From Siphonodentalium dalli (Eukaryota > Mollusca > Scaphopoda > Gadilida > Siphonodentaliidae), in contig CP136069.1 of the NCBI GenBank assembly GCA_032622095.1, forward strand, positions 4,138,976 through 4,202,975: a stretch of DNA of 64,000 nt, written 5' to 3'. A program made the translations under genes and the position numbers. Every line of letters begins with the position of its first letter. Within the stretch, counting starts at the first letter, position 1. A model generated the notes under the pieces. The model was not told where the DNA came from and did not search any database. It worked only from the letters and a program-made list of their open reading frames with translations. This document shows, in pieces, positions 1-64,000 of the stretch.

Positions 1-1080
1 CCCCCCCCCCCCCCCATTCTTCCCAGTTGTTATTTGTTTATCAATCATGTCAAAAATGCATGTAGTTTATACAGTATAATTCAAAAATGTTATCTATATA
101 ATGTTATACAGCCATGTTATACAGCCATTATATGGTGCGGATGCTGGCCCCAATGATCCCTAAATCGAAAAGATTACCATAGTTAATATAAAGGAATGTA
201 ACACTGAATCAAATGGTTTCAAGACATAACAATATTTTACAAGTAGCTTGCAGACTAAAACACATAACCTTCACTGTTAATCTTTTAAGCACTCTGTGGT
301 CCCCAAAATTCAGTCAACCATGACAATATGAACAGATGGGAAAATAAGGTTCCTGGCAATATTATCTGCCATATTGATTTTCAAAATAATGCATCACCTA
401 CCTATAATCTGTAAGCATATTCAATTGGTGTCTTATTGAACGTTCATTAACTAATGAACCTGATTCAAAAAGAGGGTTCATTTAATATGTTTCTGCATAA
501 TACAAACAATAATGAAGATTTATCTGCTTGTAACCTATTGCATATAACAATTATATTGGCTATTAGCCATTATTTTAATGTAATATCAAAAGAATGTGTC
601 TGAAGGGTTAATATATTTTTCAAAAATCAATTAATCAATTCCACAATCCATAGAAGTTAATAGTGTGAAGATAACCCAAGATAAGACATATGAGGAAGAG
701 CCCATGTGCATTAAAGCATAAATCTGTTGGAAACTTGGAAAGGGTTAATTATTTTCTAAGCATATCAATGGAATATGCAGACAATTGTGTAGGTCATGGG
801 TCAATGATCAGGCAGCCTGTAATGAAATTTCAAAATTAGATAAACAAGAGCCTGGTGTCATTTATCAAATTTGACAATTAACCAGCCATCAGTATAATAT
901 TGTTTGTTTATCTTGGTATCCATCTAACCACTTGGCCATAGCTAAATAGCAATTAATCATTTCATGAGCTGTTTACAATCTACATGGGCATACACCAGGG
1001 AATGTTATCATTATATTTCCAATAGAGTTGTCCACCATTCGACCATATACCAGTGTATTTCATGGAACTACATTATAAGT
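1..1080. other. No gene; AT-rich presumed BPNT2 intron sequence
   Basis: Apart from a poly-C run at 1-15, I recognise nothing here: no exon-like frame and no clear repeat boundaries. Confidence 0.5.
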
Positions 1081-1084
1081 CACT

Positions 1085-1735
1085 TGAATTATAAAGGGCC
1101 ATAACTCTGTTAAAATATATCGGATCAAACCCAAATTTGAACTTGATCTGTATTTTGGGGTGAGGACCACATGTACCAAATTTGGTGCAGATCAGATGAA
1201 AAATGTTTTGAGTCATAGCAGCTTGCGTGAGTTCTAAGTAAACATTAAGAGTGAAAAGGGTTAATTAAATGATACCAAAAACCATACAGATGAAGACCGT
1301 GCTAAGAAAAACCTAGGTAAGAAATATGAGGCAGATCAGAAGATATATGTTCAACTTATTACATTGGATAGCATGTGTGTGAAGGGTTAATTATTTTCTA
1401 AACTGATCAACTAATTGATACCAAAAACTATACAGGTGAGGGGTGTGTCATCATAAACCTACATATCAAATATGAAAACAATCAGACAAAAAATAATTTG
1501 GTTATAGCATCGGATAGCTCATGACTATGTGCGGATGCAAAGTGTTAATAATTTCTAAACCGATCAACCGATCGATACCAAAAACTATACAGGTGAGGAG
1601 TGTGTCATCATAAACATGCACATAAAATTTAAACAAGATCCGATAAAAAATATTCGAGTAAATGAATCGGATAGCAAGTGTCTACGGACAGACGGACAGA
1701 CAGACAGACGGACAGACGGACGGACGAACGACGGA
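1085..1735. repeat. Diverged 120-170-bp repeats ending in a GACGGACA-rich tail
   Basis: Three diverged copies of a segment with the theme GGGTTAAT..., GATACCAAAAACTATACAGG, TGTGTCATCATAAAC and GGATAGC occur at about 1255-1385, 1385-1535 and 1540-1680. An imperfect GACGGACAGACGGACGG microsatellite follows at 1684-1732. The block opens with a GGGCCATAACTCTGTTAAAA stretch of a type common in invertebrate interspersed repeats. Mobile class unknown. Confidence 0.6.
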
Positions 1736-1939
1736 TGGTTGATCCGGACGTCGGCATTATGTGTACCATACATGGTATGGGTACACATAAAAAAGCACAG
1801 GGTATTTAAAGATCTTTAAAACCAAGGATAACACCATAAAGCCAAAGGCTTGTTTCCATGGTGATCATGGTTCCATTGTATTGAATATAAGATCTATAAT
1901 ATCATGTAAACTGAACATGAAATCGGTATTTGTTTCTTA

Positions 1940-2018
1940 AACTGGATTCCGGATTCCAGGGTCAATTTGAAGCTGGATTCCGGATTCCAGCGTCATTTTA
2001 AAACTGGATTCCGGACTC
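1940..2018. repeat. Three copies of a ~36-bp repeat with core CTGGATTCCGGATTCCAG
   Basis: The near-palindromic core CTGGATTCCGGATTCCAG recurs three times, the last one diverged, just before a 20-base poly-G run at 2021-2040. Confidence 0.75.
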
Positions 2019-2020
2019 AA

Positions 2021-2040
2021 GGGGGGGGGGGGGGGGGGGG
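2021..2040 (+). repeat. Poly-G tract
   Basis: Twenty uninterrupted G residues. Similar homopolymers occur at 1-15 (C), about 5971-5982 (G), 7023-7034 (C) and 40984-41010 (C). Confidence 0.95.
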
Positions 2041-2191
2041 CGAAGGGGCCCTCATGCTGGCATAAACCATAAAACAACTTCTGGTAATTTTTTGTTCACA
2101 TCCTTGATGCTTCTGAAGTCAACTGGCTGAGTATCATGTTCCTCAGATATCACCTGTGTATAAATAGCAAATTATTAAAGTGATGTGAAAC

Positions 2192-3130
2192 CAGGCTTGT
2201 CAAAGTACCGCCAGTACCAAGGTAGTCGGTAACGGTACTGCGTTGGAACCGCGGTACCGGTACTGGTGTTGTATTGTTTATTCCACTACATATCACACAT
2301 TTAAAAGAGTATATTCTAATGTGGTAATTACTGGTAATGTATGGCACTTTGTGCCAGTTTTTGGTGATTGTTGTGGATGACAAATACAACCATGTCAGAC
2401 TATCCTAATGCACATATGCCACAGCAGCCACACATAAATGTGTTACATACAATGTACATGCATTAGTATAGTCTGAAATAGTTGGATTTATCACACACAA
2501 CAATCACCTAAAATGTGCCATAATTTAGGCAGCCTGATAGGTGTTAGAACTTTTATGTTTAGGGCTTCAGGCGCTCAAATACATTACACCCACACATTAC
2601 TTTTACGTCTGGGAGCTGTTTTGGATTTCAAAGTTGATGCCAGTGTGATTTCCGAATTTGTGATACTGAGAAATACTGACTTATCTGCTGTCCACTTACA
2701 AGCACAACTGACTAGACTGATGCAATAATTTGTTGACGGGTTACAGGTCACATGACAGGTCACAGGTGGCGACATCAAAGTAATCAAACTCAAAGGAAAC
2801 ACAGAGTGTTCTAGACTTCCGTGCATGGGTGGCGGGATTGCATTGATACGCCAGGCGGATCAATGCAATCCCGCCCACGCATGGCTGTCCAGAAAACTCT
2901 GTGTTCCCTTTGATGTTGGCATCCGCATAGTAGCATACCATAATGCAAGCGGCAGTTGCGGCACACTTAAAATAGCAAAGTTCCTTCAATTTTAATCGAT
3001 CTACATGTATACTGATCTATTTACTGTTTTTGGCGAGTACCGAGAACCGTCGGTACTGAGTATCAGAACCAGTACCGTTGAAATGGCCAAGTACCGCCGT
3101 TACCGGTACTGGTACCGGTTGACAAGCCTG
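2192..3130. mobile_element. hAT-like element 1, 939 bp, 8-bp TSD TGTGAAAC
   Basis: Terminal inverted repeats CAGGCTTGTCAA and TTGACAAGCCTG bound the element, and the 8-bp duplication TGTGAAAC flanks it exactly (2184-2191 and 3131-3138). Eight-bp duplications and CA(G)-type ends are typical of hAT transposons. Subterminal regions are rich in GGTACCGGTACTGG-type sequence, and an internal hairpin with ATTGCATTGATACGCC and its complement lies at about 2817-2884. No transposase frame is visible, so it is non-autonomous. Confidence 0.9.
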
Positions 3131-4319
3131 TGTGAAACACTCTGGTAGGGTGATCGAATAGAAATGTAGATTAATCTTGTTCAAAGTACATGTAGGTATT
3201 TTTACAAATATTATATCCAAATTAACGATAAACACCGTCATTCTTATACATGTATATTAATTAAATGCAGCGACTCTCGATGGCAAAATAATTTTAGTCA
3301 GTTTATCTCCGATTGATGCGACCCGAATCGAGTAGTAAATATTTACAATTGAGCATTGTTCGGACGTTGTTTTATATGCAGTGGTACAGTCGATTTGCTT
3401 CAGATTTACGGTGATGTTAGTAGAATGTTAAATTCCTACAGATGGCATAGCTCATGGATACTATCTTATCAGTTTCACGTACCCGAACAAGTACATACAT
3501 GTAATATGTCTTTAATGCTTTTTATCAGGGTTGGCCGATTTGAATAAAAACTTTGTTTGAAATGAGTCAAAAAGTCAATAACTGCTATACATGTACTAGT
3601 ATCTAACAAGGTTTTGTTTTTTTAAATATAACATGAGTATGATTAAACATTATACAAAAATTTGTAATAGATATGAAATTGTACAGTAATTTTCAACTCT
3701 TTTGCATGTACAGGCATCCTGGATGGCACCGTGATTACTGCTCCAGCAACGGCCTGTTCAGCTTAACATTGTTAGTATTATTTGTAACAAAACTCAGATT
3801 CAGCACTTCTCATTACACTGTTGAGTTTCCTTTCGTTTTCTGATTGCTAACCTAGTAAATCTACGGCCGTATACTCTGCCATCTAAACTACTCTACGTGT
3901 ACTAATAGTTGTCTAATATCTATACTCAATATACATGTATGGTGTGATTATGTCCGTAAGTCACCAAAGAGAAAACACAATTGAGAAAATATATTCAGTT
4001 TTCAGCTAAAATTTACAAAATTTATTAGTACACGTTTAAGCATGAAGTATCGGTATATCTGTACAGCCATGATAATTGTGTATACAAAAAATCATAAATA
4101 ATAATAGAATTGTGATTAATCCAGCCTGGTATATAATAAGCAACACCTTTTAGAACCTTCATTTATCAAAGACATGGCACAATTTCATATTTTTATAACA
4201 GTTAGAGAGAAACAAATCAAAAACATTTATTCAAATAAAAATAATCTGATTTAAATCAAATAAATCAATTTATTTTTTAAATCACCAACCCTGCTTTTTA
4301 TACTACATGGATTCTTCTC

Positions 4320-4429
4320 TCACTGAGAGCTTTCCGATGAATGGCAACAAGCCATATTTCCGACTAAATCCTGAAATGTTACCCATAATTCTGCTATGGT
4401 TAAGGAGTCGATTATTAATGGCATTACTG
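4320..4429. mobile_element. Half copy of the CAGTAATGCCC MITE
   Basis: From GAGAGCTTTCCGATGAATGG to the terminal GGCATTACTG, this matches the right half of the TA-flanked palindromic MITE family seen complete at 29249-29461. Its end at 4429 is followed by TA, and the TACATGTA at 4430 begins with that TA. Confidence 0.8.
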
Positions 4430-5065
4430 TACATGTAACATTGACGTAAATCAGCATTATGCCAACCGATGTCACCAGCTGGTACATGTACCGGTATGTC
4501 AAAGGAAACGTGGACTAATTTCTACCTTGAGTGACCTATTAACGAACTTGGCTGATATCACTACAAACATAACCCACCGAACTTGGCTTATACCAGTTGT
4601 GATGTCACCAAGCGAAGCGAAGTGTATTTGTCCAACGTAACAGTCAGGGCTCGAAATGTTCTGAATTTCTTACCTGGTTAGGGTATAGATTTATCTTTCA
4701 CCTCAAAATTTCATCTGTCATTAATTTTATATATATAGAGTATATTGCTATACTGGGATAAACCCATCATATAAGACAGTATATTAATGTCCACTTAGCT
4801 GAGGTCAACCACTCAAGAATTATGGTAATTTTGCTTAAGATTTAGCTGGATTTTAGTAGAAAATAAAAGTATGGTTTGGTCTCAAACATTTAGGAAAGCT
4901 CTCGATGTCACAGATTCTCTCAAAATGCTACCTATCACACATGACAGGTAAGAATAATCCTTACCTGTCACCACAAAATACAACCTGTCAGTGACAAGCT
5001 GACAGATGCATATTTCGACCCCTGGTAACAGTCATTTGGAAGCAAGGCTCAAAATAAAAAAAATT

Positions 5066-5145
5066 CTACTGACTGTCAAAATGACAGGCACCAAAAGGAT
5101 GTTGTTGGTCATTTCAAAATGGTGTCTGTCAAATTTTTAGATGTA
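5066..5145. repeat. Dispersed repeat, second copy at 28728-28800
   Basis: Both places carry GACTGTCAAAATGAC..., GTTGGTCATTTCAAAATGGT and CTGTCAAATTTT in order. Class not recognised. Confidence 0.65.
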
Positions 5146-5544
5146 CTGAATGAGACCGTATTTAAATTTCCAATCAACTTATTATTCGTCAGTGAGTTAG
5201 TGAGCGTCCAATCGCCACCCAGAAAAAACCCAAGTTATTTTTGTTTTCAAAAGTTCAAAAATGTTCCGTCGATTAATACATACAAATACACTTCACATTA
5301 ACTCTGAATTGATCTGAAATTAAAATAGAACTATTTTTTACTTTCAATGTCCGATTTGGCCAGTAATGGCTCCTTGGATGTACCCAAACAGATAAATATT
5401 GTTTAAAAATTTGCATTGGACAAAATGTCCAACAGATACAGAAGTGCACTGGACATAAGTTATTTTTCGTTGGACAATGACCTTGACCGGCCATTGATTT
5501 TGAGACTTGTTTGGGAGACATAGTCACAGTGATATTCTGATATA

Positions 5545-5924
5545 CCCCGCTGGACAAAACAAGTGTCCATTGGCACCGCGGTGTATTTGCCGTTCGTCCG
5601 CGGTGTCAGAGTTTGTAACTGCAGTTGAGCACCGCGGCCGAACGGCAAGTACACCGTGGCCCAACAGCAACTACACTGCGGCCGAAAGGCAACTACACCG
5701 CAGCCGAACGGCATGTACACCGTGGTTAGGTTAGATTTCTGGTTTGTATCGTCTTTTTTCAGTTTAATGAACGTACACCGTGGCAACTACACCATGGCCG
5801 AACGGCAAGTACACCGCGGCCCAACTGTAGTTAGCCGGTGGAGCCGCGGTGTAGTTGCATTTCAGCTGCGGTGGCAACGCTAACTGCACCGCGGTTAGGT
5901 AGACACTTGTTTTGTCAAGCAGGG
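5545..5924. mobile_element. TA-flanked MITE with CCC...GGG ends and GC-rich core
   Basis: The ends CCCCGCTGGACAAAACAAGT and its inverted form ACTTGTTTTGTCAAGCAGGG are flanked by TA (5543-5544, 5925-5926). The interior is an array of diverged ACACCGCGGCCGAACGGC units in both orientations, much more GC-rich than its surroundings. TA duplication suggests Tc1/mariner-type integration, but class is an inference. Confidence 0.75.
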
Positions 5925-6166
5925 TATCTGCCCTGTTCTGTCGTGTACATACCAGGGGCGTAGGAACTGGGGGGGGGGGGGGTAAGGGGGTAAATACCCC
6001 CCAAACATTTCCAGACAATGGTCAACACTTAAACTGTATTTCTTATTTATTTATTCAACCTAACCAATCACATTGTCCGCCCACACAGTTTGCCATATAA
6101 TATATAGTATACTCTAATGGAAATAGTGTCTTATATGTATAGTTTCACGCAGATGGGGGTCATTCT

Positions 6167-6565
6167 TTAACCCTTTACCCAACAGAACGGCCCTGTGCCA
6201 ATGCATTCTCTTATATATGCGAGTCGACCATAGGTCGCCTCACATATATAAGAGAATGCATTGGCTTAACACATTAAAAATTATAAAATTGTTAAACAAT
6301 GTAAGAAAAAATGGTAAAAAGTGTTAAAAAAAGATTTTTTTAGGCCAATGCATTCTCTTATATATGCGAGGCGACCTATGGTCGACTCGCATATATAAGA
6401 GAATGCATTGGCACAGGGCATAACTATAACCATCACAATGTGGTCAATGAGCCGGTTCCAATGATATCCATATTTGTATGGTTTTATTGAGACAGACCCA
6501 AGATAATTTAGGCTGTTGCAGCTTTATTTGGCCGTTTTTGGCCGGTTTGTTGGGTAAAGGGTTAA
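6167..6565. mobile_element. Twin-hairpin TTAA MITE, copy 1 (complete)
   Basis: Ends TTAACCCTTTACCCAACA and TGTTGGGTAAAGGGTTAA match the piggyBac hallmark of TTAA targets and CCC-starting inverted repeats. Inside are two ~65-bp hairpins (arms CCAATGCATTCTCTTATATA / reverse complement; loop TCGACCATAGGTCGCC) that are themselves inverted relative to each other. It is nested in hAT element 2. No coding capacity. Confidence 0.9.
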
Positions 6566-6578
6566 ATCTGTGGTTTCA

Positions 6579-6816
6579 TATGAATACGCATTCTCTTGGT
6601 ACGAATAACACGAGTATGCATTTTTGCTCAATTACGTTGCGGATGAAGAACCACTTAAGGTCCACTATGAGTCAAGACTGTTTGAATCACTTGATGGTGT
6701 GTTACATATATACCGGTAGAGAACGACTTGACAATATCGACATAAAAGTGGTTTCAAATGAATTTGTTCATGGGAATGATGCTCGTCTGGATATGTTTGG
6801 ATTGTTTGACATTTAA
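6579..6816 (+). pseudogene. hAT transposase C-terminal fragment
   Basis: The frame ending at 6816 contains LRMKNHLRSTMSQDCLNHLM and later VVSNEFVHGNDARLDMFG. The IKxxLRSxMxxxRLxxL-like segment resembles the hAT C-terminal dimerisation region. Its position 244 bp from the 3' end of the element fits. The catalytic DDE portion is absent, so this is a relic. Identification is from motif resemblance only. Confidence 0.55.
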
Positions 6817-7128
6817 TGGACAACTATTGTGCATTCATACTTTAATATATGAACAAGAGAGAGAAATTGTTTTCTTAGCAATTAAAATCAATATGAAATT
6901 AATTTGTTTGTTGAAGTCTTAAGTACATGTACAGTTGTAGTCAGAATAAGTGTTAATTTAAGCGATGGAATAATGTTAATTATTTTTATGGTTTTAGTCC
7001 GAAATATGCTCTCCCCTTGATACCCCCCCCCCCCAATATTTAAAGCTTCCTACGCCCCTGGTACATACCATACATGTATATACACATGTAGTTATATACT
7101 ACTGAAAATCAAGGCGACTCAAGGATTA

Positions 7129-7416
7129 CAGTAATACCCTAAATAATAGACTCCATATATAACCACAGCAGAATTATGGGTAATTTTTCAGGATTTAGTC
7201 GGAAATATGGCTTGTTCCATTCATCGGAATGCTCTCATCAGCAGAATTATGGGTAATTTTTCAGGATTTAGTCAGAAATATGGCTTGTTCCATTCATCGG
7301 AAAGCTCTCGATGAGAGCTTTCCGATGAATGGAACAAGCCATATTTCCGACTAAATCCTGAAAAATTACCCATAATTCTGCTGTGGTTAACGAATCGATT
7401 ATTTAGAGCATTACTG
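7129..7416. mobile_element. CAGTAATGCCC palindromic MITE (TA-flanked), complete
   Basis: Starts CAGTAATACCCTAAATAAT and ends ATTTAGAGCATTACTG between TA dinucleotides. The two halves are inverted copies of TTATGGGTAATTTTTCAGGA and CGGAAATATGGCTTGTT, so the element is nearly one long hairpin. Part of the left half is repeated internally. TA duplication and CAG ends fit Tc1/mariner. Confidence 0.85.
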
Positions 7417-7431
7417 TACAAGGTCACATGC

Positions 7432-8330
7432 AAGCCTCCAAATAGAGTGTCTGACATTTGTAGAGCAGTGGGCTAGCATCACTAAAACTCATTCTACTCA
7501 GACCTCATCTTCTCTGGAAAGTATCTTTATTATCAATTGTCAAGTTTTTTTTATAGTTTCTTTAGAAAGTTTCTTTTTTCGTTTAGTTTCTCTATATCCA
7601 CAAATTTGCAGACGACACAATGCATACCGGTAATCAAGGTGCACAATGGGTGCATATCACCATCTGGGAACTTAAATACATGTATGTGTCTAGGTCTCCC
7701 ATAGCAGATGAGGTCATAAAGTCCCAAAAGGATGAAAGATTCAAATGAATGTGAAATGGACTCTAGTGAAGTAACTGCAAGGAAAACACGACAAGCGTGG
7801 GATTAAAAATGTGGAAACAATCGGCACTGAGTTAATATGGACCTATCAGTACAGTAATGCCCTAAATAAATGACTCCTTAACCACAGCAGAATTATGGGT
7901 AATTTTTCAGGATTTAGTCGGAAATATGGCTTATTTCCATTCACCAAATTCACCCTCTGGGGACCTCATTCAGTTTAGGCCTAATCCTCTGGGAAGTATC
8001 TATAGACTCAAATTAACATTGTTTTAGTTACGTTTCCCCTTCTGTCACTTTCTTTATCCCATAATTTGCAGAAGATAAAATGCATAATCGAGGCTCCCAA
8101 TGGGTGAACATCACCAACTTCAACTGGGGAAATTCAATCTGATCCAAGGTCTCCCTTAGCAGTTGAGACCTAAGCAGAATGAGCCTCAAAGAGGTCCCCC
8201 AGAGGGTGAATTTGGTGATGCTAGCCCACCATGCTGGATAGCATCACTAAATTCACTCTTTGGGGACCTCATTCTGCAAATGTCAGACACACTATATCCA
8301 GACTTGGTCGCAGGGTATAATGAGAACATG
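7432..8330. repeat. AAGCCT palindromic repeat family, partial copies, with a half MITE
   Basis: Contains GTGTCTGACATTTG, GTGGGCTAGCATCACTAAA and CACCCTCTGGGGACCTCATT and their inverse, shared with 26342-26993 and 35056-35460. A half CAGTAATGCCC MITE occupies 7852-7944. Confidence 0.7.
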
Positions 8331-8460
8331 CGATCCCCTCACAAAAATTCGTGCAATAGTGCATGTTCACACACTTGTGTATATTTATTTCTTAATTAAA
8401 GTTGTAATGGCCAAGAGAATGGTCTGCTAAAATGAACAATTTTCTGCCTGATTGTGTTTA

Positions 8461-8567
8461 CTGAGAGCTTTCCGATGAATGGCAACAAGCCATATTTCCA
8501 ACTAAATCCTGAAAAGTTACCCATAATTCTGCTGTGGTTAAGGAGTCGATTATTTAGGACAGTACTG
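8461..8567. mobile_element. Half copy of the CAGTAATGCCC MITE
   Basis: Runs from GAGAGCTTTCCGATGAATGG to GGACAGTACTG then TA; right half only. Confidence 0.8.
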
Positions 8568-9285
8568 TATATTCAGGCTTGTATATAATCACAGATGCCA
8601 AAAATACTAGTACATGTATGTTATGAACTTAGGGAATTGACATAAAATATCATCAGGAAGTTGTGATCACAAGATAAATCCTCACGTCAAATTTGTGTGG
8701 AAACCATCACAAATAACATAAATAATATGCTTTCGATCATTTATTGTGCTCTAGTTGTCGATTACAAGACATTTTGGACAACAAATGTTTAACTTTTCCA
8801 GCAATGTGGATCGAGATAACTTTGAAGTACATGTACCTGCCTGGAATACACTGTAGCTTGCTAAAAATATATTTCTGTATTTCCCCAGGAGCAGTGAGTG
8901 TGCTAAAATTAGAAAGCGGACTATCGTGTTGAGGAAATACTAGTATCTAATATCGGAAATAGTGAATGTAAAGCAACAATCACAAGTGTGCATTAGGCTT
9001 AGATACAGTAGTGATAAAATATTTAATAATATAATCAGAACATAACAAGGCAGAATCAAACATGTGGCTTTTAGCAATGTCCACTTAAATAAATAAAGAA
9101 ATAATTGTTGGGTACATACATGTATGTACATACACATGTACATGTATATCCTTGAAGAGAATTATTTTTCCCTATAAAGATGGTTCGCTAGTGGCCAATT
9201 TTTGTTGATAAGTAAAAAATACCTTTGATATTTGTGGTTCTGGCTTCCCTACCTACCCTGCATGTAATGTACCTACCCTACATGT
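8568..9285. other. No gene seen
   Basis: AT-rich intron sequence. Clustered TACATGTA motifs occur at about 8612, 8828, 9117-9150 and 9280. Confidence 0.5.
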
Positions 9286-9605
9286 ATCATTAGACTCCTT
9301 CTTATTTATGTGGGCAGTAGCCTCTATACGGGCGCCTGTGGCGCATAAGATGCTATGGGTGGCGGGATGGGGGGGTGGGTGGGCTATCATTAGACTCCTT
9401 CTTATTTATGTGGGCAGTAGCCTCTATACGGGCACCTGTGGCGCATAAGATACTATGGGTGGCGGGATGGGGGGGTGGGTGGGCTATCATTAGACTCCTT
9501 CTTATTTATGTGGGCAGTAGCCTCTATACGGGCGCCTGTGGCGCATATGATACTATGGGTGGCGGGATGGGGGGTGGGTGGGCTATCATTAGACTCCTTC
9601 TTATT
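9286..9605 (+). repeat. 100-bp tandem repeat, three copies plus a partial
   Basis: Units start at 9286, 9386, 9486 and 9585 (ATCATTAGACTCCTTCTTAT...). Each ends in a GGCGGGATGGGGGGGTGGGT G-rich block. Copies are almost identical, so amplification is recent. Confidence 0.95.
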
Positions 9606-9695
9606 AGTTTCTATCATGATTTATTGATTTTCTCCTGAACCAGATGTTTATTTATCATTCACCATGATTCCCTGTCGGTTTTACTCATTAATGGG

Positions 9696-9955
9696 CAAAC
9701 CTTGAAATAGTGTGTCTGTTATTTGCATAGTGGGCTAGCATCACCAAATTCACCCTCTGGGAACCTCATTCTGCTGAGGTGTAAGCAGAATGAGGTCCCC
9801 AGATGAAATCAAACTCAGTTTGATCGGTCCGATTAAATCGGATCAGACAAAAAACGCTCCAAAGTTAGACGCACACGGTCCCGATTATCCCGATTTATCC
9901 GGCAGCCGGATTAATCGGGGACAATCGGGATCGTGTGCGCCGACACTAAAGATGG
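9696..9955. repeat. AAGCCT-family end fused to a GC-rich inverted repeat
   Basis: The AAGCCT-family palindrome end (9740-9805) passes into an inverted repeat with arms GCACACGGTCCCGATTATCC and GGGACAATCGGGATCGTGTG (about 9871-9938). Class unknown. Confidence 0.6.
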
Positions 9956-10782
9956 TGATGCGAAGTTGAGTCACATGGTGCCTGGCCCAAGATTTACCGA
10001 ATGAAAAGTTAATTAAACACTGTTTTCTCTTAAGAATTTTAATGCAAACATATTGATAAATCGTTAAGCAAATATCACGTAAAAGATACTACCGGTAGTA
10101 CCAAAACTGTTGTTAGTAGATGAGCAAAAGGTATTTTTGTGAAGCTAATTGTCAGGTTGGTCCAGTATTAAGTCAATTCCTTTTGCGATAATGCAATGCA
10201 TGTGTTGAAATATGGAAATATTAGGTCATTTGGCACCTGTGCCCAACCTGTAATCATCTCTTCTCATGAGGCGATCTGACTTATTTGCACCAGAGGTCTA
10301 CTAGTAGTTGTTAAATGCTTCGTGTGATCACCGAAGTTACGCTAATGGGGTGGTTGTTGTAATGTTTTATACATACTAGTAAATGCACACCCCAGTCTAG
10401 AGCTCAGTCAGCGCGAGATTGAAATGTTGCCGTAAATAATTGTGTCTGCTTCAATTCAGACTATTTTTCTTCTGCAGTTCTGATAAAGGCATTCTTTTAT
10501 CACAATGATGAAAATGCACTAAAATTTTTCATATTTAGGTCGCATATTAATCTTATTAGTAGTACGGTACCGGTATTAAACAGGGACCGAACTTAAGAAC
10601 TGCATGGTTGTTTGATAGATGAATGGAAGAAAATGAACTTACAAAAAATGTCAACATGTGTGCATTTATGTATAAAACTCTACGACAACGACCCTGTCAC
10701 GTGACACTGCGCGATACTGGTGTGCAATTACCAGTACATGTATGTACACAGAAGTGCATCTACCGGTACATTGTATGCGGCA
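9956..10782. other. No gene seen
   Basis: AT-rich sequence with TACCGGTA, TACTAGTA and TACATGTA octamers and no exon-like signal. Confidence 0.5.
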
Positions 10783-11360
10783 CCTCGAAACAGTGCGCGG
10801 AACTGCGCAGAACTACGCGGAAGTGCGCGGTACAAATGAAACAGTTATTATGCACAGAGGCAGGTGGGGGTTGATTTAATACATGAACTATAGTAGTAGA
10901 CAGTCTTCAGTTGCGAATTTGTAAGGTTATTTTAACGTTTTAACTTGTATTTGAGAGATAGAGTGAGTGGTAGAATCTACCGCGCACTGTTTCGAGAAAA
11001 GCTTACTGCGCAATATCTTCCGCGCATTGTTTCACGAAAAGCATACTCGTGGTTTCGGATTAGGGACCACACTTAGCCTACATGTCTTAATTAGTAATAG
11101 GCCTAGTATAGCGGTAGACTGATTAGAGGTGACAGCTTACTGCATGTCACTGTAGAAAATGTGTGAAGTTAAAATGTTGAAACAACACAACCATCATGCA
11201 GTGATTATTGAGTGATTAAATCTGCAGGGTATAGCCTTAGTATGAAGTCGACTCTGACAATTTCATACCCAAATGACCGTATACATCAAGTGTTCATATA
11301 TAGCCTAGAAAAATTGTGTTCCAAATGCAGAATCAAATTAAATCGACTGAAAACGCAACT

Positions 11361-11750
11361 AAAGGTACTCAATCCGATCAGAGTGTCCCCATCTCAACAG
11401 ATTCCAACAACAATTTTTTTTTATCAAAGGTCACTTTAGTTATTAGAATCGATTAATTATCCAAAAATATTGCTAACGACTGTGAAATGTCGTATATAAT
11501 TGCCCAAAATGTGTTGTATGGCAACATTTTGTTCGATGGAATTTAGTATTGAGAGTATGTCGGTCGACTTTTTCGGCAAACTTCTGGGACAGCACGTATT
11601 CCCGATAATGAAAAATAATAGATTTCTAAAATCGATATATAATAAATCTGAGCTTTGATGGGTGGCTTCCTCGACTCGAATCAAATATTTTTGGCCCCTG
11701 AAGCCATTGAAATAGTAATTGAGAGGAGTTTTATCGGATTGAGTACCTTT
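11361..11750. mobile_element. AAAGGTACTCAATCCGAT MITE
   Basis: Begins AAAGGTACTCAATCCGAT and ends ATCGGATTGAGTACCTTT. The right flank forms TTAA and the left flank reads CTAA, as if one target copy had mutated. Relatives occur inside the tandem unit at 30785-31215 and at 43613 onward. Confidence 0.75.
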
Positions 11751-12012
11751 AATCGTATTTGGGAATAAACGTAATTACTCCAAAACCAAACTCTCTCTCT
11801 CTTTTTGACACACCCATCACATCACGCAATCTAACGAAGCCCGGGGAAGCCACTTTCCTGGTATTCACTCTAGACTCACGCCTTCAATTTAAAAAGCACC
11901 AAAATCGTTGATCGATTATTTTCCACGTCGAACGGAATTTTAACAATAAATAATAAATTTGGAAACATATGAGGAATTTTTTAATAAATCGAAACTTTTT
12001 TTGTATAAATAG

Positions 12013-12165
12013 AGGATCTCACATGAGTTTCTATTTTATACGGAATTTATCAACCGAGTTCACTAAATTCGATTTGAGCCGAGGTTTAACGAGGCTCAAA
12101 TAGAATTTAGAGGACGAGGTTGATAAATTACGTATAAAATAGGATGAGTGTGAGATACCTTTTAT
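12013..12165. repeat. Imperfect ~150-bp palindrome
   Basis: Left AGGATCTCACATGAGTTTCT...TTTATACG...TTTATCAACC is matched by inverted GGTTGATAAA...CGTATAAAAT...GTGTGAGAT. Possibly a small MITE; flanks were not resolved. Confidence 0.6.
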
Positions 12166-13288
12166 CATATGATCAAATAAACCCGAAGCAACGCGAAATA
12201 TTCATCGAAAACAACAATCATAAACTACAGCGATCGCAAGTTATTTGAAGAACGCCGTGACGTCATCGCACGCGCTGATATTAAACGTGTCTATTACCGA
12301 TAATTATGAAACTGCTTTTATGGCCTAATTATGTGATAAATAGGTTTATTGCAAATAAAATATGCAAAGAGCCAGACAACAGGTCCGAAGACCTATATAA
12401 GTCCGACTCAACAAAATATAAATTACAAAAAATATTCACGTGATTAACAAAAGAAAACAAAAAACAAAATTAAGTGCATATGGTGATAATGTACAGTTGA
12501 TTCAGGAGTCCTTGGGTGGTAAGAAACTACATATTCAATAATTTTCTAAATTTTAATCGATTTGGGTAATTGGCCAAATAGATCTTTTAGACACCAGAAA
12601 AAGCATATAGGATTACGCTTTATATAATATTATCTAATTGCGTCCTCACCAAAAGAAAATGAAAGATTAATAATTCAATTTGTAACTATATCAATTTCTT
12701 CATATGAAGCACAAAAGTTATGCATCGAAACTGACTAATAATAACTGTGCAGGTTTAAACAATGTGATCAAAATAGAGACTGATATATTGAAATTACCTG
12801 ACTTGACGGACAGACTACTTGACATAATAACTGATCAACAGAGAGAGATAAGAGGTGCCATATATGCACAGAGGTGCCATATATCATGGCACCGGTAAAT
12901 TCATTTTGACAATTAAGTCTGCCGGTCCAAAGCCCGGATAAAAGCTGATGGGAGTTTTAGAAAATTGTTTTTTAATATATAATTTATCACGTAACTGTGG
13001 CTATTAATCCGAAATCGCGCATTAAGTTTTCTGGTAACAATTGCGCAGTAAGCTTTTCTCGAAACAATGCGCGGAAGATATAGCGCAGTAAACTTTTCTC
13101 GAAACAGTGCGCGGTAGATTCTACCACTCACTCTCTCTAATAAAACGTTAAAATGATCTTGCAAATTCGTAACTGAAGACCTTCTACTACTATATTTCAT
13201 TAATATACATGTTTTAAATCAACTCCCTGTGCATAATAACTGTTTTGTTTGTACCGCGCAGTTCCGCGCACTGTTTCGAGGGAATGTC

Positions 13289-14013
13289 AGCTAACTGGGA
13301 CCTTGGCTAACTGGGACCTTCGGCTAACTGGGACCTTGGCTAACTGGGACCATGACCAACTGGGACCTTGGCTAACTGGGACCTTTGGCTAACTGGGACC
13401 TTGGTTATATTTATTACATATATTAGTAGAATAGAACATTGATAATAGAATATAGTTTGTTTTATTTATGTTATTGCTTCAAAAATGTTTTAGATTTGTT
13501 TCAATCTTCAGCCTATGGGACAAATACGACGCCAAAGAGATCTCAACCAGTCAACTTCTCAGAGAATGCGCTCAGTTATTCGCACCAGTTCCAGAACCAG
13601 ACAGGCGTGACAGAGAATGCACTCAGGTATTCTCACCAGTTGAAGAACCAGACATGCGTGACAGAGAGTAAATACAGCATACCAGTATGGGTATATACAT
13701 GCAGATACAGTGCTACAGCCTCCATCGTGCTACACAGAACTGCAAAACCAGCAGACTTGTATAGTGTTTTTATTGTGTTTTTACTGTTTTGTTTAATGTT
13801 ATTTATCTAAAATGTTAACATTTCATTTGTTTTTAACTTTCTCATGACTTAATAAAAATTGAATTTAATGAAATGATTAATAATATATCTGAAGGTCCCA
13901 GTTAGCCAGAAGGTCCCAGTTAGCCAAGGTCCCAGTTAGCCTGACTTGAGGTCCCAGTTAGCCAAGGTCCCAGTTAGCCAAGGTCCCAGTTAGCTGGATA
14001 CCTTTCGAGTAGT
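13289..14013. mobile_element. Foldback-like element with inverted arrays of a GCTAACTGGGACCTTG repeat
   Basis: Seven copies of a ~16-bp unit (GGCTAACTGGGACCTT) at 13289-13405 face six inverted copies (AAGGTCCCAGTTAGCC) at 13893-14013. The middle holds two copies of a ~50-bp unit (13557-13670). Inverted repeats built from tandem units are typical of foldback transposons. No target duplication is clear. It directly follows the 10783-13281 element. Confidence 0.65.
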
Positions 14014-16757
14014 CCAACAAATTAGACTTTCGGATTAATTGGAATTTTAATATTTGGACATTTATGGACCATTTAATCCTTCAGTCTAATACTAGGCGTG
14101 AAAAATAGGAACGCTGCGAAGCCACTTATTTTACATGGCAAGGGCATGCCCCTTTAACTTACACTGTTCACGTCCAATGACACAAATAAAACCATGAATA
14201 AAAAACACATACCTGTTGTTGGAATGTTTAGTATCATGACTGAACTAACTAGAATATTTTTTGTCACTATTAATCCATTAAAATTTGATCAGAATACACA
14301 CGTCAGAAATATCAACATCGTCTGCGTAAGGATTACGCGCGGTATTGAGATTACGCGCATGCGTAAAGGAACAGAAATCATGGAAAAAATTTAGGCCACA
14401 CCAAACTTATTTCGCAGTTTCATTGTTCCAGACCACGTAGGAGCAGGCTGATTTTTATAGACATTATTGGATCTATATCCTTATAATTTTTCGGAGTGAA
14501 TGATTTTTGTTCACATCTATATATTAAGTATATATGTAATAAACGCTAGATAAAAACGCTAACTGGCTGTCAAGCCACATACAGTACAAAAACGCAAGGA
14601 AAGCTATAGTGGATGGGTGTCAAGTAGGCCTTCGGTTTCAACAATTGGAAAGTTTGTGCCTAACATGTTGAATTTGTTTTGATATGCGAGTATTACTGTG
14701 GTCATATATATAATGTGAAATTTGTAGTGATAAATCGAGATATATATAAACACACACATTATATAGCATCGTCGTCGAAATTGCTAGAAGTTTCATAGCA
14801 GACGTCTAAATGCAATTTTGGGCGCAATTTGTTACCGGATGGGAATATATTCGCTGCCACGTGGTCTTGTATTTTATACATATAAAAACGAGCTTCGCTT
14901 TGATAATTGAGAATGACACAGCTACGAAAATGCATATATGTATACGAGTTCAATTATTCTATATAATTTGTAGCCGCCAGTGCCCGCCACAGGTACGATT
15001 TTAGTCGAGCGACTGAATATGATTGGCTACCTCCAATAAATAGTACGACTCGATCGTAGAAAATCAAAATTATTCGATTCTTTGCGAGGCCGATCGTGCG
15101 TCAAAATGTCCTGCGATTTTCCACCGCACAAGCTACGATTTTACCTATATATATAGCCTACAATATAGGCTTAACCGGTGCCCGATATTTGTCGTACAAT
15201 ATATATCGCATCGTACGCGTGTGCGGCGCGCTAAGGCATGTTTAGGTTTTCCGTATCAATAATAATATTATATGTAGGCGGGTCTATTGCCAATTGTGTA
15301 ATTTCCAATTTAACACAGTCAGGCAACTATTTTCGGTACGGTAGCGTATGTACAGGTACATACTTCAATTTATCTCCAAGTTTTACAATATACGTTTAAA
15401 CACGTACACATATTCGCCGTATTAATGACCATATATTATTTTAAACATATAATAGGATGACCATACTTACCATTACTACTGTAGAAAACATTAACACAAC
15501 TGTTTATTTGAACGTTGATTTACCGTTATCTCATTTTACTGGAAAAAGCGGTAATAATCGGTAACCATCGTAACGGCAGGTTTTTTTTCTCGATGTCGAT
15601 TATAAACAGGCAAACGAAAATATAGTCGAAGTGCCGTTTCAGTTAATCTGTTTATCACTAGAAATGTGTTGGTTTTATGCCAAAATATCGAACATAGACC
15701 TATATAATCCGGCTTTTGGTGACAATTTGGTCATAGTTTTTGACTTGTGAACATTTCATGGGGCAGGTGGTCGTTGAATTCATCGATTACAACTGATTTA
15801 CTTACACGAAAATCCACAGGAATACGAATATAATCCACATAAGTGACTAATAATAATAACTATTACCCACGAATATCATACTCTCGTCGAATCTTGACAT
15901 ACCGGAAAGCTTGAAAGACCAAGCATCCGGTTAACCGGTTAATCAATTTGAATTTCAAAACTAATAAAATAATTTCCATATCCCTTCAAATATTGTTTAC
16001 TTAAGAAAAGGCATCTTTATTTTTGGTACAAAAATATCAATGGTATAATTTTTATAAGAACACTTCTATGATGAAAATGTCAACAAAACCGGACGAACAG
16101 ACCCTTATTATTGTTATTTATCAGACAAACAACATTTGGCGCTAATGTGTTATCTATAAATGCCAACAAATTGACCCAGTTGATATTTCCATATCTGCAC
16201 GGCATATATTGATTTTCACGAGTAATTAATTTGTGTGGCCTTTATTTTAGAAGCGTGACGTCATCATTATCGTCTGTATTTGAAAATAGTGATATGTTTT
16301 CGACTCCGAGATTAAACTAACAAATCTGTAATTCTGACAACGTTTATATCACAATCTATGTTTGAACATAAAGAATACTATCTCCGCTACAGGTAAGACT
16401 CATGTATTTGTAGAAAATTTCAGATAGAATGGTATTTTGAAGGGGTTATATCGGTGGTCACTGGTGTTGACCTGCTTAAAAAATTTTGCAATCTTGGTTT
16501 TCAGCTGTTTTATTAGACTATAAGGAGTAATACAATCGTAAATGTCCAAATATTAAAATATGTATTAATCCGAATAGTCTAATTTGTTGGACTACCTTTC
16601 GAGGTACCCCATTGTATGTATAAAACATTATGAAAACGACTCCATTAGCTGAAGTTACCATGATGATTTTGGTTAGTCCTTGGGCTTGGATAGGAGACCA
16701 GTACATGTACTTTTAACTCACTTCCATTATATACAGCTAGAAAGAATATTAATTTAC
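14014..16757. other. No gene; presumed BPNT2 intron 1 near exon 1
   Basis: AT-rich sequence. A segment at 15460-15570 (CATACTTACCATTACT..., ACAACTGTTTATTTGAACGT, TTTACTGGAAAAA) resembles 45375-45470, so both belong to an unnamed dispersed repeat. No BPNT2 exon 2 was recognised on the minus strand. Confidence 0.5.
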
Positions 16758-17099
16758 CGTCAAACCAGGAAACGCTTTTGAGAAACCATAAAGAATTAAT
16801 CGGTGAGATTCCATGTCAGCTTTAGTATAAACTTCATCAACTCCTTCTGCCGTCTTCCCTTTCAGAACAGCCCCCAGATTAATATTGTCTTTTGCTGGTG
16901 CACTTTCTCTGATTTCACGAACCCTTTCCCCACCGCGTCTTGCCAACTCAACACTGACTGATAACAATTCTTTCATGCTGATTCTTTCCTCCTTTTTGAA
17001 CCAATTCTTCAAACCGAACGCGTAAAACACTACGATGAGTGCTAGAGCTACGCATAACGTCAGCCCGAGAGGATTTAGTCTTATATTTGCAGGAGCCAT
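16758..17099 (-). CDS. BPNT2: BPNT2/IMPAD1 first coding exon (Golgi-resident PAP phosphatase)
   Basis: On the minus strand, MAPANIRLNPLGLTL begins at 17099 and the frame runs to FPGLT at 16758, followed by donor GTAAAT; 114 codons, phase 0. It resembles the start of human BPNT2 (MAPMGIRLSPLG...): a short N-terminus, a hydrophobic signal-anchor at about residues 8-30 (LGLTLCVALALIVVFYAF), then a KELLSVSVELARRGGERVRE helix and the GKTAEGVDEVYTKADMESHR segment that opens the inositol-monophosphatase-like fold. Known role: hydrolysis of 3'-phosphoadenosine 5'-phosphate to AMP in the Golgi lumen, a by-product of sulfotransferase reactions. The catalytic metal-binding DPLDAT and WD motifs lie in later exons, which I did not find in 1-16757. 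In-frame upstream ATGs exist (to 17126), but MAP matches the family start. Transcription is divergent from UBE2W. Confidence 0.9.
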
Positions 17100-17331
17100 C
17101 ATCTCTGTCATAACTTCATCTTTCAAAACAAACCGACACGTGGATTATGATAATCCGCATTTTCGAAGCATTTAAAAAAGTTGTATTCTGATTAATGTTA
17201 CTTATTTATATCATGTTTTATAATAGATTTACTTTCAAAATAACTCTTTTACAATTAATTTATTATTTGGAACCAAATGAATAACAAAAATATATATTTC
17301 GAAAATAAATGTCAATATTAGGCCATACAAA
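17100..17331. promoter_or_regulatory. Putative bidirectional promoter between BPNT2 and UBE2W
   Basis: Only 232 bp separate the two divergent start codons, so 5'UTRs and promoters must share this interval or lie upstream in an overlapping arrangement. The stretch is AT-rich, with no convincing TATA box at a fixed distance. The CAAAATGGCG at the UBE2W start resembles a YY1 motif. This call rests on gene geometry only. Confidence 0.6.
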
Positions 17332-17355
17332 ATGGCGTCCAATCGCTCCATGGAG
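17332..17355 (+). CDS. UBE2W: UBE2W coding exon 1
   Basis: The frame is ATG GCG TCC AAT CGC TCC ATG GAG followed by donor GTAAAT, giving MASNRSME. The start was chosen because MAS matches the human start and the exon joins in phase 0 to KRLHKEL in exon 2. The second ATG (17350) is a possible alternative start that would match the human length better. The start sits in CAAAATGGCG, which resembles a YY1 site overlapping the initiator codon; that reading is an inference. Confidence 0.9.
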
Positions 17356-20300
17356 GTAAATTTTTGGCAATCCGAGATATAAATGCTAAAATATGCTATA
17401 AATAGCGGTCTGATCGTGATCTTGGATTATTAGAATAAAAATAAATTATTTTTCTCTATGATTGGTTTTTAAATGGTTTGGTTGGCGATTATCACAATAC
17501 GATAAATTAGCCATTTTCGTGTGAAACTCAGGACAGGCAAGATACTTCAACTTTATTACTTCTAAATCTTACTCTGTCTCTAGTCTTAGTCTTAGATAAG
17601 TTAGATAGGTAAAAAAAATTGGTGACATCTGAGTACGAATATCGGAGTGTTCCTCTATCGTATTGCGATAATCGTCAACTTCCTATTTTCCTCCTCAACT
17701 CAGACGACCACATTTCAATCGTAAGTGGAAGGATTTCCGTTGCAGGAACTTGAGGAAGTAACCGGTAGTTTATAGACTGTGCATGCTCACGTCAATAAAT
17801 TGAATAATAACAAGTGATAAATGCGAAATTACAATGACTACTTTACAAATTACACCCAGTTATAAACTTTCAGTCAGCAGGCTTGTCATTCTGAGGCCCC
17901 CGCCCATCATCGGCCACCTAAACTTAAATTTGCACCTTCGTTATTCCCGCGGACGAGAATTTTTTTGTAATATCTGTCCAGTCAATCCACATGAACATGC
18001 GTCGCAGTGCTAATTGAAAGCATGTGGAATTGTCGCATACTTATTGAAAACAGACTATAGTTAGTTTTGCAGAGAATCCCATAGTGTATCGATTCATTAT
18101 TACGTCACCTAACTTATATAGAGCACTTTTATTTTGCGGGCTTCGGTGTCTGCGCGCGCTGCTTGTTAATTACAAATTAATAGTTTATATAGGTTACCAT
18201 ATTGGAGAATGTAATATATGCAGTACTATTAAGTGATGACACACAAACTTCTTTCTGATTAACTGTCTAGTAACTTTGAACCGCAAAATGCCCGCAAACT
18301 TTGTGAATAATGGTGACCATTTTACAGTATGAAATTTTAAAAAGGAACATACTGTTATGCCCTAAGTAAATGACCCATTAACTGCAGTTATAATCAGTTT
18401 ACAACTGGGGTTAAACCGTAACCGCAGTTATTTGCCGTAACTGCGGTGGCATCGTAGTTACATGCGGTTAGGTTACCGCAGTTAATAACCCTTAATTGCG
18501 GTTACACCGCACGTAAACGTTAACCTTCCGGTATTTGAATATTTAATGGGAAAGAGAGGGGTACTACCCATGCATCTACCAGTGTATGTTATCGTTTTGT
18601 GTTTTAGCGATCACGGCAAAGTGGTAACTTCATAATCGACCAGGAGTTGATTGTATGTTTTTGTTATCACCATCGGTACTCAACACGATATATTTTATGT
18701 TTAATCCCGACTTGTTGAAAACTGTATAATTTTGACGTATATGTTCTAGTATACGTCCGTTGTTCGGCTTGAGAAAAAATACATGCTTAATATGTTTGAA
18801 GCAAAGTAGAGTGCTGAATTTAATACTAGTAATAGTACATACGCAATTCACGAATCTAGCTGGCGTGTCACGTTTGTAGTTAATTATGATTATATAGCAA
18901 CGAATGCAAGATCGGAAAACTTAAATATCGGTTTCCGATATCCGAATAATGCCCGACGTTTGAAGAGTGCGGTTGTTCCGTTTAAACGCATTTTTGTTTC
19001 CCTCACTTTACATTTATGATGCATGTGTGGGACTCTAACCCCCCCACTTTATATTATTATATAATTATCCACTCGAATCCGTTTGAAATTCAGTGGCCAT
19101 TTGATCCGTTTGAATGCGTTTTTTCCGTTTTGCGGTTGTTCCATTTTAAACGCGTTTCCTTACATTGAAAGTGACCGGCACTCATCAGCTAAATTGTCGA
19201 ATAATTATATTTATATATAATTATATAAATATTTATTTTATCGATGGTTAACGTCGAAAATGGGACATAAGAATTCCGATTACCCGTTGGGGTTAGCCCA
19301 ACTGTTATTTTCACCAAAAGGCTACTATAAAGTATACAACATTATTACGGTATAAAAAGAAATCCAAAAATAAATAAAACACACAAAAACACTTTAATTT
19401 TTTCACACCATACATCACAATCTTCCGTTTACCCAAAACATAAAATATTGGTATATGAATGTCTGTTCTATTTATCCAAAATAAATAGAAGATCCACAAC
19501 AAAAAATATTGATATTGAAAGGGACACTGCCATGTTATTTGTGCTAACTTGTCTAACGAGCATGGCAACTAAAACATGACACGCCATATACGCCATATGG
19601 TATCTGTTCCATTAATAGCTACATATACCGGTTTAACCGCGACGTATCCGTTTTAACCGCACAATTTATTCGGTTCTCTTGCGTTTTAAACGCATCTTAT
19701 AACCGCGGTTAGGTTAAAACGGAACGCAGTTAAACTGGGGTGCCACTTCAGTTAGATGGGCCATTTACTTAGGGCATAACAGTAGATGCAGTCCAATGCA
19801 CGTCGTCCATTTTGGCTATGATCGCTAATTACCGATCCATAGAAACATAAATTCACAGTTGAACATAATTTATAAACAATGACAATGCCGTAACACGACA
19901 TCAAAGATAATTCTGCTGTGGTTATGGAGTCGATTACTTAGGGCATTACTGTATATACACTTTTTCTATCAAGTGTTCTCATGTCATATCTGGAATACAA
20001 TTTACGATTTACATATTATCTACCTCACACATGGAACAGGGCTTGATTTAGTCTTAGGCACACGGAAAAATAGGTATGTGGAGCTATAAATAACTCCATA
20101 TCTGCTTAGTATATTGTCCATAAAGATCAACACGGTATCACGAACAGTGACCACATGCATCGTGGTGTGACCGCGGCTTTGAATCAGTAACCTGACCACA
20201 GTGTTGGAGCTTTCCGTGGTATAATACCGCAGTATTACCAGAGTGAGACCACATTGGAGGTGGTCAATTAATTTAAGTATAGCTGTAGGCTATTAACATT

Positions 20301-23300
20301 TTTTCACCCTGACTACAATATCTTGGTTTAATATATCTTATTTTTACAGAAACGCCTACATAAAGAGCTCCAGGCCCTGTCAAAGGATCCACCTGTTGGC
20401 GTGAAAATCAATGAAGATAGCATAATGACCAACTTAACAGAGTGAGTATCTATATATATTACAGTGAAAATCAATGAAGATAGCATAATGACCAACTTAA
20501 CAGAGTGAGTATCTATATATATTACAGTGAAAATCAATGAAGATAGCATAATGACCAACTTAACAGAGTGAGTATCTATATATATTACAGTGAAAATCAA
20601 TGAAGATAGCATAATGACCAACTTAACAGAGTGAGTATCTATATATATTACAGTGAAAATCAATTAAGATAGCATAATGACCAACTTAACAGAGTGAGTA
20701 TCTATATATATTCAGCCCTCATAATTCAGATTTTTCAGCTTCGGCAATCCACTACGGCAACCATTGATGTGGGGCCCATTTGCTTCGGCAAATGGCTTCG
20801 GCATTGCTGATTGCCGTAGCCAATTATGAGGGCTGTATATTACAGTGAAAATCAATTAAGATAGCATAATGAGTATCTAGCCTCCCGGAGTAGGAACACT
20901 ATCCATTGGGACGACAATGATTCGGCCAGGTGTGAAATGTTTTTTCAACCTGAACATGAAAATTGTCATATAGCACCTGGACCGGTCTCAAGTTTTCCAA
21001 CCTGGCACCCGCTAAGATTAGAATATTGCAACTAATGACCATTTGAATCCAAAAATAATGACCAAAAGTAGTAAAATGTGCAAATTCTGGTTTATAAACA
21101 ACAAATTCCTCACTGATAAATTGTTGGAAAATCAAACTACGAGAAGAAATTAAACCTCTTGTTGGTGTGAAATTTCCAACTAATGTTGTGCCAGTTATGC
21201 AAATTCCAACTGTTGGAAAGTTTGACCTATTTAGTTGGAGGTGAGACACCACCCATTATCTCTGGTCACATTTCATGTAAATTTATCAAATGCGAAACTC
21301 GACTCTCTTTTTATTGGATATTGCACATTAGTTTTGACTTTCGCCATTTTGATTTCTTTTATAGTTACATACTAAGACTTTATATACAGTCAATGACAAT
21401 GACCCTGCATTCTATGCACACGGTCATGGCATGCATGCCTATTAGACAATGATTCAACAATTAAACTGATTCGGACAAATGATCACCCAAAATTGTGACA
21501 TACCGATACACTGGTGATGAGTTAACATACCGATACACTGGTGACATACCGATACACTGGTGACATACCGATACACTGGTGACATACCGATACACTGGTG
21601 ATGAGTTAACATACCGATACACTGGTGATGAGTTAACATACCGATACACTGGTGACATACCGATACACTGGTGATGAGTTACATACCGATACACTGGTGA
21701 CATACCGATACACTGGTGACATACCGATACACTGGTGACATACCGATACACTGGTGATGAGTTAACATACCGATACACTGGTGATGAGTTAACATACCGA
21801 TACACTGGTGACATACCGATACACTGGTGATAAGTTACATACCGATACACTGGTGACATACCGATACACTGGTGACATACCGATACACTGGTGACATACC
21901 GATACACTGGTGATGAGTTAACATACCGATACACTGGTGATGAGTTAACATACCGTTACACTGGTGATGAGTTAACATACCGATACACTGGTGATGAGTT
22001 AACATACCGATACACTGGTGACATACCGATACACTGGTAACATACCGATACACTGTGACATACTGATACACTGGTGATGAGTTAACATACCGATACACTG
22101 GTGATGAGTTAACATACCGATACACTGGTGATGAGTTACATACCGATACACTGGTGACATACTGATACACTGGTGACATACCGATACACTGGTGACATAC
22201 CGATACACTGGTGACATACCGATACACTGGTGACATACCGATACACTGGTGACATACCGATACACTGGTGACATACCGATACACTGGTGACATACCGATA
22301 CACTGGTGACATACCGATACACTGGTGACATACCGATACACTGGTGACATACCGATACACTGGTGACATACCGATACACTGGTGACATACCGATACACTG
22401 GTGACATACCGATACACTGGTGACATACCGATACACTGGTGACATACCGATACACTGGTGACATACCGATACACTGGTGACATACCGATACACTGGTGAC
22501 ATACCGATACACTGGTGACATACCGATACACTGGTGACATACCGATACACTGGTGACATACCGATACACTGGTGACATACCGATACACTGGTGACATACC
22601 GATACACTGGTGACATACTGATACACTGGTGACATACCGATACACTGGTGATGAGTTAACATACCGATACACCGGTGACTAGGGCCCTGCGAACCTTATA
22701 ATTTAGGTCGAACCGAACCTTGAAACCGAATCATCGTCTTGGTTTCGAATCGAACCGAATCTCGAACCTCGAACCCAATTACCGACCGTGTCATTGAAGA
22801 GAGTCCAAGCGACGTACTCATAATACTAGTAGCCAGTTAGAACGTATGTGGATCATTATAATAGTACAATCAACGTGTTATATACAAATTTATCGTATAC
22901 GATATAAGATAATTACATGTTGAAGAATTATTTTATATTGGAGATGAATGACAATCCGATAAAACGTTGATTTTATGTTCCGTTTATGTCCATACATTAT
23001 ATTACATAACCCCGATTAAAACATATCTCATGAAAAATCATAACTTATGACTTATTCTAACAGTAAGTGAGACAGATGTCTGATTGAATCATCGGTCAAG
23101 CTTCCAGTAGTAAATATGTACAATGTAAACAACGCGATAAACGACGCATTGAACTCCTAACACACTGACAGCATGAACGAGCCACGTGGTATCACTCGGT
23201 AACTATTAACAGACTCGTCAATCTGTAACTGCGACAACACATGACAAAGATCAAAGCGTGCCGACGTCACGTTGTAGCAATTAAGTGTCACAAGACAAAG

Positions 23301-26300
23301 CACATCGGGTTACATAATCATGTCAATCATTTATGCTGATAAACAATGGCCACACCTTCTCCTCACTGTGATTGGTTGACTCCAATTGTTGACACAGAAG
23401 GCTGCCGGAAATACCTATTCACTTTCAGCCAGTTTACGGAATTCAAAAAAGCTTGTTCGATCTGTATTCATCAATAATCATAACTTATTGTCTCGTTTGT
23501 TAGGTATAATTATGTCTATTAGTAAAGTTATATGGAGAATAAAACAAACTTTGACGAGGTAGAACTTTGACTGAGATAGAAATGTTATAGTTTTACTAAT
23601 TAATTATCACGAATTTGACATGTCCGACTGGACCGTTTAGCGGGAGCGGAATAAAGTTATGCCAAAAGACCCGTTCAATGAAATATCACCCAGTTACCCC
23701 GCCCGAGTAATGATCAAAGTAATTATGTCCAATGTAAACATAAAATCATAGTATCACACAGTTGTATGTAAACCAATTAATATACGGTATATAATCAATA
23801 AACAATTTCCAGTACGCAAAATTTGCCCATTTTGCGGGACTAAAGAAAAGGTTCGATATAAACGAATCCCGTCTAAGGTTTCGAACCGGACCGAATCATC
23901 ACAGCGGTTTCGAACCGAACCGAACCTCGAACGGTTCGCAGGGCCCTACTGGTGACATACCGATACACTGGTGATGAGTTAACATACCGATACACTGGTG
24001 ACATACCGATACACTGGTGATGAGTTAACATACCGATACACTGGTGACATACCGATACACTGGTGACATACCGATACACTGGTGACATACCGATACACTG
24101 GTGACATACCGATACACTGGTGACATACCGATACACTGGTGACATACCGATACACTGGTGACATACCGATACACTGGTGACATACCGATACACTGGTGAC
24201 ATACCGATACACTGGTGACATACTGATACACTGGTGACATACCGATACACTGGTGATGAGTTAACATACCGATACACTGTGACATACCGATACACTGGTG
24301 ACATACCGATACACTGGTGATGAGTTTTGACATGAGAATGACAGCCACTGGATACACATTGTGTATAATATAGAAACTTCACACATCTCGCTGCATGTGT
24401 TTGCACGCTAACTGTAATGATCATCAATACTTATTATGGTCAGGGGTTGATTTAATGTTTTAAATTTGTATAGCATTTTACAGCACTGGATAGATTTTGT
24501 ATAGCATTCCCTACCAATACAAGTTTTGTCATTGTAAATTGGTTTAATAGCAGAAATGGAAATCGCATCACAAATGGCGATGTAAATCAAGTTAAATCAA
24601 GCCCTGCTTATGGACATTGGTGGTAAAAACATGAGAATTTTTTTTTTTAGAAATATATCTAACTGCCTGTCCACTCTGTAAACTGCCCGCCCAAATGACG
24701 GGTGGACCGGTCGCTGGCTAAGTCTATGGGTAAACCCCTATTTCTATCTGAGATAAAGTGAAATGGCCGATCTGTTCTAAAAATAGCCCATATAAATGTC
24801 CCGATTACTGTACATGTATTTGTATACCAGAAAATCTGTAATGGAATCAATATTAATAAAGAGTTTCCGGACAGGTCAGGGATCTTTGATTCATATTTAT
24901 TATTTCATATCCAAGGAAACTATACAAAACTTATTAAAGGAAGAGATACACCATGTTTATTATTTCATACCCCAGGAACCTATACAAAACTTGTTAACGG
25001 AAGAGATACACCATATTTAAGAAGTCAGGTCTCTATGTTAATTTAAAGATTAATTAGCCGCTTTAATATGCCAGGTTTTAATAAAGGGGACCTGTTACAT
25101 GTATGTTATTGGTCGTACCATCCGTTTTTCCATTGGCCTGTCCATCAGTTTGACTTTTTTCGTTTCCAGATGATAACTTTAGTCTGATCTGAATGTGGAA
25201 TGAAATTTGGTATGTGAATTCACTACAATTTCAAATTTGGGTTCCGACTGCCAATTTTCACCAGAGTTATTGCCCTCTGTTGGAATTAACACAGGCATAT
25301 TTTGCCATGCCTATCGATGCTCATTATCTTACTATCAGCCATCATGTCGGCTAGCAGCTAAAACAACATTAACTAATTAACTAATTACCGTAACCCCAAC
25401 TAATTAAACAAATTGATCTTCTGTTAATCTAATCTACATGTATTTTTATTGTGTTTTAGCCATGCATGCGTTCGTGTCTATTGACATCAACAATTTCCTT
25501 TATTACACCCTACAGACCACATCACTTATCCGATTGTCACTAAACTTCTTATAGATCTACGGGATGACCTCTAGATGGGAGCCATCAGTTTCTTTCGAAA
25601 ATCGTTAAAAAACAAGGTTGCCAGCAGCAATCTATTGGCACACCCTTCAGCCCGCATTTATTGGAGAATTGTTTACAGGCTTGTGTAAGATCACCTCTAG
25701 ATGGTAGCTATTAAATTTGAACAATTTATTTTCAATGAAAAACATAGCCACTGACAGCCATCTTGGATATTACTCTTTGCATGGCTAAATCATTTGGCAC
25801 ATCCCTCATCCGATATTCTCCAAACTTCATATTGATCTTCGGGTGACCACCAAATGGGAGCCGTAAAAAAAATTCAAAATTTCATCAAAAAACATCTTGG
25901 ATTTTACTACAGTAATGCCCTAAATAATCAACTCCTTAACCACAGCAGGATTATGGGTAATTTTTCAGGATTTAGTCAGACATATGGCTTGTTGCTACCT
26001 CAGTGAGAGCTTTCCGATGAATGGCAACAAGCCATATTTCCGACTAAATCCTGAAAAATTACCCATAATTCTGCTGTGGTTAATTATAAGGAGACGATTA
26101 ATTAGGGCTTCACTGTACTTGTATGACAAAATCATTCAGCATGTTCTGCAGCCAACAATTTTCATCAGATTGATCCCAAACTTCATATGGCTCTCCGAGT
26201 TGACCTCTAATAGGACTTAAACATTTACAATTTCCACATTCCTTAGCACTCCATTGACTGTAATATATGACATTATCCCCTCTCCAGTTGAGCTACAGTG

Positions 26301-29300
26301 TCTGTGACTTTTTGGCACATTGGATTTGGATACTTTACTCCCCAAGCCTTCAAATAATGTGTCTGTCATATGTAGAATGAGGTTCCCAGAGGGTGAATTT
26401 AGTGATGCTACCCTGCAAACTGGGCTAGCGTCACGAAATTCACCCTCTGGGATACTCATTCTGCTTAGGGCTCAACTGCTATAGAAGACCTAGGATCAGA
26501 TTGAATATCCCCACTTGATCAGATTGAATTTCCCAAGTTGAATTTGGTGATGTTCACCTATTAGTCACCTCAATTATGCATTTTATCTTCTGCAAATTAG
26601 GGGATAAAGAAAGTGACAGCGGGTTATCATCACCAAATGTCACACTGTGGTGACCTCATTCTGCTTAGGCCTCATCTTCTGAGAAGTGTCTATAGTCTCA
26701 AATTAACATGGTTTTTAGTTACCTTTTACCTTCTGGGAAATATCTGTATGATTATCCCCTAATTTTCAAAGATAAAATGCATAATTGAGGTGACTAATAG
26801 GTGAACATCACCAAATTCAACTTGGGAAATTCAATCTGATCCAAGGTCTCCCTTAGCAGTTGAGGCCTAAGCAGAATGAGGTCCCCCAGATGGTGAATTT
26901 GGTGATGCTAGCCCACCATGCTGGATGGCATCACTAAATTCACCCTCTGGGGACCTCATTCTGGAAATGACAGGCACATTATTTCCAGGCTTGATTACTC
27001 CTGTGTAAAAAACTTGTCTTTATTTTATCTGCAGGTGGCTTGTCAATCTCAACCAGAGTGCACCAGTCATACTTCCTTTCTGACTCTGTTACCGGCTGGG
27101 TACTACTCTGTGTTAAAGTGTGTTTCTATATATAGCATGGGGATTTCCAGCAAAAATTGCGAAACCCGATCGCTCCAAAGTAAAATTTTCTATGTGCTTT
27201 GAGAACAATTCCCCGCACTAAAACATAATATAACAGAATGGAAAATCAGAGTGGTAGTTTTGTTGACGATTTTTGCAAGCTACTTGTCAAAATTGCAGCA
27301 AATTAGATCTCTTGTGTTTTGACTTGCCGTGCGAGTTGTGACAATGTCGTACAAGTGCGTTTTGACTTTTGTTTTGATAAAATAGAACCGAATCACACTG
27401 TTGCGAAATATAGTTCTTCGGTTTTAGTGGGACTTTTCAAACTTATATTTTTCAAAATTTATATTTGTTCGATATTTTGTGTGCTTAATAAGGGCAGCAT
27501 GTTGCTCTGTTTGCTTAGTATATATCTTAATATCGCGGAAGTCCACCAAATGTGGGTGAAATGTCGCCGGTAGCAGCGGTCTTACCAGGTCATCAAGGGA
27601 GGTAAACCCTGCATGGAGTTTGGTGGCTTGTTGCACTAGATGACGCTCCTAAAAAACTTTTTTTATTTTTGTTGAGCTCGATGGCGCTCCTATAAAACTT
27701 GTTTTTATTTTAGATATGGGTTATGCTTAAGTATGCTATAGCGAATTTAAAAACAAACTGGATAAAACCTTAGGGGCATGTCATAACTCAAAACTAATAC
27801 CAAGTATTCATAGTAATAATTTTGATGCCCATGAAAAACGTAAGATTCCCTGGCACTAAACCTACAAAATAAGTCTGTTAAAGAATATAAGAAAAATTAT
27901 TAAAATTGTAAAAAATTGTAAAAAATAATAACAAATGATGAAAAATTGTTAGGCCAATGCATTCTCTTATATATGCGAGTCGACCATAGGCACAGGGTAT
28001 ATGGGTTGATACAAAAATCGGACCTGGCACTGAAAGGGTTAAACATCTGCCGATCTTGATAGGCCTCTCGTTATTTTATCTGCAGGTGGCTTGTTGAGCT
28101 CGATGGCGCTCCAGGTTCTATTTACGAGGGAGAAAACTTTCAACTTCACTTCAAGTTTGGAACTAAATATCCATTCGAATCACCTCAGGTATGGTTTTAC
28201 AATTAGTCCCAAGTTCACATCTGACCCATTTTTAACCCTTGACTTCAAGGAATATATATGCAGACAACAGGCAGATGCTACACGTACTGAAGCCTGAGTT
28301 TAGTTGCCTGACATTTGCAGAATGAGGTCACCAGGGGGTGAATTTAGTGACAATTATCCTGCATAGTGGGCTAGCATCACCAAATTCACCCTCTGGGAAA
28401 CTCATTCTGATTTGGCCTCATCTGCTATGAGACATAGACTCAGATTGAAGTTCCCAAATGGTGAATATTGTTATGTACACCCATCGGAACCTCGATTAGG
28501 CAATGTGTCGTCTGCCAATTTGGGGATATAGAGAAACTAAACTAAAATGTGAAGAAGTTTCTATAGAAATTTGATAATAAAGAAACTTTCCAGAGAAGAT
28601 GAGGCCTAAGCAGAATGAGATCCCCAGAGGGTGAATTTGGTGATGCTAGCCCACTATGAGTATTTAGTAAAGAAATGGTTCATGCTGCTTATCTGTTGTA
28701 ATCAAGACTCAAAATCATTTTTTTAACTGACTGTCAAAATGACCAAATGGATGGTGTTGGTCATTTCAAAATGGTGCCTGTCAAATTTTCAGATGTGCTC
28801 AATTTCATGCAACTAATCGACTTGGTATTCTGGAGTCGACTTTTGGTGAACAATTCATCTCAATACTAATCAGCAAGCCTGAGTTTAGTGTGTCTAACCC
28901 TTAAAGAACCCCACATACCGGTAGACTAGAGCAGACGACACTCCACAGTGCATGCTTCTATCTGTGTGAGGCTCCCTATGGGTTAAACATTAAACATTTT
29001 CAGTGAGGTTTGAGATGGATGTCTAACATTACTGACTAAGCCTGAGTTAAGTGTGTATATCATTTGCAGAACGAGGTCCCCAGAGGGTGAATTTAGTGAC
29101 GCTATCCTGCTTTGGAAAATATTAACCCGTTTTCTCAATCCATGTCTTTTAACCTTTTCCATTATTAAATAACTATTATTTTGATATCTCACATGGAAAT
29201 TTGCAACAACATAAACAGAACTGCTCACACTATGATAGTGGCTCTATACAGTAATGCCCTAAATAATCAACTCCTTAACCACAGCCGAATTATGGGTAAT

Positions 29301-32300
29301 TTTTCAGGAACTAGTCGGAAATATGGCTTGTTGTCATTCATCAGAAAGCTCTCACTGACAGCTTTCTGATGAATGGCAACAAGCCATATTTCCGACTAAA
29401 TCCTGAAAAATTACCCATAATCCGGCTGTGGTTAAGGAGTCGGTTATTTAAGGCATTACTGTAGTTTAGATGTTATATTAACCCTTTCTCATTGACCCCA
29501 TAAATTCCAATAATTTATGTTTTATGTACATTTATCTATAGTACATTTAATCACTGGAGGATATGCTCCTCGAATTCTCATTCCGCCCAAGCAAAATTCC
29601 GATTCCGAGTGGTATAACTTCCGATTCCGCGAACGTTTTGCTCGATTTTCCACGACCATGTTTACTAATTGGTGTATATCGAGGGAGCAACTCATGGGAT
29701 GACACATTGAAATGTTAGGATTTGTTTCTACTCTTCACTTACTTATTCATTAGTCCCATATATAGCACGCTGTACTAAATTACAAGGGTTGCTCACTCAA
29801 ATCCACACACACAGAAGAAGAAAAGTATGGTGTACACATGTGAATTTCGAAGTGAAAAAGATAATGTTTTGTAGAACAAATTGCTTATGTGTATCCGCAA
29901 ACAACCCATCGTTACTTTAAAAATAGAGTTGACCAAAATACGCGATTTTAGCCTGACATAATGTCTTCAAAGTAACACTACCAAACGTTCCCATTCTGTG
30001 TGCTAAATTATCATTTAGCTCATTCAGGGTATTTTTTTACCCTGTGCCAATGCATTCTCTTATATATGCGAGTCGACCATAGGTCGCCTCGCATATATAA
30101 GAGAATGCATTGGCTTAACACTTTTTTACAATTTTAATAATTTTTCTTGTATTCTTTAACAATTTTATAATTTCACCCATACAGAGCCCCAGACAAACAT
30201 GAGCAGACAACACTCTTCTATATGCTTCTATATATATGTGGGGCTCCCTGCAGGGTAATGGATGTTTTTTTATTTTATGTCCTAAAAATTGTAAGAAACA
30301 TTTATTTAAAAAACATGATAAAAAATTGTTAGGCCAATGCATTCTCTTATATATGCGAGGCGACCTATGGTCGACTCGCATATATAAGAGAATGCATTGG
30401 CACAGGGTAAATAAATATAATACGCGATTCTAGCCTGACATAATGCCTTCAAAGTAACACTACCATACGTTCCGATTCTGTTTTTGGAGTGTTCCTATTC
30501 ACGACACGCACATTTTCAGCGTTCCAATTCCTGACATGGAGAAATGTTTTCTGTAATCCAATTAATTGCTTCATTTTGCTGGCTCCACGGCGGTTCTACA
30601 TGACTGTAAATTGTCCTACAATGATTAATTAGTAACTTATACTACAACAGATCAATGGTGTTGATTTTGATGCGATGTTTTTTTTTATTTTCCTATAATA
30701 TCTTGAGGTACTTTATTAAAAAGACCAAACATACATGTACATGTATATTGGAAGTCAAATTGACATTTATAAATAAATGAGCTTAAAGGTACTCAATCCG
30801 ATTCGATGGTCCCCATATCATCATACATGTATCCCAACAACAACGTTTTTTAAATGCTGCTCCAGTTATCAGAATCGATCAATTGCCCAAAAATAAACCA
30901 GTCAACTATAGTACAAAATTGCCCAAAAACCTCTTATTTATCAACATTTTGTTCAACGAAATTTTGCCGGTTTGTCAATTATTTGACACAAAAGCCACTT
31001 GATTTTAGAGTTATCCATGTTGATCCGAGACCGCCTTCTCGTCGACCTTTTACTGGGCCACTAAAAATTATCAGTGATACAAAATAATAGATTTTAAAAA
31101 TCGATATTTGATCACTCTGAACTTAGATGGGTGTGTTCCTCGACTCGAATCAAATAATTTTGACCACTGAAGCCTAGGAAATAGTAATTCTACGAGTGTT
31201 AATTTCCGACTACGCACCTTTAACCGCAATAAGGAATCTCTAATTAGCCCAATAATGAAATATCTAATTGCGCTTATATTTTATATATCTTATTGATCTT
31301 AAGAACAAAAAGGAAGCTCCAATATCACTTTAAAAGCGCAATAATGAATATTATTATAGCAATTAAGTGCAATAAGAGCTAATTGGGCTTAAGTGTAAAT
31401 CAAAATCTTCCTTAATATGCTTAAGCACAATTAGCCGCATTACATAAACACTATAATTCAAATGGTGTAGTCCATAGTGCAATGGGTGGAGTTTATTTGT
31501 GACCTGGTGACTGTCCACGCGTAGGCCTATTCGGATTCTACTATTTGCACAGAGGGGTGATCTCATGATGGAGATATTACTTGCGCCTAAGCCCAATAAG
31601 AATGAGGAGCCAGAGATGTAATTGCGCTTAGGTACAATAAGAAATGTCTTATTTCACTTAAGCGCAATAAGGAGTCCCCAATTGCACTTAAGCACAATAA
31701 GGACAATTCTAATTGAGCTTAAGCACAATAAGAGAAGATCTTATTGCGCTCATAAGATCAATAAGGAATCTCTAATTTTGTTTATCCGCAATAAAGAATA
31801 TTCTTATTGCACTTACCATAAGTGCAATTCCGTCTACAGTTAATTTGGCAAAACAATAGCCTGACAGCAATAATTGTAAATTGAAATCACGAAACCGCAT
31901 ATAATAAAAAGGAAACCTAAACCGCATATAATAAAAAGGAAACCTAAACCGCATATAATAAAAAGGAAACCTAAACCGCATATAATAAAAAGGAAACCTA
32001 AACCGCATATAATAAAAAGGAAACCTAAACCGCATATAATAAAAAGGAAACCTAAACCGCATATAATAAAAAGGAAACCTAAACCGCATATAATAAAAAG
32101 GAAACTGTTTTTGGAGTGTTCCTATTCACGACACGCACATTTTCAGCGTTCCGATTCCTGACATGGAGAAATGTTTTCTGTAATCCAATTAATTGCTTCA
32201 TTTTGCTGGCTCCACGGCGGTTCTACATGACTGTAAATTGTCCTACAATGATTAATTAGTAACTTATACTACAACAGATCAATGGTGTTGATTTTGATGC

Positions 32301-35300
32301 GATGTTTTTTTTTATTTTCCTATAATATCTTGAGGTACTTTATTAAAAAGACCAAACATACATGTACATGTATATTGGAAGTCAAATTGACATTTATAAA
32401 TAAATGAGCTTAAAGGTACTCAATCCGATTCGATGGTCCCCATGTCATCATACATGTATTCCAACAACAACGTTTTTTAAATGCTGCTCCAGTTATCAGA
32501 ATCGATTAATTGGCCAAAAATAAACCAGTCAACTATAGTACAAAATTGCCCAAAAACCTCTTATTTATCAACATTTTGTTCAACGAAATTTTGCTGGTTT
32601 GTCAATTATTTGACACAAAAGCCACTTGATTTTAGAGTTATCCATGTTGATCCGAGACCGCCTTCTCGTCGACCTTTTACTGGGCCACTAAAAATTATCA
32701 GTGATACAAAATAATAGATTTTAAAAATTGATATTTGATCACTCTGAACTTTGATGGGTGGGTTCCTCGACTCGAATCAAATATTTTTGACCACTGAAGC
32801 CTAGGAAATAGTAATTCTACGAGTGTTAATTTCCGACTATGCACCTTTAACCGCAATAAGGAATCTCTAATTAGCCCAATAATGAAATATTTAATTGCGC
32901 TTATATTTTATATATCTTATTGATCTTAAGCACAAAAAGGAAGCTCCAATATCACTTTAAAAGCGCAATAATGAATATTATTATAGCAATTAAGTGCAAT
33001 AAGAGCTACATGTAATTGGGCTTAAGTGTAAATCAAAATCTTCCTTAATATGCTTAAGCACAATTAGCCGCATTACATAAACACTATAATTCAAATGGTG
33101 TAGTCCATAGTGCAATGGGTGGAGTTTATTTGTGACCTGGTGACTGTCCACGCGTAGGCCTATTCGGATTCTACTATTTGCACAGAGGGGTGATCTCATG
33201 ATGGAGATATTACTTGCGCCTAAGCCCAATAAGAATGAGGAGCCAGAGATGTAATTGCGCTTAGGTACAATAAGAAATGTCTTATTTCACTTAAGCACAA
33301 TAAGGAGTCCCCAATTGCACTTAAGCACAATAAGGACAATTCTAATTGAGCTTAAGCACAATAAGAGAAGATCTTATTGCGCTCATAAGATCAATAAGGA
33401 ATCTCTAATTTTGTTTATGCGCAATAAAGAATATTCTTATTGCACTTACCATAAGTGCAATTCCGTCTACAGTTAATTTGGCAAAACAATAGCCTGACAG
33501 CAATAATTGTAAATTGAAATCACGAAACCGCATATAATAAAAAGGAAACTGTTTTTGGAGTGTTCCTATTCACGACACGCACATTTTCAGCGTTCCGATT
33601 CCTGACATGGAGAAATGTTTTCTGTAATCCAATTAATTGCTTCATTTTGCTGGCTCCACAGCGGTTCTACATGACTGTAAATTGTCCTACAATGATTAAT
33701 TAGTAACTTATACTACAACAGATCAATGGTGTTGATTTTGATGCGATGTTTTTTTTTATTTTCCTATAATATCTTGAGGTACTTTATTAAAAAGACCAAA
33801 CATACATGTACATGTATATTGGAAGTCAAATTGACATTTATAAATAAATGAGCTTAAAGGTACTCAATCCGATTCGATGGTCCCCATGTCATCATACATG
33901 TATTCCAACAACAACGTTTTTTAAATGCTGCTCCAGTTATCAGAATCGATTAATTGGCCAAAAATAAACCAGTCAACTATAGTACAAAATTGCCCAAAAA
34001 CCTCTTATTTATCAACATTTTGTTCAACGAAATTTTGCTGGTTTGTCAATTATTTGACACAAAAGCCACTTGATTTTAGAGTTATCCATGTTGATCCGAG
34101 ACCGCCTTCTCGTCGACCTTTTACTGGGCCACTAAAAATTATCAGTGATACAAAATAATAGATTTTAAAAATTGATATTTGATCACTCTGAACTTTGATG
34201 GGTGGGTTCCTCGACTCGAATCAAATATTTTTGACCACTGAAGCCTAGGAAATAGTAATTCTACGAGTGTTAATTTCCGACTATGCACCTTTAACCGCAA
34301 TAAGGAATCTCTAATTAGCCCAATAATGAAATATTTAATTGCGCTTATATTTTATATATCTTATTGATCTTAAGCACAAAAAGGAAGCTCCAATATCACT
34401 TTAAAAGCGCAATAATGAATATTATTATAGCAATTAAGTGCAATAAGAGCTAATTGGGCTTACATGTAAGTGTAAATCAAAATCTTCCTTAATATGCTTA
34501 AGCACAATTAGCCACATTACATAAACACTATAATTCAAATGGTGTAGTCCATAGTGCAATGGGTGGAGTTTATTTGTAACCTGGTGACTGTCCACGCGTA
34601 GGCCTATTCGGATTCTACTATTTGCACAGAGGGGTGATCTCATGATGGAGATATTACTTGCGCCTAAGCGCAATAAGAATGAGGAGCCAGAGATGTAATT
34701 GCGCTTAGGTACAATAAGAAATGTCTTATTTCACTTAAGCGCAATAAGGAGTCCCCAATTGCACTTAAGCGCAATAAGGACAATTCTAATTGAGCTTAAG
34801 CACAATAAGAGAAGATCTTATTGCGCTCATAAGATCAATAAGGAATCTCTAAGTTCGTTTATCTGACAGCAATAATTGTAAATTGAAATCACGAAACCGC
34901 ATATAATAAAAAGGAAACCTAAACCGCATATAATAAAAAGGAAACCTAAACCGCATATAATAAAAAGGAAACCTAAACCGCATATAATAAAAAGGCAACC
35001 TAAACCGCATATAATAAAAAGGAAACCTAAACCGCATATAATAAAAAGGAAACCTGCAAATAGCGAATTTAGTGATGCTACCACGCATAGCGGGCTAGCA
35101 TCACTAAATTCACCCTCTGGGGACCTCATTCTGCTTAGGCCTCATCTTCTGGGAAGTATCTATGGTATCAAATTAACATTGTTTTTAGTTACGTTTTCCC
35201 ATCTGGGAGTTTCTATATCCCCTAATTTGCAGAAGATAAAATCCATAATCGAGGCGCCCAATGGGTGAACATCACCAACTTCAACTGGGGAACTTCAATT

Positions 35301-38300
35301 TGATCCGAGGTCTGCCATAGCAGTTGAGGGCCTAAGCAGAATGAGGTCCCCAGAGGGTGAATTTAGTGATGCTAGCCCGCTATGTGGGGTAGCGTCACTA
35401 AATTCACCCTCTGGGGACCTCATTCTGCAAATGACAGACACGCTATTTGCAGGCTTGCTTTTGACTGAAGATATTATATCATTCGTGGGTAGGTGTACAC
35501 GCAAATATCGATTTTCCAATCGGTATTTGCTTGTCCCCGTTCATGATAATTCTCGTTTTCAGTCAAAAACCATAGTTATCCTCTCTCTTTCGGCGCGAAA
35601 CTGACGTAGGAAAGTTTTCAACGATGAATACTGTTTATATCAGGAAAATGAAGACACTGATAACATTATCCGAAAATGTACTGCATAAAGAGTCTGAATG
35701 CATGCCCCTTTAATACTTTCGTCATCATTTTGAAGACAAAAGCTAAGGGCCGTCCCATGGAGACGTTTATCACTAGAAAACTCTATTGATTACCTTATGT
35801 TTATAACTTCAGATATCTAATTCAGATTATGTGAATAAAATTCAGTGTCAGCAACTGTTATGAGCCAGAAAACATAGATTGTAATGAACAGAAACCTTAG
35901 AACAATCGGTCTATTACGTTATTAACCCTTTACCCAACAAACCGGCCAAAACCGGCCAAATAAAGCTTCAACAGCCTAAAATATCTTCGGTCTGTCTCAA
36001 TAGAACCATACAAATATGGATATCATTGGAACCGGCTCCTTGACCACATCGTGATAGTTACAGTTATGCCCTGTGCCAATGCATTCTCTTATATATGCGA
36101 GTCGACCATAGGTCGCCTCGCATATATAAGAGAATGCATTGGCCTAAAAAAAATCTTTTTTTAACACTTTTTACCATTTTTTCTTACATTCTTTAACAAT
36201 TATATATTTTTTAAGTGTTAAGCCAATGCATTCTCTTATATATGCGAGGCGACCTATGGTCGACTCGCATATATAAGAGAGTGCATTGGCACATGGCTGT
36301 TCTGTTGGGTAAAGGGTTAAATGGACCTCATCATGTGTTACCAGTTATCTGCGACAATGCCGGCAGAGTTATTATAAATTTCCTACTTTCAGTTTCTGTT
36401 TCCCAGGAAATCGAGCGCGTTGCACCAAGTCTCGATCCGTTTAATCTTGTTGACAACATTTAACACTTGTAATTTATGTCTGTTTTCTGGGACCCCCTCC
36501 GTGAAGACAACTACTGTGAATATGTGATATAGGTGTTTGATCTATTGTGGGGTGAACAGTTTAAAAGATAACTACCATTGGTATCGGACTACAGCAATTA
36601 TATAGTTGTAACAGTTTACCCATGTCCAAGTGTGTCAAATCTTTATTATCTTTATTAAATAATGTAGACAAGTGACTTCCATTCCATGGGTTTGGTGATA
36701 CGTTGATTGAACTACATGTCTTTAAGTGGCTTACTGTCACTTCTTGTGTCATGTTCGCCATGACACAGCTAGATAGAAATACAATGCAACATATCCAATA
36801 CCCTCCATGAGACTGATAGTGACTTGCCTATGTCATGATTTTCCTTTAAAAAAACACAAATTCCAACTGATGTTTAAGGCGATTAACATTGTTATATAGT
36901 ATCTAGTGAATGTTGGAGTTTTTTGTCTTGAGACACCAAATTACACACTGGTAAATAATGTCAATCACTAGCTGATTCGATTCGAGATTCGATTCGATGT
37001 CGATATCAGGAAGGAGATTCGATATCGAGATTCGATTCGATGCAAAATCCCCGATTCGCAGATCTCTAGTTATAACATCTGCTGGGGTACCCTGAGTGAC
37101 CACTCCAAATTTGATTGAAATCGGTCTAGCGGTCTGAGAGAAAAATCGCCAACAGACAGATCCTGCTCTTTTTATCTATATATAGATATCATCCCTCCAG
37201 ATGAATACTGGTAATAAAGGGTTAATTCTGAGCTGCACCTTTTTCAGGTTATCGATTATAAACATTCACAATGGGGTTTAATTCTGAGATACATCATTTC
37301 CAGGTTATGTTCATCGGTTCCAATATTCCAATCCATCCACATGTGTACAGCAATGGACATATATGTTTGTCGATACTGACAGACGATTGGTCACCTGCAC
37401 TGTCCGTACAATCCGTCTGTCTGAGTGTAGTCAGTATGCTATCTAGCTGTAAAGAAAAGGTGAGTAACTTAAAAGGTGTTAAATGTAGGTAATATGATCC
37501 AAATAAAGAAAAGGTGTGTAGCTTTAATAGGGGTTAAAGGTTAGTAACTTAGAATGGGTTAAAGGTAAGTAATATGATCCAAATAAATAAAAGGTGTGTA
37601 CCTTTAATAGGGGTTAAAGGTTAGTAACTTAGAATGGGTTAAAGGTAAGTAATATGATCCAAATTAAGAAAAGGTGTGTACCTTTAATAGGGGTTAAAGG
37701 TGAGTAACTTAGAATGGGTTAAAGGTAAAGAATATGATCCAAATAAAGAAACGGTGTGTACCTTAGGGGTTACAGGTTAAAGGTGAGCAACTTAGAAGGG
37801 GTTAAAGGTAAAGAATATGATCCAAATAAAGAAACGGTGTGTACCTTAGGGGTTAAAGGTTAAAGGTGAGCAACTTAGAAGGGGTTAAAGGTAAAGAATA
37901 TGATCCAAATAAAGAAAAGGTGTGTAGCTTAGGGGTTAAATGTTAAAAGTGAGTTAGGGAAACAGGACCCCTATAAAGATATATATGAGGTGTGTACCTT
38001 TAATAGGGGTTAAAGGTGAGTAACTTAGAATTAGAGATGGTCGGTTGTGAAAATTTGCCGCGGTTTCGGTTTCGGTTGTGGAAAAAGAGTTGAGTCTCGG
38101 TTTCGGTTTCGGTTTTTATTAATAAAAATGACTAATGTGAACAAAATCTAATTATGCTTCATCATATTACAAAGATAACACACCAATTTTATCACCATAA
38201 CTTGTGAGGTACATGTCCTTTTACAATTGTAAATTATGTATCATATTGTTACTAATACATGTATATTGTTAATGTCCATGTCGAGTGGCAGTGCTAGAAT

Positions 38301-41300
38301 GCAAGTGAGTCTGTGTATGACTGCAATTCAGCATCATATGATCATAAGTGTGAAATAATATAATGATAATTTATATTGGCATAAAACTAATGTGTGTGAC
38401 TAGATATATGTGTATAGTTATGATTTGAAAAATAAAATTTGAAATAAACAACAAAATGAAAATAAAACATGACTAGAATCTCTCAATCACATTATCTGGC
38501 TATATACCTATTACCATATTTAGGGAACATAATACTGTACACACTATACATGCATCCAATACAAGTCACCTGAATGAGTGCTATTTCTAAACAGTTTACC
38601 GACAAACGGTATAATTCATTCCGGCTCCGATTCCGGCATAACATTTTAAATCAACGGCGCACAAATATATTTGACGATTTAACATCCAAACACTGGCAAA
38701 CAGTGATAAAAACTAATAGGGGATGCGGGTAACAACCATTGATACCTTTTGATATCGTATCCTCGTTATCAAATTCACCTTTCAGAGTATTTGTACGGCC
38801 TTAATGATTAAAATAACATGAGAAATAAACTGACTTGTGTTGTGTTTACTTCGGCGAAAATAGGTGTACACGGAAGCAACGTAATTTATTTGTCGCGCGA
38901 TTTCACCATGCGAACTCCTTTCTGCATATATTACAGGCGGCACACTTAGATTTCTTATCTTTCTTTGAAAAATATTTCCACACAGGACTCGTTTGTCGTC
39001 GTGCTCTGCCATGATTACAGGAAGTTGTGACAACCGAAACCACGGGTTTTCCCAACTTACCACGGTTGTCATTTCCGGTTTTTCCCGACAACCGAAACCG
39101 AACTGATTCCACGGTTAACCGCCCATCTCTACTTAGAATGGGTTAAAGGTAAGTAATATGATCCAAATAAAGAATAGGTGTGTACCTTTAATAGGGGTTA
39201 AAGGTGAGTAACTTAGAATGGGTTAAAGGTAAGTAATATGATCCAAATAAAGAATAGGTGTGTACCTTTAATAGGGGTTAAAGGTGAGTAACTTAGGATG
39301 GGTTAAAGGTAAGTAATATGATCCAAGTAAAGAATAGGTGTGTACCTTTAATAGGGGTTAAAGGTTAAAGGTGAGTAACTTAGAAGGGGTTCAAGGTAAA
39401 GAATATGATCCAAATAAAGAATAGGTGTGTAGCTTAGGGGTTAAATCTTAAAAGTGAGTTAGGGAAGCGGGACCCCTATAAAGATATATATGAGTAGCTT
39501 AGTAGGGGTTAAAGGTCTACAAAGCTGGTTCTGTGAAATAACATCATTGTTTTTTAAAGTCAGTAAAATAAATACAAGCAAAAAATGATTGACTTTCATT
39601 ATTATTCATTATAATTGCATTCTTTTATATATATAAGTCTCTCATAGGGATCCTCACATATATTAGAGAATACATTTACCTAACAATATTTACCTTGACC
39701 TTGTAAGCGAGTGCATTCCCTGTGGGAGACTCAAATAATAAGAGAATGCACTGCCACAGGATCTTTAATGCTGTACCCAACAGAACGGCCCTGTGCCAAT
39801 GCATTCTCTTATATATGCGAGTCGACCATAGGTCGCCTCGCATATATAAGAGAATGCATTGGCTTAACACGTTAAAAATTATAAAATTGTTAAAGAATGT
39901 AAGAAAAAATGGTAAAAAGTGTTAAAAAAAGATAAAAAAACATGATAAAAAATTGTTAGGCCAATGCATTCTCTTATATATGCGAGGCGACCTATGGTCG
40001 ACTCGCATATATAAGAGAATGCATTGGCACAGGGCATAACTGTAACTATCACAATGTGGTCAAGGAGCCGGTTCCAATGATATCCATATTTGTATGGTTC
40101 TATTGAGACAGACCGAAGATATTTTAGGCTGGTGAATCTTTATTTGGCCGGTTTTGGCCGTTTTTTTGGGTAAAGGGTTAATGCTGTACCAGCGTATATC
40201 CCATCATGAAAGGGTTAAGACGGGTATTAAATTGACAATAATACAATTTAAAGTAGAACCCAACTAATGTACCATAATGTTCCTGAAATTTGGTGAAAAC
40301 CCTGTGCCAATGCATTCTTTTATATATGTGAGTCTCCCATAGGGAGCCTCGCATATATTAGAGAATACATTGGCCTAACAATATTTTTACATTGAGCTTG
40401 TTAGCCAGTGCATTCTCTTATATATATATGCCATGCTATCTATGGGAGACTCGCATATATAAGAGAATGCACTGGCACAGCATCTTTAATGCTGCACCAC
40501 CCCAGCTCCCGTCATGAAAGGGTTAATAACTCTCCAATAATGAGATTTTGCATTATCGAAACCATTATTATGTAAATATTACTGTTACCAAGCCTTGAAA
40601 TAGTGTGTCTGTCATTTGCAGAATGAGGTCCCCAGAGGGTGAATTTAGTGATGCTACCCCGCATAGCAGGCTAGCATCACCAAATTCACCCTCTGGGGAC
40701 CTCATTCTGCTTACACCTCATCTTCTCGAAGGTCACCCGAAACTTCCATTTAATATGGAAAATCATAGTATTTTTGAGGCCACACAAAGATACATAATTA
40801 GTATAAAACGATTTTATTAACGCATGTCACATGTTTTCTGCAATTGAGTCATATAAAAAGTCATATATAACGTCATAATTCGGAAAGCCTGACTGCACAG
40901 CTAACTCATGTAGTCTCTGTATGCCTAGTAATACACAATTAATTGACATATAATTCAACAGCCGTATGTCAAATCTATCTACCTCCCCCCCCCCCCCCCC
41001 CCCCCCCCCCCACTGACCATCCTCTCTTTCTAAACTTTCTTAAATCTAACTACTCTCCTTTCATCCCATTGGTTATCTTCAATTCCCAAATCATACCCGG
41101 CTCCAGTTCTTATCTTATCTCTTGCTATCTGTTGTTGAGTGATCTATAAATCCTGAAAAGTTACCCATAATTATCCTGTGGTTAAGAAGTCAATTATTTA
41201 GGGCATTACTGTACATGATTAGCGATATTTGTTGACAAACCACTGTCACTAAGCCGGAATTTAGTAGTGTCTGACTGTGACTCTGACATTTGCAGAATGA

Positions 41301-44300
41301 GGTTCCCAGAGGGTGAGTTTAGTGACGCTATCCCGCATAGTGGGCTAGTGTCACCAAATTCACCCTCTGGAAACCTCATTCTGCTGAGGCCTCAACTGCT
41401 ATGGGAGACCTAGGATCAGATTTAAAGGATTACACTGGTGTAATTATTCTCAGTTATTATTGATTGATGCCCGCTAATCCACTCAGCACGTTGCCGACAG
41501 GCTGCCCCTAACTGAAGTATATATGGCGATTCGAGGATTGAATATTACATTATGGATTATGCAGTCTGAATCGTTAATCTTCCTTCTGTGATATTAAATA
41601 AGGGACCTATGTAGCGACACACAGTGTCAAACCTGAAAGGCTGTCTCATTTGGCTTTTATTTACTGATTTTTTATACAGAAACGGCTGGACCATCAGAGC
41701 TGAAAATTATGTAAAGTATGTAAGACCATGTAAACATGCAACAGTCATAACTTTTTTCAAACCAATATTTGTGCAATAAAATGCGCATTTCAAGGTTTGC
41801 TTCACTATATTCAGAATACAAATTTCACTGTCCAGATGATATATATATGAACATATAACAATAAAGTCAAGCACTAACGATATAAACACGTTATAAAAAA
41901 TATTATTGAGCTGTATTGCAGACATGTTGCGTCATCTCCTTATTTAGAATATGCGTGCGCTGTTTATGATTACTCTACAACTTGTATTTGGCCCGTGACG
42001 TATAGTAATGCCCTACATAATCTACTCCTTAACCACTGCAGAATTATGGGTAACTTTTCAGGATTTAGTCGGAAATATGGCTTGTTGCCATTCATCGGAA
42101 ATCTCAGAGTTGTCAGACGTAGAAGAAAGAAATGAGATGCAGTCTGGGTATTTATCAGACTGGATATACAGTAATGCCCTAAGTAATCGACCCCTTAACC
42201 CTTAACCACAGCAGAATTATGGGTAACTTTTCAGGATTTAGTCGGAAATATGGCTTGTTGCCATTCATCGGAAAGCTCTCCCCGAGATGACAACAAGCCA
42301 TATTTCCGACTAAATCCTGAAAAGTTACCCATAATTCTGCTGTGGTTAAGGGGTCGATTATTTAGAGCATTACTGTAAGGTATATATAATTCTGCTGTGG
42401 TTAAGGCGTCGATTATTTAGAGCATTACTGTAAGGTATATATGCTATAAATATGTTCTCATCATGATCTCTTCTTTTAGAAACGTCCCCCAGATAACACG
42501 ATATATGTGAGAACATGCAACAAGAACCCAAAGAAAACAAAATGGTGGTATCATGGTTAGTATCTCACAATATTATATTTACTAAATATCTCAAAGATGC
42601 TCCATCTCTTCCTATAAATAGTATTATATAGTTTATAAAGTAATAAATATGAATCGAATACCCCTGTCCAGTGTTCGCACTGTCGGTAGCCAAATTAGCC
42701 AATGGCTAATCTTTTTCGAATTTGGCTAATAAAAATTTCATTTGGCTAAACTTTTTTTTACCCCAAATGGAGACGGAAAGCATGGCGTCAAAAAGCTAAT
42801 TAATAAAAGCGCTCAATAGATAGACATTCAGGACGAAGTTTTCGTACTTATGAAATATCGTTCCGCTGTTGTTTTAACTGACTGACTTTTTCGGACAAAG
42901 ACAGACATTGCCTTCTATACCACAGATTGAGTGTCCTCTAACGGACATACGAAATGACGATAGTAGATGAGAGGAAGTTACTGAACAGACGAACGAACCT
43001 GACGAAGCACCACTGAATACGACGAGACCGAAAGACATTAGTTTACTGACGCCTTTTTTTTGGTCCAGCGCGAACACTGCCCCTGTCTGGAGATGCTTAT
43101 ATCAATTAATATTAATTTTATTTAGAATGTTCTGGTATAATATATATGCAATCAATTTGGGACATTTTACAGCTCGCGTTCATTTGGAGTATACCACGCA
43201 GGATAACTCTATCTAAAATTTCAAAAATAGTAACACAAAAAGGTCCCACTTAATTATCCCGTTACTTAACCCTAAAATATCTTCGGTCTGTCTCAATAGA
43301 ACCATACAAATATGGATATCATTGGAGCCGGCCCATTGACCACATTGTGATGGTTATAGTTATACCCTGTGCCAATGCATTCTCTTATATATGCGAGTCG
43401 ACCATAGGTCGCCTCGCATATATAAGAGAATGCATTGGCCTAAAAAAAATCTTTTTTTAACACTTTTTACCATTTTTTCTTACATTCTTTAACAATTATA
43501 TATTTTTTAAGTGTTAAGCCAATGCATTCTCTTATATATGCGAGGCGACCTATGGTCGACTCGCATATATAAGAGAATGCATTGGCACAGGGCCCTTCTG
43601 TTGGGTAAAGGGTTAAAGGAACTCAATCCGATTAGATGCTGCTAAATTACTATTTCTTTGGCTTTGGGGGTAAAAAATATTTGATTCGAGTCTAGGAACC
43701 CACCCTTCAAAGCTCAGAGTGATCAGATATCAATTTTTGTAGTCTGTTAATTTTTGGAGATGTGGACCAGAACCACATGCTCAAACAGACAAATTGCTGT
43801 TGTAAGATGGATAACTCGCAAATCAAGTGGTTACTATTAACAATAATAACCACTTGATTTGTGAGTTATCCATCTTACACCTGCAATTTGTCTGTTTGAG
43901 CACGTGGAAGTGGTCAACATTGTTACATCAAGGGCACAGCAGGCCGGCGGCATCTTTTATCTTTGCGACATATTAATGACAGTGTAACTAACATTATGAC
44001 TGTTATGTTTCAATTTCAGTGTTATTGCAAACTGGAAAATACGTGGGCAACTCGTTGCAGGCTGCAAGTCTATAATCCGTGTCCATGTTGGACTCAAAGC
44101 ATGTGGAATTGAAGCACGTGTTATGGCACAAAATTAATTAGATGGTGATGCAATGGTGACTTGATATTATACGCAGTTCAGATTATTTGATACAACCCAA
44201 TCTTGTCAATTGCAAATAGCATATCTTCTTGGCAAGTTGTGCACACATATACGTATACATATATCCTACTATAAATTACTTTATTAAACATATATACTTT

Positions 44301-45748
44301 ATACCGGTATCTCCTATATATTTTGAGACTTCCGTATATATATATGTGTGAGTGTGTGTGTCCTTTATAGACTCGAAAACGGCTCGACTGATTGAGCCCA
44401 AACTTGCTATATAAGGGTAAAAAGCCACTGGAAGTGTCATCGCACCATTCACGAGACTGCGACCACTCCTTCACCCTTCAACTGCCACTGTAATGGGGAT
44501 TGGTGGGTTAATCGCGAGATAATTAATGAGCATTTGTATATGAGGCGTCGCTATTAAAGAGCGTTTATCTACTTTAGTGAAATACGGCAAGTATCGGAAA
44601 CAGGGGATATCGAGACAAAATTTCGTACTTAGGGGTTCCCAGGGACGGGGGGACATTTTCGTCGGGTCAGTTTGTCCGCCCGAGGTGACCTTGATCTTGA
44701 AACGGGTACCCACAAATGACCTTGGGCGATATCTCGCTCGTCAGCGGTGACATCGACGTGAAATTTGTTATGTGTGGTCAACTCGGGACGGGGAATATTT
44801 TTGTCGGGTTAGCTGTCGGCGTGCCTGTACGGGGTTACATTGAAAAACAAAAATTAATGGATCGACCAAAGCCATGGGACCAATCCCGCCAGTGGCAGGC
44901 TAATCTGCTAGTATTATATATATGGGCCTATACATGTATAGTGACCAGAAAAAGATTGCGTGGTAACTTTAAATTAACTATTGAGCACCATGTGCTAGCT
45001 AGACTGCTATAAATCAGAGGGACATTTATCAATGTCTCGTTATATGCATTGGATGGTATATTACACTACAAGGAAGAGTGGGTTTGGACATGTATTTTCA
45101 GTACGGAAATTGCCAAGGTTTGCCGATTTCCATGACATCACACATTACGTTCATAAATTAGAGAAAATTTCGGCGTTTGCTTTCCATATATAACTGAGCA
45201 TGCCAGCCTTTGTTTGACTTAATTTGAATCATTTGTTGTGAAAAATAGACAACATGTTATGATATAGACATTCTTATATCAATGTAGCCCTGCATCACCG
45301 TGGTTAAACAGTTAACCTCGTTTAATTCAAACGGTTAAACGGTTATGAAAATCGCGTAACCGTTTCATCCTACATACAATCATACCATTACTTACCATAC
45401 AACGCATAAAACAACTGTTCATTTGAATGTTCATTTAATGTTTACTTGCTTTGCTGGAAAAACAAAAACAGTCTATACGTTATGGTGGTTAAACTGTCTA
45501 TACGTTATGGTGGTTAAACAGTCTATATGTTATGGTGGTTAAACAGTCTATACTTTATGGTGGTTAAACAGTCTATACGTTATGGTGGTTAAACAGTCTA
45601 TACGTTATGGTGATTAATCCCAAAACGGCGACGGCATAATTGTTTTGTGTTTTAGCCCATGCGTCAACGACTTCGGCATAGATCAAAGCGGTGCTATGAT
45701 AACAGTAATAGAACCTCATATCTTCTCATTATAGATGACTCTGTATGA
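17332..45748 (+). CDS. UBE2W: UBE2W, ubiquitin-conjugating enzyme E2 W, six coding exons
   Basis: Joined exons 17332-17355, 20350-20441, 28086-28188, 37304-37459, 42480-42555 and 45735-45748 give 465 nt, i.e. 154 residues plus TGA. Every intron is GT-AG, with phases 0, 2, 0, 0, 1. The protein follows human UBE2W (151 aa) exon by exon: MASNRSMEKRLHKEL at the start, WLVELDGAPG, the catalytic segment HPHVYSNGHICLSIL with active-site Cys at residue 94 (Cys91 in human), TDDWSPALSVQSVCLS, RTCNKNPKKTKWWYH, and the end DDSV (human DDTC). The usual E2 HPN tripeptide is HPH, as is normal for this family. Known role: E2 that attaches ubiquitin to alpha-amino groups of flexible N-termini, working with RING/U-box E3s in nucleus and cytosol. 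The gene spans 28.4 kb because introns (3.0, 7.6, 9.1, 5.0, 3.2 kb) are filled with transposons and tandem repeats. No polyadenylation signal was identified. Confidence 0.95.
17356..18351. other. UBE2W intron 1, first part; nothing recognised
   Basis: AT-rich, without clear repeats or coding signal. Confidence 0.5.
18352..19782. mobile_element. 1.4-kb TA-flanked element with CTGTTATGCCCTAAGTAA ends
   Basis: The left end CTGTTATGCCCTAAGTAA and right end TTACTTAGGGCATAACAG are flanked by TA (18350-18351, 19783-19784). The ends resemble those of the short CAGTAATGCCC MITE family. Subterminal regions are rich in AACCGCAGTTA-type motifs. No transposase was seen, so this is a larger non-autonomous relative, probably Tc1/mariner-type. 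Confidence 0.85.
19909..19951. mobile_element. Terminal fragment of the CAGTAATGCCC MITE
   Basis: ATAATTCTGCTGTGGTTATG through GGGCATTACTG then TA; 43 bp of the right end only. Confidence 0.75.
20350..20441 (+). CDS. UBE2W: UBE2W coding exon 2
   Basis: Acceptor TTTTTACAG precedes AAA CGC CTA CAT AAA GAG. The exon encodes KRLHKELQALSKDPPVG then VKINEDSIMTNLT plus two bases (GA), and ends at donor GTGAGT. It corresponds to the N-terminal helix and first strand of the UBC fold. The last 41 bases and the donor are the first unit of a 63-bp tandem repeat that continues into the intron. Use of later donors would read TGA immediately, so the first donor must be the productive one. Confidence 0.95.
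20401..20880 (+). repeat. 63-bp tandem repeat containing the exon-2 end and its splice donor
   Basis: Units start at 20401 (exonic), 20464, 20527, 20590 and 20653, each exactly 63 bp. A partial unit at 20845-20880 follows an inserted hairpin element. Each unit carries the last 41 exonic bases, donor GAGTGAGT, TA-rich sequence and TTACAG. Each extra copy is therefore a 40-bp pseudoexon flanked by AG and GT. Its inclusion would read GAT GAA AAT CAA TGA, an immediate stop. Confidence 0.95.
20713..20835. mobile_element. 123-bp hairpin MITE, 6-bp TSD TATATT
   Basis: Ends CAGCCCTCATAATT and AATTATGAGGGCTG are flanked by TATATT (20707-20712 and 20836-20841). The interior contains GCTTCGGCAA and its inverse. 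It split the last units of the 63-bp array, so it is younger than the array. Confidence 0.8.
20881..21497. other. UBE2W intron 2 sequence, nothing recognised
   Basis: A short inverted segment (CCAACTAATGTTG...CCAACTGTTGG) is present, and no clear repeat family or coding signal. Confidence 0.45.
21499..24327 (-). repeat. 19/27-bp minisatellite, core CATACCGATACACTGGTGA, split by a hAT
   Basis: The 19-bp unit CATACCGATACACTGGTGA alternates with a 27-bp version extended by TGAGTTAA. One stretch runs 21499-22679 and the other 23949-24327, separated by hAT element 3. The middle (about 22140-22640) is nearly homogeneous 19-mers, while edges mix both forms. Open frames on the minus strand are a by-product of repeats without stops. 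Confidence 0.95.
22680..23948. mobile_element. hAT-like element 3, 1.27 kb, TSD CTGGTGAC
   Basis: Inverted ends TAGGGCCCTGCGAACC and GGTTCGCAGGGCCCTA. Flanks are CCGGTGAC (22672-22679) and CTGGTGAC (23949-23956), an 8-bp duplication with one change. The target lies inside the minisatellite unit. Subterminal zones repeat CGAACCGAACC. No transposase was seen. Confidence 0.9.
24328..25907. other. UBE2W intron 2; no gene, two small tandem repeats
   Basis: A ~62-bp unit with ACTATACAAAACTTATTAAA and GAAGAGATACACCAT occurs twice at about 24893-25018. Sequence at 25140-25330 (GATAACTTTAGTCTGATCTG..., AGAGTTATTGCCCTCTGTTG) resembles a common invertebrate dispersed repeat. Nothing coding. Confidence 0.55.
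25480..26225. repeat. Diverged repeat units split by a MITE
   Basis: CCGATTGTCACTAAACTTCT...GATGACCTCTAGATGGGAGCC recurs in diverged form at about 25700 (ATCACCTCTAGATGGTAGC), 25808 (CCGATATTCTCCAAACTTCA) and 26163 (CAAACTTCATATGG). The CAGTAATGCCC MITE 25910-26115 inserted within it. Confidence 0.55.
25910..26115. mobile_element. CAGTAATGCCC palindromic MITE, complete
   Basis: CAGTAATGCCCTAAATAAT to TTAGGGCTTCACTG between TA dinucleotides (25908-25909, 26116-26117). The two halves form a near-complete hairpin. Confidence 0.85.
26342..26993. mobile_element. AAGCCT palindromic element, complete copy
   Basis: Inverted ends AAGCCTTCAAATAATGTG / CACATTATTTCCAGGCTT. Flanks TTTACTCC (26334-26341) and ATTACTCC (26994-27001) look like an 8-bp duplication with one mismatch. 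Both ends carry short hairpins with GAATGAGG...CCCAGAGGGTGAATT and its inverse around a CTAGC core. Probable hAT-type MITE; class is an inference. Confidence 0.7.
27020..27083 (+). pseudogene. Decoy copy of the UBE2W exon-3 acceptor and exon start
   Basis: Twenty-four bases spanning acceptor and exon start (TTATTTTATCTGCAG plus GTGGCTTGT) are identical to 28071-28094. The reading frame begins WLVNLNQSAP and reaches TGA soon after. Use of this acceptor would truncate the protein. Confidence 0.7.
27622..27691 (+). pseudogene. Two degenerate fragments of UBE2W exon 3
   Basis: GGTGGCTTGTTGCACTAGAT then GACGCTCCT (27622-27650) reads WLVALDDAP, against WLVELDGAP in the true exon. GTTGAGCTCGATGGCGCTCC at 27671-27690 is identical to the exon. 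Neither has a good acceptor. Confidence 0.7.
27695..28042 (-). mobile_element. TTAA MITE of the CAGTGCCA family, degenerate, ends 43 bp before exon 3
   Basis: The right end TGGCACTGAAAGGGTTAA and one truncated CCAATGCATTCTCTTATATA hairpin (27955-28005) match the complete member at 46514-46988 in inverse orientation. The left end is eroded near the exon-3 fragments. Confidence 0.65.
28086..28188 (+). CDS. UBE2W: UBE2W coding exon 3
   Basis: Acceptor TTATTTTATCTGCAG is followed by G TGG CTT GTT GAG; the first G completes a Glu codon begun in exon 2. The exon encodes WLVELDGAPGSIYEGENF then QLHFKFGTKYPFESPQ and ends at donor GTATGG in phase 0. This is the beta-sheet of the UBC core. A TTAA-type MITE ends at 28042, only 43 bp upstream of the acceptor. 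Degenerate copies of the exon start lie at 27020-27043, 27622-27650 and 27671-27691. Confidence 0.95.
28296..28660. repeat. AAGCCT palindromic repeat, partial copy
   Basis: AAGCCTGAGTTTAG, CATTTGCAGAATGAGG, GGGTGAATTTAGTGA, GTGGGCTAGCATCACC and their inverse at 28610-28655. Same family as 26342-26993. Confidence 0.7.
28870..29112. repeat. Fragments of the AGAGCCCCACAT and AAGCCT families
   Basis: 28896-28984 matches the 53886-54235 units except for an extra CCGGTA that creates TACCGGTA. An AAGCCT-family end occupies 29036-29112. Confidence 0.7.
29249..29461. mobile_element. CAGTAATGCCC palindromic MITE, complete, best example
   Basis: CAGTAATGCCCTAAATAAT to ATTTAAGGCATTACTG, flanked by TA on both sides. 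Left and right halves are inverted with centre CTCACTGACAG. 213 bp. Confidence 0.9.
29462..30036. other. UBE2W intron 3, nothing recognised
   Basis: No repeat with visible ends and no coding signal. A short phrase (GCCTGACATAATG...TTCAAAGTAACACTACCA) at 29951-29985 recurs at 30432-30466, on both sides of the twin-hairpin element. Confidence 0.5.
30037..30413. mobile_element. Twin-hairpin element with short TTTACCCTGTGCC ends
   Basis: Two inverted CCAATGCATTCTCTTATATA hairpins (30047-30115 and 30335-30404) enclose a segment with AGAGCCCCAGACAAACATG and GGGGCTCCCTGCAGGG. The outer TTAACCCTTTACCCAACA arms are missing. A related half lies at 55491-55735. Confidence 0.8.
30479..35055 (+). repeat. 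Three tandem copies of a 1.4-1.6-kb unit
   Basis: Units start at 30479, 32106 and 33550 (TGTTTTTGGAGTGTTCC...). Periods are 1627 and 1444 bp. The 183-bp difference is explained by seven extra copies of an internal 27-bp repeat (189 bp) minus one 6-bp gain. Each unit holds an AAAGGTACTCAATCCGAT MITE, a run of imperfect AATTGCGCTTAAGCGCAATAAG palindromes, and the 27-bp repeat. Copies are nearly identical. No protein was recognised. Confidence 0.95.
31898..32105 (+). repeat. 27-bp tandem repeat (CCGCATATAATAAAAAGG core), eight copies
   Basis: Core CCGCATATAATAAAAAGG followed by AAACCTAAA. There are eight copies here, a single copy at 33528-33548, and about seven at 34897-35055. Copy number differs between the three large tandem units. 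Confidence 0.95.
35056..35460. repeat. AAGCCT palindromic repeat, near-complete copy
   Basis: Inverted GCAAATAGCG / CGCTATTTGCAGGCTT ends and paired GAATGAGG...GGGTGAATTTAGTGATGC hairpins around GCCCGCTATG. The left end abuts the 27-bp repeat. Confidence 0.75.
35461..35921. other. UBE2W intron 3, nothing recognised
   Basis: No repeat family or exon seen. Confidence 0.45.
35922..36320. mobile_element. Twin-hairpin TTAA MITE, copy 2 (complete)
   Basis: TTAACCCTTTACCCAACA to TGTTGGGTAAAGGGTTAA, with both internal hairpins and the subterminal GGTCTGTCTCAATAGAACC block. Opposite orientation to copy 1. Confidence 0.9.
36321..37220. other. UBE2W intron 3, no gene; short GATTCGA repeats
   Basis: GATTCGATTCGAGATTCGAT-type short repeats at 36973-37045; otherwise nothing recognised. 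Confidence 0.45.
37221..37308 (+). repeat. 56-bp duplication of the exon-4 acceptor
   Basis: TTAATTCTGAG...TTTTCAGGTTAT (to 37252) is repeated exactly 56 bp later as TTAATTCTGAG...TTTCCAGGTTAT at the real acceptor. The upstream acceptor would add 56 bp and shift the frame. Confidence 0.85.
37304..37459 (+). CDS. UBE2W: UBE2W coding exon 4, catalytic exon
   Basis: Acceptor CATCATTTCCAG is followed by 52 codons beginning VMFIGSNIPIHPHVYSNG and ending SMLSSCKEK, then donor GTGAGT. It contains the catalytic cysteine in GHICLSIL (exon residue 21, protein residue 94) and the conserved DDWSPALSVQSV helix region. The acceptor is duplicated 56 bp upstream. The donor end merges directly into an 80-bp minisatellite. 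Confidence 0.97.
38032..39131 (-). mobile_element. hAT element 4, 1100 bp, TSD CTTAGAAT, with BED-finger remnant
   Basis: Ends TAGAGATGGTCGG and CCGCCCATCTCTA are flanked by CTTAGAAT on both sides (38024-38031, 39132-39139). Subterminal zones repeat CGGTTTCGGTTT or its inverse. A decayed BED zinc-finger frame lies near the right end on the minus strand. It inserted into the 80-bp minisatellite. Confidence 0.95.
38903..39015 (-). pseudogene. BED-type zinc-finger fragment of a hAT transposase
   Basis: The minus frame reads SPVWKYFSKKDKKSKCAACN then ICRKEFA. The SxVWKYF start and the C-x2-C pair are typical of the BED finger that opens many hAT transposases. A likely start (MAEHDDKR) is in a different frame, and the second metal-ligand pair is lost, so it is inactive. 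Confidence 0.7.
39595..40218. mobile_element. CATGACGGGAGCTG-family TTAA element hosting a nested twin-hairpin MITE
   Basis: The host runs from degenerate hairpins (39620-39750) through GATCTTTAATGCTGTACC to CATCATGAAAGGGTTAA at 40218. A twin-hairpin MITE (about 39764-40181) sits in its internal TTAA. Right of it, TTAATGCTGTACC is repeated, as expected for TTAA insertion. Confidence 0.75.
39764..40181. mobile_element. Twin-hairpin TTAA MITE, copy 3, altered left end
   Basis: Both hairpins and the right end GGGTAAAGGGTTAA are present. The left end reads TTAATGCTGTACCCAACAG instead of TTAACCCTTTACCCAACAG: five bases look replaced by the flanking host sequence. Confidence 0.8.
40245..40526. mobile_element. 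CATGACGGGAGCTG-family TTAA element, right part
   Basis: Two diverged hairpins with TCTCCCATAGGGAGCC loops, then CTTTAATGCTGCACC and CCCGTCATGAAAGGGTTAA. The left terminus is not identifiable. Confidence 0.65.
40590..40735. repeat. AAGCCT palindromic repeat, one-ended copy
   Basis: AAGCCTTGAAATAGTGTGTC followed by the paired GAATGAGG / CCTCATTC hairpin around CTACCCCGCATAGCAGGCTAG. Confidence 0.75.
40984..41010 (+). repeat. Poly-C tract of about 27 bases
   Basis: Uninterrupted C run. Exact length may be unreliable in assembly. Confidence 0.9.
41146..41425. repeat. Half CAGTAATGCCC MITE followed by an AAGCCT-family copy
   Basis: 41146-41211 ends GGGCATTACTG-TA. 41253-41425 carries AAGCCGGAATTTAGTAGTGT and the GAATGAGG hairpin. 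Confidence 0.75.
41426..42001. other. UBE2W intron 4, nothing recognised
   Basis: No exon, repeat boundary or coding signal. Confidence 0.45.
42003..42434. mobile_element. Cluster of three CAGTAATGCCC MITE copies just upstream of exon 5
   Basis: A left half at 42003-42100, a complete copy at 42169-42375 (TA-flanked), and a terminal fragment at 42388-42430. The last 43 bp plus GGTATATAT are repeated in tandem. Exon 5 begins 46 bp after the cluster. Confidence 0.85.
42480..42555 (+). CDS. UBE2W: UBE2W coding exon 5
   Basis: Acceptor CTTCTTTTAG is followed by 25 codons, KRPPDNTIYVRTCNKNP then KKTKWWYH, plus one base (G) before donor GTTAGT. This C-terminal segment is characteristic of UBE2W, where the C-terminus is partly disordered and replaces the canonical terminal helices. 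Confidence 0.95.
42669..43079. mobile_element. hAT-like MITE 5, 411 bp, TSD CCCCTGTC
   Basis: Ends CAGTGTTCGCACTG and CAGCGCGAACACTG are flanked by exact CCCCTGTC (42661-42668, 43080-43087). Left subterminal sequence repeats TTTGGCTAAT. No transposase. Confidence 0.95.
43266..43616. mobile_element. Twin-hairpin TTAA MITE, copy 4, left arm deleted
   Basis: TTAACCC joins directly to TAAAATATCTTCGGTCTG, so the outer ~50 bp of the left arm are missing. Both hairpins and the right end TGTTGGGTAAAGGGTTAA are intact. The final TTAA is shared with the next element (AAAGGAACTCAATCCGAT). Confidence 0.85.
43613..43940. repeat. TTAAAGGAACTCAATCCGAT MITE fragment and a palindrome
   Basis: TTAAAGGAACTCAATCCGAT is related to the 11361-11750 MITE end. 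A ~170-bp inverted repeat follows: GATAACTCGCAAATCAAGTG / CACTTGATTTGTGAGTTATC around TTACTATTAACAATAATAA. Confidence 0.65.
43941..45470. other. UBE2W intron 5; no gene, fragments of unnamed repeats
   Basis: ACTCGAAAACGGCTCGACTG (44373) and GTCGGGTCAGTTTGTCCGCC / GTCGGGTTAGCTGTCGGCG at 44661 and 44803 look like old repeats. An acceptor-like TTTCAATTTCAG at 44008-44019 does not yield the conserved C-terminus. Confidence 0.45.
45471..45612 (+). repeat. 25-bp tandem repeat, about 5.5 copies
   Basis: Unit GTCTATACGTTATGGTGG then TTAAACA, near-identical copies. Confidence 0.9.
45735..45748 (+). CDS. UBE2W: UBE2W terminal coding exon 6
   Basis: After acceptor TCTCATTATAG the sequence AT GAC TCT GTA TGA completes the Asp codon from exon 5 and gives DDSV-stop, against DDTC-stop in human. 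An almost identical copy with a better acceptor (CTCATTACAG) lies 72 bp downstream at 45807-45820 and would encode the same end. Either may be used. Confidence 0.85.
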
Positions 45749-45806
45749 CGGAAGCAGACGCACATTAGAACCAATCAGATTTACTCCTCATATCTTCTCA
45801 TTACAG

Positions 45807-45820
45807 ATGACTCTGTATGA
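45807..45820 (+). CDS. Duplicate of UBE2W terminal exon (alternative exon 6)
   Basis: This is the second unit of a 72-bp tandem duplication covering 45723-45864. Acceptor TTCTCATTACAG is followed by the same AT GAC TCT GTA TGA. Splicing exon 5 to this copy gives an identical protein, so the duplication is neutral at the protein level. Its pyrimidine tract and CAG look as good as or better than those of the first copy. Confidence 0.6.
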
Positions 45821-46354
45821 CGAGAGGAGACGCATATTAGAACCAATCAGATTTCATCAGCCGCTCCACATCTCACAATCTATTTTCATCTTGGGTGAAT
45901 CCTGTAGAAGGATCTATTCCTGAGTGTCTTCTGCTCATGTCTGTGAGGGGCACCATATGGGTGATATTCTGATGCTGTTCAATGAAGCTAGATAACAGGG
46001 CCAGAAACCTACGTCACCAATCAAGTCTCTAACCTGTAGCGAGCCTCACACAGATAAAAGCATCTATTCCTGAGTGTCGTGTATGAGAGGGGCACCCTAT
46101 GGGTGGCATCAGTTAGATCATGCCATGAACCTCTTCTCTCGTTTATGCCCATAGAGATCATATGGCCGACCCAATCATAATTTTACTGCTCATTTTGGCC
46201 CAAACCATTTATAAAATAACAATCGAGCTGATTTTAATGTAATTTTCTATGTGAACATTCTGAATATGGCTCTTTTTCTACTTATAATTTCTTCAAATTT
46301 GAAGCTTCTGTAATAACTCTAGTTGGTCATGTTATTTTAAAAACTTGACATATA

Positions 46355-46468
46355 CAGTAATGCCGTAAATATACGACTCATTAACCAGAAATATATTTTC
46401 GACTAAATCCTGAAAAATTACCCATAATTCTGCTGTGGTTAAGGAGTCGATTATTTAGGGCATTACTG
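46355..46468. mobile_element. Short CAGTAATGCCC MITE, internally deleted
   Basis: CAGTAATGCCGTAAATATAC to TTAGGGCATTACTG between TAs; most of the left arm is lost. Confidence 0.8.
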
Positions 46469-46513
46469 TAGTATGGTGAAGTGATGACATGTTTAAAAAT
46501 CAATCTATTGGTT

Positions 46514-46988
46514 TTAACCCTTTCAGTGCCAAGTCCGATTTTTGTATTAACCCATATACCCTGTGCCAATGCATTCTCTTATATATGCGAGTCGACCATA
46601 GGTTGCCTCGCATATATAAGAGAATGCATTGGCCTAACAATTTTTCATCATTTGTTATTATTTTTTACAATTTTAATAATTTTTTTCTTATATTCTTTAA
46701 CAGACTTATTTTGTAGGGTTAGGGTTAGGGAATATTGCGTTTTTCATGGGCATCAAAATTATTACTATGAATACTTGGTGATAGTTTTGAGTTATAACAT
46801 GCCCCTAAAGTTTTATCCAGTTTGTTTTTAAATTCGCTATAGCATGCTTAAGCATACGCAAAAACAATTCAACCCAAAAAAATCTTTAAAAAACAAAAAC
46901 AATTTTTTTTTTTTTATTTGTTTAGGGACGATTTTACAGACCGTAAATTAGGGCCGATGAGATCGACCCCTGGCACTGAAAGGGTTAA
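46514..46988. mobile_element. CAGTGCCA-family TTAA MITE, complete
   Basis: Ends TTAACCCTTTCAGTGCCA and TGGCACTGAAAGGGTTAA. A single CCAATGCATTCTCTTATATA hairpin at 46564-46635 is the same one used by the twin-hairpin family. It contains GGGTTAGGGTTAGGG (46717-46731), a short telomere-like match. Confidence 0.85.
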
Positions 46989-47363
46989 ACCCTTTCATTA
47001 CGGGAGCTGCGCTGGTGCAGAATTAATGATCATGTGCCAGTGAGTTATCTTATATATGCCTCCCACAGGGAGCCTCGCATATATAAGAAAATGCACTGGC
47101 TTACAAGGTAAATATTGTTAGGCTAATGTATTCTCATATATATGTGAGGCTCCCTATGGGAGACTTGCATATATAAGAGAATGCATTTGCACAGGGTTTT
47201 CACAAAATTTCAGGAAGCTGCAGTCATGGAAGGGTTAATAGGCCATAACCATCAACACTACCCTTATGGAGCCCCTCACAGACGTGAGCAGACGACACTC
47301 AGCAATACAAGCTGCCACCTGTATGGGGCTCCCTACAGGAAGCTTCAGTCATGGACGGGTTAA
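46985..47363. mobile_element. Two abutting TTAA-family elements
   Basis: 46985-47238 is a CATTACGGGAGCTG-family element with degenerate twin hairpins. 47239-47363 carries GAGCCCCTCACAGACGTGAG and GGGGCTCCCTACAGGAAG and ends GGGTTAA. Each shares its border TTAA or GGGTTAA with its neighbour. Confidence 0.7.
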
Positions 47364-47759
47364 CCCTTTACCCAACAGAACGGCCCTGTGCCAATGCATT
47401 CTCTTATATATGCGAGTCGACCATAGGTCGCCTCGCATATATAAGAGAATGCATTGGCTTAACACATTAAAAATTATAAAATTGTTAAAGAATGTAAGAA
47501 AAAATGGTAAAAAGTGTTAAAAAAAGATTTTTTTTAGGCCAATGCATTCTCTTATATATGCGAGGCGACCTATGGTCGACTCGCATATATAAGAGAATGC
47601 ATTGGCACAGGGTATTTCTGTAACTATCACAATGTGGTCAAGGAGCCGGTTCCAATGATATCCATATTTGTATGGTTTTATTGAGACAGACCGAAGATAT
47701 TTTAGGCTGTTGAAGCTTTATTTGGCCGGTTTTGGCCGGTTTGTTGGGTAAAGGGTTAA
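47360..47759. mobile_element. Twin-hairpin TTAA MITE, copy 5 (complete)
   Basis: TTAACCCTTTACCCAACA to TTGGGTAAAGGGTTAA with both hairpins. It is the fourth TTAA element in a row from 46514. Confidence 0.9.
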
Positions 47760-48696
47760 TGGACCAAATGGGGAAATGTGCGAACAATATAAAAACATTA
47801 TCACCACTAAGAAGAACATGGAGAAATAGATAAATTGTTTTCGTATATTCATTATTGATAATTCTCTAATAACGAAATGCCGAGTTCATTGTTATGTAAA
47901 CAAAACTGTTACAGTGATTTTCCAACACACTTCTCTAATCATGTAGTAAGTTTAATTATTACACGCTTGTTCCTAGAAGTACAGTGTTATTACTGTTCCA
48001 TATTTACAAATCTCGTTGACGTAAAATGACGTACATGACGTTCGCCTCAACCATGAAACTGGAACTATTTAAATAAAAGAATCATCACACATGACAAACA
48101 CGCCCTGTATGAGCATAAATAAACCTTCTAATCCTGTATTTTTAATGCAACAATTCTAGGACGCGAAGCATGTAATAAACACAGAACGACACGATGTGTA
48201 AATGGGTTTGTCGATATGGCATTCGTGCTGTCGCGGTAGGATAGAACTTGTGTCATTCTGTGTATATATTTTAGTCTGATACAATGTATTATTTTCGGAA
48301 TATTTTCTTTGCTTTGCTAATGTTTATTGTCAAGTTTTTATTAAACTTTGAACTAATTGGAATTTTATCGGTAATTCCACTGTAACAGTAATGTTTACAT
48401 AAAAATGATTTTGATATCTCATTATTTATAAATAGTGAAAATATTAAGAAGCAAAGTTTTATTCAATAATTGTTTCCAGAATCAAATTTTCATTTCTAAA
48501 AAAATCAAACAGTCAAATAAAACCACCTTTATATTCGGGGCATGTGTGGCCTAGCGGCCTTTTATATAATTTCAGATATGCTAATACTTTTGTGTCAACA
48601 TATACATACAATTTGTAGCAAGCTCGGAGAATGAAATAGATTTTGAGGTATGCATTAACCCTTTGTCTGGGGTTATGCTAAACGCGCGCCTGGTCC
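47760..48696. other. Intergenic, nothing recognised
   Basis: AT-rich, no gene or repeat boundary seen. Confidence 0.45.
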
Positions 48697-49064
48697 TTAA
48701 CCCTTTACCGAACAAAGCGGCCAAAACCGGCCAAATAAAGCTTCAACAGCCTAAAATATCTTCGGTCTGTCTCAATAACACCATACAAATATGGATATCA
48801 TTGGAACCGGCTCCTTGACCACATTGTGATAGTTACAGTTATGCCCTGTGCCCATGCATTCTCTTATATCTGCGAGTCGACCATAGGTCGCCTCGCATAT
48901 ATAAGAGAATGCATTGGCCTAAAAAAAATTCTTACATTCTTTAACAATTTTATAATTTTTAATGTGTTAAGCCAATGCATTCTCTTAAATATGCGAGGCG
49001 ACCTATGGTCGACTCGCATATATAAGAGAATGCATTGGCACAGGGCCGTTCTGTTGGGTAAAGG
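48697..49064. mobile_element. Twin-hairpin TTAA MITE, copy 6, right end cut
   Basis: Starts TTAACCCTTTACCGAACA; both hairpins are present, but the right end stops at GGGTAAAGG without GTTAA. The inter-hairpin spacer is shorter than usual. Confidence 0.85.
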
Positions 49065-49098
49065 TGTCACTACTAGACCATATCTTCTCAGTCCACAA

Positions 49099-49663
49099 CA
49101 GTGTCCGCGCTGGACCAAAATTTACTTTTGCCAAACAATTTGCCAAATGAAAATATTTTTTGCCAAATTATTTTAGCAATTGCCAAATGTTATCCCTGAT
49201 AGTATCATTTTCTGCAACATTATGTCTTATGTTTCGACACTCGTGGTTTTACCGACTTTTTATATCGATAGAAAAGCAGTTAGTTCATAATTAGTTATAC
49301 TAACATCTCTATTGTGGTTTATCATACAACAATAAGCCAATCACCGAACAATACAATGGTACAAGGGTTTCTCCATCAGTAGGGCACATCACAGGAGGAT
49401 TAGTAATCCTCAGTACTAATGGTACGAGATTAACTGCATCTTAATAGAGGTGTTAACTTTCCCGAAACCTTATAAAACACCACTAATATAATTACGATAT
49501 AAGAGTTTCCTGAAATTAATGGTATTGATTGACCAATATTTTTCATATTGCTTGAGGAATTAAAAAGTGACTTGCCAAAACTTTTGCCAAGTGAAAATAT
49601 TATTTGCCAAATGTGAATTATTTTTGCCGTTGGCAAATTTGGCAAGTGGCAGCGCGAACCCTG
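49099..49663. mobile_element. hAT-like MITE of the CAGTGTCCGCGCTG family
   Basis: Ends CAGTGTCCGCGCTGG and CAGCGCGAACCCTG. The subterminal TTGCCAAAT repeats parallel the TTTGGCTAAT and GGCCAAAT repeats of relatives at 42669 and 52448. Flanks (GTCCACAA / GGCATATG) do not match, so one side has been rearranged. Confidence 0.75.
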
Positions 49664-49686
49664 GGCATATGTGGTTACAATAGCTA

Positions 49687-49772
49687 CAGTAATGCCCTAA
49701 ACAATCAACTCCTTAACCACAGCAGAATTTTGAGTAACTTTTCAGGATTTAGTCAGATATATGGCTTGTTGC
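49687..49772. mobile_element. Half CAGTAATGCCC MITE
   Basis: CAGTAATGCCCTAAACAATC to ATATGGCTTGTTGCC; truncated where the next hAT begins. Confidence 0.8.
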
Positions 49773-50338
49773 CAGTGTCCGCCCTGGCCCAAAATTCTTT
49801 GTAGCCATTTTTTTAGCCACTTGTGCAATTTTGTTAGCCACTTTTGAAAAAGTTTAGCCACATACTGAGGGATAAATTAGCACAAGATTTAATACGATAT
49901 AAACATCTATTTACTCAAAAGTAAAGTTATCGGCACTTATAAGTCATAACAATATACAACATCAACATATTAACAATAACGTTCAAAATTCAAACATTGT
50001 TGAAAATCCGACGCGATTTCACATCCTTTCACTTTCTGAACGCAAGTTTGAAATCAAACTCTTCAAATGGAGGCCCTTGAATTGATATTTTCATGAGAAT
50101 GTTCAAATATGCCACAGATAGTCTATTTGGTTGCTTTGTTTTAATAATATTATGAGTAGAAAACGCTCGTTCACAATCTACATGTACAGTTGCTGTCCAC
50201 TGCATTAAAGTCAATGAAATGTGAATTGAGCATATATATGACTACACTCCTTTGCATTCAGTTTAAAACACCGTAAAATAAAGCCCTTTTGTTACACAAG
50301 AAGCCATTTCACACATCTATGTTTACTCAATTGTGTTA
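49773..50338 (-). mobile_element. Truncated hAT of the CAGTGTCCGC family with transposase C-terminus
   Basis: The terminus CAGTGTCCGCCCTGG at 49773 is followed by repeated TTAGCCACTT, then a minus-strand transposase remnant. The other end was not found; the sequence passes into a MITE remnant near 50343. Confidence 0.65.
50026..50220 (-). pseudogene. hAT transposase C-terminal dimerisation region (fragment)
   Basis: The minus frame reads VDCERAFSTHNIIKTKQPNR, then LSVAYLNILMKISIQG and PPFEEFDFKLAFRK before a stop. The xCERxFSxxxxIKTxxRNRLSxxxLxxLMxIxxxG pattern is the signature of hAT C-termini, of the kind related to ZNF862-like proteins. Only about 60 residues remain and upstream catalytic parts are absent. 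Confidence 0.8.
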
Positions 50339-50342
50339 ACGT

Positions 50343-50609
50343 CTGAAGAATCCATAGGTCGCCTCGCATATATAAGAGAATGCATTGGCTTAACACATAT
50401 TAGGCCAATGCATTTTCTTATATATGCGAGGCGACCTATGGTCGACTCGCATATATAAGAGAATGCATTGGCACAGGGCATAACTGTAACCATCACAATG
50501 TGGTCAATGAACCGGTTCCAATGATATCCATATTTGTATGGTGTTATTGAGACAGATCATAGATATTTCAGGCTGTTGAAGCTTTATTTGGGTGTTTTGT
50601 TGGGTAAAG
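50343..50609. mobile_element. Twin-hairpin TTAA MITE remnant
   Basis: Half of hairpin 1, all of hairpin 2, then the right subterminal block, ending at GGGTAAAGG as in copy 6. Both termini are missing. Confidence 0.8.
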
Positions 50610-50780
50610 GCCCGACCAATATCCCAAGCTGTTGTGGACTGAGAAGACCTGGTCTATGCATTTCCATACTAATTTGCTGTCTTTCATTTGATTTCTTTGT
50701 ATTGTATTATTCTTCCAAGAACAATTATATCTCATATTCAGTTCTTCAAATTTTGAGGTATGGAATAGCGCTAACAGGCC

Positions 50781-51175
50781 ACTAACCCTTTGGCGATGGG
50801 AAAAACCCATAGAGAGCCCTACATAAACATAAACTGTGGTGCATGCTTCCATCTGTGTGAGGCTCCCTGTGGGTTAAACATTAAACTTTATACATGTAGT
50901 AGTATATTGCCTCAGTTATGAATCCTTTCATAACTCGGCCTGCGCTGGTGCAGCATTAAAGATCCTGTGCCAGTGCATTTTCTTATATATGCGAGTCTCC
51001 CATGGGAGCAATTATAACAGAATGCACTGGCTTACATGATCACTGTAAAAATTGTTAGGCCAATGCTTTCTCTTATATATGCGAGGCGCCCTATGGGAGA
51101 CTGGCATATATAAGAGAATGCATTTCCACAGGGTTTTCGCAAAATTTCAGGAAACTACCGTCATGAAAGGGTTAA
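50781..51175. mobile_element. AGAGCCC-family unit and a CATGACGG-family TTAA element
   Basis: 50781-50880: CATAGAGAGCCCTACATAAA ... GTGTGAGGCTCCCTGTGGGT. 50917-51175: CCTTTCATAAC...GCTGGTGCAGCATTAAAGAT, two degenerate hairpins, and GTCATGAAAGGGTTAA. Confidence 0.7.
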
Positions 51176-51188
51176 CATTTTAGAGAGA

Positions 51189-51305
51189 AAATATCTCCCA
51201 AGTCACCCTCTAGGCTGGTCCTCTCCCAAGTCACCCTCTAGGCTGGTCCTCTCCCAAGTCACCCTCATGGCTGGTCCTCTCCCAAGTCACCCTCTAGGCT
51301 GGTCC
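51189..51305 (+). repeat. 28-bp tandem repeat, four copies
   Basis: Unit CTCCCAAGTCACCCTCTAGG then CTGGTCCT, with one variant copy. Confidence 0.9.
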
Positions 51306-52200
51306 CTGGGTATGCGCTAACATGTCATTAAATCATAACTAACAGATTTATATTGAATGTTTCCTTATAAAATTAGGAGATAAACATACCCTGTTTCGTT
51401 GTACATTCTGGGATTCGAGCATGAAAACAGTTTGTGAATGAGCCGGCTTGCCAGCGAGTTCACAAACTTTTTTCATGCTCGAATCCCAGAATGTACAACG
51501 AAACCGGGTACGTTTATCTCCATTGTAATTCAATCTAGCAAGGAATTTGCAAAAAAAACTGTATAAAAAGTACATGTATCATTTAGTCAATTTCATGACA
51601 CGAATCGAGACTTTCATTTTGCCGTTGTCACCGTGCACAAATCGTTGGGTTTGTTCATTGTGTTACTCGGAATACTACTCCGTAACATTCAGATTTGAAT
51701 GCACTAATTCAGATTTGATGCACGTTGAAGCGGCCGATGGACGGTATCTATAGACAACGCGAGGGTGTGCTTGTTTCTCTATCCGTTCTGCGCCAGTGAA
51801 ATTTTACCATGCTACATTCAGATTTGATGCACGCTGAAGCGGCCGATGTCGGTGAATCGAAAACTAAAGTTAGCCACTCTCGGCCAATCAGAATGCTTAT
51901 TTTTAGTGACAAATACTCAATTGAATTACAATGTTGTATACAACAGCACCATAAAATCAAAATATTTCTTATCAACTAACAGATATTGAATATGAAAGTT
52001 TATCTTTCAAAACAACTGTGATATAAAGTTTACATGAAATTGAAAACAACCTTCCGGATTCCACCTAAATCGCACAATAATTTTTAAATATATTTGACAC
52101 CAGAATTATCCAAAATTTGAAGAACTGCATATTATAGTTTAGAATGTTTTAGCTCATTTTGTCCTTGTTTATATAAGCAGGTATGTTAACATATCACATA
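51306..52200. other. Intergenic; one ~85-bp palindrome, nothing coding
   Basis: 51385-51512 is an inverted repeat (ACCCTGTTTCGTTGTACATT ... AATGTACAACGAAACCGGGT) with ATTCGAGCATGAAA arms. TTCAGATTTGATGCACG...TGAAGCGGCCGATG is repeated at 51709 and 51819. Confidence 0.55.
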
Positions 52201-52413
52201 GAGTAATGCTCTAATTAATCGACTCCTTAAACACAGCAGAATTATGGGTAACTTTTCAGGATTTAGTCGGAAATATGGCTTGTTGCCATTCATCGGAAAG
52301 CTCTCGGGGAGAGCTTTCCGATGAATGGCAACAATCCATATTTCCGACTAAATCCTGAAATGTTACCCATAATTCTGCTGTGTTTAAGGAGTCGATTAAT
52401 TAGAGCATTACTG
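52201..52413. mobile_element. CAGTAATGCCC palindromic MITE variant, complete
   Basis: GAGTAATGCTCTAATTAATC to TTAGAGCATTACTG between TAs; near-perfect long hairpin. Confidence 0.85.
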
Positions 52414-52447
52414 TAGTTTATCTGCAGAATAATAGCTGATATAATGA

Positions 52448-53160
52448 CAGTGTTCGTGCTTTTAGTGGCCAAATAAAAAAAAATTGCTCGCATTTTTTTG
52501 CCCAAATTAAAAACACTTGGGCCAAATTAAATCCTCATTTTCTGGGCGCACAATTGATGACTAAGTTATATTTTTAAAATATATAACTCTCTGACTCTAT
52601 GTTTACCAAATGATCAAGTAATGAGCTGTGTTAGTTGTCATAGCTATTTTTCGCTGAAATAAAACAACAGTTCTGTTGCTTATTATCATGCGGCGATAAC
52701 TGTTGTATAATAACATTTATCGTGTTAAGCCCGGTTGTTGTTATAAGAATGGAGGCAGTTTATGACACGTTACGTAACTGATATGCCATCGCTGGTACAT
52801 CGAATTATAGGACAATGCATTTGCGTATTTCATCTTGCAGACCGCCTAATCAATGAAATATGATACAACCAGTGCAGAGATTAAGGTTTTTTGTACAACC
52901 TTCACCATTCAATCAATGCTCCCCTTACAAAATAAATTTGGGTTGTTATCATATGATGTATCCGAAGTACAAAACCTGTGTGTCCAAAACTGGCGATATT
53001 TCGTCGCTAACTTTGTGGATCAATTCAGCGCTTTTGAATTAGATTTCTGTCTCTATTTGTGGTGAAAAAAAGTTTGGCCAAAATTTAGACAAATGAAATT
53101 TTTTGTGGCCACTTTCTAAAAAAAGCTGCCATTGGCCACTTTGACCAAGCACGAACACTC
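52448..53160. mobile_element. hAT-like element 6, 713 bp, TSD TATAATGA
   Basis: Ends CAGTGTTCGTGCT and AGCACGAACACTC with exact 8-bp TATAATGA on both sides (52440-52447, 53161-53168). Same family as 42669-43079. Subterminal GGCCAAATTAAA repeats. No transposase recognised. Confidence 0.95.
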
Positions 53161-53286
53161 TATAATGAACACTCTATAATGAACACTCTATAATGAACAC
53201 TCTAAAATGAACAGGCGACACCACCGAACACTCTAATGAACAGGCGACACCACCGAACACTCTATAATGAACAGGCGACACCAATT
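53153..53286 (+). repeat. 14-bp minisatellite grown from the hAT end and its target duplication
   Basis: GAACACTCTATAAT is repeated four times. It combines the last bases of the element (GAACACTC) with TATAAT of the TSD. It then grades into a ~28-bp unit with CAGGCGACACCACC. Confidence 0.85.
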
Positions 53287-53602
53287 TTAACCCTTTACCC
53301 AACAGAAGGGCCCTGTGCCAATGCATTCTCTTATATATGCGAGTCGACCATAGGTCGCCTCGCATATATAAGAGAATGCATTAGCTTAACACATTAAAAA
53401 TTATAAAATTGTTAAAGAATGTAAGAAAAAATGGTAAAAAGTGTTAAAAAAAGTTTATTTTTAGGCATAACTGTAGCTATCACAATGTGGTCAAGGAGCC
53501 GGTTCCAATGATATCCATATTTGTATGGTTCTATTGAGACAGACCGAAGATATTTTAGGCTGTTGAAGCTTTATTTGGCCGGTTTGTTGGGTAAAGGGTT
53601 AA
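53287..53602. mobile_element. Twin-hairpin TTAA MITE, copy 7, second hairpin deleted
   Basis: TTAACCCTTTACCCAACA to TGTTGGGTAAAGGGTTAA, but only one hairpin. It interrupts a palindrome: GGCGACACCAATTTTAA on the left matches TTAAAATTGGTGTCGCC at 53719-53736, with AGTCTGGTTTAC inverted as GTAAACCAGAC. Confidence 0.85.
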
Positions 53603-53885
53603 AGTCTGGTTTACAAAACATCTGGTCAGAAAAAAAGTGGCATACCACATGTATTAAATTTTGTTGTTTTTTCCAATTTTGTGAAAAAAAGTTGAAGGCG
53701 ATGTTCGTAAACCAGACATTAAAATTGGTGTCGCCTGACTCACCTTTAAATTCGTGCAGTATCATTTATGAATTTGTACACCCTGATGTGTGAATATAAA
53801 ACTGACAACGTATTTCCATATAATCATGTATCCAATGATGCAATTCTACATTCAGGTTGATATAAAGACCACCATGAGATAACTG

Positions 53886-54360
53886 TTAACCCTTTAGAGA
53901 GCCCCACATAGACTGCAGCAGACGGCGCTCTGTAGTTAATGCTTCCATCTGTGTGAGGCTCCCTGTGGGTTAAACATTAAACGTTATATATCACCTCGGT
54001 TATTAACCCTTTAGAGAGCCCCACATAGACTGCAGCAGACCACACTCCATAGTGCATGCTTCCATCTGTGTGAGGCTCCCTGTGGGTTAAACATTAAACT
54101 TTATATATCACCTCAGCTATTAACCCTTTAGAGAGCCCCACATAGACTGTAGCAGACGACACTCCATAGTGTATGCTTCCATCTGTGTAAGGCTCCCTGT
54201 GTGGTAAACATTAAACTTTATATATCGCCTCAGTTTTTATCCCTTTCATGATGGGAGCTGCGCCGGTGCAGCATTAAAGATCCTGTGCCAGTGAATTCTC
54301 TCATAGGGATCCTCGCAAATATAATGCACTGTCTTACAAGGCCATGGTAAATATTGTTAG
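53886..54360 (+). repeat. Three tandem ~115-bp AGAGCCCCACAT units, then a truncated CATGACGG-family end
   Basis: Each unit starts TTAACCCTTTAGAGAGCCCC, contains ATAGACTGCAGCAGAC and GTGTGAGGCTCCCTGTGG, and ends in a TTAAAC(G/T)TTATATATC link. At 54241-54300 CCCTTTCATGATGGGAGCTG begins another family. Confidence 0.8.
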
Positions 54361-54770
54361 TGTGTGTCATTTGCAGAATGAGGTCCCCCAGGGGGTGAAT
54401 TTAGTGATGCAGCCCTGCACAGCATGCTAGCATCACCAAATTCACCCTCTGTGGACCTCATTCTGCTTAGGTCTCATCTTCTGGGAAGTGTCTATAGTCT
54501 CAAATTGACATTGTTTTTAGTTACTTTTTCCCTTCTGTTCAATTTCTGTATCCCCTAATTGGCAGAAAATAAAATGCATAATCGAGGTAACTATGGGTGA
54601 ACATCAGCAACTGCAACTTGGGGAACTTCATTGTGATCCTTGGTCTCCCACAGCAGTTGAGACCTCAGCAGAATGAGGTTCCCAGAGGGTTAATTTGATG
54701 ATGCTAGCCCGCCATGCAGGACAGTCACTAAATTTACCCTCTGTAAATAACCATTCAGTATAGAAAGGGT
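54361..54770. repeat. AAGCCT palindromic repeat copy
   Basis: GTGTGTCATTTGCAGAATGA..., CTTCTGGGAAGTGTCTATAG and the inverted end near 54670-54740. Confidence 0.7.
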
Positions 54771-54777
54771 TAAAAGC

Positions 54778-54940
54778 ATAATATCCAATACCCTGATTAT
54801 TGCTATATAGTGCATCCAATACCCTGATTATTGCTATATAGTGCATCCAATACCCTGATTATTGCTATATCGTGCATCCAATACCCTGATTATTGCTATA
54901 TCGTGCATCCAATACCCTGATTATTGCTATATAGTGCCAT
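54778..54940 (+). repeat. 31-bp tandem repeat, five copies
   Basis: Unit ATCCAATACCCTGATTATTG then CTATATAGTGC. Confidence 0.9.
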
Positions 54941-55036
54941 TGATAATTAATTACTGAGTATCCGTGCCATAAAATAACACAAAAAATATCTTTTACCAAG
55001 ATAATAAACATAGTGGCCCTCCCAATATGCTTTGTA

Positions 55037-55342
55037 CAGTAATGCCCTAAGTAATCAACTCCATAACCACAGCAGAATTATGGGTAACTTTTCAGGATTT
55101 AGTCGGAAATGTGGCTTGTTAGAATGTTTTAGCTCATTTTGTCCTTGTTTATATAAGCAGGTATGTTAACATATCACATAGAGTAATGCTCTAATTAATT
55201 GACTCCTTAAACACAGCAGAATTATGGGTAACTTTTCAGGATTTAGTCGGAAATATGGCTTGTTGCCATATTTCCGACTAAATCCTGAAAAGTTACCCAT
55301 AATTCTGCTGTGGTTATGGAGTCAATTACTTAGGGCATACTG
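55037..55342. mobile_element. Composite of two CAGTAATGCCC MITE halves joined by a duplicated flank
   Basis: A left half (55037-55118) joins a segment TTAGAATGTTTTAGCTCATT...ATATCACATA that is also found at 52138-52200, followed by a second MITE (GAGTAATGCTC...) to 55342. The flank-plus-MITE block at 52138-52290 was therefore copied here. Confidence 0.8.
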
Positions 55343-55490
55343 TATGTCATTGAAATGCTCACTGTAAGATAGAGTTGTCTCGCTTTCATTGCAGGGATAG
55401 TCAACCCAGCCTCCAGGTATGCTAAATTCGGCTATTATAGTCGATTTCAGGATGTGCCAGACCTGATTACAGTGTAGCATTATTTGTTAC

Positions 55491-55735
55491 CCTGTGCCAA
55501 TGCATTCTCTTATATATGCGAGTCGACCATAGGTCGCCTCGCATATATAAGAGAATGCATTGGCCTAACAATTTTTTATCATTTAAAAAAAAAATTCTTA
55601 CAATTTTTAGGACATAAAATAAAAAACATCCATTACCCTGCAGGAAGCCCCACACATATATAGAAGCATATAGAAGAGTGTCGTCTGCTCATGTTTGTCT
55701 GGGGCTCTGTATGGGTGAAATTATGCTGATGAGAA
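55491..55735. mobile_element. Half of a twin-hairpin element (30037-30413 type)
   Basis: ACCCTGTGCCAATGCATTCT hairpin, then CATCCATTACCCTGCAGG and AGAAGAGTGTCGTCTGCTCA, inverse of the 30180-30260 core. The second hairpin is missing. Confidence 0.75.
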
Positions 55736-55794
55736 TTTGTTGTTAGATAGTTACTGTACACTTCCAGTGTTTATTGCTTTGATGAGATTGTGGA

Positions 55795-55985
55795 AGTTCG
55801 CACCAGATTTAGTGAGGCAGTCCGATATCTGACAACTACCATTTATCCACTGTAGTGAGGCAGTCCGATATCTGACAGCTACCATTTATCCACTGAAGTC
55901 GTACAAGCCTTGAAATAGGGTGTCTGTCATTTGCAGAATGAGGTCCCCAGAGGGTGAATTTAGTGATGCTAGCCCGCTATTACCT
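55795..55985. repeat. 46-bp repeat (two copies) and an AAGCCT-family end
   Basis: AGTGAGGCAGTCCGATATCT then GACA(A/G)CTACCATTTATCC occurs twice. 55909-55982 is an AAGCCTTGAAATAGGGTGTC end. Confidence 0.8.
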
Positions 55986-57132
55986 GATTACAGTGTAGCA
56001 TGATTCTTCTAATGTTTATTGAGTAATATTTGTCTTATTTATAGGGCGTTTTTGTGACTTTTTTTTTTATCTTTTATCAGGCAATTGTAAGGTAATTTGA
56101 TGTACTTTGTTGAAACAGATACATGTATATACCTGTATAAAGACAAAAGACCAATAAATTATTGAGATTATTACACATAAATAGCTATTAAATCGTGACT
56201 CCTCTCACAATATGGTGAAAAGCTAAATACTCATTGATCAGTTGTTCCCTTCAGATAATAATAACTTATTATCTGAACATTTCCCACCTTATTATCTGAA
56301 CATTTCCCACCAATGAATATGAATTGTTGTTTACTTTTATTATATGATCATAGGTTTCTTTCCCCCTCTTCCTATGTTAAAACGTAACGAAAAAAAATAG
56401 ATATCTAATGATGTTCACCTCATTAATGAAACAAAGAAAGGGCTTAGCTGCCAAGGCACAATTGCATGTTTGAGAAGAAGGTTTCTAAGATGGCTGCTTA
56501 AAGGGGTACTCAAATGTTGTTGTTGGTTTCTGTAGTCTCTGCTTCGTAGAATAAGGTAATCAGATTTCCATTATTTGAAAGTCAGATGAGTACGAAGTAA
56601 TGTTACGGATGGAAGATTGGCCGGAATGTGAAAACAACTATATCGTCATCGAGTAATTTTTGTACAGTTGTCAAGCAAATGTATCAAATAAATGTCACAT
56701 TACTTGCATAATAGTCCCATATACTCATTTAAGTTATTGTATAGTCACCAGTCCGTGAGTGGCTTGAGCTTACGTGCCGTATCAACATATTATTTTACAC
56801 GATCATGCGTGCCACTCGTTGCCCAATCCACTGTCCGTCAATTAATTCGATTACATCTTGTACACAGACATTCGTAATTTAGTTTATGGCTGGAGCCATA
56901 AATTAAATTTCTATCAGATTATTAACTTTGATTTTAAGATAACCTGTTAACCTATAAATCATCTTTGACTCAAATTACTTATTTTTCTATATATTATCAA
57001 TATTAGATCGTTGCTATTACCGGGAATTTATTGAAATTGGCATACAGTACCCCTTTAAGTCCGCAAAATCCTAGTTTTTACTTCATTCCAAACAAAAAAC
57101 TCAATAACGGGACACTTGGACAGAAATGAGTA
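55986..57132. other. Intergenic; source-like copy of the flanks of the downstream arrays
   Basis: 56258-56312 holds two 23-bp units of the big minisatellite. 56345-56455 (AGGTTTCTTTCCCCCTCTTC ... GGGCTTAGCTGCCAAGGCA) is a single copy of most of the 195-bp satellite unit. No gene. Confidence 0.75.
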
Positions 57133-57532
57133 TTAACCCTTTACCCAACAAACCGGCCAAAACTGGCCTAATAAAGCTTCAACAGCCTAAAATATCTTCG
57201 GTCTGTCTCAATAAAACCATACAAATATGGATATCATTGGAACCGGCTCATTGACCACATTGTGATGGTTATAGTTATACCCTGTGCCAATGCATTCTCT
57301 TATATATGCGAGTCGACCATAGGTCGCCTCGCATATATAAGAGAATGCATTGGCCTAAAAAAAATCTTTTTTTAACACTTTTTACCATTTTTTCTTACAT
57401 TCTTTAACAATTTTATAATTTTTAATGTGTTAAGCCAATGCATTCTCTTATATATCCGAGGCGACCTATGGTCGACTCGCATATATAAGAGAATGCATTG
57501 GCACAGGGCCCTTCTGTTGGGTAAAGGGTTAA
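57133..57532. mobile_element. Twin-hairpin TTAA MITE, copy 8 (complete)
   Basis: TTAACCCTTTACCCAACA to TGTTGGGTAAAGGGTTAA, both hairpins present (one base change, ATATCCGAGG, in the second). Confidence 0.9.
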
Positions 57533-57777
57533 AAAAACTAATAGCTGACTGCAAAATAAATATGACCATCAAATCGGAACCTTGATCGATGGCATGGTGC
57601 TATTCGTTCAATCATACTAAGGTTAGGTTATCATATTATTGCGATTAAGGTTATAATTAGATGTCGGAATGAACCCTTAGGCCAAAGAAAATTAAATGTT
57701 GGGTTTGGGTTACAAGCCCAAAAAAAAAATAGGGTGGGCAGGTAGGCCTGAAATTTTATTTTTTTAATTATTTTGTT

Positions 57778-60700
57778 TTATACTCATTATCTGAACATTT
57801 CCCACCTTATTATCTGAACATTTCCCACATTATCTGAACATTTCCCACCTTATTATCTGAACATTTCCCACCTTATTATCTGAACATTTCTCACCTTATT
57901 ATCTGAACATTTCTCACCTTATTATCTGAACATTTCCCACCTTATTATCTGAACATTTCCCACCTTATTATCTGAACATTTCCCACCTTATTATCTGAAC
58001 AATTCCCATCTTATTATCTGAACATTTCTCACCTTATTATCTGGAATATTCTCACCTTATTATCTGAACATTTCCCACCCTATTATCTGAACATTTCCCA
58101 CATTATCTGAACATTTCTCACCTTATTATCTGAACATTTCTCACCTTATTATCTGAACATTTCCCACCTTATTATTTCTCACCTTATTATCTGAACATTT
58201 CCCACCTTATTATCTGAACATTTCTCACCTTATTATCTGAACATTTCCCACCTTATTATCTGAACATTTCCCACCCTATTATCTGAACATTTCCCACCTT
58301 ATTATCTGAACATTTCCCATATCTGAACATTTCTCACCTTATTATCTGAACATTTCCCACCTTATTATCTGAACATTTCCCACCTTATTATCTGAACATT
58401 TCCCACCTTATTATCTGAACATTTCCCACCTTATTATCTGAACATCTCTCACCTTATTATCTGAACATTTCTCACCTTATTATCTGAACATTTCCCACCT
58501 TATTATCTGAACATTTCTCACCTTATTATCTGAACATTTCCCACCTTATTATCTGAACATTTCCCACCTTATTATCTGAACATTTCCCACCTTATTATCT
58601 GAACATTTCTCACCTTATTATCTGAACATTTCTCACCTTATTATCTGAACATTTCCCACCTTATTATCTGAACATTTCTCACCTTATTATCTGAACATTT
58701 CCCACATTATCTGAACATTTCCCACCTTATTATCTGAACATTTCTCACCTTATTATATGAACATTTCTCACCTTATTATCTGAACATTTCTCACCTTATT
58801 ATCTGAACATTTCTCACCTTATTATCTGAACATTTCCCACCTTATTATCTGAACATTTCCCACCTTATTATCTGAACATTTCTCACCTTATTATCTGAAC
58901 ATTTCTCACCTTATTATCTGAACATTTCTCACCTTATTATCTGAACATTTCTCACCCTATTATCTGAACATTTCCCAACTTATTATCTGAACATTTCCCA
59001 CCCTATTATCTGAACATTTCCCACATTATCTGAACATTTCTCACCTTATTATCTGAACATTTCTCACCTTATTATCTGAACATTTCCCACCTTATTATCT
59101 GAACATTTCCCACCTTATTATCTGAACATTTCCCACCTTATTATCTGAACATTTCCCACCCTATTATCTGAACATTTCCCACCTTATTATCTGAACATTT
59201 CCCATATCTGAACATTTCTCACCTTATTATCTGAACATTTCCCACCTTATTATCTGAACATTTCCCACCTTATTATCTGAACATTTCCCACCTTATTATC
59301 TGAACATTTCCCACCTTATTATCTGAACATTTCTCACCTTATTATCTTAACATTTCTCACCTTATTATCTGAACATTTCTCACCTTATTATCTGAACATT
59401 TCCCACCTTATTATCTAAACATTTCTCACCTTATTATCTGAACATTTCTCACCTTATTATCTGAACATTTCTCACCTTATCTGAACATTTCCCACCTTAT
59501 TATCTGAACATTTCCCACATTATCTGAACATTTCTCACCTTATTTTCTGAACATTTCTCACCTTATTATCTGAACATTTCCCACCTTATTATCTGAACAT
59601 TTCTCACCTTATTATCTGAACATTTCCCACCTTATTATCTGAACATTTCTCACCTTATTATCTGAACATTTCCCACCTTATTATCTGAACATTTCTCACC
59701 TTATTATCTGAACATTTCCCACCTTATTATCTGAACATTTCTTACCTTATTATCTGAACATTTCTTACCTTATTATCTGAACATTTCCCACCTTATTATC
59801 TGAACATTTCTCACCCTATTATCTGAACATTTCCCACCTTATTATCTGAACATTTCCCACCTTATTATCTGAACATTTCTCACCTTATTATCTGAACATT
59901 TCTCACCTTATTATCTGAACATTTCTCACCCTATTATCTGAACATTTCCCACCTTATTATCTGAACATTTCCCACCCTATTATCTGAACATTTCCCACCT
60001 TATTATCTGAACATTTCCCACATTATTATCTGAACATTTCCCACCTTATTATCTGAACATTTCTCACCTTATTATCTGAACATTTCTCACCTCATTATCT
60101 GAACATTTCCCACCTTATTATCTGAACATTTCTCACCTTATCTGAACATTTCCCACCTTATTATCTGAACATTTCCCACCTTATTATCTGAACATTTCTC
60201 ACCTTATTATCTGAACATTTCCCACCTTATTATCTGAACATTTCTCACCTTATTATCTGAACATTTCCCACCTTATTATCTGAACATTTCTCACCTTATT
60301 ATCTGAACATTTCCCACCTTATTATCTGAACATTTCTCACCTTATTATCTGAACATTTCCCACCTTATTATCTGAACATTTCCCACCTTATTATCTGAAC
60401 ATTTCTCACCCTATTATCTGAACATTTCCCACCTTATTATCTGAACATTTCCCACCTTATTATCTGAACATTTCTCACCTTATTATCTGAACATTTCCCA
60501 CCTTATTATCTGAACATTTCTCACCTTATTATCTGAACATTTCCCACCTTATTATCTGAACATTTCTCACCTTATTATCTGAACATTTCCCACCTTATTA
60601 TCTGAACATTTCTCACCTTATTATCTGAACATTTCCCACCTTATTATCTGAACATTTCTCACCTTATTATCTGAACATTTCCCACCTTATTATCTGGAAT

Positions 60701-62572
60701 ATTCCCACCTTATTATCTGAACATTTCCCACCTTATTATCTGAACATTTCCCACCTTATTATCTGAACATTTCCCACCTTATTATCTGAACATTTCCCAC
60801 CTTATTATCTGAACATTTCTCACCCTATTATCTGAACATTTCCCACCTTATTATCTGAACATTTCCCACCTTATTATCTGAACATTTCCCACCTTATTAT
60901 CTGAACATTTCCCACCTTATTATCTGAACATTTCCCACCTTATTATCTGAACATTTCCCACCTTATTATCTGAACATTTCTCACCTTATTATCTGAACAT
61001 TTCCCACCTTATTATCTGAACATTTCCCACCTTATTACCTGAACATTTCCCACCTTATTATCTGAACATTTCTCACCTTATTATCTGAACATTTCTCACC
61101 TTATTATCTGAACATTTCTCACCTTATTATCTGAACATTTCCCACCTTATTATCTGAACATTTCCCACCCTATTATCTGAACATTTCCCACCCTATTATC
61201 TGAACATTTCCCACCTTATTATCTGAACATTTCCCACCTTATTATCTGAACATTTCCCACCTTATTATCTGAACATTTCCCACCTTATTATCTGAACATT
61301 TCCCACCTTATTATCTGAACATTTCCCACCTTATTATCTGAACATTTCTCACCTTATTATCTGAACATTTCCCACCTTATTATCTGAACATTTCCCACCT
61401 TATTACCCGAACATTTCCCACCTTATTATCTGAACATTTCTCACCTTATTATCTGAACATTTCTCACCTTATTATCTGAACATTTCTCACCTTATTATCT
61501 GAACATTTCCCACCTTATTATCTGAACATTTCCCACCCTATTATCTGAACATTTCCCACCCTATTATCTGAACATTTCCCACCTTATTATCTGAACATTT
61601 CCCACCTTATTATCTGAACATTTCCCACCTTATTATCTGAACATTTCCCACCTTATTATCTGAACATTTCCCACCTTATTATCTGAACATTTCCCACCTT
61701 ATTATCTGAACATTTCTCACCTTATTATCTGAACATTTCCCACCTTATTATCTGAACATTTCCCACCTTATTACCTGAACATTTCCCACCTTATTATCTG
61801 AACATTTCTCACCTTATTACCTGAACATTTCCCACCTTATTATCTGAACATTTCTCACCTTATTATCTGAACATTTCTCACCTTATTATCTGAACATTTC
61901 CCACCTTATTATCTGAACATTTCCCACCTTATTATCTGAACATTTCCCACCTTATTATCTGAACATTTCCCACCTTATTATCTGAACATTTCCCACCTTA
62001 TTACCTGAACATTTCCCACCTTATTATCTGAACATTTCTCACCTTATTATCTGAACATTTCTCACCTTATTATCTGAACATTTCTCACCTTATTATCTGA
62101 ACATTTCTCACCTTATTATCTGAACATTTCCCACCTTATTATCTTAACATTTCCCACCCTATTATCTGAACATTTCCCACCTTATTATCTGAACATTTCC
62201 CACCTTATTATCTGAACATTTCCCACCTTATTATCTGAACATTTCCCACCTTATTATCTGAACATTTCCCACCTTATTACCTGAACATTTCCCACCTTAT
62301 TATCTGAACATTTCTCACCTTATTATCTGAACATTTCTCACCTTATTATCTGAACATTTCTCACCTTATTATCTGAACATTTCTCACCTTATTATCTGAA
62401 CATTTCCCACCTTATTATCTTAACATTTCCCACCCTATTATCTGAACATTTCCCACCTTATTATCTGAACATTTCCCACCTTATTATCTGAACATTTCCC
62501 ACCTTATTATCTGAACATTTCCCACCTTATTATCTGAACATTTCCCACCTTATTATCTGAACATTTCTCACC
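57778..62572 (+). repeat. 4.8-kb minisatellite of a 23-bp unit, roughly 200 copies
   Basis: Core TATCTGAACATTTC, followed by CCACCTTAT or TCACCTTAT. A C/T change at one position divides units into two types that alternate irregularly. Shortened units (CCCACATTATCTG, CCCATATCTG) and variants (ACCTGAAC, CTTAACAT, CCCTATTATC) mark higher-order duplicated blocks. Confidence 0.97.
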
Positions 62573-62639
62573 AATGAATAAAAATTGTTGTGTTCACTTA
62601 TTGTATCTCATCTGCTTTTATTATATGATCATAGGTTTC

Positions 62640-64000
62640 TTCCCCCCTGTGGAATTTGGGCACGCTCAATTCACCCTGTGGAATTTGGGCACGCTCAATT
62701 CACCCTGTGGAATTTGGGCACGCTCATTTCACCCTGTGGAATTTGGGCACGCTCATTTCACCCTGTGGAATTTGGGCACGCTCATTTCTAATGCATTGGC
62801 CTAACAATTTTTTAGGTTTCTTCCCCCCTCTTCCTATGTTAAAACGTAACGAAAAACATTAGATATCTAACGATGTTCACCTCATTAATGAAATAAAGAA
62901 AGGGCTTAGCTGCCAAGGCAAATTCACCCTGTGGAATTTGGGCACGCTCATTTCACCCTGTGGAATTTGGGCACGCTCATTTCTAATGCATTGGCCTAAC
63001 AATTTTTTAGGTTTCTTCCCCCCTCTTCCTATGTTAAAACGTAACGAAAAACATTAGATATCTAACGATGTTCACCTCATTAATGAAATAAAGAAAGGGC
63101 TTAGCTGCCAAGGCAAATTCACCCTGTGGAATTTGGGCACGCTCATTTCACCCTGTGGAATTTGGGCACGCTCATTTCTAATGCATTGGCCTAACAATTT
63201 TTTAGGTTTCTTCCCCCCTCTTCCTATGTTAAAACGTAACGAAAAACATTAGATATCTAACGATGTTCACCTCATTAATGAAATAAAGAAAGGGCTTAGC
63301 TGCCAAGGCAAATTCACCCTGTGGAATTTGGGCACGCTCATTTCACCCTGTGGAATTTGGGCACGCTCATTTCTAATGCATTGGCCTAACAATTTTTTAG
63401 GTTTCTTCCCCCTCTTCCTATGTTAAAACGTAACGAAAAACATTAGATATCTAACGATGTTCACCTCATTAATGAAATAAAGAAAGGGCTTAGCTGCCAA
63501 GGCAAATTCACCCTGTGGAATTTGGGCACGCTCATTTCACCCTGTGGAATTTGGGCACGCTCATTTCTAATGCATTGGCCTAACAATTTTTTAGGTTTCT
63601 TCCCCCCTCTTCCTATGTTAAAACGTAACGAAAAACATTAGATATCTAACGATGTTCACCTCATTAATGCAATAAAGAAAGGGCTTAGCTGCCAAGGCAA
63701 ATTCACCCTGTGGAATTTGGGCACGCTCATTTCACCCTGTGGAATTTGGGCACGCTCATTTCTAATGCATTGGCCTAACAATTTTTTAGGTTTCTTCCCC
63801 CCTCTTCCTATGTTAAAACGTAACGAAAAACATTAGATATCTAACGATGTTCACCTCATTAATGAAATAAAGAAAGGGCTTAGCTGCCAAGGCAAATTCA
63901 CCCTGTGGAATTTGGGCACGCTCATTTCACCCTGTGGAATTTGGGCACGCTCATTTCTAATGCATTGGCCTAACAATTTTTTAGGTTTCTTCCCCCCTCT
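62640..64000 (+). repeat. 195-bp satellite array, continues past the window
   Basis: After four to five 31-bp CACCCTGTGGAATTTGGG units, full 195-bp units begin at 62921, 63116, 63311, 63505, 63700 and 63895. Each has two 31-bp subunits, then TTCTAATGCATTGGCCTAAC (an end piece of the twin-hairpin MITE), AGGTTTCTTCCCCCC and GGGCTTAGCTGCCAAGGCAA. Units are almost identical. Confidence 0.95.

Follow-up and report, generated by a model that had tools for sequence, protein, structure and literature searches.

The 64,000-nucleotide stretch of Siphonodentalium dalli contig CP136069.1 analysed here (hereafter, the window) contains three near-identical tandem units, two of which carry a palindromic octamer at a TA where their sisters read TA alone, and the question raised by this locus is whether such clean 6-bp gains are scars of departed transposons, as an earlier note on this DNA proposed. 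All three units lie on the plus strand; all other features below are given without strand. Unit 1 (30478..31891, parent A) lacks the 6-bp gain at both sites and, read directly from the sequence, shows GAGCTAATTGGGCTTAAGTG from 31376, so that the letters given earlier are right and their start, 31377, is off by one. The TACATGTA at 33007..33014 is private to unit 2 (32105..33524), with plain TA at that site in the other units; unit 3 (33549..34893, parent B) keeps GAGCTAATTGGG and has its own private TACATGTA at 34461..34468, where the other units again read plain TA. In alignments of the units, each gain measures exactly 6 bp, in full agreement with what had been reported for these two sites. 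A third TACATGTA is common to all three units (30824..30831, also 32451 and 33895), and a diverged copy at 11360-11465 has a 6-bp gap in its place. Internal repeats of the units also align weakly at 33007, in four cases at 73-75%, none with the 6-bp gap.

Unit 2 is an unequal-crossover hybrid, in which the left part matches unit 3 and the right part matches unit 1. In the three-unit comparison, the 13 sites where unit 1 alone deviates all lie at or before unit 1 position 31304, 6 of the 7 sites where unit 3 alone deviates lie at or after position 31437, and unit 2 has a single private SNP; the crossover interval contains both scars. The recombinant nature of unit 2 is absent from the earlier note, as are the like behaviour of TACCGGTA and TACTAGTA and six further gains against copies elsewhere in the window.

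These further gains come from comparing octamers of the class TA-C-N-N'-G-TA with repeat copies in the window. A comparable copy is available for 18 of 55 class sites, and in 10 cases a copy has a clean gap of 6 or 12 bases, compared with 5 of 139 non-palindromic TA-N4-TA sites (Fisher p=5e-8, in a count that treats the three unit copies of 30824 separately) and none of 16 other palindromic sites. Collapsed by hand, this amounts to 8 independent gains among 12 distinct sites in four repeat families, with the empty copy reading exactly TA in six of the eight and departing from it at 7677 and 30824. Outside the tandem units, the gains lie at 7.6, 10.4, 28.9 and 50.9 kb. They comprise TACCGGTA at 7625..7632, against five empty copies; TACATGTA at 7677..7684, where two of four alignable copies have a clean 6-bp gap and the copies read TC or TT, not TA; TACTAGTA at 10374..10381, against the inverted copy 10694-10658; TACCGGTA at 28916..28923, against three empty copies of a 117-bp repeat; and TACATGTAGTAGTA at 50891..50904, a 12-bp gain at one TA that we read as two chained scars, the second of which departs from CTAG by one base. 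At 7071 and 24811 a copy is available and the 6-bp gap is absent, and for 30732 and 30738 the sister units are the only copies available, and they carry both as well. A stricter catalogue lists 8 clean 6-bp gains, of which 3 are class events, and also keeps the gain of 12 bp; another of its 6-bp TA-TA gains, TAATTATA at 26081, falls outside the class.

Two readings that would dispense with insertion altogether can be weighed against these copies. Assembly of tandem regions is difficult, and an artefact of assembly or sequencing could be suspected in the units themselves; since such gains recur at five places spread over four repeat families, we regard this as most improbable. Alternatively, the octamer could be ancestral and CATGTA deleted between the two TAs, which form a 2-bp direct repeat. 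This opposite polarity requires more events than gains do in the three units, as well as loss in five of five copies at 7625 and three of three at 28916, and the related internal repeats read CTTAAG, insert-free, at the unit 3 site, so that we consider it very unlikely. With five and three empty copies, respectively, against one filled copy each, 7625 and 28916 are polarised as gains.

The class is also far more abundant than expected. The window holds 38 TACATGTA against 2.39 expected from shuffles; after masking of arrays and of units 2 and 3, 29 remain against 1.67 expected. In the same masked window, palindromes of the form TA-C-N-N'-G-TA number 46 against 2.8 expected, that is, 29 TACATGTA, 10 TACCGGTA and 7 TACTAGTA. 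The 46 and the 10 still include the TACCGGTA at 2255 and 3101, which fall within the subterminal repeats of a hAT-like element (8-bp duplication identified by eye) and are unlikely to be scars. The 1+1 form TACGTA (3 against 5.0) and the one-sided forms TACATA (30 against 29.7) and TATGTA (21 against 30.0) show no excess in the masked window. A fourth class member, TAGGCCTA, was considered and rejected: its copies at 7976 differ by base changes, with no gap. Rfam yields no match in the window. A search of viral_contigs for the same repeats returned 18 pattern loci, none with a BLAST match to the window and hence chance matches of the pattern, and a search there for the scar chain returned no locus.

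An enriched palindrome invites other explanations. One palindrome is strongly enriched, as it could be if it were a functional protein-binding site under selection; yet, wherever a copy shows the gain, the octamer originated by a 6-bp insertion rather than by base changes, the sites with such gains all lie within repeats, and the cores are of three different kinds, which leaves selection with hardly any probability. Birth of a hexanucleotide microsatellite, or slippage of (TACATG)n, fits TACATGTACATGTA at 30732 and the repeat-like stretch at 9117-9146. Nearly all class sites, however, are single copies rather than tandem runs of TACATG, the empty copies of the proven gains contradict slippage, having no CATGTA on site to duplicate, and the CCGG and CTAG forms act alike; we regard this route as highly improbable.

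The age of the octamers, pooled over the three motifs with 2255 and 3101 left out of the octamer number, is estimated at 0.047 +- 0.028 substitutions per site. Of 13 CAGTAATG ends, 9 diverge from their consensus by 2-9%, which overlaps this estimate; the remaining four are 14-38% divergent and may be misaligned or truncated. Given this overlap with MITE-end divergence, the apparent youth of the TACATGTA sites, suggested by missing one-mismatch relatives (42 against 38.9), is not firm.

The flanks of the class sites bear on the insertion step. The target consensus of Tc1 is CAYATATRTG (Korswagen 1996, quoted in PMC9635669). At 37 isolated class sites, 2255 and 3101 being left out, the outer letters of this consensus are matched 130 times against 101.8 expected from TAs within 1.5 kb (p=0.0004), and a second comparison, of 39 sites with 4458 TAs, gives p=0.012. 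The class-site flanks resemble the published Tc1 target. The insertion sites of the CAGTAATG MITEs themselves show no significant Tc1-like preference (16 ends, p=0.27). The window displays TA-centred 6-bp gains, three tetramers and Tc1-like flanks, with polarity as gains where several copies are available.

The best explanation of the 6-bp gains, with a probability of roughly two in three, is that cut-and-paste transposons of the Tc1/mariner type, which insert at TA, left them as excision footprints. Under this scenario, an element would insert at TA and duplicate it; a later excision would cut two bases inside each element end, and the flanks would then be joined with both two-base remnants retained. 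Elements starting with CA, CC or CT would leave TA-CA-TG-TA, TA-CC-GG-TA or TA-CT-AG-TA, respectively, each scar being palindromic because element ends are inverted repeats. The transposon intermediate, the end joining of both overhangs and the source families are what we infer. An alternative is direct insertion: a palindromic hexamer would be added at the TA break by repair or as a side-reaction of a transposase, at a site where no element had ever inserted. The 46 class octamers of the masked window do exceed the resident TA-type elements, about a dozen by a rough count of ends, and two gains 10 bp apart sit in near-identical units with an element remaining in none. Direct insertion nevertheless seems unlikely: the three tetramers differ and all start with C, as expected of element ends, class sites have Tc1-like target flanks, and we know of no enzyme that adds such a hexamer at a TA break.

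Excision scars are supported as a general explanation, since the gains are TA-centred, palindromic, polarised where several empty copies are available and confined to forms with two bases from both ends, and have Tc1-like flanks; the attribution to CAGTAATGCCC MITEs made in the earlier note is tentative. Those MITEs do begin with CA, end with TG and lie in a TA duplication, as described there (e.g., 29247..29463, a candidate source type for CATG scars). However, under the rule of that note the terminal bases are kept, so that CCGG and CTAG scars cannot derive from a CA...TG element. With suitable ends and a TA duplication, the CAGTAATGCCC MITEs are an unproven candidate source. TA-flanked elements with both CA...TG and CT...AG ends are present in the window, among them one with ends CTGTTATGCCC/GGGCATAACAG (18350..19784), which could be the source type of CTAG scars; the window yielded no TA-duplicated element of the CC...GG kind. 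The CCAGGGG element at 5950-7063 was rejected as such a source, being hAT-like with the 8-bp duplication GTACATAC (by eye), and so was the inverted repeat at about 51387-51510, which continues beyond the TA. Searches of the window with joined flanks, from 19 candidate spans (the ends of several being approximate or guessed) and from 4 exact-ended elements, turned up neither an empty nor a scar copy, and so no locus with filled, empty and scar states, although 64 kb is too little sequence to exclude one. Pfam recognised no Tc1/mariner transposase in 30 open frames of the window (28 of the 63 listed frames and two others; nothing at the curated cut-off), and for one relative of the 16752-17144 frame, a structure database yielded nothing beyond an insignificant match (E 0.49).

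Some octamers are chained, as in TACATGTACTAGTA (3588..3601), its reverse complement TACTAGTACATGTA (8605..8618) and TACATGTACCGGTA (4483..4496), all three lacking a copy for comparison. In GGCATTACTG-TA-CATGTA (4420..4437), one TA is common to a class octamer and a CAGTAATG-type MITE, at the right end of the latter (by eye). Chain frequency is not significantly above expectation, with 3 in the first 12 kb against about 1.5 by arithmetic from class counts. In a further reading, which we hold to be doubtful, a transposition or repair system of this animal would keep both two-base overhangs as a rule, so frequently that the symmetric octamers would be among the commonest palindromes of the genome; each scar would recreate a preferred target, CATG beside TA, and seed further insertions in chains, and some would coincide with unequal crossing-over in tandem repeats.

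Should the octamers prove to be scars, past excisions that normally leave nothing to see could be counted from one assembly via TA-CNNG-TA sites, and excision rates, target preference and repair outcome would become obtainable without experiment. The enriched palindrome, otherwise mistakable for a regulatory motif, would also be explained.

The ends of Tc1 elements read CAGT. The C. elegans Tc1 system is like the window class in its TA target, with the consensus CAYATATRTG (PMC9635669), and differs in its footprint: somatic excision usually leaves a +4 insertion (78%, according to Eide and Anderson 1988, cited in PMC13148408), whereas the window gains are +6 relative to the empty TA. Mariner cleavage falls two or three bases within the 5' end (PMC2642840), and footprints of the superfamily are stated as 2-4 bp (PMC7913693). 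Of 94 excisions in rice, only eight were perfect, and most showed deletions or filler (PMC4423477). Because Tc1 footprints are usually +4 and rice excisions mostly involve deletion or filler, uniform, clean 2+2 scars would be unusual. No account of TACATGTA as a genome-wide scar appears among the literature matches listed, a set mostly outside the subscription journals. Sleeping Beauty, with the footprint TAC(A/T)GTA (PMC3432063), and ZB, with zero to three bases (PMC7913693), are like the window class in leaving element-end remnants flanked by TA. TACAGTA and TACTGTA are in excess in the masked window (14 against 4.1 and 15 against 4.5), in part as ends of resident MITEs; however, a Sleeping Beauty-type CAG/CTG gain is not seen against any copy in the window, with no +5 gain at TA among 115 TA-N3-TA sites with a copy. 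Stowaway footprints are variable, with 2-4 bp on one side and 1-2 bp on the other, whereas the window class is 2+2 and dense. Stowaway is nonetheless like this class in its TA target and in the short remnants from both ends: the footprint TACT...AGTA published for a Triticeae beta-amylase intron, where a scarred TA also reportedly received another insertion (PMC1925063), has the letters of TACTAGTA.

Class octamers, the palindromes of the form TA-C-N-N'-G-TA with the core CATG (TACATGTA), CCGG or CTAG (TACTAGTA), originate through clean insertion. Both TACATGTA gains reported by the earlier note, as well as the three tandem units that carry them (units 1, 2 and 3, at 30478..31891, 32105..33524 and 33549..34893), are located where that note placed them, apart from a single start coordinate that is out by one base. 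For each class octamer, other copies of the surrounding repeat were sought in the window and their letters at the site were compared. A usable copy was available for 18 of the 55 class sites; at 9 of these, one or more copies have a gap of exactly 6 bp, and at one the gap is 12 bp; the remaining 8 are 7071, 24811 and the pair 30732/30738 in all three units, for which the comparable copies are the sister units alone, which bear these octamers too. In the controls, a gap was found at 5 of 139 non-palindromic TA-N4-TA sites (two adjoin class events and two others are a single event), and at none of the 16 other palindromic TA-N4-TA sites. A regular grid of 4187 positions, 1567 of which had a copy, gave 35, a set that includes the class events.

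With tandem copies collapsed by hand, there are 8 distinct gains among 12 distinct sites, namely 7625, 7677, 10374, 28916, 30824, 33007, 34461 and 50891, spread over five places and four repeat families. The empty copy, that is, the repeat copy without the added bases, is exactly TA in 6 of the 8, the exceptions being 7677 and 30824. One filled copy is matched by five empty ones at 7625 and by three at 28916, and the change there is therefore a gain. The weaker cases are 7677, with a clean gap in just 2 of 4 copies, and 33007, where the gap is absent in four alignments to the internal repeats of the units at 73-75% identity. A stricter catalogue of 96 clean indels between copies includes eight 6-bp gains, three of which are class events (28916, 33007 and 34461); its sole 12-bp gain is 50891, where TA became TACATGTAGTAGTA, one base different from the chain TACATGTACTAGTA, which occurs at 3588 and again, in reverse complement, at 8605.

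TACATGTA is one member of a broader class. Once arrays and units 2-3 had been masked, the window held 29 occurrences of TACATGTA against 1.67 expected, with TACCGGTA 10 times against 0.51, TACTAGTA 7 times against 0.54, and TACGCGTA not at all, so that the TA-C-N-N'-G-TA palindromes pooled amount to 46 against 2.8 expected. There is no excess of the form with one base kept per end (TACGTA, 3 against 5.0 expected) or of those with two bases from a single end (TACATA, 30 against 29.7; TATGTA, 21 against 30.0), and three bases per end with C first gave 2 against 0.8. TACAGTA (14 against 4.1) and TACTGTA (15 against 4.5) are both enriched, in part because resident MITEs start or finish with these letters. 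AATGCATT is likewise strongly enriched in the window (44 against 2.7) and, judged by eye, apparently belongs, together with AAGAGAATGCATTGGC, to an abundant palindromic repeat family. The density of class sites is uneven: with hAT-borne and duplicate sites left out, 28 lie within the first 12 kb; four other 4-kb bins, including one of satellite, contain none at a roughly similar TA count.

Applied to other TA-X-TA lengths, the same copy comparison yielded a 4-bp gap at five sites, TATATA in four of them, one 7-bp tandem duplication, and zero gaps for X of 1, 6, 7 or 8. Against internal repeat copies, units 1 and 2 share a +5 gain at TA, TACCATA (31814-31820 and 33447-33453), the form expected of a three-base mariner footprint.

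Aligned across 30478-34893, unit 1 alone deviates at 13 sites, all at or left of 31304 in unit 1 coordinates, and unit 3 alone at 7, of which 6 are at or right of 31437. Unit 2 thus combines the left part of unit 3 with the right part of unit 1, a recombinant such as would be expected if two older units had undergone unequal crossing-over, with the crossover between 31304 and 31437. Both TACATGTA gains (unit 1 TAs 31380 and 31390) fall inside this interval, whose 132 bp separate the last diagnostic site on one side from the first on the other. The gain in unit 2 should be recent because this unit has one private base change.

As to candidate sources, the CAGTAATGCCC MITEs do have the CA/TG ends that had been ascribed to them, along with TA duplications, and a related element at 18350-19784 has CT/AG ends; none of the elements found in the window pairs CC/GG ends with a TA duplication. 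No transposase was recognised among 30 open frames of the window scanned against Pfam. No locus in the window was found to combine the filled, empty and scar states (element present, plain TA and class octamer): a search with the joined flanks of 19 candidate spans, several with approximate or guessed ends, returned only the elements' own arms or their relatives, plus one weak match (E 0.2), and one with 4 elements of exactly known ends gave no empty or scar copy either. At 4420-4437, a class octamer and the right end of a MITE of the CAGTAATGCCC kind have, by eye, TA in common.

The window also includes two hAT-like elements delineated by eye, one at 2192-3130 with ends CAGGCTTGTCAA, the 8-bp duplication TGTGAAAC and GTACCG-rich subterminal repeats, the other at 5953-7060 with ends CAGGGGCGTAGGAA and duplication GTACATAC; a TTAA-type MITE is nested within the latter at about 6164-6570. 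By its genes the window seems to be of animal origin: a protein database search gave nine relatives for the minus-strand open frame 16752-17144, which looks like exon 1 of BPNT2, the gene for the Golgi PAP phosphatase. The frame 20350-20712, UBE2W-like in its translation, has its 3' part and the following bases repeated five times in a 63-bp tandem array with 99% matches. A 19-bp satellite occupies 21525-22651 and 23948-24320. The stretch 57786-64000 holds a 23-bp satellite, whose main block numbers about 192 copies, and beyond it a 195-bp composite array that extends as far as the window end.

The flanks of the class sites resemble the Tc1 target consensus CAYATATRTG, as quoted in PMC9635669: its outer letters are matched 130 times against 101.8 expected (p=0.0004; 37 isolated class sites against TAs within 1.5 kb). 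A directly outside TA is avoided, being absent in 65 of 74 flanks against 49.6 expected (p=0.0002). With two more sites added, the same flank score compared with 4458 window TAs gave p=0.012; for 16 ends of CAGTAATG MITEs, the preference was not significant (mean 1.63 against 1.44, p=0.27).

If the gains are excision scars, a Tc1/mariner-type element would have been cut at both 5' ends two bases into its sequence, and the keeping of both overhangs at joining would retain exactly two bases per end, a scar that inverted terminal repeats would automatically make palindromic. For mariner, the 5' cut is described as two or three bases within the element (PMC2642840), and the Stowaway footprint given as TACT...AGTA (PMC1925063) is identical in its letters to TACTAGTA here. 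In contrast to this 2+2 retention, Tc1 is best known for leaving a +4 insertion, put at 78% in soma (PMC13148408, citing Eide and Anderson 1988), and the footprint reported for Sleeping Beauty is TAC(A/T)GTA (PMC3432063); in the rice data of PMC4423477, perfect excisions made up only 8 of 94, and the others had deletions or filler. Compared with these systems, as described in the cited papers, a uniform 2+2 retention would therefore be a variant of the known footprints.
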